In this document: positions 1 to 64,000 of the stretch, piece after piece | Position numbering within the stretch: the first letter of the stretch is position 1 | How the letters are laid out: every line of letters begins with the position of its first letter | From: Diphasiastrum complanatum | Taxonomy: Eukaryota > Streptophyta > Lycopodiopsida > Lycopodiales > Lycopodiaceae | Assembly: GCA_029204225.1 (NCBI GenBank) | Contig: CM055095.1 | Coordinates: 13,794,049 to 13,858,048 of the forward strand | Length of the DNA stretch: 64,000 nucleotides | Reading direction: 5' to 3' | Position numbers and translations under genes: made by a program | The notes under the pieces: generated by a model | What the model was told of the DNA's origin: nothing | The model's input: only the letters and a program-made list of their open reading frames with translations | The model's database searches: none

Positions 1-1
1 G

Positions 2-217
2 AATATTGACAACAGAAACATGGTTGATGAGGATATGGAAATATCTCCAAGTCCTTTAAATATTGTTGAAAATACTATAAATGAATTGGATGATTCTGAC
101 ACAAATGACAATATTGAGAGAGGGTCCGATTACTATAGTGATGATGGAATTCATCTAAGTGGAGATGAGTTGCAAGATGTATTGGCTGATGAATTTGAAT
201 CTTGTGATGATGAATAA
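2..217 (+). CDS. Acidic C-terminal tail of an unrecognised protein (cut by window edge)
   Basis: The frame is open from the left edge of the window and stops with TAA at 215-217. The visible ~71 residues are strongly acidic, with runs such as DDSDTNDNIERGSDYYSDD and DELQDVLADEFESCDDE. Acidic tails of this kind close several plant transposases and nuclear proteins, but nothing here names a family. The Met at position 20 is probably not the real start. It could equally be the last exon of a host gene or of a transposon gene; I cannot tell which. Confidence 0.25.
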   Translation, partial: NIDNRNMVDEDMEISPSPLNIVENTINELDDSDTNDNIERGSDYYSDDGIHLSGDELQDVLADEFESCDDE

Positions 218-2429
<2,212 letters not shown>

Positions 2430-2550
2430 TTTTAAAGCTTTCTTTTTCTCTACTTATCTCTCTTAAGCTCTCTATTTTTCCAAGCTCTCTCTTTTTCTCA
2501 AGCTCTCTTTGTTTCTTGTGAATAATTGCCTACATTGGCAAATCTAGCCA

Positions 2551-5500
2551 TGTAGAATATTGTACATTTTGTCAATATTGTTTGTTGGTTACTTGAATGG
2601 CCAAAGTGCCACTTGTACATACACACCTAAAGTAGGTTACCACGAGTCAAGAGGAGTGGTTGTGTCTATTTGGTAGTGATTCCTACTTTGTAGGATCTAG
2701 ACCATGATTTATGATGAGATTTGTACCTACCATGCACCTACCAAGCATGACTCTTGGATCTAGACTAGGGTTTTCACATTAGGGCAAGAAAGTGGAGTCT
2801 ACTTCCTTATTACATGCTGGATTTTCACCTAAATTTGCAAAGGAAGTGTGTTTTACTATGTATTTCCATTCTCCATAGTGAGAAGATAGAAACTTTTTGG
2901 AGCCTCAAGGAGAAACTCGAGTTTCCTCTCATTGTATGGTGATTACTCTATTTTTCCAATGAAACCCAGCTTTGGCACTTTGTACTACAGCCTTATTTCC
3001 ACACGTGTGGAGTTGGATTAGACTATTTGATCAATGCTTTGATTGTCTCTACTTGTTTCCTATCAAGCTGCTAAACTAGATCTTGTTTTCTGATGACTAG
3101 TTTCTGATAGATTGTTTAACAAGCATACAATCACCTTGTGGATCATTCAAAGATCCATTTATGGTCCTTAGTACTGTACTTTTCACATGGTATCAGATCC
3201 AAGTACAAGGCCATTGATCTGTGTTTGAATCTAATCCAGTTTTAGCAGGTTTTGGTGCAAAAAGCTAGTATTGGAAGGGCGAGCTGGTATCCAGGTTTTG
3301 GTGAGGGGATTTGATCCCAAACTTTTTCAGGATCAAAATCCGTACTGTTCACACGTGTGGGAATCTCTGAACCAGCATTTAATAACCCATATTCATTGGA
3401 TCATAGAAAATTCATATGGTGTCAGTTTGATGTAATTTTTGGTGCAAATCCTAGAATAAGCTACCAAGATCACTTGCCATTGATTAGTTTTGAATTTGTT
3501 TCATGAAAACTAATTAATCTAGGCTGATTTCAGACCTTCTTAAAGTGGAAACCAGGTCTTGAAAGTACATCAAAGTGAATGAGAGAGATAGAGTCAGTTT
3601 TTGTCCAAGAATAGCCAAGATTGGCAAGATTTGCTTGAGTGTAGTTTTCATCTCATCTTATCTTCATTCCAGCTTGTGAGGGAGTGATAGAACTGTGATT
3701 ACAAATCCATCTGTTGGATTAGAAGTCAACATTTGAGTGAAACACTGCAAGTTAGAAACTTTGTGAGTTTCAGGTCCAAACAAATCTATATCTTGTGTGT
3801 AGAATCTTGCTAGTAAGATGGGATCGGTGGGAGCCTACCTTCTAGAAGCTAGTGAGAGGTTAAATTCTACCAATTATGCTATTTGGAAAGTGAGGATGGA
3901 GTCACTAATGGTGCTCCAGGATCTTTATGAGTTTCTAATAGATGATGAAGATGAACCTCTAGGTGCACAGGAATTAGTGAGATACAAGAAGAGGTCTAGG
4001 CTTGCACTTCACTATATTAAGATGAATGTAAGCAATGATCTTTTAAGGGAAGTATCATCATGTAAGAGTGCTAAAGAGGCTTGGGAATCTTTAAAATCTA
4101 TCTATGAGTCTAGTAACACTTCGAGGGTTCTCATGCTTAGGAACCAGATTCTACAAAGCATGAAGAGGAGTGATGAGAATGCACAAGATTATGTGCTAAG
4201 AATCAAGTCTCTTAATAGGGAGTTAGCTTCCATTGGAGAGAAGATTCAAGATAGTGAGCTTGTTCAGATTGTCCTAAATGGTCTAGGGAGTGGCTTTACA
4301 AATTTGGTCCAAAGCTTTGCAATCCAAGACACTTTGCCTACTATAGAAAAGCTACACAGTGTATTAGTAGCTGAAGAGTGTAGGATGTTGCATACCAATG
4401 CAAGAATGAATGCTATTTCTCTGCAGGATGGTGATGAGAAAGCTAATTTCTCATTTAAAAGCAAGAAGAAGACCAATGGCAAGAAGAAGCACTTCAAGGA
4501 GACCAAGGAGGAGGATGAGGCTTCAATCTCAAAGGGCAAGATCAAAGACAAGTCCAAGTACAAATGTTTTTTCTGTGGAAAGAAAGGACATTTTGCATCA
4601 GAATGTCTCAAGAAGAAGAAGACACAAGAGAGCAAACAAAGCAACATTGCACATCAGGAGGAAGAGGAGGATGAAGAGTCATCCTTGATGGTTTCCAACA
4701 AACCACCATCATCCAAGAGCAACACCAATGATTCTTGGTGGATTGATAGTGGGGCAAGTTCCCACATGACATATCAAAAGGACATATTCTCCACCTTACT
4801 TTCTTACAATGACTTACATAGATCAATCTATACTGCAAGTAGTCAAGAATGTAAGATAAGTGGAATAGTAACAATTCCCTTGTATGTGGGATCATCCAAA
4901 AGGATGAATCTAGATAATGTTCTTTATGTTCCTAAGTTAACCAAGAATTTGCTTAGTGTTGGCCAGTTAATGGATAATGGCCTAGATGTACAATTTAAGC
5001 ATGAAGTTTGTTCCATCCTTAGAAATGATGAATGTATAGCCAAAGGCTTTAAGCAAGGTAGATTGTTTAAGCTTGATGCTAATATTGCAGTGGAGAGTGT
5101 TAACTTGGCAAAGGTGGAGCTATCAAAGGTGGAACTGTGGCACAAAAGGTTGGGCCACCCCAACTACAAAGCCATGGAATCTATGACTACAAAGGAGCTT
5201 GCAGTTGGACTCCCCAAGCATTTGTCAAAGTGTGGGAAGAGATGTGAAGCATGCAGCCTCTCAAAGGCTCACAAGCTACCCTTCTCAAGATCTACATCAA
5301 GATCAAACTCTCCTCTTGAACTCATCCATTCGGATGTTCATAGTTTTTCACATGAGTCTAATGGTGGTGCCAAGTACTATGTAATCTTCATTGATGACTA
5401 TTCTAGATTTTGTTGGATGTACCTCTTGTCTAGCAAATCAATGGTGTTTGATTCTTTTGTAAAGTTCAATACTTTGGTAGAAAATCAACTTAGTACCAAG

Positions 5501-6925
5501 ATTAAGGTATTAAGGAGTGATAATGGAGGTGAATATGTCTCCAATAAGTTGATTGACTTTTGTATTTCTAATGGCATAAAGAGGGAGTTGTCATGTCCAT
5601 ACACCCCTCAACAAAATGGAGTGAGTGAGAGAAGAAATAGATCTCTTTGTGAGTGTGCTAAGGCCTTAAGGCTAGATGCTTCTCTATCCAAACCATTTTG
5701 GGGTGAAGCAATAACTTGTGCTAACTATTTGTGCAATAGATTGCCAAACCAAGCCATTGGAGGAATGACACCATTTGAAGCTCTATTTGGAGAGAAGCCC
5801 AATCTCAAAGATCTCAAAGTTTTTGGATCCACTTGCTATGTACACCAATCCTTGGATAAGAGAAGGAAGGATGATGCAACATCCATCAAGGGCATCTTTG
5901 TGGGATATGGTGAGAATAGCAAAGGTTATAGAGTCTTCAATCCCATCACTAGCAAGGTGATAGTGAGTAGGGATGTTATTTTTGATGAAGGACATGCTTG
6001 TGATTTGGATGATAATGCTACTAATCATCTTGATGCCAAGAATCATGCTAGGATGGAGGAGGAGCTTCCAAGTGAAGAAGAACTTGAGGATCCACCTCAA
6101 GATGCAAGAACTCCAAGAACTCCAAGAAGATCTACAAGGGCAAGATCCGAGCCATTGAGGCTCACCTATGATGGTCAAGGTGATCAAAGGGAAGGCTCAT
6201 CATCTTTCACATCTTACACCTTTCTTACTTCAATGTTAGATGAGCCAACATGCTATGAAGATGCTTGTAAGTCTAAAAGTTGGATGGATGCTATGCAAGT
6301 AGAGTATGATGCTCTTATTGAGAATCATACTTGGGATCTTGTGGATCTTCCTCAAGGGAAGAAACCTCTTGATTGCAAGTGGGTGTTTAGATTGAAGTAT
6401 AATAAAGATGGATCAATAAGCAAGCATAAAGCTAGGCTTGTTGCCAAAGGTTTTTTACAAACCAAAGGCATTGACTATGATGAGACTTTTGCTCCTGTGG
6501 CTAAGCTTGTTACTATCAGGTTGATCATTAGTCTTGCTACAACCTTCAATTGGGAGCTATTCCAACTTGACTTCATAAATGCATTCCTCAATGGTTATTT
6601 GGAGGAAGAGATCTACATGAGGCAACCCGAGGGCTTCATCAAGGCAAAGCATGAAGGAAAGGTGTGTTTTTTGAAGAAGAGCCTTTATGGGCTCAAGCAA
6701 GCACCTAGAGCATGGTACTCTAGGCTAAACTCTTTTCTCATTTCCATCAATTTTGTAATGAGTGCCTATGATCCATCATTGTATATAAGTTTTCATGATG
6801 GCATGATCATTATTCTTGTTTTGTATGTAGATGACATTATCTTGAGTGGTAATGATCTAGATGGAATTAGAGATGTAAAAATTGCTTTAGCAAAAGAGTT
6901 TAAGATGGTAGATCTCGGCCTATTA
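2551..6925 (+). mobile_element. Ty1/copia LTR retrotransposon fossil (5' LTR, primer site, gag-pol)
   Basis: An LTR-like segment ends CA at 3187, directly before an initiator-Met-type primer site. A ~620-base leader follows, then one long gag-pol frame. The LTR start near 2551 is a guess, because no second LTR is visible for comparison. Copia-type sequence runs out near 6920, where unrelated sequence begins. The copy is therefore incomplete at its 3' side and cannot be autonomous as it stands. The open state of the long frame suggests a fairly young fossil. Confidence 0.85.
3188..3200 (+). other. Primer-binding site of the copia element
   Basis: TGGTATCAGATCC follows the LTR end (...TTTCACA) directly. 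It matches the complement of the plant initiator-Met tRNA 3' end (TGGTATCAGAGCC) at 12 of 13 bases. This fixes the 3' edge of the LTR at about 3187. Confidence 0.85.
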
Positions 6926-7012
6926 AGAATGAAACAACTTTGTCTTTCCGAAGGAGAGCCCGATTTTAATAGAAGTATTTTTTCGATGGATATCCCATCG
7001 GAGGAATCGTGA
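3818..7012 (+). CDS. Copia gag-pol polyprotein frame (1064 codons)
   Basis: This is a copia polyprotein in family order. A gag domain fills about residues 1-240. A CCHC zinc knuckle (CFFCGKKGHFASEC) lies near residue 250, and the aspartic protease (WWIDSGASSHMT) near 307. The pre-integrase motif (LWHKRLGHPNYKAM) lies near 440. The integrase core runs from about 500, with HSDVHSF, a DDYSR segment and SDNGGEY. Reverse transcriptase occupies about 810-1030, with LYVDDIILSG as the catalytic motif. The last ~30 residues are not copia-like and come from the sequence fused downstream. The Met at 3818 sits in good context before SVGAYLLEASERLNSTNYAIW, a normal copia gag start. Part of a fossil; no RNase H is present. 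Confidence 0.9.
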   Translation: MGSVGAYLLEASERLNSTNYAIWKVRMESLMVLQDLYEFLIDDEDEPLGAQELVRYKKRSRLALHYIKMNVSNDLLREVSSCKSAKEAWESLKSIYESSNTSRVLMLRNQILQSMKRSDENAQDYVLRIKSLNRELASIGEKIQDSELVQIVLNGLGSGFTNLVQSFAIQDTLPTIEKLHSVLVAEECRMLHTNARMNAISLQDGDEKANFSFKSKKKTNGKKKHFKETKEEDEASISKGKIKDKSKYKCFFCGKKGHFASECLKKKKTQESKQSNIAHQEEEEDEESSLMVSNKPPSSKSNTNDSWWIDSGASSHMTYQKDIFSTLLSYNDLHRSIYTASSQECKISGIVTIPLYVGSSKRMNLDNVLYVPKLTKNLLSVGQLMDNGLDVQFKHEVCSILRNDECIAKGFKQGRLFKLDANIAVESVNLAKVELSKVELWHKRLGHPNYKAMESMTTKELAVGLPKHLSKCGKRCEACSLSKAHKLPFSRSTSRSNSPLELIHSDVHSFSHESNGGAKYYVIFIDDYSRFCWMYLLSSKSMVFDSFVKFNTLVENQLSTKIKVLRSDNGGEYVSNKLIDFCISNGIKRELSCPYTPQQNGVSERRNRSLCECAKALRLDASLSKPFWGEAITCANYLCNRLPNQAIGGMTPFEALFGEKPNLKDLKVFGSTCYVHQSLDKRRKDDATSIKGIFVGYGENSKGYRVFNPITSKVIVSRDVIFDEGHACDLDDNATNHLDAKNHARMEEELPSEEELEDPPQDARTPRTPRRSTRARSEPLRLTYDGQGDQREGSSSFTSYTFLTSMLDEPTCYEDACKSKSWMDAMQVEYDALIENHTWDLVDLPQGKKPLDCKWVFRLKYNKDGSISKHKARLVAKGFLQTKGIDYDETFAPVAKLVTIRLIISLATTFNWELFQLDFINAFLNGYLEEEIYMRQPEGFIKAKHEGKVCFLKKSLYGLKQAPRAWYSRLNSFLISINFVMSAYDPSLYISFHDGMIIILVLYVDDIILSGNDLDGIRDVKIALAKEFKMVDLGLLRMKQLCLSEGEPDFNRSIFSMDIPSEES

Positions 7013-7071
7013 AATATGTTTTATAATCTAGATGATGATGGCTCCATCACCAAAGATACTAGGGCAACGTC

Positions 7072-7953
7072 GTGATCAATAGGATGCACGACCTTGCTCT
7101 CAAATATTTTGGCCACAACTTATATACTCCTTGGGAGCAACAAGACCAAGAAGACAAAAATAAGATACTTGAGATTTTAAATAATGAGTTTCCTCAATCA
7201 AATAGATTCGATGAGGTATGGGCATTGACAAGTATGTGTACGCATATTCGTCATAAGCGCCAATCGTTACAAAAATATGTAAAAAATGGCCAAAAAAAAG
7301 GGCCAGGGTGGGCTTCAAAGAAAGATGGGCAAAGGTGGTACACGAGGCCAAGCATCCGAATCTCGATCGCTTCAAACAGCAATGGGAAGTGACCAAATCA
7401 AGAATTAATCTCTTGGGCCAAATTCACCTTGGCTAAGGTGGAAAAGCCAATTTACAAGCCCAATTTGTAAGTTTTGCTTTTTTAGTTTCATTTTATTATA
7501 GTAAATAGTTATGTTTTTTTAATTACTAATCACTTTTCATATCTAAATGATTGCATTCATGTTTGTATAGCAAAGAGATTTTGGGCGAACATACACGAAT
7601 GCCGAGTACAAGATTGGGTACCAACAATGTTACAATGCTTTGGTTGACCATCTTGCTCAACACGGCATTCATCCTAGGTAAATTCTTGCTATATTAATCT
7701 CATTTGCTTCTATTAATTAGTAATCGTTTTTATTAGTTTTTCTTGCTTGTTAGTAAATTTCATTTACTTTACTTATTTGCTATTGACTTTTGTTATCTTT
7801 TGTGATGTGTAGAGAAGTTCGACATCTTATGTAGAGGAGGGGTCGGGTGAAGAAGTCGGTGAAGCAGAAGCGGAAGCGGAAGCGGAGATGTCCAAAAATG
7901 AGAGTGAAGGACAAGCTTCCGCACAAGACTCGGATTCGGACAATGACAATTAA
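7072..7953 (+). pseudogene. Remains of an unrecognised multi-exon gene with an acidic C-terminus
   Basis: Protein-like sequence appears in pieces joined by plausible GT-AG introns. A first piece (7072 to about 7466) changes frame internally near 7280-7330: HKRQSLQKYVKNGQKKGPGW lies in one frame and AKHPNLDRFKQQWEVTKSRI in another. The second frame meets a TAA at 7434-7436. The next exon is 7571-7678 (GRTYTNAEYKIGYQQCYNAL). The last is 7815-7953: a repeated Glu-Ala stretch, then an Asp/Ser-rich tail ending SDNDN and TAA. The introns are about 104 and 136 bases. The shape (basic body, acidic tail) resembles accessory proteins of plant CACTA (En/Spm) transposons, but this is only a guess. The gene starts where the copia sequence stops. 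Confidence 0.35.
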
Positions 7954-8963
<1,010 letters not shown>

Positions 8964-9057
8964 CTAACAATTAAAATTGTTGCCAAATCACAAACGATAC
9001 ATTGAGCAACCCAAATTTCATTTCCACGCCTTAAAAATTTTGCGTGATAGACCCACG

Positions 9058-9290
9058 CGTGGTAGAGCCACGCAAATCTTGGAAATTTTCCACGTCGTAG
9101 CAAATCTTCAGAGAACAAAAACTTTGCATTTTGCCACGTGGCTGCGCAAATTTTTAGGTGTGGTACAACAATGAGTGGTAGAGCCACGCATGGCTCTACC
9201 ACAAAATTCAATTTGAAAAAATCCTCCTTTTCTTGGCCGGGCGAGGGTGTGTACCTGCTGAAAAATGCATCGGCGTGGCTCTACCACGCG
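9058..9290. repeat. Cluster of the motif GTGGTAGAGCCACG in both orientations
   Basis: CGTGGTAGAGCCACG occurs at 9058-9072. At 9175-9202 two opposed copies form a hairpin with 12-base arms (GTGGTAGAGCCA) around CGCA. A reverse copy lies at 9273-9290. Each unit is itself an interrupted palindrome (CGTGG-TAGAG-CCACG). The cluster may belong to a transposon end or be a protein-binding array. Nothing is recognised from 9291 to 9640. Confidence 0.7.
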
Positions 9291-9639
9291 TCAGTTGTTC
9301 CTACGTGCATTGCCATACAAACATCACGAGCTTCAAATTGACCCCGTCTTATGTGCGTGACAAAGTGCCAATGTATGTAGTTGTGTGCTCTCTGCTAACA
9401 TCGTGTAGAGCGGGCCTCGACATCCATATGTCTGTGCAGATCTCGAAGGATTTCCTCATCGACATCAGACTGCGTCTGGGGTGCTCATGGAATGGTGGCG
9501 TCCGTATCGAGCATGTAGGAGTCAGGGTTCACCTACAACCATGACAGACATTGAGTCACCTTACAAGTTTCATTGCAGAGCCTATAAAATACCCAAAAAC
9601 TAGTAATGACGAGAAGCATATGCAAGGCAAGCAATGGTG

Positions 9640-10690
9640 AGAAAAACAAACCTCAAGAAGGCCCTTCGTCTCTGCCGTATCGTCGTAGCATCCGTGCATT
9701 GCTGGACACATAGACCCATCATCTACAGTGCTCAATTGATAGCTGGTTCCTCTTCTTCATGTGCTATATGGACCAGCTACTCCAGTTCCACTCACAAGAG
9801 AAAGCTAAACAATCTCGAGACAACACTCTCTCTGCCAGGCGTTGGAGCTTTGGCGACGACCATAACAACCCCAACATATCACTAGACGGAGCTGGTCCTC
9901 CCTTTGTTGGCACCTCTCATGGCCGAATACTCCAACCCCTCTCTCAAACCTCAGCAAGGCCCCCTTGATGATGTTGAGGCGCTCAGCCCCACATGAGGGC
10001 AAAATAACGATTTCACAAGTCAATGTCTATACAAGCAAGATTGTACGCGCATGCACCATGAAAACCCTTAGAAGATAAATTGAAATTTTTAATGTAATAC
10101 CTGGCCCTCGATACACTCGATCTGTGTACTCTAGCCATCCTCTATGGAGCTCTGGGTCCCCCGCTCGTCTGGTGGTGCGCCACAAGGGATGCAACATGTG
10201 TACCGCGTGGATGGGCTTGTAGAAATAGTCCCACCTCTGCTGCCCAATGTCTATCGGTTCCTACCTCTTGCAACACCCAACAACACAAGACACATTATAG
10301 TCATTAGTCATTCCTCATGCAAAATTACAAGATGAAATGGAAACATAGCACAGATAGGAAAAAATAATTGTACTTGACCTCATCCAAGCTAGATCTGGTC
10401 AGCGCCTCCCCCATGCGGTCCATGAACTCGTATATGAGACCAAGAGTGCACCCCTCTCGGTCTACTAGGTGTAGCACACAACAAACAGGCCTCAGTACAT
10501 CAATAAGATCCAATGCCCATGTCTAGAACTCATCTCCATATACAGTCATCTAGAAATATACCGAATCCTCACCATGGGCTCTGAACTCATCGAATACAGT
10601 GTTGGCCACCATCCTCCATAAATGGTCTCACATAGCCGCCAAATGCTCGAACACCATGAAGTAGTATCCAAACTATGTAGGTGTCAGCTT
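9640..10690 (-). pseudogene. Decayed hAT-superfamily transposase
   Basis: Reading the minus strand from 10690 down, hAT segments appear in the correct order but in changing frames with internal stops. First comes VLHLVDREGCTLGLIYEFMD (about 10390-10480), which matches LLRVVDREGATMGFVYELMD of the better copy at 55.3-57.1 kb. Then comes QQRWDYFYKPIHAVHMLHPL (about 10190-10250), matching the LERWDMMHSPLLAAAFALHP region. Last comes CEWNWS...HMKKRNQL (about 9740-9800), the degenerate C-terminal dimerisation motif (CERNWS...H.KKRNRL). The N-terminal half is not seen. It belongs to the same broad family as the 55-57 kb copy but is much more diverged. Confidence 0.75.
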
Positions 10691-12086
10691 CTTGAAATTC
10701 AATGACGAGTTTGTCCCCATGTGTGTGGTGATTGGAATGTTTATTGTGTATGGTTCTTGCAATGTTTTTCTCCAAAAGTAGGAAAAATGTAATTGAGTAT
10801 AATGTTGCAAGAATAAATCCACTGATGTTAGGCTGTGAAGAAGAAAGGAAGCGCCCTCGGATACAAAATGCCATCCTTCTAAAACATAGATGGAGCCTTC
10901 ATTCTCTTCCAAGCAAGTAGATTGGCTGGCTGGCTTTGATATCAGAAGTTGACAATTTGGGTTGCTTTGAATTTCTTGTCCTGAGCGGAGCATATTCTGG
11001 TGACAGATCCACATGAAGATGATAAAGCTTTATCATCAGTACATTAGTATAGTAACAAACAACACAATGACAATAACAAAGCTGGAGATGGCACTAACGA
11101 CCTTGGAGATAGAGATGGCGTAGGCTTTGTTTATGAAATGTCACTCCTAATTCAAATTTTTGAGTGTTTCCAACTATTGGGAGGGAATATTTCAGCATTT
11201 TGAAAAATTATACTTTAATTGTGGTTAAACACCAATGAAGTTTGATGTGACTAAACTAAGGTGCATTCATTTACATAAAAAGTAGTGTGAGCAGATGCCT
11301 AAAAAAGTTAAAAAATGATATTTTAATTACTGTATAGTTTTTTTTTTCTCTCCTACATGGCATTTCTTATAGGGCCCTTTTGGGCCCATATTTTCTCTAA
11401 TGCTTCACTTTTTTGATCCATTGTAGTCAATTGGCATACTCTCACTGACATCATCATAGTTTTTGCACTTTTTTTTTTTTTTAATTTTTTTTTTTTAAGT
11501 CAGGATCTAAACTAGTCTTAGTTGTAATGCAAGCTTCGCTCTTGCTTGAGCTTACATTTGATTAAACTTCCCCTTTTGGGATGTATATATGTTTCTCATC
11601 AATGTACCTATTAGTTTAAAAATGCACCAAGGTGTTTCTTCAAGTTGGAGTCTTGTAGAGATAAATAAATTCGTTCAAAGTTGTTATGTCAAATTTTGAA
11701 AAGTAGCACCCAAATTAGCAAAGTTGGGAGCATCCTGTATAATAAAAACTACAAATAATTTAGTGCATGTGTGCTTGTGTAGAAATGACAAAACCAAAAC
11801 ACAAGATATATTCATTGCATAAATGTATTTATACATAAAATAATAGGATAAACTACTCATATTTATTGCTCTCTACTACTCACATCCCTCCACCAAAGTA
11901 TGTAAAATCTTCTAGGCCATTTCCTTGTCGATCTAGATAACATTTTTCTAGAGGATCTTAGGATCCAATGCATAAGCAAGTCTACTTTCAAATTAGATTG
12001 ACAAAAATGAATTTTGACACATTTATCCCTAATTATTTCCTAGCTAGTGAGCAAGGGTTCAACACACACTTTTGTTCACAGAAGTG
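10691..12086. other. Non-coding stretch with T-rich runs
   Basis: No gene recognised. T-rich runs occur at about 11338-11350 and 11469-11506. The final bases (CAGAAGTG, 12079-12086) are the left target-site copy of the LTR element that follows. Confidence 0.5.
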
Positions 12087-12915
12087 TGAAAAATGCAAAA
12101 ATAAGCTTGGTAGAGGCCAAAAATCATGTATATAGGATGATTACACATGTGTGGAGCTTGTCCCCACATGTGAAAATAGTGTATTTGTCATGTACCATAA
12201 TCATATAGGTTGTACATATGATTTAATTCAAGTTCTAGTGGCTAAAAAGGCCAAAAGCTAGTTTTCTAGACATATGACACATGGCATCAATCTATTGCTT
12301 GCATGAGCCACATTATTTGGTTAGGTGTCACATCCCATGTGTAGAGGACAACTCACATGTGTGAAATAAGCTGAAGTAGACGAATTTTGACTTCTAGAAG
12401 ATTTTCAAGTAGATCTCCATATAGAAGGAAAATGGACCAAAAGTGCTCAAAATAGAAGGTTTTGTCCAAGTGTCAGTTTTGCATGATGAATCATCATATG
12501 ACAAAGCACCTTCACACACGTGGGATCAAAGGGATGATCAGTACCACGAGCTCTCACTTATTGTATATATAGAGCCACATTTGGCCATAATCGGTGTGAG
12601 ACACCAATCTTGGTTTTGGAAGCAATTTTGAGTGATTCTCTCCATTTGTCTACATTTGTTTTGATTGTTTTGAGGTTCTATCAATGTGTACTTGATTTTC
12701 AGGTTGGAGTCCGTACTCAAACAATGTTTCACACGTGTGAAACCATAAAGTACACTTACCTTCAATTAATGATTGTTCTTGTTAGGATTTTGTGTCTAGA
12801 ATTGATCTAGATTTATTTTAATCTGAAGTAGATTGATAGATCAAATAATCTGACAACCAATCCCTCTTGAGGATCATATTAGGATCCACTCTTGGTCCTT
12901 TTTGTACTTTTTGCA
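12087..12915 (+). repeat. 5' LTR of the LARD-like element
   Basis: It matches 16458-17286 along its whole length. It contains several CACATGTG/CACGTGTG palindromes, including a perfect 16-base palindrome TTTCACACGTGTGAAA at 12727-12742. TATATATAGAG near 12562-12572 is a possible TATA box. Confidence 0.9.
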
Positions 12916-12917
12916 CC

Positions 12918-12930
12918 TGGTATCAGAGCC
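12918..12930 (+). other. Primer-binding site of the LARD-like element
   Basis: TGGTATCAGAGCC is an exact match to the complement of the plant initiator-Met tRNA 3' end. It lies two or three bases after the 5' LTR. Confidence 0.93.
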
Positions 12931-14438
12931 TAGTACAAGAGGTTTTGTTGAAATTGATAGGGTTAATCCAAATCAAAGCCAAAATTAGCAGTTTTTTGGA
13001 AACTAGTCAAATTTTGTGTAGCGAGTTGGATTTGATAGCTATTCTCAAAATTTTTGGTCCAGATCTTGTTGTGGGCTGTAGGAACCTTTTTCACACGTGT
13101 GAGACCGTACCGCTCCGGTTTTGGCTGAGAAATTTCAAAAATTTGTAGAATTTGACTCACATACCCAATTTGAGTGATTTTTGTTGCAAAATCAAGCATT
13201 TTCTATAATAAATCTAATCCTTTGATTAGTTCTTGGATTAGATCAGCCAAAAAATTAAAATTAAAGCTTAAAATAGGTGCATTAATTGATCTTCTCTGAT
13301 TTTTTGAGTGTATGTTGAAGTTAAGAGAGATTTCGCTAAAAATCATAGATTAAGGAGTGATATGCAAGGTGTGAGTTTGAAATCCATTGTATCATCACTC
13401 TAGATTTGTTCAAGAGTGATAGGGTCAAGTTTAGAAGCATCAATTTGCTAGAAAACATCTTTGGATCTGTCCTCCAAGTGAAACCTTTGAGAGTTTCTAG
13501 TGCATATAGAGCATCTATGCAAATCTTTTGTAGAATTTGACATAGATTGGCTTCAATTGAGAGTTCTAGAAAAGAGATTGAGATCCAAGTCCATTGTTCA
13601 ACCCTACTCAATTTGTTTGAGTGATTGTAAGGTTTGAAAAGAGTCATTAAGTTGTCTATGACAAATGTGTAGAGAGAGATCCAATTTCCTAAGAGTTCCT
13701 TCCTTTGTAGAGGGCAAGATCTAGGAGCTCATTATGTGTTGTTATTGGTGGAGAGTTTGTCTCTTCCTAGGTGATCAAATTTTTCTAAGTGGCATTAGCT
13801 CTTTGAAGCACAATATCTTATTGAAAAAAATCACCACTTTTGATTTTGAATTTCATTCCAAGTCTTAAGAGGTAGAGTAATTGGTGGAATCCAATAGGGG
13901 TGATTGAGTCAATTTATTGAGCAAAAATTGACATAGTATGTATGAAACTCAAATTAGTTCTATTCAAACTTTCTTTGTGAGAGTGTGAAGGTCAATTTGA
14001 GATCCCATTGGATGTCTAGAATGAGGAGGAGTCCATATTTGAGTATTCATGCATGGTTGAGAAAATTCATTCTAAATCTCAAGTGTGAGATTATTTGGGT
14101 CAAGAGTGAGTCCAAAAGAAGTGATTAAATTTGATTTTCATGTATTTGAAACAAAACCCATCTTTTGTTCAAGAATCTCAAGTGTTGAGAGAACTAGTCA
14201 AGTGAAAAGGAAAATCTAGGTGTCAAACCTTTTTCATATCCATTTCAACTTTCAAAAGAAAGACTCATTGGTATTTGATGAGTCCAATAGGAGATTGGAT
14301 CTTATTTCTTTAGTGATTTGATTCAAAGATTGTGTGCTTTTGTCTTAGTGATCAAAACAAAGTTTCCAAGTGACTAGTCATTACTGTGAAGATTGATTCT
14401 TAGGTTTGTGAGCTAGATCTTTTGTAGATCTTTCTAGA

Positions 14439-14918
14439 TTGTTGAAGATGTTCAAATCTAGTCTCTTGAAAGTCACAAATTACATTTGTAGAATAATATC
14501 ACAAGTTTTTATTCACATGACATCAATAGGTGACATCATATTGAAGGAAAGAAAGGATCCTGAGTGCAACCTTTGTGGCAAGGGAATATATTTTTTCTCA
14601 AGATACTACAAAAAGAAGACCAGTCCATCCAAGGAGAACCAAAGCAAGGGGGCCGAGGTGAAGGATGGAATTTCAAGTTCAAAATGCAAATACAAGAAGG
14701 ACAAGTCCAAGGAAAGGTGTTTCCTTTGTGGAAAGGTGAATGAGGCTTGGAGTCTCACAAGGACTTGCAAGATTTGTCTTCAAGAGTCCATCACAAAACA
14801 TGTCAAATCTTTTGAAATTTTTCATTTGGAAGTGCATTGTTTGGTTCAAGATGCAAAGATAGATGTCACTTTCATGAAAGTAACTTGGATTTATTTTATG
14901 TCCTTGGAAAGTATTTAG
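14439..14918 (+). CDS. Short frame with two Cys-rich, knuckle-like motifs inside the LARD-like element
   Basis: 159 codons. CNLCGKG and CFLCGKV resemble the first half of the retroviral-type CCHC knuckle, set in Lys/Ser-rich sequence (KEERCFLCGK-like context). This suggests descent from a copia gag. Whether it is translated is unknown. Part of a fossil. Confidence 0.4.
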   Translation: MLKMFKSSLLKVTNYICRIISQVFIHMTSIGDIILKERKDPECNLCGKGIYFFSRYYKKKTSPSKENQSKGAEVKDGISSSKCKYKKDKSKERCFLCGKVNEAWSLTRTCKICLQESITKHVKSFEIFHLEVHCLVQDAKIDVTFMKVTWIYFMSLESI

Positions 14919-15212
14919 ATTGGAACTTTGGACAAGTTCAAACTTATTGTTATTATCCAAGAGAAATCAATCAAAAATAAGGAGCAATCACAAATTGAAA
15001 ATAGTTTGATTTATGCTCTTATGTCAACTTATGAAGAACCATTTTGCTTTGAAGAAATTTTTGTATCTCAAAGGTGGATTAAGGCAATACCAGTTGAGTG
15101 TGATGCCTTAAAAGATAGCAAAATATGTTTTCCTTGTAAGTTTACATTAGTTATGAAGTCAAGGAAATAGAAATATCTTCATAATGTAGGATCTTTTGGT
15201 TTCAATAAGATC

Positions 15213-16451
15213 ATGAATGATGTGTTCATTCATAAAGATAAAAATTGTAAGTTTTCAATCTTAAAGGCAAGTTGTAAACTTCTTATGAGAATAAGTGAAG
15301 CATCCAAAGTGGACACTTATATCCATAAGCAAGTAGTTAGCCTTATTGAGATGGAAATGCCTTTTGATTTCAATATTAGAAAAATCATGCCAAGTTGTGG
15401 TGATTTTTGGACTTATGTTTCTAGCATAAGTAATTTTGATAATCATAGGAAGTGCATATTGTGTGGTCATGGTTGTTGTGATCATTATGAGACATGGAGG
15501 TCTCGGATTTCCATCAAGGAGGAGCACCATGAAGAGGATCTTAAAGAATCATCTCAAAGTTCAAGTGTGCCAAGGATTGAGGAGGAGAGATCTTCTCAAG
15601 TTGTGATTCCAAAAAGAAACTCAAGAAATATGGTTGATTCTATGTGGCTCACATTTCAAGGGAAAGAGGAGCATATCTCATGTGATATACATCTCATACT
15701 TACTTCTCTTATGTCATTTGATAAATCAATTTGCTTTAGTGAGATCATTGCATCTCCAAATTGGAGTAAAGCCATACTAGTTGAGTATGAAGTCTCTCTT
15801 GAAAACATAGACGATGTTCTTAAAAGGTTGAAATTGATTTTAAATCAATTAGAAAGCAAATGGTTATTTCATCAAATGTATGCTCTTGAGCCATGTAAGA
15901 GAAAAAGTGATTTGTTCACTCATAGTTTGAAAATTTGTATTGAGGCAAATTGTAAACTCTTTATGAGAGTAAGTGAATCATCTTCTAAAGACACTTATCT
16001 CCATAATGAAGTATTTAGCCTCATTAGATCTGAGATTAGCATGGTAAACAAGCATGAAGATATGATGCAAACACTTTGTTATTATAGCAAGCATAGTCTT
16101 GCCAATTTGGATAAGTCTAATTCTCTAGATCATGGTAACATGATGATAGATCTTTGTGATCCTAATAAGTCAAGAAGAAATCTTTATTTTCTCATGGAGG
16201 AGCATGCACATGAAGAAGGAGCAAGCCTCAAGATCAAGGAAGGAATCAATTTTGGAAGTGCTAGGATGGTGCAAAGCTCTCAAGCTCATCAAAGATGTCA
16301 ACATCAAAGAAGCACTATCATGGATATGGTGATTTCAGATCAACATCAAGCTCATTGGCTGATCTTCACACCTTTTGAACCAGCAAAGACCAATTCAGCC
16401 CATGGAGTCAAGTTCAAGATCATCATGTTTTCCATCAAGCTAGATTTTTAA
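15213..16451 (+). CDS. 412-codon frame of unknown function inside the LARD-like element
   Basis: The frame is open for 412 codons and stops seven bases before the 3' LTR. It contains an internal repeat: CKLLMRISEASKVDTYIHKQ near residues 21-40 and CKLFMRVSESSSKDTYLHNE near 248-267, each followed by a V.SLI segment. A second module, CFSEIIASPNWSKAILVEYE, resembles the copia stretch between integrase and reverse transcriptase (the ..W..AM..E...L pattern) and also recurs just upstream at about 15046-15110. I see no catalytic motif. It may be a partial duplication of copia-derived sequence kept open by chance, or a real accessory protein. Confidence 0.45.
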   Translation: MNDVFIHKDKNCKFSILKASCKLLMRISEASKVDTYIHKQVVSLIEMEMPFDFNIRKIMPSCGDFWTYVSSISNFDNHRKCILCGHGCCDHYETWRSRISIKEEHHEEDLKESSQSSSVPRIEEERSSQVVIPKRNSRNMVDSMWLTFQGKEEHISCDIHLILTSLMSFDKSICFSEIIASPNWSKAILVEYEVSLENIDDVLKRLKLILNQLESKWLFHQMYALEPCKRKSDLFTHSLKICIEANCKLFMRVSESSSKDTYLHNEVFSLIRSEISMVNKHEDMMQTLCYYSKHSLANLDKSNSLDHGNMMIDLCDPNKSRRNLYFLMEEHAHEEGASLKIKEGINFGSARMVQSSQAHQRCQHQRSTIMDMVISDQHQAHWLIFTPFEPAKTNSAHGVKFKIIMFSIKLDF

Positions 16452-16457
16452 GGAGCG

Positions 16458-17286
16458 TGAAAAATGCAAAAATAAGCTTGGTAGAGGCCAAAAATCATGT
16501 ATATAGGATGATTACACATGTGTGGAGCCTGTTCCCACGTGTGAAAATAGTGTACTTGTCATGTACCATAATCATATAGGTTGTACATATGATTTAATTC
16601 AAGTTCTAGTGGCTAAAAAAGCCAAAAGCTAGTTTTCTAGACATATGACAAATGGCATCAATCCATTGCTTGCATGAGCCACATTCTTTGGTTAGGTGTC
16701 ACATCCCATGTGTAGAGGACAGCTCACATGTGTGGAATAAGCTGAAGTAGACGAATTTTGATTTCTAGAAGATTTTCAAGTAGATCTCCATATAGAAAGA
16801 AAATGGACCAAAAGTGCTCAAAATAAAAGGTTTTGTCCAAGTGTCAGTTTTGCATGATGAATCATCATATGACAAAGCACCTTCACACATGTGGGATCAA
16901 AGGGATGATCAATACCATGAGCTCCCACTTATTGTATATATAAAGCCACATTCGGCCATAATCAGTGTGAGACACCAATCTTGGTTTTGGAAGCAACTTT
17001 GAGTGTTCCTCTCCATTTGTCTACATTTGTTTTGATTGTTTTGAGGTTCTATCAATGTGTACTTGATTTTCAGGTTGGAGTCCGTACTCAGACAATGTTT
17101 CACACGTGTGAAACCATAAAGTACACTTACCTTCAATTAATAATTGTTCTTGTTAGGATTTTGTGTCTAGAATTGATCTAGATTTATCTTAATCTGAAGT
17201 AGATTGATAGATCAAGTAATCTGACAACCGATCCCTCTTGAGGATCAGATTAGGATCCACTCTTGGTCCTGTTTGTACTTTTTGCA
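16458..17286 (+). repeat. 3' LTR of the LARD-like element
   Basis: About 96% identical by eye to 12087-12915. It is preceded by a weak purine run (AAGGAGCG) as polypurine tract. It carries the same TTTCACACGTGTGAAA palindrome at 17098-17113. Confidence 0.9.
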
Positions 17287-17292
17287 CAGAAG

Positions 17293-20251
17293 TGTGTTTG
17301 TTACAACTCCCGTGTTAAAACCTTATAAGGCTTGCTATGCATATCAAAACATTTTAACAACTAAAGAGATCCAACCTTGAAATTATTACCAACAATGTTA
17401 TTAAGAGATATTTTTTCAGTTTCGATTTGTTTAATTTTTAATTAAGTGCATGATTTTTTTAATAATGTCCTTACACCAGTACAAAGTCTTTTTGGAACCA
17501 AGTTTTAGAATAACCTCAATATTAAACTTTTAGTCACACGAAACTGAACTAGAGGGAGCATGTAACAACAAGCTTTCAAATATGCAGAGCTCTAGAAAAT
17601 TCAACTACAATTCCACTTTCAACAAAATAACGAGTTAGAGAATACAAAAATTTCAACAAGTATCAAGTATCATGTTTTAAATAATAAGTGGTGAATCTTG
17701 TAGAGTAAAAATATTAATAACCTCAATAAGGATCAATGCTTTGATGTCATAATTTTACAACACCTTGGAATAAGACCTTGCAAAGAAATAAATGTGGCTG
17801 TGACCAAAATTATAAGTATAGGCTCTGATTCAATTTGATGACCACAAAGGTCACTCTAGAGAGCGTGAATAGTTAGTCTCCAATTTTGTTTGTCATTTTG
17901 CAATGGAAGATAAAAACAAAGGCTCCAAAGAGGAGCACTTCTAGCTTATAGAGCTTGAGACTTTATTGGTGTGATCTTGTTTTCTTAACAGTAGTTTTGA
18001 TTTGATTCTAAAGCCCAAGCTGTGTGGATTTCTTATCCATTTGTGTCGTGGCAGTTGTAGCACAATTCATTTCACATTCTAAGGCAATTCTTGCGTTTGG
18101 ATTCACCAAGATTCTTTACATTTGTGTTTCCTCTCTTTCACTTTAAAATGTCTCCCAAGGCTCCCAATCCGGGTATAGCTCCGAGAACACAATGGGGAAG
18201 TGCATTAGACTAAACCAATCCAAACAATCCTAGATCTCCTTTGATCTAGCCCTCGTGCACTAAGGGAATTTGGCAAATCACTAAGATAGGAAGCACTTAC
18301 CAATCCGACAGCATAATGGTCGTAGACTTTCAATGATCCTCATGGACACAGGTGAGGATATATAGAGTGTAGAACCCACATTGTCTGCCCATGCACTGAA
18401 TCCACATGTAATCATATAATATAGTTTTTTACATCTTCAATTCCATAAATTATATCGTTATAGCCACCGAATAGGATAAAAATTCAAACAAACAAATGAG
18501 CCTTCTTGTTCAAAAGCAAGTGGTGATAGTGACCTCTTTCTTAGCTACACTTTTGAGCTTCAACCTTTTGGTACATGTTCCTATGAAATTATCTATAGAC
18601 TTTATGTGAAGCATTGGCACTTTCCAGTAATTTCTAGCAAGTCTTGTTGTACAATGTACACAAACATGGATGGTTGGATACTTTGAGCCAAAACCACAAT
18701 AAGGGTGGTTTCACATGGAGTGGGAGGAAAGTCCAAGAGGCCCCAATACTCCACTTTGATTGGTGGAGCCACTCCAAGAGTCCTCCCCCCCCCTTTCACA
18801 AGGGGTGAGAGTTGCCCCTAGGTGGCATTGAAATGTGCCAGCCTAAGGTAACTCAAGATAATAGGGGAGTACCTTGGGCCTCTCTCCCCTTGGGCCTCTT
18901 GGAGTATGGGGGGTAAGTGGTGAGCCCTTTCTCTCCCCTCCACTAAAAAACATAAATACCTTATCTAATTTAAATTTAAACATTAAATGCCTTGCCCTTC
19001 AAATGAAAGGGACTTCCACATGGAATGACGTGAAGGGCCTGGGCTTTCAAATTGAGGGGTAAGTGCAAATTTTGAAATGGCCCTGAACTCTTCCGTGTGG
19101 AATCAACCTAAGTAGGCAAACTTTTCCCACTTAATTTTGTCTCCAGCACAGTTACCAGCAAACGCATTCACACGTTTGCAAACATACATATGCGTTTGCA
19201 TCAAAGCAGGGATGTCTGGAGTAACTGGCTGCTGGAATAAACCACCAAAACTACAGTAAGTAGGCAAAAGTACTGTAGGTTCTTTTTCCTACTTAGTTGT
19301 CTCCAGCACAGTTCCCAGAAAATGCGCAAATAGGTTTGCATCAGCACATGCCCAAAGTTCTGCAGGACCCATGTCTGCAAATGTGGTGAGCGCATTTGGC
19401 ATTTGCCACATTTGCAAACTTAAACGTGGTTTGCCACATTTGCAAACGTGGGTCCGCGGTGTGTGAAAAGAAACAACTTTTTTTGTTCAAAAATCAAGTA
19501 AATGCTCACAAAATCAACTATTTCATGCACTTTCTAAGTATTCTGGTCCTACAAAACTTCCCATACAAACTTCTAACCAAAAAATATATAGGAAGATGAG
19601 GGTTTCTTAGAGCGGTATTTGCAAATGTGCCCCTCCCGGTAAACAGGCAAGCAAGTTTGCAAACATGTGCTGGTAATTATAAATGAGAAATCTGAGATTT
19701 CCTTGACACTCAAAATAGACCTCCCTTATTCATTTTCCTACAATGAGGAACCAGAACTCACATGACAATAAGATCAACTACCACAATCACAGATGCGGAA
19801 ATTTTGAATTAGCCAAAGGAAATTTACCTCAGGCGTTCGGCCAAAGAATGAAATTTGTAGTCATGTGTTAAAAGTCATATTCTATGTGACTTTCACAAGC
19901 GATTTAGCCTGGAACCCACCCCAATATTTGCAGTACGATATAGCAGACGCCAAGATCAATCTATCAACACATTTTGGGGGACTGAATAGCCGCCACATGT
20001 CATCATATCGGACAGGTTCTAGCACCAAAAAAAATGACAGATTCGTTTCTTCCAGCTGACACAGTAGATTGACATGGATTCGTAACCCTACAGCCTACAA
20101 AAGTTAAATCTGTCTTAATCTTTTGGCAGGATTTGAAGACGATCAAGCATTGAACAGCATGAATCCATGAGTTTCTGACTAAGCATTTGGGACCACAAAA
20201 GAATAGCACAATAATGCAATCAAGTTTATGCCTTCTGCTATTTCCTTTTGA
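17293..20251. other. Non-coding region between the LARD-like element and the 3' end of MCCB
   Basis: No gene recognised. A C/G-rich patch at about 18780-18930 contains runs of C and G around GGGCCTCTTGGAG-like segments; its nature is unclear. The last few hundred bases (about 19900-20251) should include the MCCB 3' UTR, since MCCB is read leftwards and stops at 20252. Confidence 0.5.
19110..19460. repeat. Diverged direct duplication and TTTGCA-rich patch
   Basis: GTCTCCAGCACAGTTACCAG (about 19139-19158) and GTCTCCAGCACAGTTCCCAG (about 19300-19319) are nearly the same, and similar sequence extends upstream of both (AAGTAGGCAAA, then ...ACTTA). After them the hexamer TTTGCA/TGCAAA recurs many times, in forms such as GTTTGCAAACAT and CACATTTGCAAAC. 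It may be a decayed transposon or minisatellite. Confidence 0.55.
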
Positions 20252-20455
20252 TCACATGCGAAAAACACCATAACGAGAAAGTTCTGGCGCTTTTTGTAAA
20301 GAAGCAGAAAGGCATAGGCCCAAAATATGTCTCGTGTCCACCGGATCAATGACGCCATCATCCCATAATCTTGCTGTAGCATAGTATGGACTGCCTTCTT
20401 GTTCATATTTCCGGGTTACATTTGCTTTAAACTTCTCCTCGTCTTCAGGACTCCA
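20252..20455 (-). CDS. MCCB: MCCB last exon with stop codon
   Basis: 204 bases: 67 codons plus TGA. It begins [20 protein letters not shown] and runs through [19 protein letters not shown] to the conserved end YGVFRM. The acceptor is CTGAAG|TGGAGT. Confidence 0.95.
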
Positions 20456-23400
20456 CTTCAGTCAGATCAAAACCATAAAATCAGTTGGCATGGATAGCAG
20501 AAGGTAACAATAGATTCCCCTTCTAAAGGACAAATTCAAAAGGAGGTTACACATCTAGCAAATTTCCAGATACTATTCACAAGCAAGCTGCAGATCCTGT
20601 TAGATTTTAAGAAGTAACACTGTGGCGAATCTTTCCACTGCAATCAAACTAAACAGCATTTATTTGGAATCGGTTACAGGCAGTAGTATTGGGGTGAAAA
20701 ATATAGACTTCTTCCCAATACTAGTATCTGCAGTTAGGTCCTTCAACTGTACCCTTGTCCCCTTGGAAAGCAAGAACTGGCAAGCCACAAGTTACCAACA
20801 TGACCGGATACAAGAACTACATGAAAACCCATGTCTTAAAGAATTCAAGTTAGTGCTGTGTAAACCTCATAACCTTGTTATGTCCGCTCACCAGGATGCC
20901 TTGCCGATGGAGGGACGTTCTTTCAACTTGTGCAAGAACTCCAGCAGCCTGTCATCCAATGTCAACTTCAGAACATGTTGATAGATGTACAAATGCAGAC
21001 ACTTCAAGGCAGCAATTTCATGTTCATATGCAGACACATATGGGTGTTCTTAAGAATTGATTTCATATAAAAATTTCCTTGAATCAGCAAAAAGCAATAT
21101 CATATATCTCTGTACCAATTTTGAATAAGTCTGGTAAGACGGAGACTGTAATTAGACCTGAGAGCCTCCCATTACGGAAATGCTAGCATTGGGCCAAAAA
21201 AAGAGAAAGTTTGGACTGTAGGAACGGCCACACATAGCATAATTCCCTGCACCATAACTTCCTCCAACCACTACTGTAATCTTTGGTACCTGCAGAAGTG
21301 CCACAATGTGTTTGTGAGTTGGAGAAAAGTTCAAGGTGAAAACTTTCTATGCAAGGGTGACTTTCGTTGAGCAAAGACTGAATATATTGTATGAGAAACG
21401 TCCTCTTGACATTGCATTAGGAGGTTAACATAATTTGATACTGCTTTAGTTATGGACGTTATGTGGTGCTCATAGTTACCAACCAAGTTGAATCAAGAAA
21501 CAAACCAAAGATGCATGCATTGATTTTTTTGGGGTGAAACTTAAATCAAGTTCCATAAAGCATTGAAATTTGAGGTTTGGAATTTTGCTGGGATCATTCT
21601 AATAAGACAGACAAAAGGTGATTACGTTCTGAGAAGCTATATGTAACAGATGGGATCATTCTAATAAGACAGACAAAAGGTGATTACGTTCTGAGAAGCT
21701 ATAATGTAACAGAATATTTTAATTCCTATTGTGAAACTTCTGGCTCTGGAGACTAGAATTGGGACTCTGATGATATTTAAACATTGAAATGTAAGTGTGC
21801 TAGATGTTGAAAGCTAAAACTTAGAAGCATCAGGCGTACTGAAAAACGGAAACCACAGTTAATTGGGTACAGAATTTGCAAAGCATATAGAATTTAAAGT
21901 TCAATCTGAAAATTTTGTATCTACCATAAATATATATTGCAAATGTATGAATAATGTTTCCAATATCAATCATACTGAAGTTATAATTCAAATCAAGATT
22001 CAAGCTGAGTGAAGTGGATCTGAAAACAAAATTTACATGTGTATCACAGCATAACAGTCGATCCAACATGGCAAGTCATGCAAACCATATACTAGCTGAA
22101 GCCTGCAGTGAGAGATCCAAGCCTCAAGGTTAGGAGTCCAACAGATATCATACACATATAATCATGAATGTGGTATGTAGTAGATAGATCTGAGTCCTAG
22201 GATCTGTAAGCACTAAACTTTAACATATGATCTTTGTAGATTCTCAAATTCAAACCTATCCACTAGTACAAGATGATGATGAAATACAAGATCATTGTGA
22301 CAATCTTTGACTTCTATCCTCATCTCATGTCTCTCCTATGACCTATCACCCTCATCCAAAGAGCAAGGTAGGGGAAATGCCAATGCTGCTGCAATCATAT
22401 GATTCAAACCATAACCGCACCCTGAATCCCATTGAGGAGACATCTGGACTGTACTACCAACTTGATACCATGAGCGCACTTGAAAGTAGCCTCATTGTTA
22501 AAAGAAGATTATGCACTGGTTCTCCTCTGACATCTTACAGTCGTGGTACTGCCGTCTAGCAGTGAAACCAAATACACGACTCTGCAAAGAGAATTAGCTA
22601 TGTTACAAGCCACCAGATAATCAAAATTCATCTGCATCATGCCTATTGAAATAAATACTCAAAGAAATGCTGCATGGCCTCGTGATCTCTTGCATCTGAT
22701 ATATCACTATAGATTACCAGTACATCCACCAACTTCTCAACCTGTTTAATATAGAGTCTGTTCTGTTTCTCTTCATGTGAATTAGCCCGAAGGTCGAAAA
22801 CTTCAACTCACACGCACTGGCAGTGCAATCTTAGGAGAGGAGTTGTAGTGCAAGTGAACTAATCTTGGAATACTGTCTCCCAAAAGAGAAAAAAAGAGGA
22901 CCTTCTAGTTATATTCACATAGGTCTCCTACTCTTTTAAGATCACAAGTCACTGCAATAAAACCTGAATGTCACGAGCTGGGCCTCTAGCATCATTAGGC
23001 ATCATGTCCACGTCACCACTGTAGAGTCTAGACCAACTGAAGGTAGACCAGTCTCAAACGAGTTTAGAATCTATATAGAGAGAGAGCAAGCCACCAGCAA
23101 AGACGATGCATGATAGAACAGACCAGATGAATTGGTCTGTGGAACAATTTCCACTCATTCTGCCAGATTTCAGGAATCTCTCACCGTGGTTTACAAAACA
23201 AAAGATAATGTCAAAACCATAAATGAAAATTCACATTTCAATCACAAACACAAAAAGAAAAAATGAAGTTGTGAAAGGAGATCAAATTTAAAATGTTTAA
23301 CATGCTTTAGTAGCATAGTATATAGTATATAGTTGGAAAAAAAGGTTTGAAAGACAAATAAAGAATGTAGTTTCCCGTCTATCAAAGAACAGTATTGGTC

Positions 23401-26010
23401 TTCAAGGCCTCTCCAATGCAATCCATGAAATCATATAGTAGTCCCATGCCACTACCCTCAGAGTTGCAAATAGATTTGAGTGTGATGCTGAAGGTTCTCA
23501 AGCTTTAGCCAGAAGGCCTCCCGAATTCCGATGACATCCTCGATTGCTCTTGCCTCCTTGCTCTTGCACATATCCCATGCAACCCATTGATCAGTCCCCA
23601 ACCTGCATTGTTCTGTAGCTTCGTATCCAGCAATCTGCATAGAACCAGACCAATCGGCAAATCTGCTTACTGAAAGCTCAATGGTAGTAAGGCTTTGGCT
23701 GTTGTGTCTAAAAAGGCATGTTTCTGAGCGTCTTTGTGGCGAACCTACCATCATCTATGCATATGTCTACTTGTCACAATGTCTAAGTTATGCCCTGTAT
23801 GAAATGATCTAGGGCAAGGCACGGCACTAGGTGTCCCGACAATGTGTGGATAGGCCTCCATGAGCTTAACCATCACTCTGCATTGTCCTTAGCAACCTTT
23901 AAACTACATGTAATCGCACCTCCTTAATGGAGTATTTGATGTGGCTATATATTCTATCTTTCACATATGACATAGACACCCCCCAGAATCATTCATGAAA
24001 CCTTAGAATTTTGATGACAGACTGATGTCATGCACCGCTCCTAGTCATGACATAGGATGTTGCAGCCATATGAGGTCCAAGAGGCCCAAAGGCTCCAACC
24101 GACTCCTCACTCCTGTTGGGTCACTTTTCACTAAGGTGTGATGAAGCTCTAAACCCTGTGGGGTGTAAGATGGGGCCACTAGTACAATAACCCAAGTAGA
24201 AGCTAATTCTGTGATTATCGAATGCCAATTAAGAAACAAATCTGAAAAAAAATTCATGACAAATAAAAACACAATAGATGTGGAATAAGATGAATGGACG
24301 ATGCAATTCTCAAACCCTAAAAAAAGAGTGTTAAAAAAATAGTTCCAAACCTCACAACTCAAAACTACTGAAAACTTGTCTCAAAGAATACATCCACTCA
24401 CATTGTTTTAAACAATCCAAGGATCAGCATGAATTATCAACTACAGCAAAAAAAATGGCCCTAAGTTTTTAGCTGACACTTTATTCACTCAAAAGCTACA
24501 AATAAATGCAGGTATCTTCAAAACCGATTGAAGCTTTAGTTCTATTAGAATCTCAAACTCATTCAACTCATTAAATAACCCTTTGAATCTTATTTCATGG
24601 TAATATGTCTGTGGAACCACTTGAGCTCTCGTTAATCACTACTTAACAATATGATTTAACCAATTTCTCAATCTAGTCACTTGGCCAGTGCCCCATTTGA
24701 GTAAATCATCTCATAAGATGGAATTTGTAGAAGCCTTTATATACCTTGTTGGGAGACTTATTAGCTGGTTAGTTTTTGAGTGTTGCTTGGTTGGAGGAGA
24801 GCGTCTGTAACATAGTTCCTAGTGCTGCAACAACCTAGAGCCAATACTTTTATGTTTCTTTCTTGGAAAACCAGCATTTCACATTCCCTGCTACTTTCAT
24901 TTGCTCTTGACTCTAGCTTATTAATGTATTCAGAACTTGGTGTCAATGAACTTTCTTTTCATCGAAGAGGTTTCCTTAAAGGAACAGTTCCAGCTACTGG
25001 AGGGTGCTAACCCAAGATCATCTCTTTCCTCTACAGTTTGTGCAGAAACTAGGTTCGAAACCAATCTAAACATTGCCCAAGAAAAGGACAATAACCTTGA
25101 ATCCTCTCTTCTTGAAGAAAGGAGAGCTATTTTGAGTTTTTCTAATTTGTGCAGAAAACATTCAGCCTTAGGCATAAATTCTAGTTCCTATTTGAAGCTC
25201 TAATGGAACAATGAAGGCTGATGACACGTGCTTCAAACTGTAGCTTGCTTCAGTGTTGGACCTCCATTTCTCCTTATTGTCTACTTTTGGGAGGGAGCTA
25301 GCCTAGTCAAGCCTGTATCTTTCACTACAGTGGTGCTTTTGGCAATAAGAGCTGTATGTTTGTCTTCATTTGCTTGCTTCACCTAAAGGAGCCAGCAAAA
25401 ATGGTCACTAGCCTTTCACTATAACACTTTTTCTTCTTCTTTTATAGGGAAGATATCTTTTACAACCCAAATGCAAGCACAGTCATGTTCCGAGGGAGAA
25501 ACGTAGTGAAAGAAATGAAATGATTCAATGATGTAGGTTACTAGTTCACAGTATAAAGGATCAAGTAACCTACCATAACTTCCAAGTCAAAAGAAAAACA
25601 CATTCGCATCATCAAAACGATAGCTGTACAAAAACTGTAAAGAACTCTGTTGGAACTACTTGAAAAGATAGACAGCAAGCTACCAAGTGCAGCACAGAGA
25701 GTCTAAATTGTTGAACTCTTCCTGACTAGCATTTATTTGACTTTCTGAGCATGGGAGATGCAGACCTTAACAATTCACCTTTGATCAAACATTACGTCTT
25801 CCGAGCCATTTTGGTCTCTCCAAATTTATTAGCACAGATTAATATCATCAACACAAGCTTCAAACAATGTGATTGTAAGAGACATAAAACAGGCAAATGT
25901 TTGAAAATTTGATTTACAAGAGAGTAGATTACATGCTTCTTTCCAACTATTAACTTTGTCTGTTGCTACTTTCCATGAGAGGTCATCTATTGAGTCTGGA
26001 GTCTGCTTAT

Positions 26011-26058
<48 letters not shown>

Positions 26059-29000
26059 CAGCACACACACCTTTGCACAAGCTACAGCCATCACCATTTT
26101 TGCACCTGCTTTTGCAATGCCACTAGCCTCTGCTCGTGAACCTACCTAATTCATTGAGAACACGATGCAAAATGTTTGAAGTCGAACATATTTGTAGAAG
26201 CGAACAGAGCAATTGAGAGCCTATGAACATAAATAAACTGAAGTCTAGATGGTTAGCTTGGGTCTTCCAATCAACAAACAACGACAATGAAGATATGTTG
26301 GTGCATTTTCACTGGTGCTTATTGTAGAATTTTAGTTTTCCATATTTTATCTGATCACTGAAACAAGGCATGATACCCAGAATTTACTTATATGCATGTG
26401 ATTCTCTAAAATTCAAGGATACTACGAACAAAGTTCCAGCATGTACAAAACGGGTTTGATCCAAATGCTAGGTCATCATCATCGTCGTCGTCGTCACCGT
26501 CATCAAATACTCGTCCTCTCCTCCTGGAGAAGAAAGAAGTGATCTGAGGCTGAGAAACTTGACTCTGCTGGGCTGTCTGATACAAATCTTGTCGTAGTAT
26601 AAACATCTCTCGTATCATGAGTGCCGCGCATCGGGAATCCTCATAAGCTATGAGCGATCGTAAGGTGACAGGTGTGTCACGGAACAAACAATGGTATCTC
26701 CCTCTGATCTCGTAATATATCGGGCACCTAAAAATAAAGTGCTCCTCTGACTCCACCTCCTCTAAAGACCATAACTGGCAAATCCGCTCCTCTCGGGGTA
26801 CCCTGGAATCTACCAGTCTCAATAGCCAACTGATGTGATGATACGCGGAGCTGTCTCAATGTAAATCTCAGGCAATGTGATAGTCTCGAGTAGAAATAAT
26901 GTGGTAAGACTGGGAACTCTGCTATGTCAAGCTCAATAAAATGAGTCCAGTAGTAGCCGGGTTTAACCCCAAGCTGTCGCCCCCAAGTACGGTCGAGATA
27001 TGCCCGATATAAGATGCACCTGATATACTGATGAGTACTTGAGGGGAGCTCTGTAATGGAGATACTAAATGACTCAAGGAGGAAATGGGATGCCTGAGAG
27101 AACCACGATAGTCGATAACCCTGGTCACGAAGAAAGTGTGAGGAAACAAGTGTTGTCTGTGTATATCTCATATCCTCATCGAGCAGAGCTTGGATTCTCT
27201 GAATGTATGCGATAAGCTGGAATGCGGCATATATTTGAATGGGTGGAATGGAAAACTCTGCAAGAAGGATCTCATGTGGAACTGAAGGCTTCGCCCGAAT
27301 CATATGAGCTAACATGGTGGTCTACAATCGTGAAATGCTGGCCCAATGTGATGAAGGGAGGCCAATACACCATGTCTCTGCTGCATATAAGGCTATGGGG
27401 GTGACAATAGTATCAAAGAGTCTACACTTACTGCGAGCATCTCGGATGAGCTTCCTGAAGCAGAACCGCTCAAGCTGAACAAGAGAGGAATGCCCCTTCC
27501 CAATTCGGGTGGTGGCAGCCTGTCGCATGCTGAAGGTAGGACCAGAAAAGAGTATCCCCAAATAGGTATAAAGGAAACTACCTCTAAGGCCTGTCCATCT
27601 AGGATGAGCTCCTGGCGCTGCATGAAGGCTCGAGAAGTGTTGAAGACCATAACCTTGGTCTTCGCAGTGTTCACCCCCAACCCCCATCTGGTACAAAATC
27701 CCTGTAAACTCATGGGCCTCTCCAAACTGCAATAAATCATGAGATCTTTATTAATGTCTTTTAAATACCCTAAGGTACATAGGACTAAGAAAAGGTACAT
27801 GTCAAGTGTGTACATAGGAGCTTAAAGCTCATTTACCTACAAGTAACAACAATTGCAAAAATAATTGTATATAAACTGCCTGTAAGATGGTTGGCCCAGT
27901 CAGGGTCCATCAACCTGGTGTAGTGGAAGAAATAATGTATGGTGTGCTATGAGGGTATCACTGAATGTGTCGCGGACCTCTGTCGCCTGGAAGGTTGTCG
28001 ATGTCGTCTTTGCTGCCATGACGCTCTGGACTATGACCTAGTAACTGGCTGTCTCTTTGGGCGTCGACACTGTCTCTGTTGCCTATGTCTGGAAGCATCT
28101 AGAATCTCAGGCTGTCCATCAGAATCACTACTCAGAGGTACCTTAGATCTCAGTCACCGGCGGGATATGCACTCACTGATGCTCAACTATACCAAGGAAG
28201 GTGTATCCGTATCCAATCTCCTAATCCTCAGGTCTAACATCTCTCGGGTCATCAATGCGACACATCTGGGGTCCTCATATGAGATCAAGGTAGAGAGTGT
28301 GGCTTGATGCTCCCTGAACAAACAGTAGTATCTCCCTCATATCTCATAGTAAGTTGAGCATCTGAAGCGAAAATGTGACTCATCATCGATCTCATGAATA
28401 TCACACATCCTACAAAACCGGGCCTCTCGTGAGGTGCCACTTTATCTACCGGTCTCAATGGCAAACTGATGTGAGGAAACACGAAACTGACCCATCAATG
28501 TCCGCAGTCTATGTGAAATACTCTCCAATAGATAGCTAGGTACTATAGGGGATCCAACTGGATCAAGAGAGATCTTGGTCCCCAATGGACCCTGCCAAGT
28601 GCTCTGAAGATATGATCTGTAGAGGTGGCTCCGGATATACTGATCACAGTGCCCACAGGTAGGTCAGTAATTTGAATACCTACCTATTGTGGAGAGAAGA
28701 CGACAAGCCTAGGAGTACCATGAGAAGGAGTGTTCCAATGAATGTAAGCATCGGGATGAGGATAGAGTTGTTGCAGCACAGTGTGTGTCCGCGCCCTAGA
28801 AATCCTCTAGTCGTTGTATGAATGTGATAATGTGGAATAGGGCCTCAATCTGGCTGGGGGGGACAGCAAACTCCGCCAATATAATCTGGTGTGGCACAGA
28901 GGGCTTAGCCCATATCATCTGAGAGAGCATATGAATCTGGAGACGTGAGATGTGTGCCCAATCAATGGTTGCCAGACCAGTACTCCATGTCTCGGCTGCG

Positions 29001-29212
29001 TACATAGCTAAGGGGACAACCATAGTGTCAAAGAGTCAACACTTACTGGTCGCATCCCTGATGTGTGAGCTGAAGCACAGTCTCTCCAGATCTACCAATG
29101 AGGCATAACCCTTCCATACCCAGGAAACAGCGGTCTATCTCATGCTGAAAGTGGGACCCGAGAAGACCACACCCAAGTATGTGTAGGAATCAATAACCTC
29201 AAGTGGATGACC

Positions 29213-29261
<49 letters not shown>

Positions 29262-32200
29262 TTGATGTCTTTTAGGTACCAAAGATAGATAAAACTTTTT
29301 TAGTTTGCCCTTCACCAGTGGAAAAGTGATAAGAAACTTAGCACATCAATGTTTTCAACAAATGCATGAAAGCTAATGTGGACATATGTTTGAGCATGTG
29401 ACCTACTCTTGACGCAATGAGTAGGGTTGTTGGAGCATTTGTTCTATGCCATGCATGATGAAGAGGCTTATCCATAAGGTTGAAGATTGCATGCATCCTC
29501 TATTATGTTTGGTACATGCACGTTCCAATCTGGAACGCGATCCGGAAAATTCCATTACGGTTTCCCAGACGTGCACTAAAAAATAAATTCCCAAAAAACA
29601 AAATTTATACTAGTTTTTGTTTGTGTAAATTTGTTTTAGGCAGTCTATAATTTTTTTTTCCTACTGCTATTTAGGTTTTTTTTTTTCCTCAAAAAGAAAA
29701 AATTTTAAATAGCGTTCCGAACAGCATTCCGTTGTCCGCAACGCTCACATTCCGAATGAGCATTTTGGAATGCGGATGCAGTGGAACGCATTCCGCTGCA
29801 TCCATGCTTTGCTACTATATAACGCATAACATTTCCTCATCTATCTTAACTACTAGTCAGATCCCACTAGCCTTACCTGACTACAAGTCAACACCTACTT
29901 GTCAACAATGATGAACTAGCTTGATGTGCTCAATGTAGGCCCTAGAAATAGGTCAATGTAGGCCATACTGATTTTAGTAGAATTGATAGGGGTCTGACTT
30001 TGGCCTATATATTGAATTTTTAGATTTTAAATAAACACCTAACAATACTCCCCCTTAATGAGAATCTAGAAATTCTTGTATCTTTAGATCTAACTGTGTT
30101 AAATCTAGTATGCTTGTCCTTTGCCAGTGCCTTGGTGAAGATGTCAACCATCTATATACTTTGTCCTGCAGTGCTTTAACTCAATCTCTTTCAGCACTTT
30201 GCCCTGACATGATAATATTTGATCTCCATGTGCTCGCTTCTTGAATGGAACCTAGGATTGAAGGTCAGGGCTATGCAACTCAAGTTGTCGCACAACAGGA
30301 CTATCGCATATCCCTATGGTAGATTGACATCAGATAATAATTGCCTCAGCCAAACCGCTTCCTTTGTTGCATGTGTAGCTGCTATGTACTCTACTTCAAT
30401 TGAGGACAAGGCCACTAAGGTTTGTTTCTTGCTATTCCAGGAGATTGGTCCATGTTCAACAAGAATTCTTTACCCTGAGTCCATAAGACTGTCAGCTATC
30501 TTGAAGCAACATGGATATGACTATGCAATGTCAACTCACGTTCTGATGACACTATTGTAGTCCAATTTTCAAAGCTTTCCGGTACAACGGCATCTAAATC
30601 ATTCACAAGAGAGCCAATGGCTTCAAGATTGTCTGGTATCTAAAACAAGAACTATAAGCTGTACTTGCAATATGGTCCAAAATGACCAATAATTTCCAAC
30701 AACTTGAATTCTTGATGTGCTTTGAGGTCTATAAGTATAGCATTGACCTCTTCAAAATTTAATAAGTGCTTAGGTTCAATTTGCCAATGGAAATTTATCT
30801 TGTAAAACAAATTAAATGTTGTCCCCTGGAAAAAAATTTATGTATCATAGCCAAAGATTCCCAAAAATTACAAAATTCTACCATAGCCCAAAATCGCCGT
30901 AATAATTGCCCCCCCACAAACTCAATGGTACCGTAGCCCAAAATTTTAGTAAAAAAAAAAATTTAAGTGCAGTCTCTACTACTTTCAATTCTTGGAATTT
31001 TGTCAAGATGGTAATTCTGAGCAATAAGGTAAAAATGGAATGTACCGTACCACACTATACTTCTTGTAATAGTTACTAGATATAGTAAACCTCTTGATTC
31101 AGGCCAAGAATCTTAAAAATTTAATCAAGGATTACTAAAAACTGCTTGAAATTACAAGTAATGTCCCTGTACTATTTATCAGTACTGTACAGCCCTTTGT
31201 ATGGACCGTCTCAGTACAACAGGAGATTTTGACACTGTCAACAATCTGCAGAAGCCTAAAAAACCAGTCAAATCTTCTCTAAATCACTTCTTTCAGCAAA
31301 GGGAAACCAGTACAACCTCCTCTACAGAGAGAATTGCTTCTATACGGATCTAGTACACTTTTGTACCCTGGTCTTGATTTGAAACAATCTGAAAACCAAC
31401 CTTGCCACAGTCTCAACATTGCACCAATCCTGCAAACAATACCTATACTTGACTAGTACAGCCTCCTGCAAGTACTATACAAACTTTAGTACCATTGTAG
31501 AACTGTACTTTGTTGGTAAATACCTATCAACACCTATAAAATGCTGTAAACTGCCAAAAACAGCACCAAATCTGTTCTGGACCTGCAAAAAAGTACCAGA
31601 CCTGCAACAGAATTTTTAAAAATAATATTGTGCTCCCTATACTACATCTCCTCAATAACTTGCTCTGATACCATGATAAAATCTATGGTTATTTGACCTT
31701 TAGGATCTGTACTGAGAATCAACCAGTCTAATAAAATATTCATCAATAGAATGATTAATGTCTAGAAGGTACTAGACAAGTACATATCACTAACATTCAA
31801 GAATGTACATAACAACCATAAAATGTAGAACAACAATGTACACAACAATCACTCTTCATAATGTCTTGTAGGCACAAGTACAAAATAGCACTCTATTCAT
31901 GGTAACAAGTCGTACAATCATAAAAGTACAACTAGGTAGCATAGAAGTGCAAAAATTTATGGCTACTGAAACTCACTACAAGCGCTAGTATTTATAGACC
32001 TCTATTTCTTCATCTACCTTCACCTACTCTCCCTACGTTAGCTAGTCAAAACCTACTAGTCAACACCTACCTTACCTACCATCTGTCCCTTCTGCATGAG
32101 GGGAGGGTGAGGTGTTTGGGGAGAGGGTAAAGGGTCGTACTTGGAGACCCATTTGCTCCACTTCCCTTTTTGCAAGATAGCTCCCTTTGCTACATACACT

Positions 32201-35200
32201 TGTTTGTGACGGTTTTTACACCTTCAATTACCGTTTTTCCTCTAGTTTTTTGCAACACCTCTCTCTCGTGTCTATGAATTAACCAATGGAAGGAACTCAA
32301 GCTCCAAGCCCAGCAGCGGCTGATATAGATGAAATCACGACCTCATTCGTATGAATGGGTTCCGTGAGTGTTCTTTTTTATGATGGTTCAACGCATAATT
32401 TTATTAATGCAAAATTGGTGCAGAAGCTCAACTTGGTAACCACACCAAGTGACGACAAGTACGTGGTCACGATGGCGGAAGCTGGGAAGCAGCAGGTCTG
32501 GGACACGTTTGTTCCTCGCTTACTACTGAAGATAGTTTGTCTTTTCAAATCATGAATCTTGATAAGGTAGACTTAATTCTAGGTAAAGATTGGTTTTACA
32601 CTAGAAATGAGTCATTAAAGACTTGTCGATATTGAAAAGGTATCAAGGATCCAGTTAACATTGTTGTTGGAGGTTCCTGATATCCTTGTTCTAGACCAAC
32701 GGCATTCCCCCGAACAAAACATCCTAGGATTCCTGACGCACAGTCAGTTGCTAATGTTTCCAACACAAAGTAGCTGTAGAAAGGAATATGCTAACAGATG
32801 CTCAAGAAATGACCTCATCTTGAAATAATTCACTTATTCATCATGTTAAAAAACATTCACATTCCATTCATTGGTAGTACTGAAACATTTGAACCACAAC
32901 ACGCATACAAAATGAGCAATGTTAATTCGATAAGGGAAATACTAACCATAAATCCTGTAATGTTCTGCAAGAAAATAAGAGGAATATGCCGCTGAGCACA
33001 AAGTTCAATAAAATGAGCTCCTTTTAAGGCTGATTCTGGGAAAAGAACCCCGTTGTTTCCTAGAATGCCCACTTGTTGCCCAAAAATCTGTGCAAAACCT
33101 GTGACCAAGGTCTTTTGAAGAATTTTGAAATCAGCCATGATGTCTACTTTTTTCCCCAGATATCCTTGTGACTAATTTCAACCCTAAAGACAAATTGTCT
33201 CAAGAATATCTACCTACTTTCTTTTTAGCAAAAATCTGCAGAACAAAAGGTACCAAGAGGCGTTGACTTACAGTTCCATAAAGTTTCTTGAACTCATCAA
33301 ACTCACTGCCATCAGTAATACGTGCTATTATAGAGCGAATGTCATAAGATTGTCGCTGGTCAGTCGGGATGATACCATAGATCTCATCTGCACTGTACAA
33401 AGGATCTTTCACCTCAACATGGCAGGCTGTTAAATCTTTAAACCCCTTTCTGAGTGCACCAGCAAGATGCAGGTTGCTCACAATTTTACGTCCAATGGCC
33501 AGTGCATGCAGTTCATCTGCAATCAACCAGTTATCAGAGAGGATACCAACTGCTTGCAGCCTGTAATCTTCTACTTCTTTCAATTCATGAGCTTAATCTT
33601 CAAAGTCAGTGTGGAAATATCCAACCTGATCAGATCAAATCAAACAAAATTCCCATGTGGCGCATGAAGGTAATATACTAGAGGATAAGCATTTGAAACA
33701 GCAAAATTCATACCTACCTTGCTGATATATGTAGATGGTATATCCAGGATAATGAACGACATAACTACCTTGCTAATATGCTAAGACAGAATAAATAGGT
33801 AAAATGTGGAAAATATACAGTAGAATGCTAGCCGACTTCCCAAAAGGCAAACAAAAAACTGAGAGGAAGATTATTCACATAGAGCAGATGAGCAGAGCGC
33901 AAGAAGGAACGGTACAACAGAAAAAACCCAAGCTTAAAAAAAATTAGAATTTGATAGTCTTTAAATAATTAACTTCTGCCCATCAGCAAAAGGTACTGTT
34001 GTTAAAATATAATGTCTATTTTCCCCCTAGTGGCTAGGCACTTGCATGCAGATATTTATTATGTTGTAAGTTTATCATGAACTTTTTTGTAATTAGTTTG
34101 CACCCCTCTTTGTAAATGTGCAAGTTGGGTCCAAGGGACCAAATTGGCATGCCATGTGGCATGAGACTCAAGGAGATTTCCATGTTTTTACACGCTTTCA
34201 TAGCTAATTTCTTTCAAGCTCTTGTCGTGTGTTTGTTATTGAGGTTAAGACACTTCATTGAGGAGCTTAACTACAAAGTGGGAGAACTTTTTGTTGGGCA
34301 ATCAGTTTTCAGAACAGAAAGCATAGCTGGACTACTGGTGATAGGAGCACAGCCACATCAAACTTTTTGGATTCTGACAAATTTTCCAAAAGTTGGAGAG
34401 CAACTTGTGGAGAAGCAGGGTGCACTTTCTATAGGGAGATCTGATCAAGGTGTTGAGTGGATCTGGTGCAAAGCATAGAAGGGCCATACTGTGTGGCAAA
34501 GACAAAAGCTAAAGTTATTGGGTATATTATTCAAGTGACATAATACCCTAGTTTGGGTGAAACCCCAGTTTCCTGAAGCAACTCAATTCTTGAGCATTCT
34601 TCTAGAATTTCTTCTATTTGAATAGAGAATCAATCATGGCTGGCCTAAGTGAGAGTCTACTCAATGAGTCAAGCAGATTAGATGCTACCAATTACAGGGT
34701 GTGGAAGTTTAAGATGCAAAACATTCTCATGGATAGACAATGTTGGGGTATAGTTATAGGTTCTGAGCCTATTCCAGATTCTGAAGATGAATTGAAGGAC
34801 TATATAAAGAGAGGATCAAATGCAGATCAAATTATCAACCTTTCTGCGAAGGATAACATCATCTCTCACGTAAGGAGTGCCACAGGACCTCGTGAGGCCT
34901 GGGAGACATTGAAGTCCATGTATGAGACCGTCAATATGGCTAGGGTCCTCTATCTACAGAATAAACTACGTACAATCTCCAGTGATTCTATTGTTGATCA
35001 CATTATAAAGAGGATCTTCAGGATCAACTTGCTGCAGTTGGTGAGTGCATTGGTGATAAAGACATAGTTTCTATAGCTTTGAACAGCTTGTCAAATGCTT
35101 ATCAGGGCTATGTCATGAGTCTCTCAGTAAGGGAGAGACTTCCCTCATTTCATGAGTTATATATAGCCCACTCATGTATGAAGAAGTGGGGCTATTACTA

Positions 35201-38200
35201 GAAAAAATATGACAGTAGTATTTGATGAATCTACTTGTTTAGTAAAGGACAGTGAGCATAATCAAAAGATTATTGCCAAAGGATCACAAGAGGGTGGTCT
35301 TTATAGGTTGCATACTACTATCCCGAGTCAGGAAGCCTATGGTACTATGAGTAGGCCACCTGAGTTATCAAAGCCTACAGGTCCTAAAGAAACAAGATAT
35401 GGTAATTGGTTTACCCTCTATCAAGTTATGTAATGGCTTTTGTGAAGCATATGCACTTGGGAAACAACAAAAAAAGAGGTTTTCTAAGAATGAAGCTGTC
35501 AGGGCAAAGCAAGTGCTTGAGATTATACACTCAGATTTGTGTGGACCTATGCAAACTAGATCTGCAAGGGGGGTGAGTACAAATGACCTTCATTGACCTT
35601 CATTGCTACTTCATGACCTTCATTGATGACTTCTTGCAGAAGGTATGGGCTTATTTTTTGAAGCAAAAATCTGAGGCAATCAAGTACTTCAAAATCTTTA
35701 AGGCTTTGGTTAAAACTCAAACATGCAAGAAGATAAAGGTACTCAGATCTGACAAAGGTGGTGAGTACAAATCAAAAGATTTCATTGATCTATGTAACTC
35801 AAGTGGAATCAAGCGTCAGTTTGCTACTCCAGATACTCCTCACCAAAACAGAGTTGCTGAAAGGAAGAAGAGGTCCATAGTTGAGTGTGCATGCTGAGGC
35901 AATCAAGTACTTCAAAATCTTTAAGGCTTTGGTTAAAACTCAAACATCCAAAAGAAGATAAAGGTACTCAGATCTGACAAAGGTGGTGAGTACCAATCAA
36001 AAGAGCTCATTGATCTATGTAACTCAAGTGGAATCAAGTGTCAGTTTGCTACTCCAGATACTCCTCACCAAAACGGTGTTGCTGAAACGAAGAACAGGTC
36101 CATAGTTGAGTGTGCATGCAGCACGCTCAAGGCTAAGGCATTGCCAAACTCTAGGCTGAAGTTGTGTATACTGCTGTTTTCTTGTTGAATAGGAGCCCTA
36201 CGAAAGAGGAGGGGGGAATTATGCCTGAGGAGGCATATAGTGGCAATAAGCCAAAGGTGGAACTACTTCGGGTATTTTGATGTACCGCTTATGCACACAT
36301 ACCCAAGGATGACAGGAAGAAGCAAGATGCGAAATCTATCAAGTGCATATTCTTGGGTTACAGTGAGGAAGGAAAGGCATACATATTGTACAATCTTGAG
36401 ACCAAAAAGTAACTAGAGATGTTGCCTTCGATGAAGACCATGCACCTCAGGTGGAGGAGCATGAGAACAATGGTAAGAGTGAGTATCTTCCTATTATTGA
36501 TTCCAGTGTGCAGGTCTCTAAGGAGCCCATTCAAGAGACTTTTCAGCCCCAACATTAAGAGCAAATGCATGTTGAGCAAACAGAGGCAGAAAGGAAAAAG
36601 AGGGCTAGAGAGACACCTTGGGATACATGGTCACCAAAAGCTTCACCTCCCCCTCCCAAGAGCTTACCAAGGTGGTATTGGCAAACAGTGAAAGATGGAG
36701 GGATGATGGAGGAAGGCGAATGTAGTAGGGAAGGTGTTAGGAGATCTTACAAGAAGCCCATGCAGCGAGAGAATCAAGAGACCAACTTTACACTTAAGTC
36801 ATCTATCTTCGAGTCACATGAACCACAGTCATTCTATGATGCCGAGAAGGTGAATGTATGATGAAATGCCATGCAAGAGGAGTATGACTCCATCATGGAG
36901 AATGCCACATGGGAGCTTGTGGACTCACCTGATGGAAGCAACCATAAGTAAGAATAAGTTACTCATTGCTAAGGTCAAAGAAAATCTTTCTAGTGAATTT
37001 GACATGCTCAGAGGCATATCTAATAGCAGACTCACATGCTACAAGAATATCTAATAAGCACTTGAAAAATGGTCCCATTGGTTAGATGACACAAGGGAGG
37101 GTTAATAGAGGTTACAGAGGATGTATACGGAACTTCTCATTGATGACCAACAATTCCTAGATAAGGAAGAAATGTTAGAATCCAGTCTCGATCCTAGGGT
37201 TATAAAGTGTTAGTTGTTAGGGCTATCTTGGATTGCAACAGTGCTTGCTCAGGCAATATATATCATGCTGCTTCTATATCCAAATTTTCAACCTTCATAT
37301 CTGAAGCTAGAAGAAAAGTGTTGTAAGAAAGCAACTTCTAGCTTTCTCAAAAATCGACTTGGCTGATTTGAAAGAAAGCTTATGGACCTATTACTGCAAA
37401 TTGGAATTAAGAATTATGAGACTCATCCTAATCAAAAGGTGTTTCTTACTATAGATATCTGATCTACTATAAATTCTAAAGCATCACTCTCTTATACAAT
37501 AGATTTTCATCTTGATAATTGATCATGCTCAAAACTAGGGTTGAAAAAGCATGATTCAACTCTCAAGAGCTTTTTTTCATTTGAAACCAAAAAAAAGCAT
37601 ATTGTTCTTCTACTTCATGTCGCCTGCCATTAAAGATCTCATACAGTACAATAATGAGAAGCACGAGATCTAAGAAAAAAATCTTCGATTAATGGCTCAA
37701 GTGGAACTTATTCAGTGAATTGAGTCCACCATAGTTCACCTTGCAATCAACAACCCAACTTCAGATATTCTAACTTATTTACCTTTGAATTTCAAATCGT
37801 GAGTTAAAAGCAATAAAGGTTCAATGTGCTCATCAAGTGTCAGGACTGTGATTTTTGTTAATGTGGAGTGAGATCATGCTTTAATTTCACAAAAACCGGC
37901 AATCACCAGCATCCAATAGAATTTACTGTTCCTGCTGAAAGAATGTGATGTCTATGAGAAGGTGTTAAAAATCCATAGAATTTTATCTATTTTTGAAGAG
38001 CTACTTTTGGAAACATATGAAGTCCAAATGTAGAATATTTCATATAGAAGTGCTTTCTCATTCTATTTGAAACATTTTCACTTGAACAATAATAAAATCC
38101 ACTGGCCACCTTCTAACCATAATGCACAATTAGAGATCAAAGAAACTCCACTACCACTTTGAAGAACAGAAATTGGGGTGAATCTGTAGAGACTGCTGGT

Positions 38201-39614
38201 ATTCTCAGTCTAGAGTGGTTTTGAAATGCCTTTCTCTAAAAAGCTAGAAGGATTATTCCAAAAACTGATCGTGACTTGGCTTATATAATAAAGGTCAACC
38301 CCATATCTAGATGAGATTTGATCCTCCCCATTATTCTCTTCAAGACGCTGAGGTTAAGTTCATTTGTCCTTTCCATTTGACACATCAGAGCCACTAGTCC
38401 CAGGGTAGAAAAAACAAGACAAAATTTTGATCTAGGATCCTGGCCTATGAAAGAAACAAAATAATGAAAACCTCTTCCATAAAACTATCGATTATACTTG
38501 TCAAGAAAACTGGTTAACTTCATAACAGGAAAATAATTACCTCAACAAGATAAATTCTACCCACCTAGTGGCAGAACAAGTAAATTGCCAGTTTTGTAAA
38601 TTGCTAGTTTTGGGCATGTGTCTGGATATAATTGAAAGACTACAGAGCTAAAATAATCCTGTTATGATCTTCATAAATTTGCCATTATTCTTAGAAACTC
38701 GTAAAGAATGTCCAGATTTCTCAGACAATTTGTAGAAAATTGTGATCATTAGAATCTTATACATCACACTTATTTCGAATAGACCACCCAAATTCAGCCA
38801 AATATGTCTCTGATTACCATTGGCAAAGTGATCTGTGACTCCTGACACCTTACAGTGGAGTGCTGCACCTCCAAGATCTTCAGCAGAAACTATTTCTCCT
38901 GTTGCAGCCTATGAAAAAAAACAAGCCTCAACTTTGTTGACTTTGTAAAAACTGAAGATATTTGAGGGTTGTTTAGATCATTTGCATTCAGTTTAAAAGC
39001 AGGTCAACAACAGTTAACAGGAAAATATTTGACAGCTAAGAAGGCTACTTTCAAGGAAACACTTTAGGTAAGGAGCCTACAAATAGCTCTTGCTTCTACT
39101 TATACTTCCATAATATCTCCTTTCTGATATGCTTTTTCACAATAAAGAACGATGTCCACTAAAGACATCCCTTGCATACCTTAACAAGGGGAGGTCCAGC
39201 AAGAAATACTGTTCCATTTTCTTTAACAATAACACTTTCATCCGCCATGGCAGGAACATAAGCCCCACCTGCAGTGCAAGATCCTAATACAAGTGCAATT
39301 TGAGGTATGCCTGATTCAGACATAAGAGCTTGATTATAAAATATCCTTCCAAAATGATCTTTGTCTGGGAAAACTTCGGCTTGTCTTGGGAGATTGGCTC
39401 CTCCACTGTCAACAAAGTAGATGCATGGAAGGTTACACTGAGCTGCAATTTCTTGAGCACGAAGGTGCTTTTTTACTGTGATTGGGAAGTAGGTCCCTCC
39501 TTTTACGGTTGGATCGTTAGCAACTAGTACACACAATCGTTTATGGATCATCCCTATCCCTGTGATTATGCCTCCAGAAGGTGTTGGCTCCTCATATAAG
39601 TCTTCTCCTGCAAG
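20252..39614 (-). CDS. MCCB: 3-methylcrotonoyl-CoA carboxylase beta subunit, mitochondrial (eight exons, 5' part not in window)
   Basis: MCCB is the carboxyltransferase subunit of MCCase. In the mitochondrial matrix it takes the carboxyl group from biotin on the alpha subunit and puts it on 3-methylcrotonyl-CoA in leucine breakdown. Coding exons, in reading order, are 39614-39180, 38908-38818, 33516-33272, 33111-32947, 26145-26071, 21289-21158, 20948-20892 and 20455-20252. All seven introns are GT-AG (270, 5301, 160, 6801, 4781, 209 and 436 bases), and the frame carries through to a TGA. The 467 codons start at [16 protein letters not shown] and end LSRYGVFRM, the family's usual C-terminus. 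Landmarks are [56 protein letters not shown] and [12 protein letters not shown]. Comparison with Arabidopsis MCCB (about 587 residues, from memory) implies that about 120 N-terminal residues, including the transit peptide, lie upstream. I found no such exon between 39615 and 64000. No stop or frameshift is seen, so the gene looks functional. Confidence 0.95.
20892..20948 (-). CDS. MCCB: MCCB mini-exon, [19 protein letters not shown]
   Basis: 57 bases (19 codons). It continues the GGSQ of the previous exon with AAGVLAQVE, as in the family ([13 protein letters not shown]). The acceptor is GACAG|GCTGCT and the donor ATCCTG|GTGAGC. Confidence 0.93.
21158..21289 (-). CDS. MCCB: MCCB exon, [21 protein letters not shown] segment
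   Basis: 132 bases (44 codons) ending SVMGGSQ. It holds the [13 protein letters not shown] motif that helps form the acyl-CoA pocket in this family. The acceptor is TCTGCAG|GTACC and the donor CTCAG|GTCTAA. Confidence 0.95.
21589..21713. repeat. Tandem duplication, 62-base unit, two copies
   Basis: TGGGATCATTCTAATAAGAC begins at 21589 and again at 21651. The units appear to differ only by one extra A near their end, so the duplication is recent. Confidence 0.93.
23390..23760 (-). pseudogene. hAT transposase fragment in an MCCB intron
   Basis: In minus-strand order it encodes [20 protein letters not shown] (about 23535-23594), FWLKLENL, then [20 protein letters not shown] (about 23405-23464). 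The last segment aligns with DREGATMGFVYELMDRMVEG of the copy at 55.3-57.1 kb and with the fragment at 10.4 kb. Frames change between segments. No terminal repeats were found. Confidence 0.7.
26012..26058. repeat. (GA)n tract just inside the intron after the MCCB 75-base exon
   Basis: About 23 GA units on the plus strand. In the MCCB transcript this is a (UC)n tract beginning about 13 bases after the donor site of exon 26145-26071. Confidence 0.95.
26071..26145 (-). CDS. MCCB: MCCB mini-exon, [17 protein letters not shown] segment
   Basis: 75 bases encoding 25 residues ([20 protein letters not shown], then VACAK). The acceptor is AATTAG|GTAGGT and the donor GCAAAG|GTGTGT. It sits between a 6.8-kb and a 4.8-kb intron. 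A (TC)n tract starts about a dozen bases inside the following intron. Confidence 0.93.
26400..27726 (-). mobile_element. LINE fragment A (3' half, minus strand)
   Basis: Begins at 27726 within a reverse-transcriptase C-terminal (thumb) region: [20 protein letters not shown], then [20 protein letters not shown] in another frame, so there is at least one frame change. Next come [20 protein letters not shown] and [20 protein letters not shown]. Near 26700-26790 there is a zf-RVT-like segment, [20 protein letters not shown]. The frame ends in an Arg-rich then poly-Asp tail (about 26470-26520) and stops near 26406. It lacks the endonuclease and catalytic RT parts, so it is 5'-truncated, as LINE copies usually are. 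It abuts the 3' end of fragment B directly. Confidence 0.8.
27731..29214 (-). mobile_element. LINE fragment B (3' portion, minus strand)
   Basis: It begins next to the (GA)n tract at 29215 with [20 protein letters not shown] (about 29200-29140). It continues with [20 protein letters not shown] and [20 protein letters not shown] (about 29000-28840). Near 28410-28330 there is a zinc motif, [20 protein letters not shown], with Cys-Cys-His-Cys spacing. The coding part ends in Arg/Ser-rich sequence. The 3' end, GACATTAATAAAG-like sequence at about 27742-27755, abuts fragment A. It belongs to the same family as A, with several stops and frame changes. Confidence 0.8.
29215..29300 (-). repeat. (CT)n-type tail and last bases of a third LINE copy
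   Basis: On the minus strand, GGTACCTAAAAGACATCAAC (about 29281-29262) resembles the terminal sequence of fragment B and of the copy at 41.2 kb. It is followed at once by about 22 CT units (29259-29215), after which fragment B starts. This reads as the 3' end and simple-repeat tail of another LINE copy. Confidence 0.65.
29774..29803. repeat. 30-base imperfect palindrome
   Basis: GGATGCAG at the left end pairs with CTGCATCC at the right end. The centre (GGAACGCATTCC) is nearly self-complementary too. It lies in a patch rich in GGAATGC/GCATTCC (about 29700-29803), possibly a transposon end. Confidence 0.7.
29810..32060 (-). mobile_element. Ty1/copia fossil, minus strand, in an MCCB intron
   Basis: A 5' LTR-like segment ends at 31674 (minus strand ...TTTTATCA). 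It is followed by an initiator-Met primer site TGGTATCAGAGC (31673-31662). A leader and an RNase H region follow: the minus strand near 30240-30200 reads [13 protein letters not shown], a copia RNase H signature, then VDIFTKAL. A polypurine tract (AAGGGGGAGTA) precedes an LTR starting TGTTAGGTG at 30044. Both LTR-like segments share a stretch such as CTACTAGTCA...AACACCTAC. Outer limits are approximate. Most of the coding interior is absent; the copy is broken and old. Confidence 0.65.
31662..31673 (-). other. Primer-binding site of the minus-strand copia fossil
   Basis: On the minus strand it reads TGGTATCAGAGC, matching the complement of the initiator-Met tRNA 3' end, immediately after an LTR end (...TCA). 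Confidence 0.85.
32286..32640 (+). mobile_element. Ty3/gypsy fragment with aspartic protease
   Basis: [20 protein letters not shown] (from about 32367) is a gypsy-type protease. Asp-Gly-Ser-Thr-His stands for the usual D-T/S-G-A/S-T-H site. [20 protein letters not shown] follows about 60 codons later. It is related to the protease at 52.84-53.48 kb, which has NLDKVDVILGKEWFYERNE. An ATG near 32287 starts a gag-like peptide. It is a small, broken fossil. Confidence 0.65.
32947..33111 (-). CDS. MCCB: MCCB exon, [12 protein letters not shown] to FLQNITGFM
   Basis: 165 bases (55 codons) of the C-terminal subdomain. The acceptor is CAAAAG|ACCTTG and the donor TTTATG|GTTAGT. The 160-base intron before it is the shortest in the gene; the 6.8-kb intron after it is the longest. 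Confidence 0.95.
33272..33516 (-). CDS. MCCB: MCCB exon, [13 protein letters not shown] to FKKLYGT
   Basis: 245 bases. It completes the split Asp codon and contains [20 protein letters not shown], a strongly conserved linker between the two carboxyltransferase subdomains. The acceptor is TTGCAG|ATGAAC and the donor GGAACT|GTAAGT. Confidence 0.95.
34618..37175 (+). mobile_element. Ty1/copia fossil, plus strand, in an MCCB intron
   Basis: A gag start (34636 onward, [20 protein letters not shown], then [18 protein letters not shown]) is followed by integrase pieces (HSDLCGPM near 35530; [18 protein letters not shown] near 35750) and a post-integrase segment (about 36850-37000). Reverse transcriptase and RNase H are not recognisable. 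A possible polypurine tract and LTR start (TGTTAGAATCC) lie near 37173. The 5' LTR may lie within 34020-34600, but no primer site was found. It is rearranged and has many breaks. The first two-thirds of the same intron (33517 to about 34600) shows nothing else recognisable. Confidence 0.75.
37176..38817. other. MCCB: Rest of the 5.3-kb MCCB intron
   Basis: AT-rich, with short frames only. No domain, terminal repeat or RNA gene was recognised. Confidence 0.55.
38818..38908 (-). CDS. MCCB: MCCB exon, [14 protein letters not shown] segment
   Basis: 91 bases encoding [19 protein letters not shown], then a segment ending HFAN. The acceptor is TTCATAG|GCTGCA and the donor GCCAATG|GTAATC. The last base is the first base of the Asp codon completed by the next exon, 5.3 kb away. 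Confidence 0.93.
39180..39614 (-). CDS. MCCB: MCCB exon (first in window), carboxyltransferase N-domain
   Basis: Encodes 145 codons from [15 protein letters not shown] to LAGPPLVK. The acceptor is ...GTACCAG before CTTGCAGGA; the donor is GTTAAG|GTATGC. It holds the SGGANLPRQ and [14 protein letters not shown] motifs of the acyl-CoA carboxyltransferase fold. The exon boundary before LAG coincides with the end of the conserved FLELSQ motif that should sit in the previous exon. Confidence 0.95.
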
Positions 39615-41173
39615 CTGGTACATGGAGAATTTAAAACGATACTAACAATCAAATCTACCAATTTCAAACTTGATAACTATGTGTATTTAATATGCTCTCG
39701 TGAGTAATTTACAAATCGGATAATACGAATGATGAAGGACAAAGAAAATATTTCTCATAACTTGAATCTTAAAAAATGCACCACTAATTGCTAGCACGTG
39801 CAAAACCAAAACAGAAAAGTGAAAAAATTAACACCAACTGGTGCATCAGTTTTCAGATGGGGGGTGCATCAAGGATGAGCCTCCAAGAGTATGGTAGATC
39901 TCTAGAAAGCATTCAATCAGAGCTGAGAGGAGGTACGTTCCTAATATTTTGTTCTTCCCCCTTATGATGATCAATGACTTCTTAAGAATAAGTCAATCCA
40001 TTTTCAAGAATAAGGAGCAGCAAAGAGTGTGGCAAGAGACCAAAAGGTGCAAGTTAGTAACAAGCAGGTCACTGGTTTGGCACTTGGGCAACATAGGTCC
40101 TTGCTTCCCTGGGAAATAAGACATAGGAGAAGTCCAAAGTAACAAAGGATCCAGGTACACACTAATTCCAGTGATCAATGTGACATGAGGAAGCAAAGGA
40201 GTAAAACCTCTGCGAATCGAAGAAAATTTACCTTCAATTTCAAAATTCACACCCCCCACCCCTCTAAGAACTACTTCCTTCTTAGCAGGGACTTTAAGAT
40301 TTCAGGTGGACAATATAAGCCCCTGACTATGATGGTGGGGAAGGGTTATGTGGTGGTAATCTTTCATCAATACATCTCACACTTGGAAACGTGTCCTATA
40401 AAAATCATTCAGCACTTTGGATAGACCAAAGACACAGTCCCCTCTGCATGCCCTCCCTCAAAGAACTACGTCAACCTTGGATGAAAACTCTTTGTAAGAT
40501 GTCAAGTGGACAATGTAAGCCCCTTACTATGATGAGGGAGAACGGAACTTAGCTGGATCGGTAGTGTATATCTGGGACTAAAAAGAGGGGAGTGACACTA
40601 GTGTGACAAATGTAGTCCAGACGAGGCATTAGTATATACAAAGAGGCCCACTATCATTGGTCGGTTGCAGCTTCCCAGCTCTTATCAAAGTATAAACAGC
40701 TAAAGATGGTTGGCATTAGCAATCATCCTATCTAGATTTCAAAGACCATAATTCAGATCACCTGTACGCTTCAAAAAATAAGATTAATTTGTATGGGAGT
40801 GAAACCAGATAAAGATCGATTGTCATCATCTCCTAGACACCAGTGTTTGAAAAGTGCTGCCTCAATTTCGCTAGGGTTCTTGAAATTTTGGTTCTTCGGC
40901 CTTTCTATTGTTATTACTGAAATTAGCAATCTTGGCAGTTTTTATACTTGCCAAAAAAACAAACGGAGAAAAAAAGTGGTACACCCCATAGACATGCTAC
41001 TTAATCCATAACAGGGAAAAAATAGGATATCTATGTACTGGATGCCGTTGACTATTATCAAACAATCAGAAAGTCAGTGACTAACGAATTCAATATTTGG
41101 TGGAATCATTGTATTGCTCATCATAGCCATGCAAGCATTTGCATCTGAAGTTTGAAACATGTGCACGTGCGCG

Positions 41174-41175
<2 letters not shown>
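39615..41175. other. Region upstream of the first visible MCCB exon (intron or 5' flank)
   Basis: Because the exon at 39614 starts inside the protein, this is probably another MCCB intron. A diverged direct duplication lies at about 40265-40342 and 40459-40542: AAGAACTAC, then GGTGGACAATATAAGCCCCT against AGTGGACAATGTAAGCCCCT, then ACTATGATG. No exon with the expected ...RERIDRL...FLELSQ sequence was found. Confidence 0.6.
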
Positions 41176-41230
<55 letters not shown>

Positions 41231-41235
41231 GAGAG
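41176..41235. repeat. (GA)n(CAGA)n tract forming the tail of a LINE copy
   Basis: (GA)n at 41176-41210, CAGA units at 41211-41230, then GAGAG. On the minus strand, which is the LINE sense, it reads as a CT/TCTG repeat starting right after ATTAATAAAG. Confidence 0.9.
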
Positions 41236-41750
41236 CTTTATTAATAATGTCTTTTCCATGCCAAAAGGCATATAAGACTAATAAATGTACATGTCAAGTA
41301 TGTGGTATTAGTGGGAGCATATGAAAATGTTTCCAAAATACTTACGAAAGAAACAACATAATTGAATACTACGAAATGAAATGAGGGAGATATGTAGGAA
41401 TTAAATGGTGCTAGATACACCAAGTGAGGTGTAACAGTATCAATATCATCATGTCCTCCTACTAAAGAAAAAGGATGTTGTACAATCTGCAACATGAGGC
41501 AACTCAAGTAGCTGCTAACATCGTCTAGGAGGATGAGAAGTGGTTCTCCTCATGATAGGATGGATAGCTCGGGCTGCGACATGCCTATGAATGGAGCGTT
41601 GTCTCTGATCTCTATGAATAGGTGTATCATCGTCGTCCACCTCACCATCAGACCCAGCATGTCTTCTCCTAGAGAAGGAGGAGGTAATCTAAGAATGAGA
41701 ACTAGGATGAGTCTGCTGAGTTGTCCAGCATATATCACGTCTCACAGCAT
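41236..41750 (-). mobile_element. LINE 3' end, same family as the pieces in the MCCB intron
   Basis: The coding remnant near 41690-41630 has the sequence found in fragment A just before its acidic tail: CTCCTAGAGAAGGAGGAGG on the plus strand, against CTCCTGGAGAAGAAAGAAG at about 26519. A 3' UTR-like region follows and ends AAAGACATTATTAATAAAG at 41236, then the simple-repeat tail. Its left part abuts gypsy integrase sequence near 41750, so it is 5'-truncated. Confidence 0.7.
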
Positions 41751-41759
41751 GTCCTCCAT

Positions 41760-42400
41760 CTCGTCCGATTGGTCCTTTCCGCTTGACCGTCTGATTCAGG
41801 ATGATCTGTAGAACTCGTACTCAAAGTTGTTTCCAACTTTTCAAACACTGCTTGCCAAAAATTCCCAGTGAATTTTGGGTCACGATCACTGACAATATCG
41901 CAAGGCAGCCCGTACAGTTGAAAAAGCTTCTCAACAAAAAGTTGAGCTAGTTCTGAAGCTTTAACCGTAGTTTTAGTTGGGATCAATTGAGCAAACTTCG
42001 TAAGTTTGTCAACAATGACCCACACATAATCATGGCCCTTCCCTATACGTGGAAGCCCGCAGACCACAAAATCCATAGAAATACTTTCCAGTAGGAATAT
42101 CCAATGGATGTAATAGGCCACTAGCTTTTAGCCTTTCAGCTTTATTTAATTGACACTTAGTACATTTAAGTACATAAGCCTCTACTTGACTTTTCAACAT
42201 AGGCCACCAAAAGTACCACCTAACTAAGTCAAGTGTTCTTTGTATACACGGATGTCCTGCGCATGGACTATCATGACACTCATGCAGGATTTGGGCCCTT
42301 ACTGTGTCATTCTCCGGTACACAAACCTTGCCCTTACGAAACAAGATTCCATTTCGTATAGCAAAATCCATTTCAATCTTTCCCTGATTCGAGGAATCCT
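41760..42400 (-). other. Gypsy integrase region
   Basis: The zinc finger HECHDSPCAGHPCIQRTLDL ... CTKCQLNKAE lies at about 42290-42140. The core follows with KLTKFAQLIPTKTTVKASEL, VSDRDPKFTGNFW and DHPESDGQAERTNRT. Broken fossil sequence, shown in two overlapping frames. Confidence 0.82.
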
Positions 42401-42488
42401 GCTTACCCGAAGCAACCCCAGAAAGTACTTGTTGCCAATACTTTCTAAAAAATGGATCGGACTCAAAAAGTCCTTGGAGAGATTGAAA

Positions 42489-43769
42489 TCATCCCGGTTG
42501 TATATCAGTAAAGCTTAACAGATTAATAACTGGTAAACGACTCAAAGCATCCGCTAGAGTGTTTTGACTTCCTCTACAATAATGTATTGAGAAGTTGAAT
42601 ACCTGCATTAGCTCAGCCCATCTAGCTTGTCTCCCTTTTAAATCTGTAGCATCACAGAAATAACGAAGTGTTTGGTGATCAGTCAAAACATCAAATTTGG
42701 CTCCATACAAATAATGTCGCCAAATTTTCAAGGCATGAATAATAGCAAAAAGCTCCTTTTCATAGGTACAACACCTAGATTGAGCTGGATTGAGTTTCTT
42801 GCTTTCAAAAGCAACAGGATGTCCATCTTGCATCAAGACAGCTTCAATCGCATGATCACTGGCATCGGTCCTAACCACAAATGGTTTCCTAGGATCGCCA
42901 ATGATCAGGATTGGTGCAGTTGTCACACTTTTCTTAAGCAACTCAAAACTATTGTTCATGTCCTCCGTCCACACCACTAGTGGACTTCTAGCCCTCCAGC
43001 TAAGTTTATTAAAGCCTTTCAAAGCTTGAGTGAGGGGAAATGCCATCCTACCAAACTGGGGTATATGTTGACGGAAAAATCTCATGAAATCCAAGAATGA
43101 CTTGATTTCCCGAACTGTAATAAGAATTGGCCATTCAATAACCCTCCGGATACGATCGGCCTCTATTTCTATACCACGTTCGGAAATCGTATGCCCTAGG
43201 TATGATAACTCTTTAGCAAAAAAATCACACTTAGAATCTTTGGCAAAGAGCTTTTCTTTCTTTAAGATGTCCAGGACAATCTTAAGATGCTCTTTATGTT
43301 CTGCCAAAGTCTTACTAAAGACCAGGATATCATCCAAGAACAGTACTACAAAACTTCCCACATATGGCCTGAACAAATCGTTCATTTGTTGGAAAGGTGC
43401 TGGTGCATTGGTCAAACCAAAAGGAAGCACCAAAAACTCGTAGTGTCCAAACCGAGTTCGAAAACCCGTCTTAGGTATATCCTCTGCCTTAATGCGAATT
43501 TGATGATACCCTGATCTTAGATCTATCTTGGTAAAGTACCTTGCACCACCAAGATAATCTATCAGGTCATCCATTCGCGATAGTGGATACCCATTCTTAG
43601 TTGTAACTTTGTTCAACTTTTTATAGTGCACGGAAAACCTTATAGTCTCATCCTTCTTGGCAACCAGAAGCACTGGTGATGCCCAAGGAGACTTACTAGG
43701 CTTAACCAATCCTTTCTCTAGATACTCACTTAATTGCCTTTGTACCTCAGCCTCTTCCGATGCACTCAT
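42489..43769 (-). CDS. Gypsy reverse transcriptase-RNase H frame (426 codons)
   Basis: Starts MSASEEAEVQRQLSEYLEKG, the usual entry to the gypsy RT domain. The palm motifs are [13 protein letters not shown] and FVVLFLDDILVFSK, where FLDD is the catalytic motif. RNase H follows with VRTDASDHAIEAVLMQDG, ALKIWRHYLYG and LADALSRLP. Long and open for a fossil. Part of the minus-strand element at 41.8-51.3 kb. Confidence 0.88.
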   Translation of the reverse strand: MSASEEAEVQRQLSEYLEKGLVKPSKSPWASPVLLVAKKDETIRFSVHYKKLNKVTTKNGYPLSRMDDLIDYLGGARYFTKIDLRSGYHQIRIKAEDIPKTGFRTRFGHYEFLVLPFGLTNAPAPFQQMNDLFRPYVGSFVVLFLDDILVFSKTLAEHKEHLKIVLDILKKEKLFAKDSKCDFFAKELSYLGHTISERGIEIEADRIRRVIEWPILITVREIKSFLDFMRFFRQHIPQFGRMAFPLTQALKGFNKLSWRARSPLVVWTEDMNNSFELLKKSVTTAPILIIGDPRKPFVVRTDASDHAIEAVLMQDGHPVAFESKKLNPAQSRCCTYEKELFAIIHALKIWRHYLYGAKFDVLTDHQTLRYFCDATDLKGRQARWAELMQVFNFSIHYCRGSQNTLADALSRLPVINLLSFTDIQPG

Positions 43770-44142
43770 CCTATAAGGGTGTTGTGCAATCGGAATTGAA
43801 CCAAGTATAAGGTCAATCTTGTGATCTACAGACCTTTCAGGTGGTAAACCTACAGGAAGGTCTAGAAAAACACCATTAAATTCACGCCATTGTCACACAA
43901 TATATCTTCTCACTTTTTTTGATAAGAAGAATTAGCATTTGCACTAAATTTCCATTTATAAAATTATGAGTGGATCCCGTGTCAAAAAGTACATTAACAA
44001 CATGTCCTCCAATTTTACCCTTAATGCAAATTAAGTCATTATGTTCATAAAAATTGAACTAAGAAAACAAATATCCATCTTATTACTTTGAGATATGATA
44101 CCTGAAGTTGAGGCTTTGTTTTTGACACAATCTCGTGCAAGG

Positions 44143-44619
44143 TGTTAGAGCCCAGTTATGGCTCTATCACGATCTCGGCATGGTTGGTTACCAAAGGGCC
44201 TGAGGCCTAGTATTGGCAAGGGTTGGTGACCGACGAGGACATCTGTCCCAAATAGGGACTAGTGCGTCACGAGCAGTGATCCGGTGTGGCCGCCTGACAA
44301 GTTGTCAGAGACACGGTGTGTCTTGACCGTCGGGACCCTAGCCGTCAGTGACGAGATGCTAGCCGACAAGTAGTCGGGGTGACCAAGCGGGTCACAGGTC
44401 TTTGCCGGGGCACGGGGGTGGTACCCTATGAGTCACTCAGTATTCACAGGTCACAGGGGTCATGCATGCCAAGTGGACTGATCACCCACAGGTGGATGCC
44501 ATGTGCCAGTTGACGGGAATAGCAGGTAGGACTCAAAGAGGGGGTGCCTATGGTTGGGAGGTGCATTCTACACACTAGCCTTCTAGGATTCACGAGCTTG
44601 GAGAGACTGGCTTGTGACA
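44143..44619 (+). repeat. 5' LTR of the chromodomain gypsy element
   Basis: TGTTAGAGCCCAGTTATGG ... GGCTTGTGACA. The same LTR family appears at 58.3-58.66 kb and 61.03-61.84 kb. Confidence 0.93.
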
Positions 44620-44621
44620 AA

Positions 44622-44634
44622 TGGTATCACAGCC
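44622..44634 (+). other. Primer-binding site of the chromodomain gypsy element
   Basis: TGGTATCACAGCC lies three bases after the LTR end. It matches the initiator-Met tRNA complement at 12 of 13 bases. Confidence 0.88.
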
Positions 44635-44929
44635 TCGGTCTAGAGAGAGAAACGTCCGTTCTAGAGAGAGAAAGTGTAAAAATTGTCATTTTTTCCTTGT
44701 TTTTGAGGGATCTGGGAGGGAGAAAATCTTAGAGACAGATTGGAGAAGAAGGGTGGACCTCCAACGTTGTTGTTCTAGCCTAGAGGGAGCCCACAATAAT
44801 CCGATTTGAAAGAGGAAAAAATTGGCAAAATTCTGGTGATGCTCCATCGCCCTCCTATAGCCAATCTCCATCGTTGGTAAAGGAGGGAAAAGGGTTCAAA
44901 TTTGAGGAGATTTTGGGCACACTTTCTAC

Positions 44930-45060
44930 CTACAGCTCCAGCGCTGTTCTAGCGCTGATCTAGCGCCCAATTACAACTGTTCCAGCGTTGTTTTAAGGAT
45001 CTATCAACGTCCAAATTTTTGGGGAATTGGAGCGCTGCTCTAGCGCTAATAAAGCGCCCT
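44930..45060 (+). repeat. AGCGCT-rich motif cluster in the gypsy leader
   Basis: CCAGCGCTG, CTAGCGCTG, CTAGCGCCC, GAGCGCTGC, CTAGCGCTA and AAGCGCCC recur within about 130 bases. AGCGCT is a self-complementary hexamer. It sits in the untranslated leader, where retroelements often keep RNA dimerisation or packaging signals. Confidence 0.7.
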
Positions 45061-48000
45061 CCTTCAACGTTTGTTTTGGTGTTTTCTATCAACGGCCAGG
45101 AAGAGGTTTTGTTGGGGGTCTGACCAGCTCTCTTTAATTCTCATTATCCACGGTTTGGTGACAGTAGATTCAGCGAGCTCAGAGGGCAATAGATAATCCG
45201 ATTTTTCAAGCACTTAATGATCTATCTCTCTGTCAGTGCGCTACAAAGTGCAGGTAGAATAACTCCCAAGGAGGAGAAACTTACGTACCTGCTACGAGCA
45301 CTACCACCCTCCTACAAATCAGCGCCCTTCTAATCTGATTTTTTTCAGCGCTCTTTTCTAGCTTTCCGTGGATTGGTTGATTGTAGTCTTTGCTACACCA
45401 AAGGACATCTTTTCTATATAAAGCCTGCACTGTCCGAGGAAGATTACGAGCAGCGACCATCTACTACAACCAGGTGCATTTCCACCACCCAGCCCTGTGC
45501 TTGGTCCTGCCCATAATCCACCTACAGTGGCTGCCCGTTCGCCTGCTGGTACTTCCCCTTCTGTGCAAGCTCGCATGGATAGTGTGGAAAGGACTGTCGC
45601 AGAGATGCGAGCGATGATGGTAGCTGATGGTTATGCATCTTCCTCGCAGTATGCTCCGCCTTATCTGTCCTTCTGTTGTTCGTCCTGTGTTACCTCCACC
45701 CTACCCAAAAGACAAAGATATTAAACCTACCCGTTTCGCAGGAAACACTCCCCAACGAAATACTAATATCATAGATCAGTGGTTGCATAAGTGGGAAGAG
45801 TATTTTGATTTGAAGCGGTCCCCAACTGATGAGGATTGGCGGGTCCGCAAAGCTGCTTACCATTTCACTGATTTTGCTGATAGGTAGTGGCGCAAGTTGT
45901 TGAAGTCAAAACAGGCTCCATTCACCTGGATTAAGTTTAAGTGAGCTTTTAGAGCTCAGTTCATTCCTCCACATGAGCATGTGCGTGCGACGGATGCTTG
46001 GCTTTTGCATCGTCAGAGGCAGTACATGGTGCAGGAATATGCTGATAAGTATCATGAGACGCTTATCAAGATCCCAGAAGAGATACATGAGTGGCTAGTA
46101 GTCCACAGGTTCATATTTGGCCTTCGTGAAGAGTTGAGGCCTTCAGTGCTGAATGAAGGGTGCAAAACCTTAGAAGAGGCAGTTGCTACAGCTCTCAACT
46201 TTGAAGGTAATGTGCGCACCAAGGCTGAATCTGGAGCGCCAAGCTGGCCTCAGAAGAAGGGTTTGGTCGTCGTGCTTACGACAAGTCTCCCCTTAGTCCT
46301 GAGCAAAAAAAAAAGGCCAAGAAAGACGGATTATGTTTTTTTTGTCTTGGCAAGCATCTTTTCAAAGATTGTCCTCGACGTACGGGCAAGAAGCTCCATA
46401 CTATGCAACGTCAAGATGAGGGCAAGGATAGGAAATTTTGGATGACTTGTTGGTAAGTGATGATGAGGACACTTGTCGTGTCATGGCTATTTCGGTGTGG
46501 AAGCTTGGTCCAGAGGCACCAGTTTGTTATTTGTCCACCAAGCGCGTGAAGCTTATCAGTTTCCTAATAGTGCACTGATACGCACGAGGGGGAAGCTGGG
46601 AGGTCATGACATGCTCGTCTTGTTTGACACCGGTTCCTCGCATAATATTATCTATTCTCGCGTGGTGAGGAAGTTTAGCTTAGCTACTGTTCCATCTGAT
46701 TACCGGTATACTGTTGAGATGCTAGATGGTAAGGGTACAGAGGTTTGGGATGAAAGAATCTCTTAGGTGTCTTTGTCTATTCAGACGTATACCGAGAAGT
46801 TAGATTTTAATATTACTAAACTAGCTAAGTTTGATATTGTACTTGGTAAGCGGTGGCATGCAAGTAAGCAGCCCGCTATAGATTTTAAGTCACATGTGTA
46901 TAAGTTTGGGCATGAGGGTATGTCTCATGTCTTAAAGGGGGAGAGACCATTTGTTGAGGGTCCTCTTGTTACCTGTATGCAAATAAAGAGAATGGAGATT
47001 TAGTATTTGTGGTTGTGTTATGTGAATGTTGATTCCAGTTTTGATTCTTATGTTGATAATACTCATATAAGCACACTCACTAATAAACCACAAGAAGCTT
47101 CATCTACTTTTGCATCCCCTAGTGCACATGCATTTTCATTACAGCCTAGATGTGACCCAGCAAGTGAGTTGGAGAAGTCCATCCGCACTCAGTTTAGACA
47201 CGTGCTAATTAGTAATATGCCAGAGGGATTGCCGCCTAGTCAGAACGTTGATCATTGTATTGAGCTCGTTCCAAGGGCAAGTCCGGTATGTAGGCCTCCT
47301 TATAGGATGAGCCTAAAAGAGGAAGAGAAAGTCAGAAAGATGTTGGAGTATCTCAAGCTCGGGTACATCCGTCCTAGTTATTCACCTTTCGCCTCTCCTA
47401 TTTTACTTGTTAAGAAATAGGATGGTAGTTTCGGATGTGTGTAGATTACAGGGGATTGAATAAGATCACTGTAAAGCACATGTATCTGATGCCCAGGATT
47501 GATGATCTACTAGATGCGTTGCAAGGTGCAACCATTTTCAGTAAGATAGATCTCAAAAGTGGATACCATCAAATACGGATTCGAGATGAAGACATCCAGA
47601 AGACGGCCTTCCGAACCCGTTTCCGCCCCAGCCACGTTCATGATGCTCATGAACGATGTCTTGCGAGATTATATGGGCAAGTTTATAGTCAATTTTATTG
47701 ACGATATATTGGTTTTTAGTAAAGCGGTCGAGGAGCATGAGGTTCACCTCAAGACCGTATTTGGCAAGTTACAAGCTTTTGTCTTGTACGCCAATGCTCA
47801 GAAGATAGAGTTGTGTAAAACTCGTGTCGAGTATTTGGGTCACGTAGTGACAACTGAGGGTATTTCGGTTGACTCAGCCAAGGTGGCTGTGGTTAAGAAG
47901 TGGCCGAGGCCTGCCAATTGTAATCTTTCTTAGGCTTTTGTAAGTTCTACCGGCGGTTTGTTAGGAATTATTCCTGGATAGCTGCTCCTCTAACGGACCA

Positions 48001-50001
48001 GTTACGGAAAAACAACACTGTGGTTCGATGGGATGCTGAAGCTCAGCAACGTCTTGAGAACTTGAAGGAGTCTGTGGCCACGGCTCCAGTCCTCAAGATT
48101 GTGGATACCCAAAAACCTTTAGACCTAGAGACGGATGCAAGTGGCATTGCCGTAGGTGCAGTGTTGAGCCAAGAGGGTAGACCAGTAGCCTTTGAGAGTA
48201 AGAAGTTGACACCAGCTCAACAGAAATATCCTACACACAAGTAAGAGTTGTATGCGATTATACATGCGCTCAAGGTGTGGAGACATTATTTATATGGTGC
48301 CGAGTTTTATGTGTACACAGATCATCATACTTTAGAGTATTTTTGCACTCAGCCAAATTTGAAAGGCCGCCAAGCTCAGTGGGCCGAGCTAATGCAGGAA
48401 TTTCACTTGGAAATTCGCTTCCGAAGAGGGAAGGAAAATGTGGTCGTTGATGCACTCTCTCGTATACTGCATCAGATGAGCTTTACTGTGGTTGACAGTG
48501 GTCTCATGGAGGAGATTAAGAAGGCTCAAGAAAAGGACCCGCATTGTCAGCGTGTGGCCTAATGCGCGCAAGGTAGTCGACCAAACGGAAGAGTCAGTCG
48601 AGGCTGTCGCTTCCGTAGAGGCACATACCAGTACATATCTAACATACACCGTGAAGGATGGTATGTTAATGAGAAATGGAAGAGTTTTCGTGCCAGACGT
48701 GAAGGATCTTCGTCGTAAGATACTTCATGAATGCCATGATAGTCCCTGCGCAAGGCACCCTGGTATTGATAAGCCTAGTGAGCTTTTAAAAAGGCATTAT
48801 TTCTAGCCACGATTGCAGCGGGATGTAAGAGAGTACGTCCAGCGTTGCACGGTTTGTCAAGTGAACAAGGCCGAGACAGTAAGTCCTCCGGGCTTGCTAC
48901 ATCCACTTGAGATACCTACAGGAAGGTGGGAAAGCATCTCTATGGATTTTATTGTTGGGCTACCCAAGACCCATAAGGGATTAAATTCCATTATGGTAGT
49001 GGTAGATAGGTTTTCCAAGATGGCTCACTTCATCGCAACGACAAGAAGGTCACAGCTCCGCAGGGTTGCTGACTTGTTTATTGAGAATATTGCCAGGTTA
49101 CATGGCCTTCTGAAGTCCATTGTTTCTGACAGGGATCCCAAGTTTACGGGAAATTTCTGGATTGAGGTGTTCACCAAGCTGGGAACACAGTTGCGGATGA
49201 GTAGCTTTGAGCATCCTCAGACGGATGGTCAGACAGAGCGAGTGAACCAAATCTTGGAAGATATGCTTAGGGCATATGTTAGTAGTACGCGAACAGACTG
49301 GGTAAAGCATTACCGCTATTGGAGTTCGCGTACAATGATAAGAGACATGCGTCCACTGGATTGAGTCCATTTGAGCTCAATTATGATTTCAGGCCACTTA
49401 GTCCTGCAATCATAGGGATTCCGCATAGGGTACCTAGTGTTGTAGAGTTTTTGGCTCAGATGCAGCAGAAGCTAGAGATGGCACGAGATAACTTGTCCAA
49501 GGTTGTAGCTAGGACAGAGAGTTATACCCGTGAGAACCGTACCTATCGGGAATTTGAAAATGGAGATTGGGTGTATTTACTAGTCCCTTCGAAGTCGAAG
49601 GTGCTACGCACAGGAAAGTGCGCCAAGTTATCTCCTAGGTATTGTGGACCATGGTTGATTATTAAGAAGGTGAGCCAAGTAGCTTATAAGCTACAGCTAC
49701 CTGTGGGATCCAATGTGCATCCAATGTTTCATGTTAGCAAATTGAAGAAATGTTTGCACGATGGCGATAGCCTGGTGGAAGGTCTAGTGTCTCTAGAGGA
49801 GAAAGACACCACAGGTTATGGGCCAGAAAGAATCCTAGATCGAAGGGAGCGACGATTGCGGAATCGTCTCCTTCAAGAGTATCTAGTAACCTGGAAAGGG
49901 CATCCGTTGTCAGATGCTACCTGGGAGATGCGACAGGCATTGCAAAGTCTTACCCGGAGTTTGTCATCGAGGACCGATGACTTGCCAGAGAAGGGAAGGA
50001 T

Positions 50002-50481
50002 TGTTAGAGACCAGTTATGGCTCTATCATGATCTCGGCATGGCCGGTTACCAAAGGGCCTGAGGCCTAGTATTGGTAAGGGTCGGTGACCGACGAGGACA
50101 TCTGTCCCAAATAGGGACCGGTGCGTCACGAGCAATGATCCGGTGTGGCCGCCTGACAAGCTGTCAGAGACGCGGTGTGTCTTGACCATCGGGACCCTAG
50201 TCGTCAGTGACGAGATGCTAGCCGGCAAGTAGTCGAGGTGACCAAGCAGGTCACAGGTCTTTGGAGGGGCCCGGGGGTGGTACCCTATGAGTCACTCGGT
50301 ATTCACAAGTCACAGGGGTCATGCATGCCAAGTGGACTGATCACCCACAGGTGGATGCCATGTGCCAGTTGATGGGAATAGTAGGTACAAGGACTCAAAG
50401 AGGGGATGCCTATGGTTGGGAGGTGCATTCTACACACCGGCCTTCTAGGATTCACGACCTTGGAGAGACTGGCTTGTGACA
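50002..50481 (+). repeat. 3' LTR of the chromodomain gypsy element
   Basis: TGTTAGAGACCAGTTATGG ... GGCTTGTGACA, then the target duplicate CAAGG. About 28 differences from the 5' LTR by eye, mostly transitions. Confidence 0.93.
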
Positions 50482-50486
50482 CAAGG

Positions 50487-51310
50487 TGACCCTCTCCATT
50501 ACATTTGAAGCAAAGATTCTTCTTTCGAGCTTCCACTAGGTCTTTCTTGCCACCTTGATGTTTATTAAAGTGGTGTTTGAGTTTCTTAGAATTAGGATTT
50601 GAAGATGGCTCATTGGTAACTTCCTTATCCTTTCTTTTAGATTGGAAACCCTTCTTTTGCTCATTAGGGTGATGACTCTTAAGTGGCTTAAGAGTATCAT
50701 CAAAAAAATTTGCAGCCCTAATAGCATCTTCTAGGGTGTTAGGATGGTTTCTTCTAACATCCACTTCATAATCTTTAGGTAAATCATCAATAAACATGAG
50801 CATCTGTATCTTTGGACGTATTTCACTATAAAGAGGAATAAGATACTCATGGAAATCTTGAATGAATTGATCAAGGCCTTTGCTCATGGTTAATCCCGAA
50901 AGCTTTTGGAAATGTTCATAGTCATGTAACAAGGGAAGAAAGTATTCCTTGAATACTAGGCAAAATGCCTCCCATGTTAAGGGTTGTTTTTCTTTGGCTA
51001 CTAAATCCTCCCACCAAACTAAGGCTTTTTCATCCAAAAACATAATGGCGGTGGAGAGTTTTAAACTTTCAAAAAATGTATTCGCGGCAAAATATGTATT
51101 CCAAACATTAAGCCATGAATTAACTACTTGTCGACTCCTCTCTTTCTTTTCCCCTTTATACACTTTAACGGGAGGAGGTACTACATGCTTTCGATGACTA
51201 GTCAACTTAGATTCAAGGGCTTGATTCTTAAGAATAGTTTCATGTAGTTGTTGGTTTGTAGCAATGTGGAATGGAGAACTATCCTTTGTTTTGGTAGGAG
51301 TTGCTAGCAA
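50487..51310 (-). CDS. Gypsy gag of the older minus-strand element
   Basis: A retrotransposon gag domain (YFAANTFFESLKLSTAIMFL, WEDLVAKEKQPLTWEAFC, FKEYFLPLLHDYE) is followed by a Lys-rich linker. The start of a CCHC knuckle (CFKCNGEGHL) lies where the younger gypsy is inserted. The frame continues into that element's LTR, so its last codons are not gag. Confidence 0.82.
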
Positions 51311-52684
51311 ATTCTTTCTCTTTCTTCTTTAATTTCAAAAGTTAAGAAGTAAATGAATTTACAATCCTTTAACCAAAACAATTTTCCCTTTCAAGTAAAA
51401 TTAACTTCCCTTCACAAAAACCAGAATTTTTGGATGTGAAAGTCACTGAAGTTTTGTGAAAAAAACGGAATTTCAAAATGATGGGTAAATTGGCCTATTT
51501 TCACTAATCCAAGGTTCAAATAGACTAAAAATTAGATTTGAGGTTTTCTGAAGTTTTGTGAAGGTCACTAATGTTCTGTGAAGGTCATTGAAATTCTGTG
51601 AAAAAAACAAAATTTCAAAATGAAGGGTAGCTTTGGCCTAAGATGGGTTGATTCCTCACTAATTTTAGTGTGTAGACAAGGCCAATCTTCCAAACTACTT
51701 CTACATTTAGTAACTTCACTTTACGCACAAACCAAACTTCAAAAATAAAATTTTGAAAGTTGAAGTTGGGCTCTTATTGGCTAGGCCCACAGATTTGGAC
51801 AATGACAAATTTTTATGGAACAACAAAAGGAGGTTTAAAGTTACCATTTTCACTTTGGAAGCCCTCCAATGTGCTTCTCCTCCAATGCTCCTAAGATCCT
51901 TCTAAAAGTAGACAATCAAGATGGCCTCAAGAACTTACCACCCAACCATAGCTAGATCCAAGGACAAGCAAGCCCTATCTAACACCCTTGCTAAACCACA
52001 ATCACTACCATCACAATCACAAGCATGCTCAAGATCCTACCCCCATCTATGTCTCATACCAAAGATGGTGATCCTCTCAAGAGCAAGCAAGCCAAATCTA
52101 AGCTCTCTACACACTAGCAATCCACTAGAGAATAGAAGCAAACCACAACACAAAAAATCTCCCCTCATTTGGGCGCCCTCTCCCTCTCTTATAGATGGCC
52201 AATGACTCACTCCAAAGCACTATGGAATGTCCACACATGCCAATGAGAAAAGGGGAGGCAAATGAAAGGCCAAGAGGCTCACAAGTTAGTGGAATGTCAA
52301 AAGACACCTTCCATAATTTATGGTTTTTGGTTATAACTTCTTGGGTTCTTTAGGGGTATCAAGCGGCCCTAGTAGGTGCACCCTCCTACTAGTTCCCCAT
52401 GACCCTTATGCGATGGCTAATTTTGGCCCAAGGGCTATCATGTGATTATGGCTCAAGGTTGAGGCCCAAGGTCTAGCCTCCTAACACCTCACTAGGTTCC
52501 ATACCTCCATCCAAGGCATAGACACCTACATGCCCTTATCCAAGGACACAAGTACCTTAATCCAAAGGCACCTAACAAGGCTACCCCTTATTCGAGGGTG
52601 ACTCGCCATTTAACCCCCGAGACACTAAATGGGCACATAGGGGTTATTGAAGTACTGCTAGTTACATAGGTATGTAACACACCT
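51311..52684 (-). repeat. LTR-like segment and flank between two minus-strand gypsy fossils
   Basis: On the minus strand, a polypurine-like stretch (ATGGTAGAGGAGG, about 52697-52685) is followed by TGTGTTACATACC, an LTR-type start at about 52684. A TATA-like CTATAAGAGAG lies near 52195. The other LTR edge, probably near 51.9 kb, and any primer site were not found. The segment may be the 3' LTR of the element to its right, the 5' LTR of the one to its left, or a shared one. From about 51.9 to 51.3 kb only leader-like AT-rich sequence is seen, with direct repeats around TTCTGTGAAGGTCA (about 51550-51600). Confidence 0.5.
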
Positions 52685-52699
52685 CCTCTACCATGTCCG

Positions 52700-54334
52700 G
52701 GGGAAATATATCAAAAGTGATCAAAGACGGTGTACAATGTACAATGATGTAGCATAGGTTACCGATGTGCTAAGATCTGTGATCCGGGGTGGAAGTGCTC
52801 GTGGGAGGAATTTTTTCCAAAAGGATCTCGATGAGGAACTAAAGAAAAGGTCCATCATCTTCTTGCCTTGGCGGATCCCCAACCGCTGTGGCTTGAGGGG
52901 GGCTTGAGGGGGGTGTTTCTAGAGCAAAAAGCATATACGGAGAAGAAATGTCAACATTTCCATTTAATTCTATGAGTGAGCCGTTATGTAAGAACGACAA
53001 ACTGTGAGTTACATAGTTTTTCTTCAACGTCTCGTTCCTCTCATAAAACCACTCCTTACCAAGTATTACATCTACCTTATCTAGATTCATAATATGAAAG
53101 TCCATTTAGGCTTGTATTTGAATCGGCAGATGTGGGACTATCCAGTCCCAAACTTGGCTTTCTGCTCTTGTTGCCAGCTTCACTGTATAACGGTGGTCAC
53201 TTTGCTTTGTTTCCACCTTTAGCCTCTGCAACAAATTAGAGTTAATAAAAATATGTGTGGACCATCATCAAATAAAATTGTTACGGCTTGGCCACCCACA
53301 ACCCCCTTCATCCGAATGAGGTCGTGAGGACCAAAAACAGCTGTATTGAAACAACAATGCTCACACACAGAATTACCAGCAAAGGAAAGATCAACACAAG
53401 ATATGCTAAAGTTACCTGGCGTCTTAAAAGATGGCCTTTTAGCCTTCCCTTTTCTTTGGACATTCCTTCGTGACATGACCAGGTTCCATGCAATTGAAGC
53501 ATAGATTGTCGCTTCTGGCTTTCATAAAGGTTTCCTGATCCATAGTAGAACTTTTTTTGATTTACCAGAACCAAAAGACCCTTCCTTTGCCTTATCCTTC
53601 CCTTTCTTTGGAAAGAAAGGCTTCTTACCCTTTACATCGGGTAAGACACCAGACTCAGGCTTAACCACTATACGAGTATCATCGTAAATCCTAGCAAAGC
53701 AAACTACATCCTCGAGGGTAAGAGGCTGGTTCCTCCTAACCTCTAGCTGGTAGTCTCTTGGCAACCCAAGAATAAAATGCGACTTTCCCAAAGGAGGGTC
53801 TATTCTAGTTGTAAAACGAAAATAAACCTCTTGAAACTCTTGTAAATATTGATCTAGGGGCTGGTTCCCCATATGCATCGTTGCATACTGACGATAAAAT
53901 TCAAAGTCATCTAAGATGGGAAGGAAGACCGCCTTAAAGGCCTTACAAAAATCTTCCCAATTTTTATTTGCTTCAAGCTTACCCCTTAAATCTTGCTACC
54001 ACGTAAAAGCTTTACCTTGCAAGTACATGACGGCTAGGTTGATCTTGTTTTCGTCGGATGCATCATGCATGGAGAAGTGCGAGTTCCACCGATCAATCCA
54101 CGGCAAGACCGCTTCAGGGGTTCTATCCTTCTTTTCCCCAGCGAAAATCTCAGGGGTGAACAAAGGTTGATGCAATAGTTGCCTTAATTGCGTCAATTCC
54201 TTCAAATCTTGCTGATCCCGAGAGTGTTTGGATTGCAAATCAACAATCTGTTGTTGTAGATTATTAATTGCAAGCAATAGCGATTCGGAATCCAAGGTAG
54301 AGGTAGATGTTGTAACCTCATGAGTAGGAGACAT
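52700..54334 (-). mobile_element. Ty3/gypsy fossil with gag and protease, minus strand
   Basis: Gag runs 54334-53522: MSPTHEVTTSTSTLDSESLL, then PWIDRWNSHFSMHDASDEN, then LPRDYQLEVRRNQPLTLEDV. A knuckle-like region (about 53500-53470) and protease (about 53330-53220) follow, then a NLDKVDVILGKEWFYERNE segment (about 53094-53038). RT, RNase H and integrase are not present before the LTR-like segment at 52684. It is a broken fossil, related to the gag at 50.5-51.3 kb. Confidence 0.78.
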
Positions 54335-54820
54335 AGGCTATGTGGTAGGAATAGGATCCATTATTCAAGAGCAAGAGAGGTGAATTAAGAAAGAAAAGAG
54401 TTGGAAGAGATCACAATCAACTCAAGGAAGGTAAATACAAACTCAAGCTTGTTGGCTCCTCTACTATCCAAATGGTATTGTCCATGGCTACTACAAGGAT
54501 AAGAAGAAAGCAAAGGGAGAGATGCACCACCACCTCCACTCTCTCTTCTCATGAAACTTAGCATAGGAGAGGCATGCCTCCCTATACATGCTTGATCAAA
54601 ATCTGCCAAGTGGCATTACTTTGCCACCTAAGCCTGTCCTTTTATCAAGTGATTTTGGTGACCTGGACCACCTGCCAGAGATTCTTTACTAGCTGGTGCC
54701 CAGGACACCCCCCTTCGCTGGTCCTCCTCTTCCTACAAACTGTCGCGGACAGTTGCTGTCCCTCGCTACTCTACGGGACCTGATTTCCGCTTACAGAACC
54801 GTGTGGATTTCTGTCCGCCA
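54335..54820. other. Leader or flank, no gene
   Basis: Probably the leader of the gypsy fossil, then unassigned sequence with a GC-richer patch (about 54640-54800). No primer site, LTR edge or open frame with content was recognised. Confidence 0.45.
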
Positions 54821-54829
54821 AGGTTGCAT

Positions 54830-54900
54830 TCAAACGTATCAAACGTCCACATTTGAAACGCGTTTGAAACGTTTGAAAGAAAGTTTCAAACGTTTGAAAC
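54830..54900. repeat. TTTGAAACG array with an 18-base perfect palindrome
   Basis: CAAACGTATCAAACG, then TTTGAAACGCGTTTGAAACG, then GTTTCAAACGTTTGAAAC. The last is a perfect palindrome at 54883-54900. Short motifs in both orientations close to a transposase gene are typical of subterminal hAT transposase-binding sites. The array lies about 370 bases beyond the stop codon of the hAT gene next door. From 54906 to 55264 nothing else is seen. Confidence 0.7.
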
Positions 54901-55264
54901 AAAATCCTATATTTCTTTCTGATTTTTTTGCAAGTTTTTAAGCAACTAATGCTAATTTAAGTGTTGGAACCTTAAACATAACATAAAAGTAGTTGAATAA
55001 GCATGTTTAACAAATAAAAGCATTCAATGTAGACACTAAACAACAATATGTACAAATTACAATGAAATTTAGTTGGATATATGAAGGAATAACAAGAGTG
55101 CACCATCATCAACAAGTGCATAAAAACCATCCATCCTCAAAAAAATTATGGTTCAAAATGAAAATCAAGTCAACTGGTTACATTCTACTGGAAAATGGCC
55201 ACTCGCTAGTGGCTAGCAACTAGCAAACTAAGAAATATGATAACATAATAAAACATGTAGTAAA

Positions 55265-57116
55265 TCAAACGTCGTCAAGTGGTATGACAACATCAGCATC
55301 CTCAGCATCATCCTGTAAATCAACATCTTCCTCATCCTCATCAATATCCTCAAGGTCAACAAGAACAAGAAGAAGCATGAGAGGAAGTGGAAGCCATGCC
55401 CATCTCAATATCCCTAGCAGCCTGGGTAATACCCTGTATCTCCAAGCCCTCTTCTATGTCGGCTCTCTCAGCCTCCACCACCAGCAATCAGTCCTCCTCT
55501 TGCTCCTCCTCGATTTGTTGCAAAGTTAGATCCATCTTCTCAAACCCTCGTGCCTTGATCTTATCAAGGACACGAAGATTGAAATGCATAGAGACCAACA
55601 TGTCAAGGGTGGATGGCTTCAACCTATTTCTCTTGGTATGAATCAAGGAGAAGGTACTCCAATTTCTCTCACAAGGAGAGCCGTACTTCCCTGGCTAAGT
55701 ATCTTGATTACCAACCTTTGCAACTCAGGTGTGGAGGCTCCAAAGGACTCCCACCAACGCACACCCGTCTGCCTCTGAGATGCCAAGTGTGCCACTGACC
55801 GACCAAATGTCCCTTGCCCATTCTTGTACATGTCCATTTGATTTAACAATGTTCCTTCATATGCTGAATTTCCACTCAAGTATCTATCCACAGCTATTTT
55901 CCATCCCTTGTCAACCTCGACATCAGACTCTTGCCCCATATCCAACCACTGTGGATGCAAAGCAAATGCTGCAGCAAGTAAAGGAGAATGCATCATGTCC
56001 CATCTCTCAAGGCAAAGGCTCTCTATCACACGTATTCGATCGGCATCAAAAGAGGTACATGACCGTATTCCCTCAACCATCCGGTCCATCAGCTCATAGA
56101 CAAATCCCATGGTGGCTCCCTCTCTATCAACAACTCGTAACAACTTAAGGATGGGCTTGCATAGCTTCACAATATTCTCTGCCTCCTCCCAAAATAATGG
56201 ACCAAGTATTGTATGCTCAATGTCTCTCGCTACCTCAGTTGATGCGGACTTCAAGTTATGCCACTCCTCATGGACCACCAACCGCCTAAGGGCAACTTTT
56301 ACCCGCAAGAGATTTGCAAGCACAATGTAGATGTAGCCAAAGCGTGTTTGAGCCAGCTTCAAAAGCTTACGTTTGCTCACTTTTCGAAAAACACCTAGCA
56401 CCCTTTGATGACCTGTGATGAAAGTCACTATTTTTCGTGCCTTTTGCAAAACAGGAGCTACCCAATCTAGTGCTCCAATGTCCTCAAACAACAAAATCCA
56501 GACAATGGCAAGTGCAACGTGTAAAAAAAATCTTCGGATACTCCTCCTCTAGCATCTCACCAGCACGCAAACAATAACTGGCATTATCCATTACAACTTG
56601 TACCACATTGTGCTCTCCACCCTTGCCAATGATTTCTTTTACATGTTCATAGATATACAAGCCTGATTTTTCGAAACCACTAGCATCCAAACTGCATAAA
56701 AAGATAGAACCATAGATACTAGTAGCAACAAAGTTAATGATAGGTCGTCCACGTGTGTCAGACCAAACCATCACATACAATCGTCACCCATATTTTACCC
56801 ACTTATCCTTTACCATTTGCAGCTCCCTTGTAAGCAATTTCGTCTCCTCTCGCATCTCTTTCACCCTAATAGCCTCATAAAAAGGGGCTTTCACCAAACC
56901 ACCAACCTCTCCTACAGTTCTCAACATATCTTGAAAATATCTGCTCTTGACTACATTGAAAGGAATTGCATTTGCATAAAAAAATTTCCTACAAGCAATC
57001 CGAAATTTGTTTCTCTTTTCTAAGGCCCATGCGGCTGTCAAATCACCACTATTTGCAGCTCGACCTCTCTTACATGTAGGCCCTGTAGAAGCATCCACGG
57101 ATTGCCTGTTCTCCAT
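55265..57116 (-). pseudogene. hAT-superfamily transposase, nearly full-length coding region
   Basis: Hallmarks run in order: FRIACRKFFYANAIPFNVVK (about 57010-56950); WSDTRGRPIINFVATSIYGS, a DUF659-type domain with its catalytic-type Asp (about 56765-56705); VQVVMDNASYCLRAGEMLEE; CHCLDFV; RFGYIYIVLANLLRVKVALR; LLRVVDREGATMGFVYELMD; LCLERWDMMHSPLLAAAFAL; the dimerisation motif CERNWSTFSLIHTKRNRL (about 55660-55600). The acidic end DLQDDAEDADVVIPLDDV precedes TGA at 55267-55265. Breaks: TGA at 56783-56781 where the family has Cys after KYG; a frame change near 56490, between CHCLDFVV and EDIGALDWV; another near 55680, just before the dimerisation motif; at least one more before the acidic tail. 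A Met at 57116 is a plausible start. The usual BED zinc finger is not visible upstream. Confidence 0.88.
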
Positions 57117-57234
57117 CTCATATGGGTTGCAATTGCTTGAGGGTCTACCCCTCTCTATGGGAGTAGTCCATCAAATAGAATTCTTAATAGCTCCCCTATA
57201 TCACTTTTCCCATACATCATGAGCCAAAAGGAAG

Positions 57235-57900
57235 AGGATAATGTTGTTAGGCAGCTATACAATAATTCATGTATGGGATATTCGACCCAGAATTCCCTTG
57301 GGAGCTCCTATGCTTTCAATCACAAAGAAGGATCTAGCAGGATCTAGGCTTACACCTCTGTGTTGACTATAAGAAATTAAATAGAATGGCTATCAAAAAT
57401 TCTTATCCCTTACCCAAAATGCATGATCTGATGGATCATCTAAATGGTGCAAACTATCTCACCAAGATTGACCTCAAATCCATATACCATCATATAAGGG
57501 TAAAGAGGAGGATGTACCCAAAACATGTCTTTGTACTAGATATGGCCACTGAATTTTTTGAGGAACATTGTCATGGTTTTCTTGGACAATATTTTGGTGT
57601 AGAGGCAGATTCTAAAGGAGCATGAAGAGCATCTTCGACCTGTTTTAAGTATCTCAAGTTAGAAAAAGCTCTATGGTAAAAAGTAAGTGTGAGTTTTTTC
57701 AAGCAAAACTCAAGTATTTAGGCCATAATACATATCATATCTGATCGTGGCATTGAGATCAAACATGATATGGTTCATAAGGTACAAGAGTGGCCAATCC
57801 AAAAATAATTTTTGAAGGCAAATCCTTTATAGGCTTCACAAGCTTTTTCCCTCAATTCACATAAAGGGTTATGCCAAACTTGCATTCTCGAAAACAAATA
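57235..57900 (+). mobile_element. Ty3/gypsy reverse-transcriptase fragment
   Basis: KNSYPLPKMHDLMDHLNGAN and YLTKIDLKSIYHHIRVK (about 57400-57500) are the gypsy RT fingers and palm. Broken RT-like sequence continues to about 57900. It starts close to where the hAT coding region ends, so one of the two probably disrupted the other. Heavily decayed, with many breaks. Confidence 0.75.
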
Positions 57901-58254
57901 TTTTAAGGGAGTGAAGAAAATTAGCATTCATAGAAAAATCAATTATAAATGAATGAAAGCTTTGAAGCTTTTGAGTATTGTGTGTCTACAATGCATGTAC
58001 TATTTAAGTATATTAATTATGAAGTCCATTGCTACACATAATATTACAAACAAAATCAGGGAGAGACCATATAGTGACGCATCACATAGCAATCTCTTAC
58101 AAAGAATACCATATGGAAGCCCAAGAGAGGGACAAGAGAGATAGAGAAAGAGAAGAGGAGCAAATCTCCAAATAAGAACAGCAAATGAATAGATTCAAGT
58201 ATCTCTTGTGAGACACAATATTTATGCTAAGCTTGAGACCCCTAAGGGGATTTT
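57901..58254. other. Short AT-rich stretch without recognisable content
   Basis: Includes an AGAGA-rich patch (58120-58160). No gene or element boundary recognised. Confidence 0.45.
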
Positions 58255-58664
58255 TCAAGAATTGACATCAAGATCGTTAGGTCTCCCAAACTTATCTAAA
58301 ACTAGCAAGGTGGGGATTCCCAGTCAGCGACTTCTTATAGCCTAACAATTGTCAAAGAAGTGGCAATTTGCGACCGTTCGGATCCTAGTTGTCAATGCTG
58401 AGATGCTAGCTGGCAGAGCCACCAAGGTGACCAAGTTGGTAATAGGTCCATGGCGGTGCATGGGGGTGGTACCCTATGAGTCACTCAGTATTTATAGGTC
58501 ACACAGACACTAGGTGGACTAATCGCCTACAGATGGATGCGATGTGCCAGGTGAAAGGAATAGCAAGTAGGACTCATCGAGGGGGTGCCTACAGTTGGGG
58601 GGAGGTTCATTCTACACACCAACCTTTTGGTTTGACAAGTTTGGAGAGACATGTTTGTGACAAT

Positions 58665-58677
58665 CGGTATCAGAGCC
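58665..58677 (+). other. Primer-binding site of the second gypsy copy
   Basis: CGGTATCAGAGCC matches the initiator-Met tRNA complement at 12 of 13 bases and lies three bases after the LTR end GTGACA. Confidence 0.85.
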
Positions 58678-59908
58678 TCGTTCTACAGAGAGAGTGCCCC
58701 ATTCTAGAGAGAGAAAGTGTGGAAAAACACCTAATTTACTAAATTTCTTGAGGAATTTGGGGAAATAATGAAAAAATCAGAATAGGTAGGTGTTTCCTAC
58801 CCTCACCATTGTAGTCAAGCTCTAAAAACGTTTTGATTTTCTTGAAGATAGCCAGCCCACTACCTGCAAGCAACACTAGCACACTTTTCCTTGCAAACAA
58901 ATTTGAGAATTTTGCCATAAGTTCTTCTACAATTGTTGGATTGCAATCAAATTCTAGCAAGCTTTTTGGGGTACTAATCGCTACCTGGAAAGCATCACCA
59001 TCTTACTTGACACCTGCTCCTCACATAATATTGTCAATTCACATGTAGAGAAAAAGCTTTGCTTAGCAACTATTCCTTTTGATTAACAATCGACAATTGA
59101 GATGCAAGGTTGTAAAGGAACAAAAGTTTGGAATGAGAGAGTCTCTTGGGTGTCTTTGTCTATTCAGACGTATTCCGAGAAGGTAGACTTTGAAATCACT
59201 AAATTAGCTAAGTTTAATATTGTTTTGGGTAAGCGGTGGCATGCGTGTAAGCAACCTACTATAGATTTTATCTTGCATGTGTATAAGTTCAGACATGAGG
59301 GTATGTCTCATGTCTTAAGGAAAAGAGACCATTTGTTTAGGTTACTTGTATGCAAATAAAGAGAATGAAGTTCTATGAATGTTGTATCAATGAAGCATAA
59401 ATGATTATAATAGACAAAATCAAGCAATCTCTCATGAAGAATGACCAAGAGCATCTGATATAAGGCCAAGTGAACAATCAGGAAACACCATCAAGAGCCC
59501 AAGGTATCCATAAGGCCCATGAGTGTATAGCATCAACGTCGACTGTAGCAAAGTCGTACATAAAAGCACGAGCATAAACATGGAAACTCATCTAGAAAAA
59601 TCTCGACACAAGATGACATTTAACGAGCACACACGATATGTAAAACACACGAGCACACACAAATTTTCTCTTTCTTCTTCTGCCTCTTTTTTTTTTCAAA
59701 AAAAAATAATAAATAAATAAAAACAAAACAAAAAAATAAAAACAAATTAGAAGATAAGTATTTCTAAAACAAGAAAGCTCCAAGTAGGGTGGGTATGCTG
59801 CCCCGTAAAATCAGCAAGGTAGCTCAAACTTTGGTAGCAAAGAGGGTGATATGCAATGGCTAGAATGTAGGCAAAAACCAGAAAACAATTGCTAATAAAA
59901 GATGTGTC

Positions 59909-60015
59909 AAAATCACCTCCAAACAGGGCACTAGGAAGAACGGTAGGTACTGGCAAAATCACCTCCAAACAGGGCGCTAGGAAGAAAGCCAGCAAACAAA
60001 TGCTGACGAAAAGGT
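59909..60015. repeat. Diverged tandem repeat interrupted downstream by a TRIM
   Basis: AAAATCACCTCCAAACAGGG begins at 59909 and again at 59955. A third related unit is split by the TRIM: AAAACCTC ends at 60026, and the sequence resumes after 60308 as ACCTCCTCTAAATAGGGTGC. Confidence 0.8.
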
Positions 60016-60026
60016 GCCAAAACCTC

Positions 60027-60308
60027 TGTTAGAAATCCATAATTCATAATATGGATGGACACACTAGGATTTGAACCCAGGTCCTAGTTGTCACCTGCCC
60101 CACAACTTGGGACACCTAACCATGCTTTGACACCATGAACTATTAGATCTAACTTGGCACTAATACCATGTTAGAAATAATTCATAATATGGATGGACAG
60201 ACTAGGATTCAAACCCAGGACCTCTCTCATACCGGATGGGATGCTCTACCACTGAGCTATTTGCCCTATTTGATAGTTCTCTCTAGAGTGTGGATTGGTA
60301 TTTCCACA
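60027..60308 (-). mobile_element. TRIM copy 1: miniature LTR element with a tRNA-like LTR
   Basis: On the minus strand: a complete LTR of 140 bases (60308-60169) starting TGTGGAAATACC and ending TTTCTAACA; then a primer-like site TGGTATTAGTGC (60168-60157); a short non-coding interior; and a partial second LTR ending GGATTTCTAACA at 60027. The 5-bp duplication ACCTC stands on both sides (60022-60026 and 60309-60313), so both ends are authentic. The element has no coding capacity and must depend on another element's proteins. It belongs to the same family as 61180-61500. Confidence 0.87.
60195..60266 (-). promoter_or_regulatory. tRNA-like segment with A and B boxes inside the LTR of TRIM copy 1
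   Basis: The 5' arm GGGCAAA pairs mostly with the 3' arm TCTGTCC. The A box TAGCTCAGTGG (60259-60249) fits the consensus TRGCNNAGYNGG. The B box GGTTTGAATCC (60215-60205) is one base from GGTTCGANTCC. Box spacing is tRNA-like. It suggests an internal RNA polymerase III promoter within the LTR. Confidence 0.75.
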
Positions 60309-61242
60309 ACCTCCTCTAAATAGGGTGCTACAAAGTGCAATAGGTACTGCTCAAAAAATCCACCGAACCAGTTGTTTGAAAATATAGCAGCCAACTTAAA
60401 AAGCTGTCAGAAATGATTTGCAAAAAAAGAAAAAGAAAAAATTCTGCCACCAAGTTTAGCGGAAGAACAGCCGCCTTAAAAAAACGAGATCTGCAAGTGT
60501 GGAGAAAAACTATCACTCCCACCAAGGAAAGTGCTCTATTACCAAGTTATAGACTCAATCTATGATATTGTATAATGAAGCACAAATGACTATAATAGAC
60601 ACAATCAAGCAATCTCCCACGAAGAATGACCAAAGAGCATCCAATATAATCAATGGCTAAAGCCCTACAAGCGATAGCAAAGAGTTCTCTCACGAAGAGC
60701 CCAAGAAATACCAATAAGTTGAATAACACATGAATTCCTAATGTCTAAACAATAGCCCTATATATACTTTCTACAGGCCCTTAGTGGAACTTTCTAGAGA
60801 TTAGGGCAACTTAGGTATTTGGGTCATATAAGAACATGCCCTTAATGGTAATTGGCTCAATACCTAAAGGTATACTAGTTAGGGGCTATTCCCAGTATAT
60901 AAATAAGAGCGTCTAGTGACTTGGAAAGGGCATCCATTGTCAGATGCTACATAGGAGCCATTTCAGAATTTGTAGAAGTCTTACCCAAAGTTTGTCATCA
61001 AGGACCAGTGACTTGCCAGAGGAGAGAAGGATTGTTAGAGTCAAGTCTGCCTCTAGCATGACCGCGGCATGGCCGATTACCAAAGAGGGCCTGAGGCCAA
61101 GTACTGGCGAAGGCCGATAACCAAAGTGGACGTTTGTCCCTAGCTAGGACCGTTGTGTCACAAGCAGTGACGAGGTGTGTGTTGGAATATCAATCCACAC
61201 TCTAGAGAGAACTATCAAACAGGGCGGACAGCTCAGTGGTAG

Positions 61243-61255
61243 TGGTATCAGAGCC
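61243..61255 (+). other. Primer-binding site of TRIM copy 2
   Basis: TGGTATCAGAGCC, an exact 13-base match to the complement of the plant initiator-Met tRNA 3' end. Confidence 0.93.
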
Positions 61256-61358
61256 AAGTTATACCTAACAGTTCATGGTGTCAAAGCCATGGTTAGGTGG
61301 CCCAAGTTGTGGGGCAAGTGACAGCTAGGACCCCAACCAAGTGTGGCTTGAGGGGGGG

Positions 61359-61500
61359 TGTTGGAATATCAATCCACACTCTAGAGAGAACTATCAAACA
61401 GGGCGGATAGCTCAGTGGTAGAGCATCCCACCGGTATGAGGGAGGTCATGGGTTCGAATCCTAGTCTGTCCATCCATATTATGGTTTATGGATTCTAACA
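61359..61500 (+). repeat. Complete LTR of TRIM copy 2
   Basis: Bounded by TGTTGGAAT and ATTCTAACA, the short inverted ends typical of LTRs. About half of it is the tRNA-like segment 61401-61471. Confidence 0.9.
61401..61471 (+). promoter_or_regulatory. tRNA-like cloverleaf with perfect A and B boxes inside the TRIM LTR
   Basis: Acceptor arms GGGCGGA (61401-61407) and TCTGTCC (61465-61471) pair at all seven positions, two of them G-U. The D arm is GCTC/GAGC (61410-61413, 61421-61424). The T arm encloses TTCGAAT with four of five pairs. The A box TAGCTCAGTGG (61408-61418) and B box GGTTCGAATCC (61451-61461) fit the RNA polymerase III consensus. The anticodon arm is only 4 bp with a 10-base loop and no proper anticodon, so this is not a decoding tRNA. 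No TTTT terminator follows within the element. Function as a promoter is inferred. Confidence 0.82.
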
Positions 61501-61836
61501 ATGTGACCACCTGACAAGCTGTCAAACAGATCTGTGACCGTCATGATCCTATCTTGTCAATGACGAGATGCTAGCCATAGCCGACAAGCCACCGGGGTGA
61601 CCAACTGGGTCACAAGTCCATGGTAGGGCATGGGGGTGGTACCGTATGAGTCACTCAATATCACCGGTCACAAGTGACATGCATGGCAAGTGGAGTGATC
61701 AACCATAGTTGGATGCCATGTGCCAAGTGACAAGAGTAGCAAGTAGGACTTATAGAGGTGGTGCCTACAATTTGGGAGGTTCATTCTACAAATTGACCTT
61801 TTCGTTTCACGAGCTTGGAGAAACAGGCTTGTGACA

Positions 61837-62060
61837 TAACATGTCAATCGTATGGATGAAGAAAATAATAGCGGCACTACGAATATCATGGGACCAAATA
61901 TCCAATGCCAAAGTTGTACCCATAGATACACTGCTAAAATATGCCATGATCAAATCTCAAGCATTGTAAAGTTTAAGATTTAGCAGTATCCTTGAACAAT
62001 CATCTCATCATGGCCAAACAAGAGTTGTTAATGTCTAGTGCATTAAGGCGCTAGAGTAAA
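61837..62060. other. Short unassigned stretch
   Basis: Lies between the gypsy LTR end and the LINE fragment. No content recognised. Confidence 0.4.
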
Positions 62061-62480
62061 GCAAAGTCTCCCAATCTTTTTGGTATACATGTTGATAAGC
62101 TAAAAGATGTGTTGATGATGAAGGTGGGGGTGGTGCTAGCTTTCTTCATTATGTCACTAAACGTCTTTTATATGCAGATGATGAAGTGCTTTTATCTAAT
62201 ACTCTATGTAGCCTACAAACACCTTGAAGCTTTGAAGAAATTGTATGAGAATATGAGTCTCTCTGTAAACGTCAATACAACAAAGGTCATGATGCTCCAA
62301 TCGAAAAAGGTCAATGATCCTTATGCGTTGTTGGATAGGGCTGCTGAAATTGAAATAACCCAAAAACACAAGTATTTGCGAGTTGGGATTTCAAAAGAAT
62401 TTCGATAGTATCCATTTGTTGACAAAAGGCTTATTGGCACATTACAACTCTTCTTTGGTATAGAAGCAACGTGCCAACAA
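62060..62480 (+). mobile_element. LINE reverse-transcriptase fragment, plus strand
   Basis: FGIHVDKLKDVLMM (about 62080-62120) precedes RLLYADDEVLLSNTL (about 62164-62205), the YADD catalytic motif of non-LTR RT. LKKLYENMSLSVNVNTTKVM follows (about 62231-62290), then a KHKYLRVGI segment that stands for the usual ..YLG...; frames change at least twice. It covers the RT palm and thumb only. It is related in type, though not evidently in family, to the LINE pieces in the MCCB intron. Confidence 0.78.
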
Positions 62481-62529
62481 ACAAAGCTATATAGATGACT
62501 CAATGACACTATTTGAGCCTTTGATAACA

Positions 62530-62997
62530 TAGGTACTATGTGAGTGTGAGGTTTGCAGTAGCATGTATTAGGAACAATGAACAGAGGTCCACCACAATGG
62601 AAGAGTGACTCTGGATCTCCACCCACTATCTTGTACCTAGCTCTACATCCACAGGCCACCATATAGGACCAGCGCCCAACCTCCAGGAAGCCATGCACTG
62701 ACCCACCCTTAGTAACTAAGGGTGCCCTCCACTTAGTGGCACTCCCTATGAATATAGACCAAGCCCTCTAGATCCTAGTACCTAAGGGTTATTATCCCGA
62801 ACTACGGGGCTGAGTGTCACCCCGCCGGGACCCCCTAGGGACTAACGAGCCACATGTATCCCTGTGTTTGCCAATGGCCATAACATCTCCTCCCCCTAAA
62901 AGGAGCTTTCATCCTCAAAAGTGATATCTTCAAGGATGAAATCAGAATACCTCTTGCGAAGCTTGCTTACAGACTCCCAGGTTGCTTCTTCTTGGGA
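62530..62997 (-). mobile_element. 3' end and LTR start of a gypsy element, minus strand
   Basis: On the minus strand from 62997: EEATWESVSKLRKRYSDFI, the C-terminal end typical of gypsy pol. A purine tract (AGGGGGAGGAGA) follows, then an LTR-type start TGTTATGGCC at 62885. The LTR's far edge is not determined. It is a broken fossil, abutting a plus-strand gypsy fragment at about 63000. Confidence 0.65.
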
Positions 62998-62999
62998 TC

Positions 63000-64000
63000 C
63001 GTCCATTGCAACTGCTCCTGTCTTAAGTTTACCAAATGAAGCATTCATAGTAGAGATCGATGCCAGTGATCAGGCAGTCGGTGCTGTTCTCACTCAACAC
63101 GACCGTCCGGTCGCGTTTGAGAGTAAGAAACTGGATAAACACCGGTTGAATTATTCCACTTAAGAGAAGGAGTTGTTTGCAATAGTCTATGCTCTTAAGA
63201 AATGGAGGCACTACCTCTATGGAGCTAAGTTTGAGATCGTGTTTGATCAAGAAAGTACCAAGTGGCTTTCCTCCCAAAGCGACTTGAAAGGAAGAAAAGC
63301 TCATTGGGCCGAACTTCTCCAAGAGTTTGACTATCAACTTAGGTACATGAAAGGGCGCTACAATGTGATCCCAGATGCCCTGAGTCGAATGCCCATGGTA
63401 AGCGCGCTAAGTTTTATGGCATTCAGGAGTGAATTCCTGGAATCACTCAGAGGAAAGTGTGTTAGTGATTCTCACTACGCACTTGTGTGGCAGGCTATTG
63501 AGCAAAGGAATTCCACAGCCACACCAGGGCCATTAGAGAATGTTGCGGGGCCATCGGAAGATGTTGCAGTTGCGTCGGGACAGGACGCGCCGCCTGAGGA
63601 TGTTGCAGAAACATCCAAAGTGAATGTGCCATCAACAGGTGTTGTGGATGCTCGATGGAAGAATTTCTCCATTGAGGACGGGTACCTCCTTTATAAAGGC
63701 AGGGTATGTGTACCCAAGGAGGGTGACTTTCGGCGCCAAATTCTTGAGGAAAGTCACGACAATCCCAGTGCAGGGCATCCCGGGATAAAGAGGACCTATG
63801 CTCTTGCAAAGAATAAGTTTTATTGGCCTAGTATGCAGAAAGACGTACAGGAGTACGTGCTAAGGTGCACCACATGCCAGGCCATAAAGGCTGAACGTCT
63901 CAAGGTAGGCGGGCTCCTCCAGCCACTAGAGATACCCGGTGGTAGATGGGAGAGTATCAGCATGGATTTTATAGTGGGGTTACCAAGAACGAGTAAAAGG
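63000..64000 (+). mobile_element. Ty3/gypsy fossil: RNase H and integrase, continuing past the window
   Basis: RNase H: VEIDASDQAVGAVLTQHDRP (about 63050-63110), ALKKWRHYLYGAKFEI, then VIPDALSRMP (about 63370-63400). After a spacer comes the integrase zinc finger: HDNPSAGHPGIKRTYALAKN ... CTTCQAIKAERLK (about 63760-63900). The core starts with WESISMDFIVGLPRT at the window's right edge. Broken, with few visible breaks in this part. The spacer between RNase H and integrase is unusually rich in Ala, Pro and Val and contains DVA-type repeats. Confidence 0.85.

Follow-up and report, generated by a model that had tools for sequence, protein, structure and literature searches.

A probable Helenus-type TRIM with a tRNA-like segment in its LTRs in the clubmoss Diphasiastrum complanatum

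Introduction

Helenus, a name introduced in 2024, denotes TRIMs that carry a tRNA-like sequence in both LTRs together with a primer site and a purine tract, and the group TRIMp3 unites it with Cassandra and Ajax (Kojima 2024, PMC10886601). In the available part of that work, the elements measure 311-1263 bp in total, generate target duplications of 5 bp in plants and fungi, and are reported to conserve the box B motif GGTTC; their polymerase III transcription is, according to Kojima, unvalidated (PMC10886601). The sole plant listed for Helenus in the accessible text is the spikemoss Selaginella moellendorffii, in which Helenus-1_SMo combines a 120-bp LTR with an 85-bp internal part (PMC10886601).

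The Helenus/TRIMp3 literature that we found, accessible in part, consists of this paper (PMC10886601) and a 2026 meeting report. An inventory of TRIMs published in 2016, which spanned 48 plant genomes, recorded eight subfamilies in Selaginella, and the word tRNA was not found in the available portion of its text (PMC4717578). Judged by titles and abstract openings, no other report of tRNA-bearing plant TRIMs was found, nor was a Helenus-type report for the Lycopodiales in a search that had most subscription papers and Repbase outside its range. The preliminary description of the locus studied here had known of no family with such a layout; this reading of novelty fails, because the Helenus/TRIMp3 layout was described in 2024, as set out in the available text (PMC10886601).

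Results

Genomic setting

The window, that is, the whole stretch of DNA analysed (64 kb), contains, on its minus strand from 39629 to 20255, the exons of a gene for the methylcrotonoyl-CoA carboxylase beta chain. Diphasiastrum complanatum is a clubmoss of the class Lycopodiopsida, order Lycopodiales, and the joined exons match its protein O6H91_04G023800 with 100% identity over 83% of the query; the other 119 of the 120 matches listed reach at most 82%. In the reverse comparison, tblastn of O6H91_04G023800 on the window returned eight stretches of 79-100% identity, and the mismatches were taken as overhang into introns, given the 100% identity of the joined exons over their aligned parts. On the evidence of this one gene, D. 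complanatum is the most likely source of the window.

The window also holds further retroelement sequence. A long open Copia polyprotein frame spans 3821-7009; over the first 400 residues, identity to the best-scoring database relative is only 29%, and its best database matches are about 24-43% identical. An LTR element at 12080-17287 has 837-bp LTRs that are 96% identical, with the primer site TGGTATCAGAGC at 12918, and a tandem duplication of ~225 bp (95% identical; 35671-36119) lies inside a frame judged by eye to be Copia integrase-like.

Anatomy and insertion of copy A

The element first described, here copy A, occupies 321 bp on the plus strand (61180..61500), with limits set by the LTR repeat and by a gap-free alignment of its flanks to uninterrupted paralogous LTRs. 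Several features named in the preliminary description were borne out: the complete 3' LTR (61359..61500) is 142 bp long with TG...CA ends, and the primer-binding site TGGTATCAGAGCC (61243..61255), of a plant type, and the polypurine tract GAGGGGGGG (61350..61358), which adjoins the 3' LTR, are both present. These two open and close an internal region of 116 bp (61243..61358). The preliminary description assigned the primer site to initiator-Met tRNA, a putative identity. The ends and layout given earlier likewise stand, but the earlier account had omitted that the 5' LTR (61180..61242) is truncated to 63 of 142 bp. What remains of it is 98% identical to the copy's own 3' LTR (BLAST; one mismatch over 64 aligned bases) and ends three bases past box A, where the primer site directly abuts; in its present form, the 5' LTR retains the A-box region as CAGCTCAGTGG and has no B box.

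The join created by this truncation (61236-61250) falls exactly on the border between LTR and primer site, which is the expected end of minus-strand DNA during reverse transcription. From this single case, the junction could reflect either a strand transfer that failed and was followed by end joining, or a later deletion. Slippage between two TGGTA motifs was also considered as the cause of the deletion, and is not supported, because both motifs remain at the junction.

The flanks of copy A align at 73-78% identity to the uninterrupted LTR region 49875-50484 and to the LTR 44143-44619, which are the pair of a single element and hence not mutually independent. With copy A and one 5-mer removed, the two flanks close up gap-free on a lone GTGTG in each of these LTRs (50143-50147 and 44284-44288). 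Given that the empty sites carry one GTGTG, the near-repeat noted earlier, GTGTG on the left (61175..61179) and ATGTG on the right (61501..61505), represents a true target duplication of 5 bp in which one base changed afterwards. The alignment directly indicates that 61180 and 61500 are the ends of a single insertion of the LTR type.

The element that supplied the empty sites extends over 44143-50487, with LTRs that align at 44143-44625 and 50002-50487 (93%), and was judged by eye from its reading frames to be gypsy-like. Related pieces lie at 58366-58662 and 60905-61839, the latter containing copy A.

A second, independent insertion

BLAST of the element against the 64-kb window located a second copy, copy B, ~0.9 kb from copy A on the opposite strand, so that the family counts two copies within the window. 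Copy B is an insertion of 282 bp in reverse orientation (60027..60308, minus strand, as are all its parts). Its 5' LTR is complete (60169..60308; 140 bp) and ~89% identical to the 3' LTR of copy A (BLAST), and is followed by the primer-binding site TGGTATTAGTGCC (60156..60168), with two changes within the first 12 bases. The remaining 89 bp of the internal region (60080..60168), from which the purine tract is absent, are 90% identical to that of copy A (BLAST), and the 3' LTR (60027..60079) is truncated to 53 bp, keeping the 3' half of the tRNA-like segment with the B box GGTTCAAATCC. The insertion is flanked by an exact duplication of GAGGT, at 60309..60313 on its upstream side and 60022..60026 on its downstream side. 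The 64-kb window yielded no empty site for copy B.

Around copy B, a direct repeat of ~92 bp (88%; 59372-59463 and 60559-60649) perhaps marks the ends of another element that received it. A second word resembling a primer site, TGGTGTCAAAGC, occurs in the internal regions of both copies (61276-61287 and 60124-60135), in each case 33 bases downstream of the start of the first primer site. The losses in the two copies are complementary: the 5' LTR of copy A no longer has the 3' part of the tRNA-like segment, and the 3' LTR of copy B no longer has the 5' part, copy B having lost the purine tract as well. Both copies are defective and neither is complete; by arithmetic (142 + 116 + 142), a complete element would measure ~400 bp.

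Copies A and B lie in different targets and have different duplications, and have in common the LTR, the position of the primer site and the internal region. All four LTRs contain tRNA-like sequence, complete in the 3' LTR of copy A and the 5' LTR of copy B and reduced to half in the two others. Because copy B is independent, has an exact GAGGT duplication and repeats the same layout, the tRNA-like part belongs to the LTR. It had been proposed that the locus is a miniature LTR element built around a tRNA-like Pol III promoter, and this structural reading is supported and strengthened by copy B. A SINE inserted once, or copies without the boxes, had been named as what would speak against it; on two copies no refutation emerged, tRNA-like sequence being present in both LTRs of each. 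That a single tRNA-derived SINE entered the LTR of an unrelated element, leaving a layout that is a local accident, would agree with the SINE insertion proposed as the general origin of such LTRs in the accessible text (PMC10886601, section 4.2). Two independent insertions in different targets, each with tRNA-like sequence in both LTRs, are at odds with it, and we reject this account, which copy B contradicts, as highly improbable.

The tRNA-like segment and its boxes

In copy A the tRNA-like segment lies at 61401..61472, as delimited by ARAGORN and Rfam RF00005, with the A box TAGCTCAGTGG at 61408-61418 and the B box GGTTCGAATCC at 61451-61461. Both boxes and the fold named in the preliminary description are thereby upheld, but the length is 72 nt, not 71. 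The segment scores 43.1 bits against RF00005 (E 7.9e-6) and its counterpart in copy B (60194..60266, minus strand) 41.7 bits, the gathering score being 29; the latter is called Pro-CGG by ARAGORN and has the A box TAGCTCAGTGG and the B box GGTTTGAATCC. No other sequence in the 64-kb window reaches the gathering score of an Rfam model, and ARAGORN predicts no further tRNA there. A joint pattern for the two boxes, drawn up after both copies had been seen, occurs twice in the window, both times in these copies, and in none of 100 shuffles. An exact match of a 22-base LTR word was sought in viral contigs and none was found; a 25-base word compared with prokaryote genomes matched one bacterial contig, at a tRNA-Val gene, which was taken as chance.

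The ARAGORN calls, one of them a nameable tRNA, would be expected if the two segments were decayed tRNA genes or pseudogenes beside which LTR features had arisen by chance. Against this stand the TG...CA LTRs of 142 and 140 bp, the primer site, the similarity of the internal regions, the 5-bp duplications and the empty sites, and the anticodon of copy A is read by ARAGORN as four bases; copy B and the empty sites contradict the idea, to which we attach a negligible probability. No sequence of the window matched 5S rRNA at gathering threshold, which bears on a different misreading, that of a Cassandra element, a 5S-bearing TRIM, whose primer site has the same sequence, TGGTATCAGAGC, in the accessible text of PMC7215508. 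The element also has no box C within one mismatch (the 5S box A being outside the search), and with both 5S match and box C absent we reject this identity as scarcely credible.

Across the LTRs, the boxes vary to some extent. Among the three that reach the position of box A, two carry TAGCTCAGTGG and one, the 5' LTR of copy A, CAGCTCAGTGG, in which the first base is changed. Likewise, three LTRs reach box B, with GGTTCGAATCC, GGTTTGAATCC and GGTTCAAATCC; the GGTTC motif is found in two of these, the 5' LTR of copy B having GGTTT. Compared with GGTTCGAATCC, GGTTTGAATCC and GGTTCAAATCC differ by C-to-T and G-to-A changes at the same CpG, consistent with decay of a methylated ancestor that had GGTTCGAATCC. 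Of the two complete LTRs, one has both boxes intact.

The LTR segment is presumably of tRNA origin. A working tRNA is unlikely, given that the stems vary (a non-standard pair in the acceptor stem of copy B and a G-to-A change at position 41 of its tRNA-like part) and that the anticodon of copy A has four bases. RNA folding energies are not better than those of shuffles (z -0.38 and +0.79), so that the evidence consists in the covariance model and the boxes, not in stability. A 29-base identical stretch upstream of the tRNA-like part had been considered as a sign of selection and was dropped: a run as long arises in 0.42 of random scatterings.

The variation of stem positions and of one B box between copies, and folding that is no better than in shuffles, would fit a conventional TRIM with RNA polymerase II transcription, whose tRNA-like stretch is an inert relic left long ago by an inserted SINE or tRNA gene. 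Against this, the tRNA-like segment is full-length and its A box intact in both of the complete LTRs, a CAA stands at the distance customary for a start, and the boxes are the conserved part in the Helenus families described in the accessible text (PMC10886601, section 3.5). We regard the relic as unlikely.

Transcription and proposed mechanism

In plant tRNA genes, CAA triplets at positions -1 to -10 serve as start sites, and such a triplet is present in only 36-45% of angiosperm tRNA genes, as given in the accessible text of PMC11700998. Copy A has a CAA at 61395..61397 on the plus strand, -6 to -4 from the 5' end of the tRNA-like segment; because only 36-45% of angiosperm tRNA genes have one, it is mild support for a Pol III start. 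A TTTT terminator is found on the sense strand of neither copy. This is uninformative, since 812 and 612 of 1000 shuffles are also free of TTTT, and the scarcity of T-runs, not significant against shuffles, was dropped as evidence for Pol III.

From these features we infer a possible course for the element's transcription and mobilisation in trans. Polymerase III factors would bind the A and B boxes in the 5' LTR, and RNA polymerase III would start at or near the CAA at 61395; with such a start, U3 would be ~36 nt long and R would begin just upstream of the tRNA-like part. The transcript would continue through the element into the 3' LTR. Minus-strand DNA would be primed by a tRNA with a 3' end fitting TGGTATCAGAGCC, the shared R would enable the first strand transfer, and the purine tract would prime the plus strand. 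Integrase and reverse transcriptase would be supplied in trans by a host LTR retrotransposon, and insertion would duplicate 5 bp. As to such a partner, BLAST found no match to the internal region elsewhere in the 64-kb window outside the primer site; the Copia-like frame from 3821 and other elements of the window have similar primer sites.

Discussion

Collectively, these results make it very probable that the element is a Helenus-type TRIM of the clubmoss Diphasiastrum complanatum, a non-autonomous one whose LTR has a tRNA-derived segment as a constitutive component and for which a mode of working through Pol III is proposed. The sequence-level Helenus features that were tested are present when copies A and B are combined, namely tRNA-derived sequence within the LTRs (43.1 and 41.7 bits, with half segments in the truncated LTRs), two LTRs with primer site, purine tract and the length of a TRIM, and a 5-bp target duplication (exact GAGGT in copy B, GTGTG/ATGTG in copy A).

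Its presence in another lycophyte, from an order other than that of Selaginella, would mean that Helenus in plants is not a one-species oddity, and the clubmoss element offers a test between common descent and repeated origin of tRNA-bearing LTRs. As a tentative idea, which we hold to be rather doubtful, the lycophytes (Lycopodiales and Selaginellales) may hold an old, vertically inherited Helenus lineage with a tRNA-based Pol III LTR promoter that predates the split of the orders, is widespread in the clubmoss genome and is the source of many predicted tRNA genes, as in rust fungi. A caution for tRNA annotation follows from the window itself, where both tRNA predictions are retrotransposon LTRs.

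Among known systems, tRNA-derived SINEs (SINE2) resemble the clubmoss element in having a tRNA-like part with A and B boxes. They differ in that the clubmoss segment lies inside LTRs, accompanied by a primer site, a purine tract and 5-bp duplications, which suggests mobilisation of the LTR type and not target-primed; no LINE-type insertion headed by a tRNA at its 5' end was seen, the segment being internal to TG...CA LTRs. Cassandra is likewise a TRIM with the promoter of a small-RNA gene in its LTR, and the first 12 bases of the copy A primer site equal the Cassandra primer site as given in the accessible text (PMC7215508), but the promoter is 5S there and tRNA-like in the clubmoss element. 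With Helenus, as far as its published description is accessible (PMC10886601), the element shares short LTRs that contain a tRNA-like segment with A and B boxes, a primer site, a purine tract and the 5-bp duplications seen in plants; in many Helenus families, too, the segment is not predicted as a working tRNA. It differs in its dimensions, a 142-bp LTR and a 116-bp internal region against 120 and 85 bp in Helenus-1_SMo, and in its host, which most likely belongs to the Lycopodiales, whereas that of Helenus-1_SMo belongs to another lycophyte order.
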